A DNA stretch of 20,958 bases from IMG/VR virus record IMGVR_UViG_3300048999_000093, positions 1 to 20,958 of that record. One strand, written 5' to 3'. This stretch comes from a virus. A program made the translations under genes and the position numbers. Below, piece after piece: positions 1 to 20,958 of this stretch. The notes below the pieces were generated by a model. It saw nothing but the letters and a program-made list of their open reading frames with translations, was not told the origin of the DNA and searched no databases. The stretch's first letter is position 1. Every line of letters begins with the position of its first letter.

Positions 1-288
1 CCCGACCCGTCCTGGCACCGCGAGCACGGCTGGACTGATGCCGAGGCCGGGGAGGTGCTGGAGGAGTTCCGCGACTACTGGTGCGCCAAGGCCGGCGCGA
101 ATGCCACGAAGCTCGACTGGCAGGCGACGTGGCGGAACTGGCTGCGCAAGGCGGCCCGCGATCAGCGTCGCGGCCCGCGCGGCTGGCACGGGCAGGCGAC
201 CACCACCACCCGGGTGTCCGACGCGCTGGCGCTCGCCGAGCGGCTGGATAAGCAGGACGCGGCGTCCCCGCAGGACCGGCTGTGGTGA
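1..288 (+). CDS. Phage replication initiator / DnaT-like protein, C-terminal part (5' end outside window)
   Basis: The frame is open from the first base, so only about 95 C-terminal residues are seen. The segment FRDYWCAKAG followed by TKLDWQATWRNWLRKA is the aromatic-rich signature at the C-terminus of many phage replication proteins that carry an N-terminal helix-turn-helix (replisome organiser, lambda O or DnaT-like). In that family this part is thought to contact single-stranded DNA or the helicase loader. The rest is a Gln/Thr-rich tail. The stop overlaps the start of the next gene, a probable helicase loader, which supports a replication role. The N-terminal DNA-binding domain cannot be checked here. 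The class is fairly secure; the exact subtype is not. Confidence 0.7.
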   Translation, partial: PDPSWHREHGWTDAEAGEVLEEFRDYWCAKAGANATKLDWQATWRNWLRKAARDQRRGPRGWHGQATTTTRVSDALALAERLDKQDAASPQDRLW

Positions 289-686
289 GCCGGGGCGACG
301 CGGCCCGGCTGCTCGCGCTGGCCGCCGCGTTCGACCGGCGCACCGTCGGCGAGGAGGACGCCATCGCCTGGTCAGACGTCCTGGCCGACCTCGACGCCGA
401 GGACTGCGCCAAGGCGATCCGCGATCACTACCGCGACCAGACCGCGTGGATCATGCCGGCCCACATCCGCACAGCGGTGCGCCGGGCACGCGCCGAGCGG
501 ATCACCCGCGAGCCCGAGCCTGTCCCGGACGCCGACCCGGATGACGTGCCCGCCTACTTGGCCGCGCTGCGAGCTGGCCGCCGCCGGTCGGCCCGAGGCG
601 AACGCGCCCGCCCGGTCACGGCGTTGCTGAACGAAGCCGCGCGCTGGCACTCGCTACCGCGTGGAGCCGGCCGCGTGCCCGAGTGA
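282..686 (+). CDS. Probable replicative helicase loader (G39P / loader-and-inhibitor type)
   Basis: This is a 134-residue protein with a GTG start at 282 (a second GTG follows at 285) that overlaps the upstream stop. Residues about 5-70 are helical and follow the pattern of phage loader proteins: a conserved AFDRRTV turn, then AWSDVLADL, then a DAEDCAKAIRDHY helix, then WIMPAHI and an Arg-rich helix. In SPP1 the analogous G39P delivers the DnaB-type helicase to the origin-bound initiator. The C-terminal half is Pro/Asp/Arg-rich and probably disordered. Position directly behind the initiator fragment agrees with this role. No helicase is in the window, so the partner is inferred. Confidence 0.6.
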   Translation: MVSRGDAARLLALAAAFDRRTVGEEDAIAWSDVLADLDAEDCAKAIRDHYRDQTAWIMPAHIRTAVRRARAERITREPEPVPDADPDDVPAYLAALRAGRRRSARGERARPVTALLNEAARWHSLPRGAGRVPE

Positions 687-706
687 CCCGAGCTTGCCGG
701 GCCGGC

Positions 707-768
707 TATGGTCTTGCTTGACCAGACCGCAATGAGCGGGCTGGCGACCCCACCCAGGGAGACACCCC
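707..768 (+). promoter_or_regulatory. Promoter with palindromic operator upstream of the small membrane protein gene
   Basis: A -10-like TATGGT lies at 707-712 and overlaps the 17-base motif GTCTTGCTTGACCAGAC at 711-727, whose arms GTCT and AGAC are inverted. The same arrangement recurs at 2568, 9773 and 16463. A strong SD-like CACCCAGGGAG at 751-761 precedes the ATG at 769. No convincing -35 is seen; gTGACc at 683-688 is a weak candidate. Promoter function is inferred from position and recurrence. Confidence 0.6.
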
Positions 769-1068
769 ATGTACCAGCAGACCCCGTTCGAGCCCGTCGC
801 GCGTCAGCCCCGCAAGCGCCGCCGGGTGTTCTTGTGGTTCTTCATCGGCGTGCAGATCCTGTTCCTGATCTGGATCATCGCCGGCACCCACGCCGCCGCG
901 ACCGACCACACCGCCTGCACCGGGCTGGACGCGCAGACCTGCCAGTCCGCCAAGGACGCCGGGGCTACCATCGGCGCCGGGCTGGTCATCGCCCTGTGGG
1001 CGTTCATCGACTTCATCCTGCTCGCGATCTACCTGGTGGTGCGCCTGTCGCGGCGCGGTGCCCGCTGA
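769..1068 (+). CDS. Small two-helix membrane protein
   Basis: The 99-residue protein has a positively charged N-terminal stretch (RKRRR, 15-19), a first hydrophobic helix at about 20-39, a short loop with two cysteines (C50 and C58) that could be disulphide-linked outside the membrane, and a second helix at about 66-91 followed by RLSRRGAR. Both ends are basic, so both should face the cytoplasm. Similar two-helix proteins are common in actinophages and actinobacterial mobile elements, with no assigned function. It is the first gene behind a promoter/operator at 707-727 and overlaps the next start by one base. A holin is possible by topology, but nothing lytic lies nearby. Confidence 0.75.
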   Translation: MYQQTPFEPVARQPRKRRRVFLWFFIGVQILFLIWIIAGTHAAATDHTACTGLDAQTCQSAKDAGATIGAGLVIALWAFIDFILLAIYLVVRLSRRGAR

Positions 1069-1334
1069 TGGCCGCCAAGACGCTGGCCGCACGGCTGGAG
1101 GCCATCACCCGCAGGCAGGCCGCCGACCTGGAGAACGATCTCGGGGAGCTGTACGAGCTGCTGGAGATGGCGATGGGCGAGATCGACACGCTGAACGAAT
1201 CCCTGTCCGGGTGGGCCGATGACGGTACCGACCGTGACGAGCGGGCCGAGCACGCCGACGTCGTCCCGGAGCAGGCCAGCGATCTCAAGGTCACGCTCCA
1301 GGCCATCAGCGACAAGCTCTACGGCACGGCGTGA
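1068..1334 (+). CDS. Small coiled-coil-like acidic protein, unknown function
   Basis: This 88-residue protein starts at the ATG of a TGATG junction with the membrane protein gene. Residues about 5-48 are predicted helical with heptad-like Leu/Ile spacing (ARLEAI, LENDLGELYELLEMAM, EIDTLNESL), so it may form a coiled coil. An acidic linker follows, then a second short helix (DLKVTLQAISDKL). It contains no Cys and no catalytic signature. I do not recognise the family. Co-translation with the upstream membrane protein suggests shared expression only. Confidence 0.7.
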   Translation: MAAKTLAARLEAITRRQAADLENDLGELYELLEMAMGEIDTLNESLSGWADDGTDRDERAEHADVVPEQASDLKVTLQAISDKLYGTA

Positions 1335-1507
1335 CACCCAAGGGGCAGCACGGCGGCAACCGGTCGCAGAAGTCCGGGCTCGCCCGGGTCGCAGGCGCGA
1401 AGGGCGGACGCCAGCACACTGAACAGGGCAAGCCGCACGTGCCGCAGAAGGTGATCCGGGCCGGGAAGGTCACCAAGACCAAGTCGACCAAGAAACCGGG
1501 AACCTGA
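1331..1507 (+). CDS. Short highly basic protein, unknown function
   Basis: A 58-residue reading frame begins at GTG 1331, overlapping the previous stop (GTGA), and ends at the TGA that shares a base with the next ATG (TGATG). Both junctions match the style of the operon. It is rich in Lys, Arg, Gly and Gln (TPKGQHGGNRSQKS near the start, KVTKTKSTKKPGT at the end) and has almost no acidic residues, so it probably binds nucleic acid or is disordered. Codon third positions are almost all G or C, as in the neighbours. I do not recognise a family. Confidence 0.65.
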   Translation: MTPKGQHGGNRSQKSGLARVAGAKGGRQHTEQGKPHVPQKVIRAGKVTKTKSTKKPGT

Positions 1508-2025
1508 TGGAGCGCATGAACGCCAACCCCAACCCCGGGCGCTGCTCGAACTGCGGTGCGTCGTGGGCGCGGTGCGAGATGAAGCTGCGCCGCGACCAGC
1601 GGCCCTGCTGCTCGGCGTGCGCCACGACGGTGACCCACGACCAGGACCGCGTCGTGGAGACGGCCCGCACCCAGACCGAGGAGGATCTGCTCGGCTCGGC
1701 GCTGGCCACGGTCAACCGCCAGATCGAGCTGCTGGACGCCGCCGCCAGGGACAAGGCCAGCACCGAGGCCCGCGCCGAGTTCGAGTACAGGCTGGCATGC
1801 GAGCTGTGCTCCATGCTCGCCGACTACCTCAACGGCGTCCCGATCAAGCTGTCCGAGCTGTCGGTGGAGGCCCGCCGCCGCATCATCGCCTACCAGCACG
1901 CCGCTGGCCTCGGGCAGCTCGGCATCGCGGGCAGCGACGAGCACGGCCCGCTGCCGTCGGTGCCGCACGTCGAGCGCGCCCGCCGCGACGTGCTGGGCAA
2001 GGTCATCGACGTGGACCCGCTGTGA
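1507..2025 (+). CDS. Zinc-finger protein with helical C-terminal domain, unknown function
   Basis: The 172-residue protein begins with a Cys-rich module: C13-x2-C16, C23, then C34-C35-x2-C38, which fits one zinc-binding ribbon. The rest is helical (EDLLGSALATVNRQIELLDAAARDK and a long Glu/Arg-rich helix). A further Cys pair (C98 and C101 region, ACELC) lies in the middle. ATG 1507 is preferred because it overlaps the upstream stop; ATG 1516 is possible. The zinc ribbon suggests nucleic-acid or protein binding. I cannot assign a pathway. Confidence 0.7.
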   Translation: MERMNANPNPGRCSNCGASWARCEMKLRRDQRPCCSACATTVTHDQDRVVETARTQTEEDLLGSALATVNRQIELLDAAARDKASTEARAEFEYRLACELCSMLADYLNGVPIKLSELSVEARRRIIAYQHAAGLGQLGIAGSDEHGPLPSVPHVERARRDVLGKVIDVDPL

Positions 2026-2456
2026 GCGCCCTGCTGTCCGGTGCCCCGCCGCTGGCGATCTCGTACGGGCTGCTCACCCGGACCCTCCAGGACGCCGGCT
2101 GGATCATCACGGTGTTCAACCCGCACCCGGACCGGGCCGGCTTCCAGCTCCACGGTGAGCACCGCCACCGCGTCGAGACGAACGGTAAGCCGCTGCGCTG
2201 CTCGATCATCGTGTCCCAGCATGTGTTCGATGACCAGGACTGGCTGCACGCCTCGATCTATTTCGGGGACAACACCACCCCGACCTACCAGGACATGGCG
2301 ATGCTGCACCGCGCCGTGTTCGGCCGCCGCCGCCACTCCTGGCAGTGCTTCGTCCCCGCCGACCAGCACGTCAACCTCAAGGAGGTGCTGCACCTGTACG
2401 GCCGGGTCGATGGGCGCAACGTGCTGCCCGACTTCCGGATCCTGGGGTCGATCTGA
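2022..2456 (+). CDS. DUF7694-like phage protein
   Basis: This 144-residue protein starts at GTG 2022 in a GTGA overlap. The second half carries a recognisable phage-family pattern: DWLHAS (73-78), TYQDMAMLHRAVFG (88-101), FVPADQHVN (110-118) and LHLYGR (123-128) followed by the LPDF end. Proteins with this pattern are widespread in actinophages and are annotated as a domain of unknown function. The conserved His/Trp/Asp residues suggest a real enzyme or binding fold, but no activity is established. It ends the first gene group; a 156-base non-coding stretch follows. Confidence 0.7.
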   Translation: MSALLSGAPPLAISYGLLTRTLQDAGWIITVFNPHPDRAGFQLHGEHRHRVETNGKPLRCSIIVSQHVFDDQDWLHASIYFGDNTTPTYQDMAMLHRAVFGRRRHSWQCFVPADQHVNLKEVLHLYGRVDGRNVLPDFRILGSI

Positions 2457-2459
2457 GCA

Positions 2460-2526
2460 CCTACTCTAAACACCGCGCGCGCCCTGGAGCCCAGTGTTTC
2501 CGGGGCTCGCACGGCCTACTCGAAAC
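2460..2526 (+). repeat. Two direct 12-base repeats and small inverted repeats in the intergenic region
   Basis: CCTACTCTAAAC (2460-2471) and CCTACTCGAAAC (2515-2526) match at 11 of 12 bases and are spaced 55 bases apart. Between them, AAACAC (2468-2473) is inverted as GTGTTT (2494-2499), and GAGCCC (2487-2492) is inverted as GGGCTC (2503-2508). The second repeat contains the palindrome CTCGAAACGAG. This is one of the least GC-rich stretches of the window. It may be a binding-site array, a weak terminator for the gene ending at 2456, or both. Confidence 0.5.
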
Positions 2527-2567
2527 GAGCTTGAACGCCGGCTTGCGGAACTGTCTGGGGTCCGGGC

Positions 2568-2612
2568 TATAGTCTTACTTGACCAGACCGTTTCCACCCA
2601 AGGGAGACCGCA
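2568..2612 (+). promoter_or_regulatory. Promoter with palindromic operator upstream of the DUF932 gene
   Basis: TATAGT (2568-2573) is the best -10 match in the window. It overlaps GTCTTACTTGACCAGAC (2572-2588), which differs from the 711 copy at a single base. TTGCGG at 2543-2548 could serve as a -35, although the 19-base spacing is long. An additional half site GTCTGG lies at 2553-2558. The SD CACCCAAGGGAG (2595-2606) precedes ATG 2613. Confidence 0.65.
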
Positions 2613-3791
2613 ATGACGATCCAGACCACCACCCGCAACGCGACGCTCGACGACATGGTCGCCCTGCTCCGCGACCAGCACGCCCGCAAGCTCGACGTCG
2701 TCGCCCCGGCGACCGCGCTCCGCTCGCGCAACGCCTTGATCCACGTCCGGGGCGCCGAGCAGATCCTCACCCCTGACGGGGTCACCACCACCGACGGCGT
2801 GTACCGCCCGACCGTCGTGTTCGACGAGGGCATCGCCGACAAGCTCGGCATCCCGCTGGCCTACGTCCGCAAGCTCCGCGAGACCCGCCCCGACCTGTAC
2901 GACGCCAACGTCAACGGCTGGCTCCACGGCCGGTCGGTCACCCGCCTCGACGCCGGCACCGAGGTCATCGCCGAGCCCGACGCCCGCTCGTTCCTGGTCC
3001 GCGCGTTCCGCGACGACGACGGCGGCACCGGCGTGGTCCGGGCGCTGCTGTCCAACGGCTACGGCGTCATGGACAACCTCGACGCCCTGGTCGCGGTGCT
3101 CGACGGCGTGCAGCAGGCCGGGGTCAAGGTCGAGGTCGGCCGCTGCGACCTGACCGACCGCCGCATGTACGTGCAGCTCCGCTCGCCGGAGATCACCGCG
3201 CTGGCCCCCGAACTGCTCAGGGGCTACCGGTCCCCGTTCACCGGCGACTCGGGCGACAAGCTGCCCGTGGTCTCGGCCGGGCTGGTGCTGCGCAACTCCG
3301 AGGTCGGCGACGGCGCCTGGAGCCTGGCCCCGCAGATCGTGGTGCAGGTCTGCACCAACGGCATGACCGTGACCCGCGACGCGGTCCGCGCGGTGCACGT
3401 CGGCTCGAAGCTCGACGACGGCGTCATCCGCTGGAGCCAGGACACCGCGACGAAGAACGTCGAGCTGGTCGTGGCCAAGACCCGCGACGCGGTCGCCAGC
3501 TTCCTGTCGCCGGAGTACCTGAACGGCGCCGTGGCCCGCCTGGAGGCCAAGGCCGGCGCTCCGGTCGGCAAGGCCCAGGACACCATCACCGCCGTGGTGA
3601 AGCGGCTCGGGTTCGCCCAGTCGCACATCGACGGCATCCTGGACCACTTCATCAAGGGCGGGCAGGTCACCGCCGGTGGCGTCGCGCAGGCGTTCACCTC
3701 CTACAGCCAGACGATCGACGACGCCGACGTCGCCCACGAGATGGACGCCAAGGCCATCGAGGCGATGGAGTTCGTCGCAGCGAGCGCGTGA
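2613..3791 (+). CDS. DUF932 / phage-plasmid-like protein (TIGR03299 type)
   Basis: At 392 residues this has the usual length and layout of the DUF932 family found in phages and plasmids. An N-terminal alpha/beta part includes GVYRPTVVFDEGIADKLGIP and a conserved YRSPFTGDSGD segment; the central strand-rich region has PQIVVQVCTNGMTVTRDAVRAVHVG; the helical C-terminus ends in QAFTSYSQTIDDADVAHEMDAKAIEA. Function in the family is not established, although members often sit near recombination or single-strand annealing genes. Here it is a stand-alone unit: its own promoter/operator (2568-2588) in front, and a strong hairpin (3808-3844) behind. High expression is plausible. Confidence 0.85.
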   Translation: MTIQTTTRNATLDDMVALLRDQHARKLDVVAPATALRSRNALIHVRGAEQILTPDGVTTTDGVYRPTVVFDEGIADKLGIPLAYVRKLRETRPDLYDANVNGWLHGRSVTRLDAGTEVIAEPDARSFLVRAFRDDDGGTGVVRALLSNGYGVMDNLDALVAVLDGVQQAGVKVEVGRCDLTDRRMYVQLRSPEITALAPELLRGYRSPFTGDSGDKLPVVSAGLVLRNSEVGDGAWSLAPQIVVQVCTNGMTVTRDAVRAVHVGSKLDDGVIRWSQDTATKNVELVVAKTRDAVASFLSPEYLNGAVARLEAKAGAPVGKAQDTITAVVKRLGFAQSHIDGILDHFIKGGQVTAGGVAQAFTSYSQTIDDADVAHEMDAKAIEAMEFVAASA

Positions 3792-3807
3792 CGCTCACCC
3801 CGACGTC

Positions 3808-3844
3808 AGCCCCGGCGCAGCGCCCCCCGACGCTGCCCGGGGCT
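3808..3844 (+). terminator. Hairpin terminator behind the DUF932 gene
   Basis: AGCCCCGG (3808-3815) pairs with CCGGGGCT (3837-3844) and GCAGCG (3817-3822) pairs with CGCTGC (3831-3836). Only C3816 is bulged, and the loop is CCCCCCGA. This gives a 14-bp, very stable stem 17 bases behind the stop codon at 3791. No U-tract follows, which is common for actinobacterial terminators. The gene downstream starts at 3869, so the hairpin could also limit rather than abolish read-through. Confidence 0.7.
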
Positions 3845-3868
3845 GGCCCTCACCCGAGAGGATCCGCG

Positions 3869-4150
3869 ATGGCGACTCGCACCCGAGGCAAGCAGCTCGA
3901 CACCCGCGCTGCCGCCGCCAAGGCCGGCATCGCGCCGGGCTCGATCCAGCGGCTGCGCTACCGCGACCGCAAGGAGCCCCGCACCTACCCGGCCGGCCAC
4001 GAGCGGGCCGGCAAGCCGTGGCCGCGCTTCCCTGCGCCGGACGGTTACGTCGGCAACGTGCCGTGGTGGTACGAGTCGACGCTGGATGAACACCTCGCCG
4101 AGCTGCGCGGCCCTGGCCGCCCGCCGGCCCAACCCAAGGAGAACGGATGA
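3869..4150 (+). CDS. Small DNA-binding-like basic protein, unknown function
   Basis: The 93-residue protein starts at ATG 3869 behind the SD GAGAGGA (3856-3862). A longer frame from GTG 3788 would translate through the terminator hairpin and is rejected. The N-terminal half (LDTRAAAAKAGIAPGSIQRLRYRDR) looks like a short helix-turn-helix as in MerR/excisionase-like proteins, followed by RTYPAGHERAGKPWPRFPAPDGYVG and a WYEST-LDEHLAELRGPGRPP tail. The GRPP end is reminiscent of an AT-hook-like or excisionase tail. An excisionase or recombination directionality factor is possible, but no integrase is visible to support it. Confidence 0.65.
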   Translation: MATRTRGKQLDTRAAAAKAGIAPGSIQRLRYRDRKEPRTYPAGHERAGKPWPRFPAPDGYVGNVPWWYESTLDEHLAELRGPGRPPAQPKENG

Positions 4151-4344
4151 GGACAGCCAAGCAGGGCATGGCCGCGTGGGCGGCCGAGGTCGCGCACGAT
4201 CAGTCAGCGATCGCCGACGCCCGCAAGGCCGTGGTCTCGGTGCACGACCGACTGGGCATCAGCGACCGGCAGGCCGCCGAGCTGCACGCGGTGCTCGACG
4301 CCGAGCAGGCCCGGGTGCTGGATCGGTTAGCGGCCCGGGCGTGA
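4147..4344 (+). CDS. Small helical protein, unknown function
   Basis: This 65-residue protein starts at ATG 4147 in an ATGA overlap with the previous stop, behind the SD CCCAAGGAG. It is almost entirely helical (AAWAAEVAHDQSAIADARKAVVSVHDRL, then SDRQAAELHAVLDAEQARVLDRLAA) with a central LGISD turn. That turn between two helices could be a minimal helix-turn-helix, but the match is weak. No family is recognised. Confidence 0.65.
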   Translation: MRTAKQGMAAWAAEVAHDQSAIADARKAVVSVHDRLGISDRQAAELHAVLDAEQARVLDRLAARA

Positions 4345-4676
4345 GCCCGCGCAAGGCGCCCGAGCCTGAGCCGGACCTGTGGCCCCCGGGCCACGCCTGG
4401 ACGACGACGGTGAGCCTGCGTCTGATCTGGACCGACGGGCGCTGGCAGGTCGCCGCCGACCCGGCCCTGGTGCGTGACCCAAACGGCTGCGTGTGCAACT
4501 ACGGGCTGCACCTGACCGCCTCGCCCGATGTCCGCAACCGGTGCCGCGCCATCGCGGCCAACCTGGACGCCGAGCCGATGCCGTCGCCGATGCAGCTCGC
4601 CCGCCAGCTCGCCGCGCTGGCCGGGCTGATACTGGCCCCGATGCCCGAGGAGGACACCCCGCATGCCGAAGCCTGA
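4341..4676 (+). CDS. Hypothetical protein, unknown function
   Basis: The 111-residue protein starts at GTG 4341 (GTGA overlap). A Pro/Glu-rich N-terminus is followed by a strand-like TTVSLRLIWTDGRWQVAADPALV, a Cys pair in NGCVCNYGLHLT, a lone Cys at RNRCRAIAANLD, and a Leu/Ala-rich C-terminal helix. The three Cys plus His could bind a metal, but the spacing matches no finger that I know. Its last 14 bases overlap the start of the ParB-like gene, so it probably belongs to the same transcript as the hypermodification operon. Confidence 0.65.
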   Translation: MSPRKAPEPEPDLWPPGHAWTTTVSLRLIWTDGRWQVAADPALVRDPNGCVCNYGLHLTASPDVRNRCRAIAANLDAEPMPSPMQLARQLAALAGLILAPMPEEDTPHAEA

Positions 4677-5442
4677 CCGCACCGCGTTACCCGTCGAGAC
4701 CGTGCCCATCGAGAAGATCAAGACCGACCCGGACAACGCCCGCAAGCACAACCGCCGCAACCTGGACGTCATCCGGGCCAGCCTGTCCCGGTTCGGGCAG
4801 CGCAAGCCGCTGGTGGTGAACGGCCGGTACATGGCGATCGCCGGCAACGGCACCGTCGAGGTGATGCGCGAGCTGAACGCCGAAGCGGCCGAACAGGACC
4901 AGCCGGCCCCGTACGCGCAGGTCCACGTGACCCGGTTCCCGGGCACCACCGAGGAGGCCCGCGCCTACGCCATCGCCGACAACCGCTCCGGTGAACTGGC
5001 CGAGTGGGAGCAGGCGGTGCTGGCCGAACAGCTCGACGGGTTCAACGCCTCCCTGCTGGACGCGGCCGGCTTCGACCAGGTGGAGCTGGACGAGATCTTG
5101 GCCGCCGCCGCCAAGGCCGAGGCCGGGGGCAGCCAGTACGGCGAGCAGCAATTCCCGGGCCAGCAGCCCCACGCCGGCATGGCCGCGCTCGGCGAACGCT
5201 ACGAGGGCAAGGCGACCCGGTCGCTGTACTTCGAGTACACCACCGACCTGTTCGCGTGGGTGGTGGAGCGGCTGAACGACTACCGCACCGCCCACGAGCT
5301 GCCGAGCAACGCGGAGGCGCTGATTGCCGTGGTGGCCGCCGTGTCGGGGCGGACCCCGCCGGCTGGCCAAGCTGAGGGCGACGGGCAGCTCACCGACCCC
5401 GAGGCTGAGCCCGAGCAGGCCGAGGAGCCCTCCGATGCCTGA
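4663..5442 (+). CDS. ParB/Srx-like N-terminal domain protein, first gene of the hypermodification operon
   Basis: The protein has 259 residues and starts at ATG 4663 behind GAGGAGG. Residues about 10-115 show the ParB-like fold motifs: DPDNARKHN (22-30), IRASLSRFGQ (37-46), PLVV (49-52), IAGNGT (59-64) and AIADNRSGELAEW (103-115). This fold has nuclease, NTPase or DNA-binding roles, and phage versions are often fused or adjacent to DNA methylases. A C-terminal part holds SLYFEYTTDLFAWVVERLNDY, then an acidic Pro-rich tail. ParB-like proteins recur in published predictions of TET/JBP-linked DNA-modification clusters. A role in targeting or guarding modification is inferred. It overlaps the dioxygenase start by eight bases. 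A partition role is unlikely without ParA or parS. Confidence 0.8.
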   Translation: MPKPDRTALPVETVPIEKIKTDPDNARKHNRRNLDVIRASLSRFGQRKPLVVNGRYMAIAGNGTVEVMRELNAEAAEQDQPAPYAQVHVTRFPGTTEEARAYAIADNRSGELAEWEQAVLAEQLDGFNASLLDAAGFDQVELDEILAAAAKAEAGGSQYGEQQFPGQQPHAGMAALGERYEGKATRSLYFEYTTDLFAWVVERLNDYRTAHELPSNAEALIAVVAAVSGRTPPAGQAEGDGQLTDPEAEPEQAEEPSDA

Positions 5443-6310
5443 GCCCACCCGGCTGGAGCGGCGACGCCTGCTCACCCGCGAGCAGGCCGACGGGCTCGTC
5501 GGGGAGCTGGTCGCTGATGACCGCGCCGCGATGCAGCTCGTGGAGCCCACCATCGTGACCGACCCCGACCTGGGCGAGCCCGTGTTCGCCTACCTGCCGC
5601 TGCCCGACGGCTGGGTCGGCGCGCTCACCCAAGCGGTGCTGGCGATCGACGGGTTCACCGGGCTCGGCCGCGCCGGCAAGCTCCGCTCCCTGTCTCGGAC
5701 GTTCGGGATGGCTCCGCGCCGGCCGACGATGCTGCACGACTCGTGCCGGATCACCTCGCTCGCCCGCGACATGCCCGAGGTGCACAACACCCTGGCGATG
5801 CTGTCGCTGCACCTCGGGGACATGCTCCGCAGCTTCGCGCCGGCCATCGCCGAGCGGGACGTGCTGACCATCGGCGAGATCGACGACGACTGGCGGATGG
5901 CCCCGCACAGCCACTGGACCTCCGGCGTGGTCAATCACACCGCGCAGCTCCCGTACCACCGCGACGGCATGAACTTCGACGCCTGGTCGGCGATGCCGGT
6001 GATCCGCTCGGGCGTCTCGGGCGGGGGGCTGCATCTGCCCGAGTACGGGCTGACCACGTCGTGCCGCAACGGCTACGTGGTGTTCTTCAACGGCTTCCGC
6101 CTGGTGCATGGGGTGACACCACTGACCCGGATCCGCCCAGCAGCAGCAGGCGTCCCGCGCGGCTACCGGTTCTCGATCGTCTACTACGCCCTGCGGGGGA
6201 TGAAGGACTGCGCCACGTTCGCCGCCGAGCTGGCCCAGGGCCAGGCCAAGCGCACCGAGCGTGAGGAGAACCAACGGGCTGTCGTGAGTGGGGAGAAGTC
6301 ATGGCGATGA
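5435..6310 (+). CDS. TET/JBP-family 2-oxoglutarate/Fe(II) dioxygenase (DNA pyrimidine methyl hydroxylase)
   Basis: A 291-residue protein with ATG 5435 behind GGAG and overlapping the ParB stop. The iron ligands are clear: H175-x-D177 in LPYHRDGMNFDAWSAM and H225 in FRLVHGVTPL. R245 in GYRFSIVYYALRG fits the 2-oxoglutarate carboxylate contact. GGGLHLPEYG (196-205) and RNGYVVFFNG (211-220) are typical of the phage TET/JBP branch, as is TSGVVNHTAQ before the HxD. Known members oxidise the methyl group of thymine (JBP) or 5-methylcytosine (TET, including phage TETs) in DNA. Which base is used here is not visible: no cytosine-C5 methyltransferase lies in the window. The N-terminal 110 residues are family-variable. 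Neighbouring kinase, transferase and FAD genes imply that the hydroxymethyl product is further processed. Confidence 0.88.
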   Translation: MPEPTRLERRRLLTREQADGLVGELVADDRAAMQLVEPTIVTDPDLGEPVFAYLPLPDGWVGALTQAVLAIDGFTGLGRAGKLRSLSRTFGMAPRRPTMLHDSCRITSLARDMPEVHNTLAMLSLHLGDMLRSFAPAIAERDVLTIGEIDDDWRMAPHSHWTSGVVNHTAQLPYHRDGMNFDAWSAMPVIRSGVSGGGLHLPEYGLTTSCRNGYVVFFNGFRLVHGVTPLTRIRPAAAGVPRGYRFSIVYYALRGMKDCATFAAELAQGQAKRTEREENQRAVVSGEKSWR

Positions 6311-6495
6311 CGCTGGCGCAGGCTAAGGCCAAGATCGGCGCGAAGGTCCGCTACCACCCGCCCGGCGCGAACACGACCGCCCGCACCGAGGACGGGCGGA
6401 TCTCCTCGGTCAACGACCGCTACGTGTTCGTGATCTACGTCGGCGGCATGGGCGCCAAGGCGACCCGCCCCGATGACCTGGAGCTGCTGCCGTGA
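6301..6495 (+). CDS. Small SH3-like beta-barrel protein
   Basis: The 64-residue protein starts at ATG 6301 behind GGGAG and overlaps the dioxygenase stop; ATG 6307 is an alternative. The sequence reads as a chain of strands with the SH3/KOW-like pattern KIGAKVRYHPPG...EDGRISSVNDRYVFVIY...ATRPDDLELL, in which the final DDLELL closes the barrel. Small barrels like this bind nucleic acid or act as adaptors, and they are frequent in actinophages. Its place between the dioxygenase and the amino acid:DNA transferase suggests a DNA-binding accessory for one of them; this is inference. Confidence 0.75.
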   Translation: MAMTLAQAKAKIGAKVRYHPPGANTTARTEDGRISSVNDRYVFVIYVGGMGAKATRPDDLELLP

Positions 6496-7427
6496 CCGGC
6501 TCCTGGACGGAGGGCACCGGCTGGGCCGACTACTGCACCTTCCACCACTGGCAGCTCAAGACGGGCGATGTCGACCCGGTCTACCCGGTGCTGCGTGAGG
6601 TCGGTGAGCTGCTGGATCTCGACGGTGAGGCCCGGCTGTGGCTGACGTTCCTGCACGTCGCCTACTACCACCTGGGGAGCGCGCTGGCCGCGTTCGAGGC
6701 CACCGACGGGAAGGTGGCGATGCCCCCGGCTGAGCTGGTGCTGCCGACGGGGGTGGAGCGCCGGGCGCATCGCGACCACCGCCAGCTCCGGGCGCATCTG
6801 CGCTCGCTGGTCGACACGATCGACTCCTACGGCGGCATCGTCCCTTGGCTGGGTGGCGCCGCGTATGGCACGGGCTCCAGCCAGGACCGCTGGTCGGCCG
6901 TGTCGAGTGCGGTGACCCGGGTCCACGGCAACGGCCGGTGGGCCGCTTTCAAGACCGGCGAGATGCTGGCCGCCGTCAACGGCTTCCCGCTGGCCGCGCC
7001 GGACATGGGCCATGCGAACAGCACCGGCCCCCGCCACGGCCTCGCGGTGCTGTACCCGGACGTGCCGACTGGCAACCACCCGGACACCCTGGCCGAGCTG
7101 GACAAGCTGTCCCTGGCCCACCTCGCCGCGCTGCATGAGGCCGGGCTGCCGGCCACGCTGGAGACGGCCGAGACGACGCTCTGCGACTGGCACGCCGTCA
7201 CCGAGGGCCGCTACTACGTCGGCCATGACGTCGACCAGATGCTGGATCAGCTCCGCAAGTCCCCGACCCGCCTCGACGGGGTGGCGCTGATCGCCCGTGG
7301 GCGCGCCTTCGAGCCGCACCTGCTCGGCGAGGTCTCCGGCTGGCCGGGGGTGCGCAAGGAGTTGAACCGGCTGTACCGCGACCGGGGCCGGCTGCTGTGG
7401 TGGCTCGACGGCGTGAGCGCAGCATGA
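6492..7427 (+). CDS. Amino acid:DNA transferase (alpha-glutamyl/putrescinyl thymine pyrophosphorylase-like, clade 3 type)
   Basis: A 311-residue protein starting at GTG 6492 in a GTGA overlap. It has the recognisable blocks of the phage amino acid:DNA transferase family, a helix-rich fold related to DNA glycosylases: FHHWQLKTGDVDPVYPVL (17-34), WLTFLHVAYYHLGSAL (50-65), GNGRWAAFKTGEML (146-159), APDMGHANSTGPRHG (169-183) and TTLCDWHAVTEGRYYVGHDVDQM (228-250). Known relatives take a phosphorylated 5-hydroxymethyl pyrimidine in DNA and substitute an amino acid or amine for the phosphate. The kinase at 9202 would make the activated base, and the dioxygenase at 5435 the hydroxymethyl group. The amino acid used cannot be told from sequence. 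Confidence 0.85.
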   Translation: MTGSWTEGTGWADYCTFHHWQLKTGDVDPVYPVLREVGELLDLDGEARLWLTFLHVAYYHLGSALAAFEATDGKVAMPPAELVLPTGVERRAHRDHRQLRAHLRSLVDTIDSYGGIVPWLGGAAYGTGSSQDRWSAVSSAVTRVHGNGRWAAFKTGEMLAAVNGFPLAAPDMGHANSTGPRHGLAVLYPDVPTGNHPDTLAELDKLSLAHLAALHEAGLPATLETAETTLCDWHAVTEGRYYVGHDVDQMLDQLRKSPTRLDGVALIARGRAFEPHLLGEVSGWPGVRKELNRLYRDRGRLLWWLDGVSAA

Positions 7428-7624
7428 TCGACCGCAAGGGCCGGCGCGTCCGCACCCAGACCGTCGAGGAGAACGCCATGTGCCGCGACTGCCCCGAGGG
7501 CCGCTCGACGGTGATGGGCGTCGGTGGCCTGCTGACGGTCCGACAGGGCTACGCCCACCACGACGAGACCGGCCACACGGTCATCATCCAGCGGATCAAG
7601 CTCAAGGAGCTGAGCCGGCCGTGA
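7424..7624 (+). CDS. Small CxxC protein in the hypermodification operon
   Basis: The 66-residue reading starts at ATG 7424 (ATGA overlap with the transferase stop). ATG 7478 is a rival start (48 residues) because GAGGAG at 7466-7471 lies six bases before it. The longer form is preferred since all 18 codons between the two starts end in G or C, as expected for coding DNA here. The protein has a single CRDC pair, then VMGVGGLLTVRQGYAHHDETGHTVIIQRIKL, which looks like a small beta sheet. With only one CxxC it may bind zinc as a dimer. Function is unknown; it is translationally linked to the transferase and the FAD enzyme. Confidence 0.6.
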   Translation: MIDRKGRRVRTQTVEENAMCRDCPEGRSTVMGVGGLLTVRQGYAHHDETGHTVIIQRIKLKELSRP

Positions 7625-8484
7625 CGCTTCACCTGGAGGGCATGGGGTGGTTCGGCTCGGCGACCGCGCTTGCCCTGGAACGCGCCGGCATCCCGTTCAC
7701 CTGGAACGAGATCAACTCCCCAGTCCAGGCATGGCGCGCGAGCACCGGCATGGTCTATCCCGCCGGGGATGCCCGGTCGCGGCGCAACCTGGACCTGTGG
7801 TGGAACTGGTACGAATCCAAGCTATTCCCGCCCCGCACCGTCACCCCGGTCGCGTACGTCTACAAGCACAAGCACCCGCCGCACGAGGGCCACTACGACC
7901 AGCTCGACCTTGGACCGTTCCGGGTGGCGAAGCTGTCCGCGATCGCCGTGGACGTGCCGTTCATCGTCGACTCGGCGCGCCTCCAGTTCGCCGGCCGCCG
8001 CCGCGAGGCCGCGCCGCGTGGCGCACGGGTGATCCGCACCCACGGGTTCACCGAACGCTGCGCCGGCTTCCGGTGGGGCTGGAGCTGCCAGGTGCAGCTC
8101 GATCTACCGCCCGAGCTGGCTGGCCTGGCGCACCGCCCGGCGCTGTACTCCCGACGCGGCCGGTTCCAGATCGTGTACGCCTACGTCATCCCGACCAAGC
8201 CGGGCTGGTGGTGGGCCGGCTCGTCGCTGGTCCCGCAGCAGGTCGCCAAGCCGCTGGATGCCCACAAGCACCTGGAGCGCTGGCTGGACGCGTGGCGCGA
8301 GCTGTGGCCTAGCGTCCCGGTCACCGGCGTCGGCGAGCTGACGCAGGGCTGGCGTCCGGTCCCCGTTGAGGGCGACACCGGGACGCTGGACATGCGCTCG
8401 GTGCCGCCGCTGTGGCACTCCGGCGTCCGCTGGGCGCCGGAGATCGTCGATCGCCTCGTGGAAGTGGAGCGCCGCCGTGGATGA
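7621..8484 (+). CDS. Compact FAD-dependent oxidoreductase (D-amino-acid/glycine oxidase-like)
   Basis: A 287-residue protein starting at GTG 7621 (GTGA overlap). The N-terminus is a strand followed by the dinucleotide-binding turn G7-M-G-W-F-G12. STGMVYPAGD (41-50) resembles the second FAD-contacting segment of the DAO/ThiO family. Near the C-terminus, TQGWRPVP (241-248) matches the G-x-R-P flavin/substrate loop of that family. It is shorter than typical DAO enzymes (about 350-400), and the middle region is unlike them. In the thymidine hypermodification pathways of phages such as M6 and ViI, flavin-dependent lyases act on the amino acid attached to the base. A similar trimming step, for example on an attached glycine, is inferred here from operon context. 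Confidence 0.72.
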   Translation: MTLHLEGMGWFGSATALALERAGIPFTWNEINSPVQAWRASTGMVYPAGDARSRRNLDLWWNWYESKLFPPRTVTPVAYVYKHKHPPHEGHYDQLDLGPFRVAKLSAIAVDVPFIVDSARLQFAGRRREAAPRGARVIRTHGFTERCAGFRWGWSCQVQLDLPPELAGLAHRPALYSRRGRFQIVYAYVIPTKPGWWWAGSSLVPQQVAKPLDAHKHLERWLDAWRELWPSVPVTGVGELTQGWRPVPVEGDTGTLDMRSVPPLWHSGVRWAPEIVDRLVEVERRRG

Positions 8485-8863
8485 GCTGATCGCGCACCTT
8501 TTCGGCGACTACGTCGTGCAGTCGACCTGGATGGCCGAGGGCAAGTTGCGCGCCCATGGCCCGGCCGCCGCGCACGCCCTGACCTACGCGGCGTGCTTCG
8601 TGCCGCTGACACGCTCGCCGGCCCGGCTGGCGGTGATCGCCGGGACGCACTTCGCGATCGACCGCTGGCGTCTGGCCCGCTACCTGGTGTGGGCCAAGAA
8701 CCAAGCCGCGCCCCGGGCCTACCGCTACGAGCTGGCCGACGCCGGCCGCTCGGGCTACATCGAGTCCCAGCCGTGGCTGCACGTCTGGCTGGGGATCATC
8801 GCCGACAACAGCGTCCACCTGCTCATCAATCGGCTCGCGCTGAGAGGAGACCGCCGTGGCTGA
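8477..8863 (+). CDS. DUF3307-like membrane-associated protein
   Basis: The 128-residue protein starts at GTG 8477 behind GTGGAG and overlaps the FAD gene by eight bases. The opening HLFGDYVVQSTWMAEGK is the DUF3307 signature (His, Asp, Gln and Lys at residues 7, 11, 15 and 23). H33 and the H58-x3-D62 pair (THFAIDRW) follow, as in that family. Hydrophobic stretches at about 31-44, 50-60 and 100-118 suggest membrane association. DUF3307 has no established function, but its conserved His/Asp residues could bind metal. It is firmly inside the modification operon, which is unexpected for a membrane protein. Confidence 0.75.
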   Translation: MDELIAHLFGDYVVQSTWMAEGKLRAHGPAAAHALTYAACFVPLTRSPARLAVIAGTHFAIDRWRLARYLVWAKNQAAPRAYRYELADAGRSGYIESQPWLHVWLGIIADNSVHLLINRLALRGDRRG

Positions 8864-9209
8864 GTGCGTGTTCTGTGGGCGGATCGAGCGCGACGAGTTC
8901 GACGTGTCCGGCTACGGCGCGGTGTCGTTCGTGCCGTTGAAGCCGAGAGTGCCAGGACACCGCCTGTTCCTGCCGGTGCGCCACGTCGTGGACGCCCGTG
9001 ACCTCGGGGGGCTGCACTCGGCGACGGCGCTGGCCTCGTCATGGGCGAAGGACTGGGAGAACAACCCGGGCTATCGCGATGACTTCAACCTGATCACGTC
9101 CGCCGGTCCGGCGGCCACGCAGACGGTGCTGCATCTGCACGTCCACTACCTGCCGCGCCGACCGGGCGACGGGCTGCTGCTGCCCTGGACGGAGGCCCAT
9201 CGTGGCTGA
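8856..9209 (+). CDS. HIT-family nucleotide hydrolase/transferase
   Basis: A 117-residue protein with GTG 8856 behind GAGAGGAGA, overlapping DUF3307. The histidine triad is H93-L-H95-V-H97 followed by YLPRR. An N-terminal C4-x2-C7 pair matches the zinc-binding Cys pair seen in many HIT proteins, and NLITSAGPAATQTV precedes the triad as expected. HIT enzymes hydrolyse phosphoramidates, dinucleoside polyphosphates and nucleotidyl adducts through the middle His. The operon produces phosphorylated and amino-linked DNA bases, so this protein may remove side products or break an intermediate; that is inference. The C-terminus is slightly shorter than in typical HIT proteins. It could instead be a general house-cleaning enzyme. 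Confidence 0.85.
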   Translation: MAECVFCGRIERDEFDVSGYGAVSFVPLKPRVPGHRLFLPVRHVVDARDLGGLHSATALASSWAKDWENNPGYRDDFNLITSAGPAATQTVLHLHVHYLPRRPGDGLLLPWTEAHRG

Positions 9210-9762
9210 CCTGGTCTACCTGATCGGCCCGCCGGGCGTCGGCAAGACGACGCTCGTCACCGCGATGGTCAGCGGGCTCGACGGCTTCGCCGAGCACTTC
9301 ACCCCGATCCCGCACTTGCGACGCGGCGAGCTGGTCATGCCCGGCCGCAAGCGGGAGCCGTTCGGCGGCACCGACACCCTGGGCATGTCGATCGCCCGAG
9401 AGGCCGAAGCCTGGATCAGCTCGATCCCGGCGCCGCTGGTGCTCGCCGAGGGCGACCGGCTGGCCTACGCGAAGTTCTTCGACGTCGCCGAGTCCGCCGG
9501 CTACCGGCTGCACCTGCTCCACGCCGTGGCCAACCCTGGCACTGTGGCCTGGCGCCGCCGCCACCGCGCCGAGGAGGCCGGGACGCGCCTCCAGAACGAG
9601 TCCTGGGTGCAGGGCCGGGGCAGCAAGGCAGCGCGTCTAGCGGCCCGGTTCGGGGCCGCGCAGCTCGACCTGTCCCATCACGGCGCGGAGCCGATGGCCG
9701 CGACCGTGTTTGCGCTGCTCCGCAGGCGGGGAGTGCCGGTGAGCCTGCTTTGCCGAGATTGA
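9202..9762 (+). CDS. P-loop kinase, probable 5-hydroxymethyl-pyrimidine DNA kinase
   Basis: A 186-residue protein starting at GTG 9202 behind GGAGG and overlapping the HIT gene. Walker A is GPPGVGKTT (9-17). A Walker B-like strand LVLAEGDRLAY (79-89) follows, and an Arg-rich lid lies around WRRRHRAEE (117-125). FGGTDTLGM (54-62) and the segment QNESWVQGRGSKAARLA (131-147) resemble the phage 5-hydroxymethyl-deoxyuridine DNA kinases that activate the base for amino acid:DNA transferase. Presence of both a hydroxylase and that transferase in the operon is the strongest support. A nucleotide or small-molecule kinase cannot be excluded from the sequence alone. It is the last gene of the operon. 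Confidence 0.75.
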   Translation: MADLVYLIGPPGVGKTTLVTAMVSGLDGFAEHFTPIPHLRRGELVMPGRKREPFGGTDTLGMSIAREAEAWISSIPAPLVLAEGDRLAYAKFFDVAESAGYRLHLLHAVANPGTVAWRRRHRAEEAGTRLQNESWVQGRGSKAARLAARFGAAQLDLSHHGAEPMAATVFALLRRRGVPVSLLCRD

Positions 9763-9766
9763 CAGA

Positions 9767-9815
9767 CCAGACTATTGTCTGGGTTGGACAGACACCCCAC
9801 CCAAGGGAGCACGCC
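9767..9815 (+). promoter_or_regulatory. Promoter with double palindromic operator upstream of the zinc-ribbon gene
   Basis: TATTGT (9773-9778) lies between two overlapping inverted repeats. CCAGAC-TATT-GTCTGG (9767-9782) surrounds it, and GTCTGGGTTGGACAGAC (9777-9793) follows it. A further CAGAC sits at 9763-9767. A protein bound to either palindrome would cover the -10. TTTGCC at 9749-9754 is a weak -35, 18 bases upstream. The SD CACCCAAGGGAG (9798-9809) precedes ATG 9816. Confidence 0.65.
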
Positions 9816-10325
9816 ATGACGACACTCGCGTCCACCGCCTTCACCCACCGCCACGAGCTGACCTACCTCCGCAGCGTCAGCACCGGCTGGGACATCTCGC
9901 AGCCCGACGCCCAGTACGGGCACCGGCACGGCGTGTGCCGCGACTGCGGACGCGACATCACCCAGCTCGTCGAGGCCGGAGTGAAGGCCCGCGACAACCG
10001 GCACCCGTTCCGCACGAGCGAGGAGCTGGAGCTGATCGAGGCCGCGCACGCCGAGGCCCTGACCGTCTGCAAGCACTGCGGCGCGGCCGGCCACTTCGCC
10101 GACGAGCCCGCCGTCCGGACCTTCACCACGATGAGCGTCGGCGGTAGCCACGGCCCGTCGATCGAGGCGACCGACGCTGAGGCCGCCGTCGCCGAGGCGA
10201 CCCGCCTGGGCTACGAGGTGCTGGACGTCGTCGAGGGCGACAGCGGCGAGCTGGACATGCTGGTCATCCCGGACGAGCCCGCGTACGACCCGTTCGCCGT
10301 CGAGACCTGGAACGAGCGGCTGTAG
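9816..10325 (+). CDS. Zinc-ribbon protein, unknown function, own transcription unit
   Basis: The 169-residue protein has two widely spaced Cys pairs, CRDC (around 41-44) and CKHC (around 87-90), that together could hold one zinc. A His-rich stretch (QYGHRHGV) precedes the first pair. The C-terminal half is acidic, with a TDAEAAVAEATRLGYEVLDVVEGDSGELDMLVIP segment resembling a small alpha/beta fold. It ends with TAG, which is rarer here than TGA. It is flanked by a promoter with a double operator and by a strong terminator, so it is expressed on its own. No family is recognised. Confidence 0.75.
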   Translation: MTTLASTAFTHRHELTYLRSVSTGWDISQPDAQYGHRHGVCRDCGRDITQLVEAGVKARDNRHPFRTSEELELIEAAHAEALTVCKHCGAAGHFADEPAVRTFTTMSVGGSHGPSIEATDAEAAVAEATRLGYEVLDVVEGDSGELDMLVIPDEPAYDPFAVETWNERL

Positions 10326-10330
10326 ACGGA

Positions 10331-10364
10331 CCGGGCCAGCCCAATCCCCCGGGGGCTGGCCCGG
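10331..10364 (+). terminator. Strong hairpin terminator behind the zinc-ribbon gene
   Basis: CCGGGCCAGCCC (10331-10342) is perfectly complementary to GGGCTGGCCCGG (10353-10364), giving a 12-bp stem with a 10-base loop, five bases behind the TAG stop. No U-tract follows. It is one of the two strongest inverted repeats in the window. Confidence 0.75.
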
Positions 10365-10374
10365 CCACCCCATG

Positions 10375-10446
10375 CCGGCCCGGGCGATGCTGACTAGCCT
10401 CCGTTGCCCGGGCCGGTGATCATTCCGAGGAGGAGCGCCTTGATCA
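10375..10446 (+). promoter_or_regulatory. Leader hairpin and SD-flanking repeats before the PTPS-like gene
   Basis: CCGGCCCGGGC (10375-10385) is the exact reverse complement of GCCCGGGCCGG (10406-10416): an 11-bp stem with a 20-base loop holding GACTAGCCT, a possible -10 or structured element. Directly behind it, the palindrome TGATCA occurs at 10417-10422 and again at 10441-10446. These flank the SD GAGGAGGAG (10427-10435) and overlap the TTG start. Pairing of the two TGATCA copies would place the SD in a loop. A translational or riboswitch-like control is possible but unproven. Confidence 0.45.
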
Positions 10447-10808
10447 TCCTGTCCCACCACGCCCGGTTCGCCGCGATCCACGCCCTGGATAACCGGCCGC
10501 GCACCGACCCCGAGGGGCGCCTGCACGGGCACACCTTCGACGTCACGGCCCGCTTCGACGCCAGTAGCGGCGACATCTCGCCGACGGCCGAGATCGACTA
10601 CTGGCTGGCCACCTACATGGACGGGGTGAACCTGTCCGACACGCTGCCGTTCCCCGCCTCGGGCGCCGCGATCGCCGAGCACCTGTTCGGCGTGTTCTAC
10701 CAGTTCACGCCGGCCCTGGTCGAGGTCGAGGTGATCGTGGATCAGGGCGCCGGCTTCACCTACCGACCCGACGACGCGATGCCGTCGGTCCCACCCGAGG
10801 AGACCTGA
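10440..10808 (+). CDS. 6-pyruvoyl-tetrahydropterin synthase / QueD-like protein with altered active site
   Basis: A 122-residue protein. TTG 10440 is chosen as start because the strong SD GAGGAGGAG is directly upstream. The zinc site of the family is retained: H14 in RFAAIHAL, and H29 and H31 in EGRLHGHTFDV. In QueD the sequence before HGH is CGRL; here the catalytic Cys is Glu (E25), a change known from the PTPS-III branch. The family's Asp-His-His segment is also lost (YMDGVNLSDT), and the C-terminal Glu motif is VDQGAGFTYR. Canonical enzymes make pterins or the 7-deazaguanine precursor carboxy-tetrahydropterin. No FolE, QueC or QueE is visible, so the product is uncertain and catalysis may be lost. 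Confidence 0.72.
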   Translation: MIILSHHARFAAIHALDNRPRTDPEGRLHGHTFDVTARFDASSGDISPTAEIDYWLATYMDGVNLSDTLPFPASGAAIAEHLFGVFYQFTPALVEVEVIVDQGAGFTYRPDDAMPSVPPEET

Positions 10809-10809
10809 G

Positions 10810-11130
10810 ATGCCCGAGCTGACCACCCACGTCACCACCACGACCCGCCACATCATCGAGCTGGCCGAGGACGAGCGCTGGGTGGAGACCCGCCACTACG
10901 GCAAGCAGCAGTTCGACGTTGACACCATCCTGATCGACATCGAGACCGACGACCGGGCCAACCCGCCGAAGGTCAGCATCCACACCCGGGGCAAGCGTCG
11001 CTTGAAGGCTGGCGGCACGAACGGCGCCATGCTGGGCAACGGTTACTACCCGACCCGGCTCCTGGTCGACAAGAGCCTGCCGGCCGAGATTGCCGCCGCG
11101 ATCGAAGCCGCTGGGGTGGTGCTGCCGTGA
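10810..11130 (+). CDS. Hypothetical protein, unknown function
   Basis: This 106-residue protein starts at ATG 10810, nine bases after GAGGAGA. It appears beta-rich: THVTTTTRHIIELAEDERWVETRHYG, then DVDTILIDIETDD and KVSIHTRGKRRLKAG, with a short C-terminal helix PAEIAAAIEAAG. It has no Cys and no catalytic motif. It lies one base after the PTPS-like stop, so co-expression is likely. No family is recognised. Confidence 0.7.
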   Translation: MPELTTHVTTTTRHIIELAEDERWVETRHYGKQQFDVDTILIDIETDDRANPPKVSIHTRGKRRLKAGGTNGAMLGNGYYPTRLLVDKSLPAEIAAAIEAAGVVLP

Positions 11131-11390
11131 AGCTGTTCCAGGGCATCCCGCGCTACCGCCTCGACGAGCTGACCGCGATGCCTACCACTGCGCAGGACAA
11201 CTTCGGCGACCTCAAGTGGGACGACGGCCGGGTCCGGCTGTGGCTGTCCCGCACCGGGCTGGCCGACGGCGAGCCGTTCGCGCATACCGTCACCGCCGAG
11301 CTGTGGGACGCCCGCACCGGCGCCTGGCGCCTGCTCTACCACTACGACGCGAAGCGGCCCTCAATCGTGTCCTGCCCGGGGGGCTGCTGA
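11127..11390 (+). CDS. Hypothetical protein, unknown function
   Basis: The 87-residue protein starts at GTG 11127 (GTGA overlap). The middle reads as strands, DGRVRLWLSRTG and HTVTAELWDARTGAWRLLYHYD, typical of a small beta-sandwich or barrel. It ends with SCPGGC. The next gene starts inside its stop (TGATG). Nothing more specific can be said. Confidence 0.7.
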   Translation: MKLFQGIPRYRLDELTAMPTTAQDNFGDLKWDDGRVRLWLSRTGLADGEPFAHTVTAELWDARTGAWRLLYHYDAKRPSIVSCPGGC

Positions 11391-11878
11391 TGCCCTACGC
11401 CGAGGGCACGAACGTGTCGGTGGACCGCTCGATGAGCGAGCTGCAAGCCCTGCTCCGCAAATACGGGGCTAGCGGGTTCGCGTTCGGCTCCGATGACGAC
11501 GCCCGCCAGACCCGGGTGCAGTTCAAGCTGGCCGGCCGGGTGTACCGCCTGGACGTCGCGCACCCCGACCCGGCTGCGTACCGGGTGCGGATGAACAACG
11601 GCCAGTACCGCTCCGAGCAGGCCGCTACGAACGCCGCCGCCCGCGAGGAGCAGCGGCACTGGCGCTCGCTGGTGCTGGTCATCAAGGCCATCCTGGTCGG
11701 CGTCGCCGACGGCGTGCTGACCGCCGAGGACGCCCTGATGGCGTTCACCGTGCTGCCCGACGGGTCGACCCTGTCGCAATGGGCCGCGCCGCAGCTCGAC
11801 CACGCGCTGTCCAGCAAGCAGATGCCGGGCCTGCTCCCAGGCGCCGGCCCGATCCCCCTGGAAGGACGCCGATTGTGA
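11390..11878 (+). CDS. Conserved actinophage-type hypothetical protein
   Basis: A 162-residue protein with ATG 11390 in a TGATG junction. The N-terminus (MPYAEGTNVSVDRSMSELQAL, then LRKYGASGFAFGSDDD) resembles a family common in actinophages and mobile elements, in which VSVERS-AEIE-LL-RYGA is followed by a strand. TRVQFKLAGRVYRLDV and AREEQRHWRSLVLVIKAILVGVADGVLT continue that pattern. The family has no proven function. The last part, LPDGSTLSQWAAPQLDHAL, is helical. A role in DNA metabolism is sometimes suspected from neighbours, but no evidence is seen here. Confidence 0.7.
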   Translation: MPYAEGTNVSVDRSMSELQALLRKYGASGFAFGSDDDARQTRVQFKLAGRVYRLDVAHPDPAAYRVRMNNGQYRSEQAATNAAAREEQRHWRSLVLVIKAILVGVADGVLTAEDALMAFTVLPDGSTLSQWAAPQLDHALSSKQMPGLLPGAGPIPLEGRRL

Positions 11879-12216
11879 CCCACATCCCTGACGAGGCCGA
11901 CCTGAAAGCAGTCGAGGAACAGGTCGGCCTTGGCGTGCCCACCGATCCCGGCGATGTGTTGCGGCTGATCACCGAGATCCGCCGGGTCCGCGAGAAGCCC
12001 AACGCCGACGAGCTGATGAACTGCTCGCTTGCCACCGGCGCGCTGTTCATCATGCTGGGCGACCCCCGCCTGCGCGAGCTGTACCCCTCGCTGGGACGCG
12101 TCGTCACCCTCGACACCGCGTCGTTCGGCCGCGCCGGGCTGGAGATCGAGCTGGGCATGCTGCGCTCGCCGTACCGGCTGTTCGTCGAACGCGTCCCGGA
12201 CTTGGAGGACCGATGA
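11875..12216 (+). CDS. Hypothetical protein, unknown function
   Basis: A 113-residue protein starting at GTG 11875, four bases before the upstream stop ends. It begins with an acidic helix (DEADLKAVEEQV), then GVPTDPGDVLRLITEIRRVREKP, then a hydrophobic core helix NCSLATGALFIMLGD. No membrane segment is long enough to be sure of, and no motif is recognised. Good codon third-position bias and overlaps on both sides support it as a gene. Confidence 0.7.
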   Translation: MTHIPDEADLKAVEEQVGLGVPTDPGDVLRLITEIRRVREKPNADELMNCSLATGALFIMLGDPRLRELYPSLGRVVTLDTASFGRAGLEIELGMLRSPYRLFVERVPDLEDR

Positions 12217-12449
12217 GCCTGGAGCGAGCCCGGCAGAACCTGGCCGCCGCCGAGGAGCTGACGCAACAGGCTGCCACCATGATGGCCACGCCGGGCGCGA
12301 AGACGGCCAACATAACCCCGGCCGCCTCGCTGGGCATGGCCGCTGCCCAGATCCACGCGACTCGGGCCGTGGCCGAGGCGCTGGTCACGATCGCCGAGCA
12401 CCTGACCGCACCCCCGCCCAAGCCGGACAGGTCCGCCGGTGACCTATGA
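12213..12449 (+). CDS. Small helical protein, unknown function
   Basis: The 78-residue protein starts at ATG 12213 (ATGA overlap) behind GGAGG. It is Ala-rich and helical (SLERARQNLAAAEELTQQAATMM; AAAQIHATRAVAEALVTIAEHL) with a Pro-rich end. The pattern suggests a helical hairpin. No family is recognised. Confidence 0.65.
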   Translation: MSLERARQNLAAAEELTQQAATMMATPGAKTANITPAASLGMAAAQIHATRAVAEALVTIAEHLTAPPPKPDRSAGDL

Positions 12450-12811
12450 GCCAGCCGGCCCTGTTCCCCGACCTGCCAGACCCGCCGGCACCTGAGCCGG
12501 GCCTGTCGGCGGGGCAGCGCCTCACCCTGCGCCAGCGCGCTGACGTCGCCGTCGGACGCCACCCCCTGACCCACGGCCGGCTGAGCGCCGACTCGGCCGC
12601 CCGGTGCGGCAACTGCCGGTTCCGGGTGTTGGAGCGCTGGCACGACCGCACCTACCCGAAGTGCGCCGCCCGCGACGGCGCCCGGATCGCCCACTCGGCG
12701 CAGTCGGATGTCCGGGCCTGGTGGCCCGGCTGCACCGACCACGAGTACGGCGACCCGAAGCTCTCGCCCGACGCTGCCCGCTCCGGCCCCGCCCGAGGAG
12801 ACAGCCCGTGA
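12446..12811 (+). CDS. Phage zinc-finger-like protein (CGNC...KC...C)
   Basis: A 121-residue protein starting at ATG 12446. Residues about 50-100 carry CGNCRFR, YPKCAARDG, then SAQSDVRAWWPGCTDHEYGD and a DPKLSPDAAR end. This order (CxxC, KC, then DVRAWWPxCxxHE) recurs in many actinophage proteins and should bind one zinc through four Cys. The N-terminus is Pro-rich and disordered. Function in those phages is unknown; a small DNA- or RNA-binding role is likely from the fold. Confidence 0.7.
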   Translation: MSQPALFPDLPDPPAPEPGLSAGQRLTLRQRADVAVGRHPLTHGRLSADSAARCGNCRFRVLERWHDRTYPKCAARDGARIAHSAQSDVRAWWPGCTDHEYGDPKLSPDAARSGPARGDSP

Positions 12812-13116
12812 CCCGCACCCTGCGCTGGACGGAGGGCTCACTGATCCGCACCCCTGACCACGGCGTCTACGCGCTGATCAGAGAATCGGTCCGCCACGAG
12901 CGCCCGTACTACCAGCTCCTGTGGTACCCGACCCCGGGCGCTTTGCCGATCAACCTGGGCGACAGCCGCGAGCAGTACTCACGCGACTGGAACCGCGCCG
13001 GCACCATCAAGGAATGCCGCGCCCTCGCGCGCGAGCACTACGCCGCACAGGTCGCCACCAACACCACACCCCCCGAGGAGAACGCTCATGGTCAACCGTC
13101 CAGCTCGTCCCGCTAA
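12808..13116 (+). CDS. Hypothetical protein, unknown function
   Basis: A 102-residue protein starting at GTG 12808 behind GAGGAGA. The first 60 residues look like a small beta domain (GSLIRTPDHGVYALIRE...YYQLLWYPTPGALPINLGDS), followed by a helix ECRALAREHYAAQVA. Its last 29 bases overlap the next gene's start, a longer overlap than usual here. The Ser-rich last residues are probably read-through of the neighbour's start region rather than functional sequence. Confidence 0.65.
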   Translation: MTRTLRWTEGSLIRTPDHGVYALIRESVRHERPYYQLLWYPTPGALPINLGDSREQYSRDWNRAGTIKECRALAREHYAAQVATNTTPPEENAHGQPSSSSR

Positions 13117-13537
13117 GTCCGACCTGGTCGCCGTGGCCGAGTCCGCCCGCGTGATTGCCGAGGTCTGCCTGACCAGGCTGGTCAACGATGGCGGCCTCGT
13201 GCTGGCTGAGCTGGCCCGACTGCGCGAGTTCGAGCGCACCGCCACGCAGCTCACGCAGAGCGCAGCCGAAGATCGCGAGGCCCTGGCCCGGTGCCGCGAG
13301 CTGCTGCAAACCTGGGACGTCGCCGTGCCGAACGACAACGGCAAGAACGATGCGGTCGCCGCCGCGCGCTACACGACACGCCAGTGCGCCCAGCAGCTCG
13401 CCGAAGCCCTGGACCCGCCGTCGTGGGACACCGCCGACACCCTCAACACCGAACAGTCTGCTGCCACCGGACTCGATCCGGCCCTCACCGAGCCCGACCT
13501 GGGCATCGTCGGCGACACCGCGAGCTACCGCACATGA
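13088..13537 (+). CDS. Helical protein, unknown function
   Basis: A 149-residue protein with ATG 13088 behind a clear SD, GAGGAGAACGCTC. It is largely helical: VAVAESARVIAEVCLTRLV, LVLAELARLREFERTATQLTQSAAEDREALARCRELLQTW. That central segment could form a coiled coil. The C-terminus is acidic and Thr/Ser-rich. No motif is recognised. It directly precedes the ASCH-domain gene with a four-base overlap. Confidence 0.65.
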   Translation: MVNRPARPAKSDLVAVAESARVIAEVCLTRLVNDGGLVLAELARLREFERTATQLTQSAAEDREALARCRELLQTWDVAVPNDNGKNDAVAAARYTTRQCAQQLAEALDPPSWDTADTLNTEQSAATGLDPALTEPDLGIVGDTASYRT

Positions 13538-14004
13538 GAGCGATCACGGTCAAGCAACCCTGGGCCTGGGCCATCGCCGCCGGGCACAAGGACGTCGAGA
13601 ACCGCACCACCAACTGGTCCTACCGTGGCCCCCTCGCGATCCACGCCGGCCGCCACTGGTCACGACGCGGCGAGGGCTCCACCCTCATCCAGACCGCGTG
13701 GCGCGCCCGCATCGCCGCGTCCATCCCGGTCGCCGCCGGGCAACCCGAGTTCGTCACCGGCGCCATCATCGCCGTCGTCGACCTGGTCGACATCCACCCC
13801 GCCGCCGACTACCAATCCTCCCGAACCTGCTGCGAGCCCTGGGGCGAAGCCCGCTACCGCAGCGCCGACCACCGCGACCGCACCGACGTCGTCCACCTCG
13901 TGCTCCGCGACCCCCGCCCCGTCACCCCATCGATCGACTGCACCGGCGCACTCGGGCTGTGGACCCCACCCCCGGACATCGCAGAGCTACTGGCCGCGCC
14001 GTGA
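13534..14004 (+). CDS. ASCH-domain (PUA-like) protein
   Basis: A 156-residue protein with ATG 13534 in an ATGA overlap. The ASCH signature is plain: ITVKQPWAWAIAAGHKDVENRT (4-25), YRGPLAIHAG (30-39), a strand GAIIAVVDLVDIHP (72-85) and the C-terminal half of the barrel with HLVLRDPRPV. ASCH domains share the PUA/EVE fold. They bind RNA or modified nucleic acids, and a few members hydrolyse modified nucleosides. Next to a hypermodification phage operon and directly upstream of an HNH protein, a modified-base reader is an attractive idea, but nothing in the sequence proves it. Confidence 0.85.
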   Translation: MRAITVKQPWAWAIAAGHKDVENRTTNWSYRGPLAIHAGRHWSRRGEGSTLIQTAWRARIAASIPVAAGQPEFVTGAIIAVVDLVDIHPAADYQSSRTCCEPWGEARYRSADHRDRTDVVHLVLRDPRPVTPSIDCTGALGLWTPPPDIAELLAAP

Positions 14005-14186
14005 CCTGCTGCGCCCACCACACCCGAACCTGCGAACCACCGGCCGAGCTGTGCTGCCCACAATGCAGCGAGATCCACCACGGCATCCACGCCGACCCAC
14101 CCGACTACGACCGCACCCTGACCAGCCACCACGACGGCTCGGTCTGCGTGCTCGACAGCCCAACACTGGAGAGCGACCCAACGTGA
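14001..14186 (+). CDS. Short Cys/His-rich protein
   Basis: A 61-residue frame from GTG 14001 (GTGA overlap) to a TGA that shares its last base with the next ATG. It contains CCAHH, C, CCPQC and HHGIH, enough ligands for one or two zinc ions. The C-terminal part (DYDRTLTSHHDGSVCVLDSP) is less regular. Too short for a family call; a zinc-binding nucleic-acid or adaptor role is possible given ASCH and HNH neighbours. Confidence 0.6.
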   Translation: MTCCAHHTRTCEPPAELCCPQCSEIHHGIHADPPDYDRTLTSHHDGSVCVLDSPTLESDPT

Positions 14187-14689
14187 TGCGGCCCGTCTCG
14201 GCCAAGCGCGCCCGGACCCTGTCGCGGCGCCGCAAGAACGTCCAGGACCGTGAACACGGGCGCCCACCGTGCGCGAGGCAGGCGATCTGCGGGAACGCGG
14301 CCGATGACCTGCACGAGATCGTGCGGCGCTCTCAGGCCGACTCGGCGGCCCGCGTGGACCTCCAGGTCTGGCTCTGCCGGCCGTGCCATGACTGGGTGGG
14401 TGAGCATCCGGCCGAGGCCGCCGCTGAGGGCCTGCACATGACCGGCGCGACCTACCGCCGGTTGATAGCTGATAGCACCGGCGCTATCGTCCGCGATATG
14501 CCTGACACCCCGCCCGATGAGGCCAGCAAGCAGATCCAGGTCCGGCTCCCCGAGGCGCGGCTGGCCGCTGTCGACGAGCGCGCCGGCCATGTGAAGCTGT
14601 CCCGCAATGAGTGGATCAACCGGGCGCTCGCGTGGGCGCTGGAGCAGCCTGTCCGCCGCCAGCGCGTGACCACGATCGAGGAGACCTGA
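14186..14689 (+). CDS. HNH endonuclease-like domain fused in frame to a ribbon-helix-helix domain
   Basis: A 167-residue frame with ATG 14186 (GTG 14183 is possible). Residues 25-80 form an HNH module: C29, C35, DLHEIVRR (41-48, with the catalytic-type H43-E44), and LCRPCHDW (63-70) with C64 and C67. Residues 116-155 are a ribbon-helix-helix: KQIQVRLPEARLAAVDERAGHVKLSRNEWINRALAWAL. Between them lies a promoter-like, AT-richer stretch (14462-14498) with codons rare in this DNA (ATA, TTG, GCT, GAT), ending at M105. So this may be a true HNH-RHH fusion, or an HNH gene with an internally started RHH gene. HNH proteins in phages act as nicking enzymes or homing endonucleases. Confidence 0.75.
   Translation: MRPVSAKRARTLSRRRKNVQDREHGRPPCARQAICGNAADDLHEIVRRSQADSAARVDLQVWLCRPCHDWVGEHPAEAAAEGLHMTGATYRRLIADSTGAIVRDMPDTPPDEASKQIQVRLPEARLAAVDERAGHVKLSRNEWINRALAWALEQPVRRQRVTTIEET
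14462..14498 (+). promoter_or_regulatory. Internal promoter with 18-base palindrome, possibly leaderless
   Basis: TTGATA (14462-14467) and TATCGT (14485-14490) are separated by 17 bases, the best -35/-10 pair in the window. GATAGCACC-GGCGCTATC (14471-14488) is an 18-base palindrome with one mismatched pair, lying between the two boxes. GATAGC is also repeated at 14464. Transcription would start near ATG 14498, which has no SD, so a leaderless message for the 63-residue RHH part is predicted. Confidence 0.55.
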
Positions 14690-14868
14690 TGGCCCGGTGG
14701 CCGGCCCGATTGCAGTTCCGCGCCCGGGTGGCTCAGCACGCGATCGTCACGGGCATCTGCGCCAAGACCGGCGCCGAGCGGTCCACGGTGCTGCGCGCCA
14801 TGCTCGACGTCGCCCGCCGTCATCCTGCCGAGCTGGCCCGTGCGATCGACGCCGAGCGTGCACGATGA
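14689..14868 (+). CDS. Small basic helical protein, unknown function
   Basis: A 59-residue protein starting at ATG 14689 (TGATG junction) behind GAGGAGA. It is Arg-rich and helical (LQFRARVAQHAIVTGICAKTGAERSTVLRAMLDVARRHPAELARAI). The strand-helix-helix order could be a degenerate ribbon-helix-helix like the end of the preceding gene, but I would not insist. It is probably co-transcribed with it. Confidence 0.65.
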   Translation: MARWPARLQFRARVAQHAIVTGICAKTGAERSTVLRAMLDVARRHPAELARAIDAERAR

Positions 14869-15293
14869 TGCGACCGATCCCCGAGGTGATGAGCCCCGCC
14901 GCCGCCGTCGAGGTGATCAACAGCCTGGACTGGCCGGAGGAGTTCGCGGCGATCACCGCCGAGCTGGTGCCGGCGCACACAGAGTGGGGTGAGGACGGCG
15001 AGTACGTCGAGCCCGCCCGGATCCTGGTGCGGGCCGAGGTGCAGTGCGCCTGGATGATCCACCCGAAGCCCTACGTCACGCACACCGTGACGCTGGCCAC
15101 CGACGGCGAGCGCGACCTGCACGTGGATACGGTCCACTCGCTGACCCGCAACGCCTGGATGGCGCTGGCCGATCACCTGGTGCGCACCCACGCCGAGCCG
15201 CGCCTGCTCACCGAGATCCGCGAGCAGCAGGCCGACGCGCAGGCTCAGCTCGACCGGTTCCACGCGGCGTCCTATGAGGGCGGCCCGAGCTGA
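14865..15293 (+). CDS. Hypothetical protein, unknown function
   Basis: A 142-residue protein with ATG 14865 (a second ATG follows directly). After a helix (SPAAAVEVINSLDWPEEFAAITAELV) comes a strand-rich middle (ARILVRAEVQCAWMIHPKPYVTHTVTLATDGERDLHVDTVHSL) and a C-terminal helix (LLTEIREQQADAQAQLDRF). This order suggests a globular alpha/beta domain. I do not recognise it. Confidence 0.7.
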   Translation: MMRPIPEVMSPAAAVEVINSLDWPEEFAAITAELVPAHTEWGEDGEYVEPARILVRAEVQCAWMIHPKPYVTHTVTLATDGERDLHVDTVHSLTRNAWMALADHLVRTHAEPRLLTEIREQQADAQAQLDRFHAASYEGGPS

Positions 15294-15637
15294 TGTCGGA
15301 GTTCCTGGACCACGTCAACCCGAACGAGCTGACACCCGGCGAGCGCGCCACGATGGACCAGCGTTGGGCACGCGCTAACGAGGGCCTGGACATGCTCGTG
15401 ATGCAGCTCCGGGACCACTACGTGACGTGCCAGTCGGGGCCGCCGTGCGTGTCCACGGAGGTCGCTCACTCGTTCGGGCTGCTGCTGAACGCCGGCCCGG
15501 CCGAGACGATGAGCGTGCTCCACGCCGCGCTGCACCGCCTGGCCAACCAGACCGCGACCGCCTCACCGGAGGCGGCGAAACAGGAAGCGAGCGACCGCCC
15601 GTGTCCCAGCCAGCCCGAGCCCAAGGAGCCCGAGTGA
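15293..15637 (+). CDS. Hypothetical protein, unknown function
   Basis: The 114-residue protein starts at ATG 15293 (TGATG junction). It is mainly helical, with two Cys in a CQSGPPC loop and a Pro/Glu-rich disordered end (PCPSQPEPKEPE). The SD CCCAAGGAG of the following gene lies inside that end. No family is recognised. Confidence 0.65.
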   Translation: MSEFLDHVNPNELTPGERATMDQRWARANEGLDMLVMQLRDHYVTCQSGPPCVSTEVAHSFGLLLNAGPAETMSVLHAALHRLANQTATASPEAAKQEASDRPCPSQPEPKEPE

Positions 15638-16080
15638 AGAACGCCAACCAACTGCCGTTGTTCGAGGAGAACGCGGTAGCGAACAGCACCGTGAAGATCA
15701 CCAAGGCCGGGGACGGCCTGTCGGCCGCGCTCAAGGTCGCCCCGGAGGCCCTGTTCCTCGGGTCGGACCAGTACTTCGTCCTGCACGGCCGGGTGACACA
15801 GGTCGCGCACAAGGACGTCGACGGGGTGGTGACCCGCATCCACGTGATCGAGACGCAGGGCATCACCTCGATCGACCCGGAGCTGGCCCGCAAGTCGATC
15901 GACGCTGCCGCGCAGGAGACCGAGCGGCTACGCGCCGAGCAGACCGGGCAGTCCTCGATCGATGAGGTCGTCGACGCTGACATCGTGGACGAGGGCGACC
16001 CGGTGCAGTCGACGGTGGCCGCGTCCGAGCCGGACAACACGGTGCCGTTCAAGCGGGCCTCCGGCAAGGGCAAGAGCTAG
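15634..16080 (+). CDS. Conserved-looking phage protein, unknown function
   Basis: A 148-residue protein starting at GTG 15634 behind CCCAAGGAG. Residues about 1-75 are strand-rich (STVKITKAGDGLSAALKVAPEALFLGSDQYFVLHGRVTQVAHK) and look like a small beta-barrel. A helix DPELARKSIDAAAQETERLRAEQTG and an acidic tail with basic end (RASGKGKS) follow. The acidic tail behind a barrel recalls single-strand-binding-type proteins, but sequence motifs of SSB are not evident. Function unassigned. Confidence 0.65.
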   Translation: MKNANQLPLFEENAVANSTVKITKAGDGLSAALKVAPEALFLGSDQYFVLHGRVTQVAHKDVDGVVTRIHVIETQGITSIDPELARKSIDAAAQETERLRAEQTGQSSIDEVVDADIVDEGDPVQSTVAASEPDNTVPFKRASGKGKS

Positions 16081-16087
16081 CCGCGCC

Positions 16088-16207
16088 GTGCCCAAGCAGC
16101 CGGCACCGAAGCCCAAGCCCAAGCCGGCACCGAAGCCGACGAACAAGCCGCAGACGAAGGTCGCCCCGACGACCTCGTCGCCGCCGCGTAAGACGCCGGG
16201 CACGTAG
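16088..16207 (+). CDS. Very short Lys/Pro-rich peptide
   Basis: A 39-codon frame from GTG 16088 to TAG 16207, beginning seven bases after the previous stop; the next gene's GTG shares its last base. It is almost entirely repeated Lys-Pro units (KPKPKPAPKP) and then a Thr/Ser/Pro tail. No SD is clear. Codons end in G or C as in neighbours. It may be a disordered DNA-binding peptide, or a C-terminal extension of the preceding gene separated by the stop at 16080. Confidence 0.45.
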   Translation: MPKQPAPKPKPKPAPKPTNKPQTKVAPTTSSPPRKTPGT

Positions 16208-16443
16208 TGCTCGACACGATGGACGCCGCGCCCGGGCAGACCTGCGAGAGCTGTCACCGCGAGGTCGACCCGGGCGAGGTGCTGTACGGCCACGTCGATG
16301 AGGACCGCTGCTGGGGTGCCGACCCGTTCGGGCTGCACGATCTGCACAACGGCGGCCCGAACAGCGACTTCGATCTCTCGTCGGGCCGGCAGTCCTCGGG
16401 CTGGATCTGCCAGGGCTGCTACCTGCTGACCGAGCCGCGCTGA
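16207..16443 (+). CDS. Zinc-binding protein (two CxxC), unknown function
   Basis: A 78-residue protein with GTG 16207; ATG 16219 is an alternative and neither has a good SD. CESCH near residue 13 and CQGC near residue 69 form one zinc site with a loop that contains a further Cys and many acidic residues (GHVDEDRCWGADPFGLHDLHNGG). This resembles a small zinc ribbon. Family not recognised. It ends the group before the promoter at 16463. Confidence 0.65.
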   Translation: MLDTMDAAPGQTCESCHREVDPGEVLYGHVDEDRCWGADPFGLHDLHNGGPNSDFDLSSGRQSSGWICQGCYLLTEPR

Positions 16444-16462
16444 CCTCGCCGCCGCCCTGCGC

Positions 16463-16508
16463 TATCGTCTGGGCTGACCAGACAACAAACCCCAAGGAGA
16501 CCCCACCC
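16463..16508 (+). promoter_or_regulatory. Promoter with palindromic operator upstream of the gene at 16509
   Basis: TATCGT (16463-16468) overlaps GTCTGGGCTGACCAGAC (16467-16483), the most symmetric copy beside that at 19205 (arms GTCTGG and CCAGAC, five-base spacer). cTGACCt at 16440-16446 is a weak -35 candidate. The SD CCCCAAGGAGACC (16490-16502) precedes ATG 16509. Confidence 0.65.
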
Positions 16509-16814
16509 ATGAACCGCCGTGAATGGCTCACCTATCTGGCCAAGCTGGCCGGCAAGCTCTGGGCCGAGACCCGTGGCGTACGCCGCCCGAAGGCCCGCGC
16601 GCTCGCCCTGATCGACGCGTACAAGGCGGCCCGCGCCGCCGCCGGCTGCCGGCTGTGCCAGGCCGGCTCGCACGACTCGTACAGCGCCGGCATCGCCCGC
16701 ACCGTCCAGGGCCGCTTCGGTCTCGTGCGCGGCGTGGCCGCGCTGATCTGGAGCTGCCTGATCATGTCCGCTGGTCCGCGCGACCAGTACGGCTGGCGTC
16801 GAGGAGGCGTCTGA
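16509..16814 (+). CDS. Small basic protein with Cys pair, unknown function
   Basis: A 101-residue protein. The N-terminal half is Arg/Lys-rich and helical (REWLTYLAKLAGKLWAETRGVRRPKARALALIDAYKAARAAAG), followed by CRLCQAGSH, and a hydrophobic stretch at about 74-86 (LVRGVAALIWSCLIM). It could be membrane-attached or pack as a small helical bundle. It is first behind an operator-controlled promoter. No family is recognised. Confidence 0.65.
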   Translation: MNRREWLTYLAKLAGKLWAETRGVRRPKARALALIDAYKAARAAAGCRLCQAGSHDSYSAGIARTVQGRFGLVRGVAALIWSCLIMSAGPRDQYGWRRGGV

Positions 16815-17617
16815 TGTCGATCACTGTGCCCGTGTTCGGCGCGACCGAGGAACGCAACGTCGAGCCGGCTGTGCCGGGTATGCGCGTCATCCTCGCCGTG
16901 GATGCCGAGCGCTACGACCACAACCCGGCCGCGATGGAGGACGCCGGGGACGGCCCGGGCACTGTGATCGCGGTGCTGGCCGACCGGGCTGAGAGCCCGC
17001 TGCTGATCGAGTGGCCCTCGGGCGCCCGGTCGTTCCATCGGGCCGCCGCGCTGGTCGCGTTGGGCTGGCCCGTGGACGCAGCGCCGACGCCGGATCGGCA
17101 TAGCCCGGCCAAGACGGACGCGATGGTCGACGCCGACTGGGACGCCGACGGCGGCATCAGCATCGGCCGCACCATCGGCACTGGGTTCTCGTCGCTCGGG
17201 TTCACCGTCGAGCAGGCCAGCCGCATCCACAGCCAGCTCACCGAGCTGCTGGGCCTGTCCAAGCCGGAGCTGCTGCCGATGCCCGAGGTGACCGAGGAGG
17301 ACGACTACTTCACGCTCGGGCAGGAGCTGGCCTCCATCGCCGACCGGGAGCTGCGCGTGGCTGTGGCGTTCCTGCGGGGGCTGAACACGATGCAGCTCGA
17401 CGCGCTCCAGACCACGACGGCGGCCGAGCCGGACGTCCGCGACGCACGGGGCAACCAGCTCTACCCCGGCCGGCGCGTGCATCGGCTGTCCGACATGGGT
17501 GTTGAGGGCTCGCTGCCCGGTACCGTCGTGGCGCTGCTGCCCGATGGCGTGTCGGTGCGCTGGGGCCAGAGCGTCGGCGTGGTCGTGACCGCGCCGCGCA
17601 AGCTCGTCGTCATCTGA
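16814..17617 (+). CDS. Protein with two SH3-like beta-barrel segments, unknown function
   Basis: A 267-residue protein with ATG 16814 (TGATG junction) behind GAGGAGG. The N-terminal segment (PGMRVILAV...GPGTVIAVLADRAESPLLIEWPSGARSFH) and the C-terminal segment (YPGRRVHRL...LPGTVVALLPDGVSVRWGQSVGVVV) share the pattern GTVIAVL/GTVVALL followed by hydrophobic strand and W. Both fit SH3/KOW-like barrels. The central part is acidic and helical (TVEQASRIHSQLTELLGL; LGQELASIADRELRVAVAFLRGL). Paired barrels often bind nucleic acid or peptides. I know no assigned function for this architecture. Confidence 0.65.
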   Translation: MSITVPVFGATEERNVEPAVPGMRVILAVDAERYDHNPAAMEDAGDGPGTVIAVLADRAESPLLIEWPSGARSFHRAAALVALGWPVDAAPTPDRHSPAKTDAMVDADWDADGGISIGRTIGTGFSSLGFTVEQASRIHSQLTELLGLSKPELLPMPEVTEEDDYFTLGQELASIADRELRVAVAFLRGLNTMQLDALQTTTAAEPDVRDARGNQLYPGRRVHRLSDMGVEGSLPGTVVALLPDGVSVRWGQSVGVVVTAPRKLVVI

Positions 17618-17868
17618 TGCCCGGCGAGCTGGCGGCCCGAGCGGACGCCCAGCACGCCGGCTACCCGCACATGCAGGGCCGGTGGGCCGATTGGCTCACC
17701 GGCCGCGTCACGCGCCGGGTGTGGCGCTTCGGCGTCCTGTACTTCGACGCCGGGGAAGCCACCCTGGTCGACCCGGACGGGCTCGACGGCAACCCCGAGC
17801 GGGTGTGCTACAGCTTCCGCGTGATGGTCGAGGTCACGCTGCCCGCCGACCGAGTGGAGATCACATGA
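17617..17868 (+). CDS. Hypothetical protein, unknown function
   Basis: An 83-residue protein with ATG 17617 (TGATG junction). The sequence HAGYPHMQGRWADWLTGRVTRRVWRFGVLYFDAGEATLVDPDG is followed by YSFRVMVEVTLPADRVEI. The Trp/Tyr content and alternating strands suggest a compact beta domain. No motif is recognised. Confidence 0.65.
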   Translation: MPGELAARADAQHAGYPHMQGRWADWLTGRVTRRVWRFGVLYFDAGEATLVDPDGLDGNPERVCYSFRVMVEVTLPADRVEIT

Positions 17869-18173
17869 GCCCGACAGCACCGACCGCCGCGAACGGCAAC
17901 GACAACGCCCTGGCGAAGGTGGGCCTGAACTGGCGCCACCGCGCCAGCCGGCGCCTCACGCGGCGCACCCGACAACTGCACCTGCGGTTGGCGTCTGCGA
18001 CCGTCGAGGGTGTCGAGCAGGCCGCCGCGACCGACGGGTTGACCGTGAACGGCTGGGTGGAGCAGACGCTGCTCGCCGAGCTGCTGGCCCGCGCGAACCG
18101 CCGCATCCAGTACGGCAACATCCAAGCCGACCTTGCGAGCGCCGAGCAGCCCCGAGACGGCACCCCGCCGTGA
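17865..18173 (+). CDS. Ribbon-helix-helix-like DNA-binding protein
   Basis: A 102-residue protein with ATG 17865 (ATGA overlap). After a basic N-terminus (RHRASRRLTRRTR) comes a ribbon-helix-helix pattern at about 36-75: RQLHLRLASATVEGVEQAAATDGLTVNGWVEQTLLAELLARA. LHLRL is the strand, TVNGWVEQTLLAEL the second helix. Similar domains in phages and toxin-antitoxin systems repress their own operons. No toxin partner lies beside it. It is distinct from the RHH at 14498-14689. Regulation of a nearby promoter is likely, but the target is unknown. Confidence 0.65.
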   Translation: MSPTAPTAANGNDNALAKVGLNWRHRASRRLTRRTRQLHLRLASATVEGVEQAAATDGLTVNGWVEQTLLAELLARANRRIQYGNIQADLASAEQPRDGTPP

Positions 18174-18263
18174 TGTGGGCGCTGATGTGGGCCGGCGCCG
18201 GTAGCGCTGCCCTCGGGCTGCTCGTGGCCGCCGTCACCCTTCCTCGGAAAGGCCCCACCCACC
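18173..18263 (+). other. Possible short membrane-segment coding stretch, reading frame unclear
   Basis: From ATG 18173 the frame encodes MWALMWAGAGSAALGLLVAA followed by VTLPRKG, a convincing hydrophobic helix with a basic end. The frame then stays open to 18577 but becomes Arg/His-rich and runs across two better genes in other frames. Either a short gene overlaps its neighbours, or a frameshift joins this helix to the gene at 18264 to make a two-helix membrane protein. Confidence 0.4.
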
Positions 18264-18398
18264 GTGTTCGGCGTCATCATCGAAGCGCTCGGCATCGCCT
18301 TGGCCGCACCCGGCGTGCTGTGGCGGCTCATGTTCGGACCCAAGAAGCCCCCGCCTGGCAAGAAGCCGCCCAAGACGAAGCCCAAGAAGAGGAGATGA
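18264..18398 (+). CDS. Short membrane protein with Lys/Pro-rich tail
   Basis: A 44-residue frame from GTG 18264 to the TGA at 18396. One hydrophobic helix (VIIEALGIALAAPGVLWRLMFG) is followed by a strongly basic tail (KKPPPGKKPPKTKPKKRR). The TGA lies just upstream of ATG 18402, and the SD of that next gene sits inside the basic tail. Together with the stretch at 18173 it may form one two-helix unit. Topology alone would fit a small holin or a membrane anchor, but no lysis genes are near. Confidence 0.55.
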   Translation: MFGVIIEALGIALAAPGVLWRLMFGPKKPPPGKKPPKTKPKKRR

Positions 18399-18401
18399 CC
18401 G

Positions 18402-18584
18402 ATGGCCCGCCCGCCGCTGCCCCCGGGCATGTTGGAGGTGTACCGCGAGGTTACGTGGATCAGCCCGCTCGGCCCGGTGCCGGCGCTGGACGCGATCCTG
18501 GACTGGCTCGACCACAACCCGGCCGAGGCCGCCTCGCTGCTGCCGGGGCTAGCCGCGTTCCTCAAGGCGAGGCGTGACCTGTGA
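18402..18584 (+). CDS. Small protein, unknown function
   Basis: A 60-residue protein with ATG 18402 behind AGAGGAG. Sequence features are a Pro-rich start, then MLEVYREVTWISPLGPVPALDAILDWLDHNP and a Leu/Ala helix ending in KARRDL. The last four bases overlap the next GTG. No motif is recognised. Confidence 0.6.
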   Translation: MARPPLPPGMLEVYREVTWISPLGPVPALDAILDWLDHNPAEAASLLPGLAAFLKARRDL

Positions 18585-18913
18585 GCGCCGCCGACGCCGC
18601 GCTGCTGCTGGCCGGGATCTGCGCCGGCATCCTGATCTGGGAGCTGGCCGGGTGGCTGCTGGAGCACAACCGCTGCATCGCGATCCGCGACAAGCGACCC
18701 GGCCAGGACGACTGGGGCCGCTGCGACCTGCGGCGCCGCCATGACGGGCTGCACATGCTCGAACGCGGCATGGACGCCGACGTGTACTGGTCCACTGCCG
18801 AGGTGCATCCCGAGGCGTACGAGCGGTTCTGGCGGTCCCAGGAGCAGCCACCGCGCCATGCCGCCACACTCACCGATGACCTGCTCGACCCCGACAACGA
18901 TGGAGACCGTTGA
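18581..18913 (+). CDS. Single-pass membrane protein, unknown function
   Basis: A 110-residue protein starting at GTG 18581 (GTGA overlap). Residues 5-27 are a hydrophobic helix (AALLLAGICAGILIWELAGWLL). The cytoplasmic or outer part is charged, with CIAIRDKRPGQDDWGRCDLRRRHDGLHMLERGMDADVYW. The two Cys and the WGRCDL-RRHDGLH pattern occur in small actinophage proteins of unknown function. Could anchor another phage protein at the membrane. Confidence 0.65.
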   Translation: MSAADAALLLAGICAGILIWELAGWLLEHNRCIAIRDKRPGQDDWGRCDLRRRHDGLHMLERGMDADVYWSTAEVHPEAYERFWRSQEQPPRHAATLTDDLLDPDNDGDR

Positions 18914-19251
18914 TGCCCGTCCCGCCCGGCCCTGTGCCGATGACCTACGCCGCCGACATCGTCGATATGGCCGACGGCTCCAAGATGGTGTGCGTCCGGT
19001 TCGACAGCCCGACGGGGATCTTCGTGGCGTTCCTCGATCCGCTGGCCGCGCAGCAGGTCTCGGAGAAGCTGGCCGATCTGTCGCGGCAGGCCCGCTCGGG
19101 CATCACGCTGGCGAAGCCGGGCGACGTCCCGCCGATGCCGCCGGCCACCCAGAACGGGTCGCGTCTCGGCCCGGCCAGCCCGGCCGCGCCCGCCGCACTG
19201 AGCGGTCTGGGCTTGCCAGACAAGATCAACCCTGCGCATACTGCCAGGTAA
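18913..19251 (+). CDS. Hypothetical protein, unknown function
   Basis: A 112-residue protein with ATG 18913, seven bases after GGAG; TTG 18910 is a rival start. The N-terminal half is a small alpha/beta fold (YAADIVDMADGSKMVCVRFDSPTGIFVAFLDPLAAQQVSEKLADLSRQAR). The C-terminal half is Pro/Ala-rich and probably disordered. Its last codons contain the 17-base operator at 19205-19221, so that DNA is under both coding and regulatory constraint. Confidence 0.65.
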   Translation: MPVPPGPVPMTYAADIVDMADGSKMVCVRFDSPTGIFVAFLDPLAAQQVSEKLADLSRQARSGITLAKPGDVPPMPPATQNGSRLGPASPAAPAALSGLGLPDKINPAHTAR

Positions 19252-19273
19252 CCCTCACCCAAGGAGGCGCCCC
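19205..19273 (+). promoter_or_regulatory. Palindromic operator and promoter upstream of the gene at 19274
   Basis: GTCTGGGCTTGCCAGAC (19205-19221) has perfect six-base arms. It contains TTGCCA (19213-19218), which is 18 bases from CATACT (19237-19242), a plausible -35/-10 pair. Here the operator covers the -35, whereas in the other four copies it overlaps the -10. The SD CACCCAAGGAGG (19256-19267) precedes ATG 19274. Confidence 0.6.
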
Positions 19274-19612
19274 ATGACCGTGCCAGCCGCGCACGCCGGG
19301 CAGTCCGGCCCGAAGCCCATCGAGCACACCGTCCTGCACGCCGGGGACGAGCACCCGCTGGGCTGCCCGAACTGCCACTCCGGCGATGACCTGATCCTGA
19401 TCGAACGGTGCATCACCGAGCGGCTGGTGGCCGCCGTGTTCAAGGTCGACATCGCGACCGTGCCCGAGGTTGACCCGCTCACTGAGCCGTGGATGGATCG
19501 CGACCTGAACGAGGCCAAGCCCGTCGAGCTGATCGGGGTGCGGTGCAAGGCCTGCCGCTGGGGCTACGAGGGGCCGAATCCGCTGCTGGTGCTGACGACG
19601 GTGCCGCAGTGA
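19274..19612 (+). CDS. Zinc-ribbon protein, unknown function
   Basis: A 112-residue protein with CPNCHSGDD (31-39) and CKACRWGYEGP (91-101), a split zinc ribbon of the type found in many phage and transcription-related proteins. Between them lies ILIERCITERLVAAVFKVDIATVPEVDPLTEPW. It is first behind the operator at 19205, followed by the resolvase gene with a GTGA overlap. A DNA-binding or adaptor role is likely from fold only. Confidence 0.7.
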   Translation: MTVPAAHAGQSGPKPIEHTVLHAGDEHPLGCPNCHSGDDLILIERCITERLVAAVFKVDIATVPEVDPLTEPWMDRDLNEAKPVELIGVRCKACRWGYEGPNPLLVLTTVPQ

Positions 19613-20448
19613 GCGCCCCCGGCTGGATACCGCCGAAGCACGTGCAGGCCATCCTGGACGAGCAAGAGATGCGCGCGGCCGGGGGCTGGTGCGCGCCGGC
19701 CGGCTTCACGTGGAGCGACACCCCGGGGATGCCGCCGCTGCCGGACGTGCCACCCGCTGTGCGTGGCGGGGTGAAGTACGGCGAGCCGACCCCGGCCGGC
19801 ACCTATGACGCTGGTCTGTTCGCCGCGATGAACGCCGCCGCCGAGCCCTACCCGACGGCGACGCAGCAGATCGTCCAGCAGGCCCTGACCAGGCAGGCTG
19901 AGCACGCCGACGCGCTGCTGGCACTGTGCCCGCACGCTGCGCTCGGCCACAGTGCGGCCCACGCCCGCCGGCACAACGGCGAGCCCTGCCCGTACTGGAT
20001 CGCCCTGGCGCATCTGACCGGGCAGCCCGATCCGCGTGAGCGGATCGCAGAGTGGCGCGTCGAGGTGCCGTTCAAGGACGGCAAGCCCCCGCTGTCGCTG
20101 AACGACCGCCTGTCCTGGCCGGCGCATGCCTCCAAGGTCGAGCGGATCAAGGCGCTCACCCGCCGGGCACTGATCGACGCCGAGATCCCGCCGCTGGAGC
20201 AGGCGCACATCGAGATGCACTACCGGCCCAAGACCCGCCAGCTCCGCGACGTCGACAACCTGGTGGCGACGCTCAAGCCGATGATCGACGCGTTCCATCA
20301 GCCCGACGCCCGCTCGGGCTGGGTGGGGCTGCTCGCCGGTGACGACGCACGCTACGTGTCATGGTCACCGCCGGTGCTGCACGAGCCGGACAAGGCCAAG
20401 GGGCCTGCGACGTGGCTGGTGGTGCGCACCTCACTGGAGACGCGATGA
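19609..20448 (+). CDS. RusA-like Holliday junction resolvase with N-terminal extension
   Basis: A 279-residue protein starting at GTG 19609. The C-terminal ~135 residues are RusA-like: WRVEVPFKDGKPPLSLNDRL (start of the domain), RDVDNLVATLKPMIDAF with D214 and D216 (213-229), and LLAGDDARYV with D245-D246. These Asp residues form the metal site that cuts four-way junctions during phage recombination or packaging. RusA itself is about 120 residues. The extra ~140 residues at the N-terminus contain AILDEQEMRAAGGWC, an AGTYDAGLFAAMNAA segment and CPHAALGHSAAHARRHNGEPCPYW, a Cys/His cluster that may bind zinc. The extension may be a separate domain; it is not in a different frame. Confidence 0.8.
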   Translation: MSAPGWIPPKHVQAILDEQEMRAAGGWCAPAGFTWSDTPGMPPLPDVPPAVRGGVKYGEPTPAGTYDAGLFAAMNAAAEPYPTATQQIVQQALTRQAEHADALLALCPHAALGHSAAHARRHNGEPCPYWIALAHLTGQPDPRERIAEWRVEVPFKDGKPPLSLNDRLSWPAHASKVERIKALTRRALIDAEIPPLEQAHIEMHYRPKTRQLRDVDNLVATLKPMIDAFHQPDARSGWVGLLAGDDARYVSWSPPVLHEPDKAKGPATWLVVRTSLETR

Positions 20449-20912
20449 CTCCGCGCTCCCCGAGCTTCATCAGCCCGCCGCTGCTCGACCGCGCCGGCCG
20501 CCCGTTCGATTCGCTGCCGTGCACCCCGGACCCGGCGCGCTGGGATCTGGACGTCGAGCACGAGTCCCACGATGCCGGGCTGCACCGCCGCGCCGCTGCC
20601 CGCGCGATTTGCCTGTTCGAGTGCGCCGCGCTCGCCGAGTGCGCAGTACTCCGCAGGCAGCTCGGCGCGCTGGCCACGGGTGTCTGGGCCGGCCGGACCT
20701 ACGGCCGGCGCCCGATGCCAGCCGAGACCGACCTCATCGTCCAAGTGTGGGCTGATCAAGCCGGGGTTACGCTCCCGTCAACACGAAGGGGGAACGCATG
20801 GCACAAGGGTGTTGCACACGTCGCCGCGAGGATGGCCACGTCGACCGGGTCGCCGTCGAACGGGCCGCCGCCGGGCACGCCGCCGAACTGTCCCCCACCG
20901 AGGCCCGGCTAG
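20445..20912 (+). CDS. WhiB-family iron-sulphur regulator (phage type)
   Basis: A 155-residue frame with ATG 20445 (ATGA overlap). Four Cys are placed as in WhiB: C26 in LPCTPDP, then C56, C60 and C66 in AICLFECAALAEC, followed by the turn GVWAGRTYG (79-87). C56 to C60 is spaced x3 rather than the usual x2. WhiB proteins hold a 4Fe-4S cluster and bind the vegetative sigma factor; phage copies modulate host transcription or superinfection. Residues beyond about 115 are Pro/Ser-rich, use rarer codons and overlap the next gene by 115 bases, so the natural protein may end earlier or be affected by a frameshift. Confidence 0.78.
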   Translation: MTPRSPSFISPPLLDRAGRPFDSLPCTPDPARWDLDVEHESHDAGLHRRAAARAICLFECAALAECAVLRRQLGALATGVWAGRTYGRRPMPAETDLIVQVWADQAGVTLPSTRRGNAWHKGVAHVAARMATSTGSPSNGPPPGTPPNCPPPRPG

Positions 20913-20958
20913 CGATGTGGCGGATGAGCCTGCAACGCAACGTCGGGCTCGATGAGAT
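20798..20958 (+). CDS. Probable helix-turn-helix regulator, N-terminal part (3' end outside window)
   Basis: The frame from ATG 20798, behind the SD AAGGGGGAA, is open to the window end (53 residues). GHVDRVAVERAAAGHAAELS followed by PTEARLAMWRMSLQRNVGLDE fits the beginning of small actinophage helix-turn-helix proteins, in which VERA-x-G-x-LT-x-ER precedes a GLS-x-x-EIA recognition helix. The recognition helix lies outside the window, so the call rests on the N-terminal pattern. It overlaps the end of the WhiB frame. Confidence 0.55.
   Translation, partial: MAQGCCTRRREDGHVDRVAVERAAAGHAAELSPTEARLAMWRMSLQRNVGLDE

Follow-up and report, generated by a model that had tools for sequence, protein, structure and literature searches.

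A phage operon that probably begins thymidine hypermodification by TET oxidation in finished DNA

The DNA analysed here (the window; 20,958 nucleotides) is a phage fragment of actinobacterial type. It has what is probably an operon for thymidine hypermodification, with oxidation in finished DNA as the first step. In the proposed pathway a TET dioxygenase, together with a ParB-like protein, would act on thymine in the phage DNA and oxidise its methyl group to give 5-hydroxymethyluracil, a P-loop kinase would phosphorylate the new hydroxyl, an amino acid:DNA transferase (ADDT) would displace the phosphate by an amino acid, most likely glycine, attached through its amino group, and a flavoenzyme of the D-amino-acid-oxidase (DAO) fold would cleave the adduct oxidatively, plausibly leaving 5-aminomethyl-deoxyuridine. 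In phages such as PaMx11 the same base comes from a dUMP hydroxymethylase, which TET would replace here. The biological use is probably restriction evasion. The pathway was assembled from protein families, folds, conserved residues, co-occurrence and operon swaps, from which we infer the reactions, the amino acid and the use. As the original prediction had it, TET oxidation in DNA that feeds kinase, transferase and flavin steps is the best supported reading, but its novelty, its hmdU-kinase assignment and its scope of nine genes had to be given up. Such a cluster was reportedly predicted by Iyer et al. in 2013. The idea of TET-first hypermodification is not new and the cluster is already in print, as that of the Rhodococcus phage Tonitrus has been presented as a five-gene ‘thymine hypermodification system’ (PMC11955845). 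What is new here is that TET and thymidylate-synthase-fold (TS-fold) front ends are swapped ahead of a shared transferase, flavoenzyme and kinase.

Nine open reading frames, all on the plus strand, were re-derived between positions 4663 and 9762, with overlaps between neighbours of 8, 10, 4, 4, 4, 8, 8 and 8 bases, which bears out the predicted nine-gene overlapping run, with overlaps of 4–10 bases. Profiles and folds likewise supported the assignments as ParB, TET/JBP dioxygenase, amino acid:DNA transferase, FAD enzyme, DUF3307, HIT and P-loop kinase, and the motifs claimed were all present (HxD...H...R in TET, GPPGVGKTT and GGTDTL in the kinase, GMGWFG in the flavoenzyme). Two labels were without profile support: the ‘SH3-like’ 64-aa ORF (6301..6495) matched phrog_18065, of unknown function (1.7e-7), and for the ‘CxxC’ peptide, a 66-aa ORF with one CxxC (7424..7624), family and homologue searches came back empty. 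A search for promoters, terminators and RNA families found none. The core of ParB, TET, ADDT, flavoenzyme and kinase is found again in phages of Gordonia, Rhodococcus and Mycobacterium and in about 80 IMG/VR contigs; it is far beyond chance, since the same genes are adjacent in these other contigs.

The first step is where these operons differ. TET was found in 86 of 102 transferase-bearing contigs and a TS-fold enzyme in seven, and the two never occurred in one operon (0 cases; Fisher p 6e-7, a value that overstates independence, as the contigs are mostly fragments and the split follows the transferase phylogeny). On the transferase tree the TET/TS split needs only about two changes. Among 44 whole records, PF12851 was present in 41 and PF00303 in two, both TET-negative, and the PF00303 search found its positive control, PaMx11. 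As a point against the proposed reading, a distant record (G049) had a weak TET match and a TS-fold match that lay far apart. A scan with PaMx11 gp46 alone returned three loci. One locus, L088, combines an hmdU-kinase helical domain, a TS-fold enzyme, ADDT, the same type of flavoenzyme and a Ploopntkinase3 kinase, without TET or ParB; its ADDT falls within the TET-type clade of the transferase tree, and L094, a contig with TET and ParB, has a flavoenzyme 45% identical to the one in L088. Asn stands in each of the seven TS-fold proteins at the position of E. coli ThyA 177, the residue that selects dUMP (PMC8670742), which argues for a uracil-type base as the substrate of the downstream enzymes that both kinds of operon share. 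The Trp at E. coli ThyA 80 is replaced in all the TS-fold relatives; this replacement was considered as a marker of hydroxymethylases and dropped, as a Trp82 lies in the folate site of T4 dCMP hydroxymethylase (PMC6400193).

The TET protein of the window (5435..6310) scored 24.8 bits against Pfam Tet_JBP (PF12851; 1.5e-5), below the gathering cut-off of 34.9, and its homologues in related operons exceed that cut-off. The family profile matched human TET2 (2.2e-7) and NgTet1 (4.6e-7) in the PDB, the best 26 PDB fold matches of the AF2 model (pLDDT 91.7) were all NgTet1, CcTet, TET2 or CMD1, and H175, D177, H225 and R245 were all four kept in 76/76 unique relatives. The protein has the TET fold with the Fe(II)/2-oxoglutarate residues HxD...H...R. 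The ParB-like protein (4663..5442) matched PHROG 620 (ParB-like, 3.6e-29), with no match in a Pfam search; it accompanies 78 of the 86 TET operons and none of the seven thymidylate-synthase-type operons, and would act as a DNA clamp or targeting partner of TET.

ADDT (6492..7427) matched its Pfam family (PF18724) with 78.2 bits (9.9e-22; curated cut-off 26.2). As a single sequence it matched 25qc_A (2.3e-6) and the glycinyltransferase 8z2m (0.024) in the PDB, and hhalign paired it with PaMx11 gp46 (99.2%, 5.5e-20); it would swap the phosphate of 5-phosphomethyl-dU for an amino acid. The kinase (9202..9762) belongs to Ploopntkinase3 (PF18751; 93.8 bits, 1.2e-26, curated cut-off 27), a family present in 41/44 transferase-bearing records, and is only distantly akin to the PaMx11 kinase gp49 (hhalign 94.9%, 4.4e-8). 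The profile check upheld a P-loop kinase but not the membership of the hmdU-kinase families (PF18748 and PF18723) that had been expected, which was ruled out as neither HMUDK_HMUD1 nor HMUDK_hel matched. The helical domain PF18723 (HMUDK_hel) marks known hmdU kinases; it was found in all seven TS-type records and is missing from all 41 TET-type records, which counts as evidence against the proposed pathway. In that pathway the Ploopntkinase3 enzyme would phosphorylate 5-hydroxymethyl-dU in DNA.

A Pfam search with the flavoenzyme of the window (7621..8484) gave no match, DAO included. Its AF2 model (pLDDT 88.9), predicted from an alignment of window and fetched-locus sequences only, has the DAO fold with GxGxxG and an acidic residue after strand 2, and in the PDB it matched D-amino-acid oxidase (3e-11) as well as iminodiacetate oxidase and glycine oxidase; the predicted DAO assignment of the FAD enzyme was thus recovered by structure search but not as a Pfam sequence match. 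The model also resembled the PaMx11 N-alpha-GlyT lyase (8z79; fold TM 0.63) and, in BFVD, Phelemich gp4 (TM 0.65/0.70). A search for a direct sequence link to PaMx11 gp47 gave no clear one (hhalign 26.6% over 34 columns; 50% over 265 columns via the Rep4 family), and structure and operon position were therefore used instead. In most TET operons the same slot holds a Rep4-type flavoenzyme, a homologue of gp47 (98.7%, 4.4e-16). By analogy with gp47, the window flavoenzyme would act on an amino-acyl thymine and the end product would plausibly be 5-aminomethyl-dU; this product is uncertain because the match to gp47 is by fold and not clearly by sequence, and D-amino-acid-oxidase folds are common. 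It is possible, although on balance unlikely, that the pathway is one of thymine but that the flavoenzyme does something else, for example oxidising or desaturating the attached amino acid, so that the final base would be new. This would fit an enzyme that lies outside Pfam DAO and has only its fold in common with gp47, and a recognised flavoenzyme is missing from seven TET operons, which suggests that this tailoring comes late and may vary. However, in three PaMx11-type operons (L108, L109 and L111) the window-type enzyme stands exactly where gp47 would be, and its close fold matches oxidise amino acids and N-substituted glycines. The preferred reading in full, that TET and dUMP hydroxymethylase can stand in for each other at the start of one thymidine-hypermodification pathway, that TET would oxidise thymine post-replicatively with ParB and that the product would be 5-aminomethyl-deoxyuridine, is put forward tentatively, as slightly short of probable.

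As to the base, PF00303 was absent from the window, from its sister contigs G001 and G002 and from the complete genomes of Wooper, Tonitrus and Reprobate. PF00145 (C5-methyltransferase) was absent from the same set, in which the window and its sisters are incomplete or of uncertain completeness, and the annotations of Wooper and Tonitrus hold no dUMP hydroxymethylase or C5-methyltransferase gene either. The dUMP-type TS-fold enzymes, together with complete TET relatives without either of these genes, suggest that TET most likely converts thymine to 5-hydroxymethyluracil in DNA. Oxidation of 5-methylcytosine by TET, with kinase and transferase building an amino-acyl cytosine, would agree with the characterised phage TETs, which act on 5mC alongside C5-methyltransferases and glycosyltransferases (Burke 2021, cited through PMC12730594), and a C5-methyltransferase does occur in a minority of records (6/44, two of them near the operon). 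This seems improbable, as there is none in the window, G001, G002 or the complete relatives, the replacement for TET in L088 is a dUMP-type enzyme, and the solved relatives of the transferase and the lyase (8z2m, 8z79) work on thymidine derivatives. TETs without ADDT had been considered as a C5-methyltransferase-rich contrast set and were uninformative (0/31 with the methyltransferase). They revealed a TET-TAGT class, and some ADDT-linked TETs are about 67% identical to TETs that adjoin TAGT glycosyltransferases, a family that acts on 5hmC, which weighs against the proposed pathway.

The complete nine-gene set occurs only in the window and a near-identical contig, L005. The CxxC ORF, DUF3307 and HIT are insertions confined to these two; no other cluster has them, not even sisters whose transferase and kinase are 93% identical, so that the single nine-gene pathway originally proposed shrinks to a core of six genes or fewer. 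In L006 ADDT is joined directly to the flavoenzyme by an identical 4-base overlap with no CxxC ORF, and the 66-aa ORF may not be a gene. The 64-aa ORF is retained only in L005–L008, the closest sisters. The DUF3307 membrane protein (8477..8863; 31.3 bits, 2.3e-7, cut-off 23) has relatives in 129 phage records, mostly of Streptomyces phages, and the HIT (histidine triad) protein (8856..9209; 38.6 bits, 1.7e-9, cut-off 21.5; HLHVH motif) in 136; DUF3307 is probably outside the pathway and HIT probably outside its core. There was no support for a catalytic role in the pathway for the small ORF, CxxC, DUF3307 or HIT. That all nine genes form one pathway, in which HIT would clear an AMP or phosphoramidate by-product, was rejected as very improbable: CxxC, DUF3307 and HIT do sit gap-free between core genes, keeping 4- and 8-base overlaps, but they are these same insertions, and the relatives of HIT and DUF3307 are scattered over unrelated phages. 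Adjoining the operon is a PTPS/QueD-like gene (10404..10808, plus strand; PTPS 1.6e-4, just under cut-off), which is kept in the sisters L006–L008; its product matched PDB QueD at 0.024 and has Glu at the catalytic Cys position.

If the proposed pathway is correct, phages would have a thymine-oxidising TET/JBP pathway outside the kinetoplastid base J system, and TET oxidation of thymine in DNA would be similar to the way in which base J synthesis begins. The dUMP hydroxymethylase swap narrows a general prediction to a specific test of base, enzymes and product in cultured relatives, and the same core is available in Wooper, Tonitrus and the cluster B mycobacteriophages. With a thymine-selective TET, its kinase and its transferase, one would also have a means of adding amines to finished DNA.

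Of the known systems, Tonitrus, the Gordonia phage Wooper and their relatives share ParB, TET, ADDT, the kinase and the same flavoenzyme with the window; TET, ADDT and flavoenzyme are 42–50% identical, the kinase about 40% and ParB less. Unlike them, the window has the flavoenzyme before the kinase and has CxxC, DUF3307 and HIT inserted, and its operon does not adjoin the terminase. At the left end of cluster B mycobacteriophages (Reprobate, Phelemich, Acadian), ParB, TET, ADDT and Ploopntkinase3 stand in one operon as in the window, but in the flavoenzyme slot there is a different enzyme, of the Rep4 type and with homology to PaMx11 gp47. In these mycobacteriophages TET is labelled a queuine transferase and the kinase a terminase small subunit. 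In PaMx11, M6 and ViI, 5hmdU is phosphorylated and converted to an amino-acyl thymine and then to a tailored base. The window resembles these phages in an ADDT homologous to gp46, a flavoenzyme of the gp47 fold and a kinase distantly related to gp49; the combination of ADDT and tailoring flavoenzyme typical of PaMx11 and M6 is present, with the flavoenzyme recognised only from its fold and its slot in the operon. It differs from them in having TET and ParB instead of a dUMP hydroxymethylase and an hmdU-kinase helical domain. With phage TET cytosine hypermodification the window shares a TET/JBP dioxygenase predicted to act in DNA; unlike that system it is without a C5-methyltransferase, and it has a kinase and a transferase in place of a glycosyltransferase.

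Nine overlapping ORFs were re-derived at 4663-9762, as claimed in the original prediction of a nine-gene DNA hypermodification operon, with overlaps of 4 to 10 bases; the window, 20,958 bases with a G+C content of ~71%, is an entire virus fragment in which no tRNA genes were found. The amino acid:DNA transferase (ADDT), Ploopntkinase3, HIT and DUF3307 proteins scored above the Pfam cut-offs, and the ParB assignment was backed by PHROGs. The Tet_JBP match was below the cut-off; nevertheless, identification of this protein as a TET/JBP dioxygenase (TET) was borne out by family profile, fold and catalytic residues. A 31-member TET profile matched human TET2 and NgTet1, the first 26 PDB matches of the AlphaFold model (pLDDT 91.7) were all TET-family DNA dioxygenases, and the HxD...H...R residues were kept in 76/76 unique relatives, making this a firm prediction despite the Pfam score. 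In Mycobacterium phage records (e.g. NC_022064 gp2 and gp5), 'queuine tRNA-ribosyltransferase' or 'DpdA-like' is a widespread label for TET homologues, and the kinase homologues appear as 'terminase small subunit' or 'adenylate kinase'; PHROG 6059 and 800 have names of the same sort.

The overlapping operon stood, but not the assignment of all nine genes to one pathway. The closest sister loci (L006 and L007), with ADDT and kinase 93% identical to those of the window, have the order ParB-TET-small ORF-ADDT-flavoenzyme-kinase, with the same overlaps of 4 and 8 bases, and lack the CxxC, DUF3307 and HIT genes. Apart from one near-identical contig, these three were found in no other cluster among the transferase-bearing contigs compared, relatives of HIT and DUF3307 being dispersed across unrelated actinobacterial phages, and we treat them as probable inserted cargo. 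A PTPS/QueD-like protein (10404-10808), in which the QueD catalytic Cys is Glu, adjoins the operon and is kept in the sisters. ASCH domains have been proposed as readers of modified bases; an ASCH-like protein (13471-14004; Pfam 0.0044, below cut-off) has an 86% identical copy in L006. A WhiB-like protein (20361-20912; Pfam 0.0079, below cut-off) fits an actinobacterial host. Bases 1-14694 are 99.9% identical to IMGVR_UViG_3300048997_000093; there the match changes abruptly, as at a mosaic boundary, to a gapped one of only 85-91%.

Among 102 unique transferase-bearing contigs (mostly IMG/VR with a few database phages, many being fragments), a TET lay near the transferase in 86, of which 78 also had ParB; a thymidylate-synthase-fold (TS-fold) enzyme was in the operon in 7, and both in 0. 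ParB-TET-ADDT-kinase with a flavoenzyme occupies the left genome end of Gordonia phage Wooper, Rhodococcus phage Tonitrus and Mycobacterium phage Reprobate. In whole transferase-bearing records, a TET was present in 41/44 and PF00303 (TS fold) in 2/44, the control phage PaMx11 and G037, both without TET. Of an additional 26 records, 18 had a TET and 7 had PF00303; one of them, the distant G049, had a weak TET match and a TS match far apart. The G037 locus, L088, encodes HMUDK_hel (PF18723), a TS-fold enzyme, ADDT, a window-type flavoenzyme and Ploopntkinase3 consecutively, with TET and ParB absent from the operon. Its ADDT falls within the TET-type clade of the transferase tree, and its flavoenzyme shares 45% identity with the one in L094, a locus with TET and ParB; judged from these genes, L088 is a natural swap of the pathway's front end, although a single one on a long branch. 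Mixing opposite to this was seen in L108, L109 and L111: their TS enzyme, helical domain, kinase and transferase are all of the PaMx11 type, yet a window-type flavoenzyme takes the gp47 position. Since the TET/TS split tracks the tree of the transferase, on which it needs about two changes, its Fisher p of 6e-7 is descriptive only.

The window flavoenzyme gave no match in a Pfam search, but its model (pLDDT 88.9) adopts the fold of D-amino-acid oxidases. Its structural matches include oxidases of D-amino acids, iminodiacetate and glycine, and also PaMx11 gp47 (8z79, titled in the PDB an 'N-alpha-GlyT FAD-dependent lyase'; TM 0.63). One operon slot holds either this type or the Rep4 type, a homologue of gp47 (hhalign 98.7%, 4.4e-16). 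Seven TET operons have neither, and the flavin step thus looks like late tailoring. In distant phages (L112-L115) flavoenzyme and ADDT homologues are adjacent, but the 10 kb around them held nothing recognised as a kinase, TET or TS; TAA codons inside the TS-fold matches of two of these records suggest a recoded stop.

Asn at the position equivalent to E. coli ThyA 177 selects dUMP over dCMP (PMC8670742), the Asp form being dCMP-specific (PMC6400193). All 7 TS-fold proteins have Asn, and the downstream enzymes of the swap operons therefore use a uracil-type base; by parsimony, those of TET operons would do so too. Neither PF00303 nor PF00145 (C5-methyltransferase) was found in the complete genomes of Wooper, Tonitrus or Reprobate, and no gene of either kind is listed in the annotation of Wooper or that of Tonitrus, which leaves thymine in DNA as the one dependable substrate. 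The less likely candidate is 5mC. In a sister phage class, TETs ~67% identical to some ADDT-linked TETs adjoin TET-associated glycosyltransferases (TAGTs), and if these TETs act on 5mC the thymine argument is weaker for that ADDT-linked subfamily. However, the window TET is only ~20% identical to this subfamily, and C5-methyltransferases occurred in only 6/44 transferase-bearing records and in 0/31 TET contigs without ADDT, mostly short. The ParB-TET-TAGT loci (L133, L163 and relatives), with no ADDT or kinase nearby, possibly specify a glycosylated-hmU, base-J-like modification.

With thymine as the most likely substrate, TET, together with ParB, would convert T in DNA to 5hmU, the kinase would add a phosphate and ADDT would put an amino acid in its place, most likely glycine, since a homologue of known structure, 8z2m, transfers glycine (a glycinyltransferase). 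The flavoenzyme may then cleave the adduct to 5-aminomethyl-dU, the product that gp47 reportedly leaves (PDB title of 8z79; Wen, 2024). The flavin product and the kinase are the weakest links: the HMUDK_hel helical domain, which established hmdU kinases carry, was present in 7/7 TS-type and 0/41 TET-type records, so the TET-type kinase must locate its base another way.

TET-made hydroxymethyl pyrimidines are said to have been put forward as starting points for hypermodification by Iyer in 2013. The idea is already in print (PMC11955845), and what is new beside the window locus comprises the swap at the front end, the residues that point to thymine, the fold and slot of the flavoenzyme, and the view of three of the nine genes as cargo.
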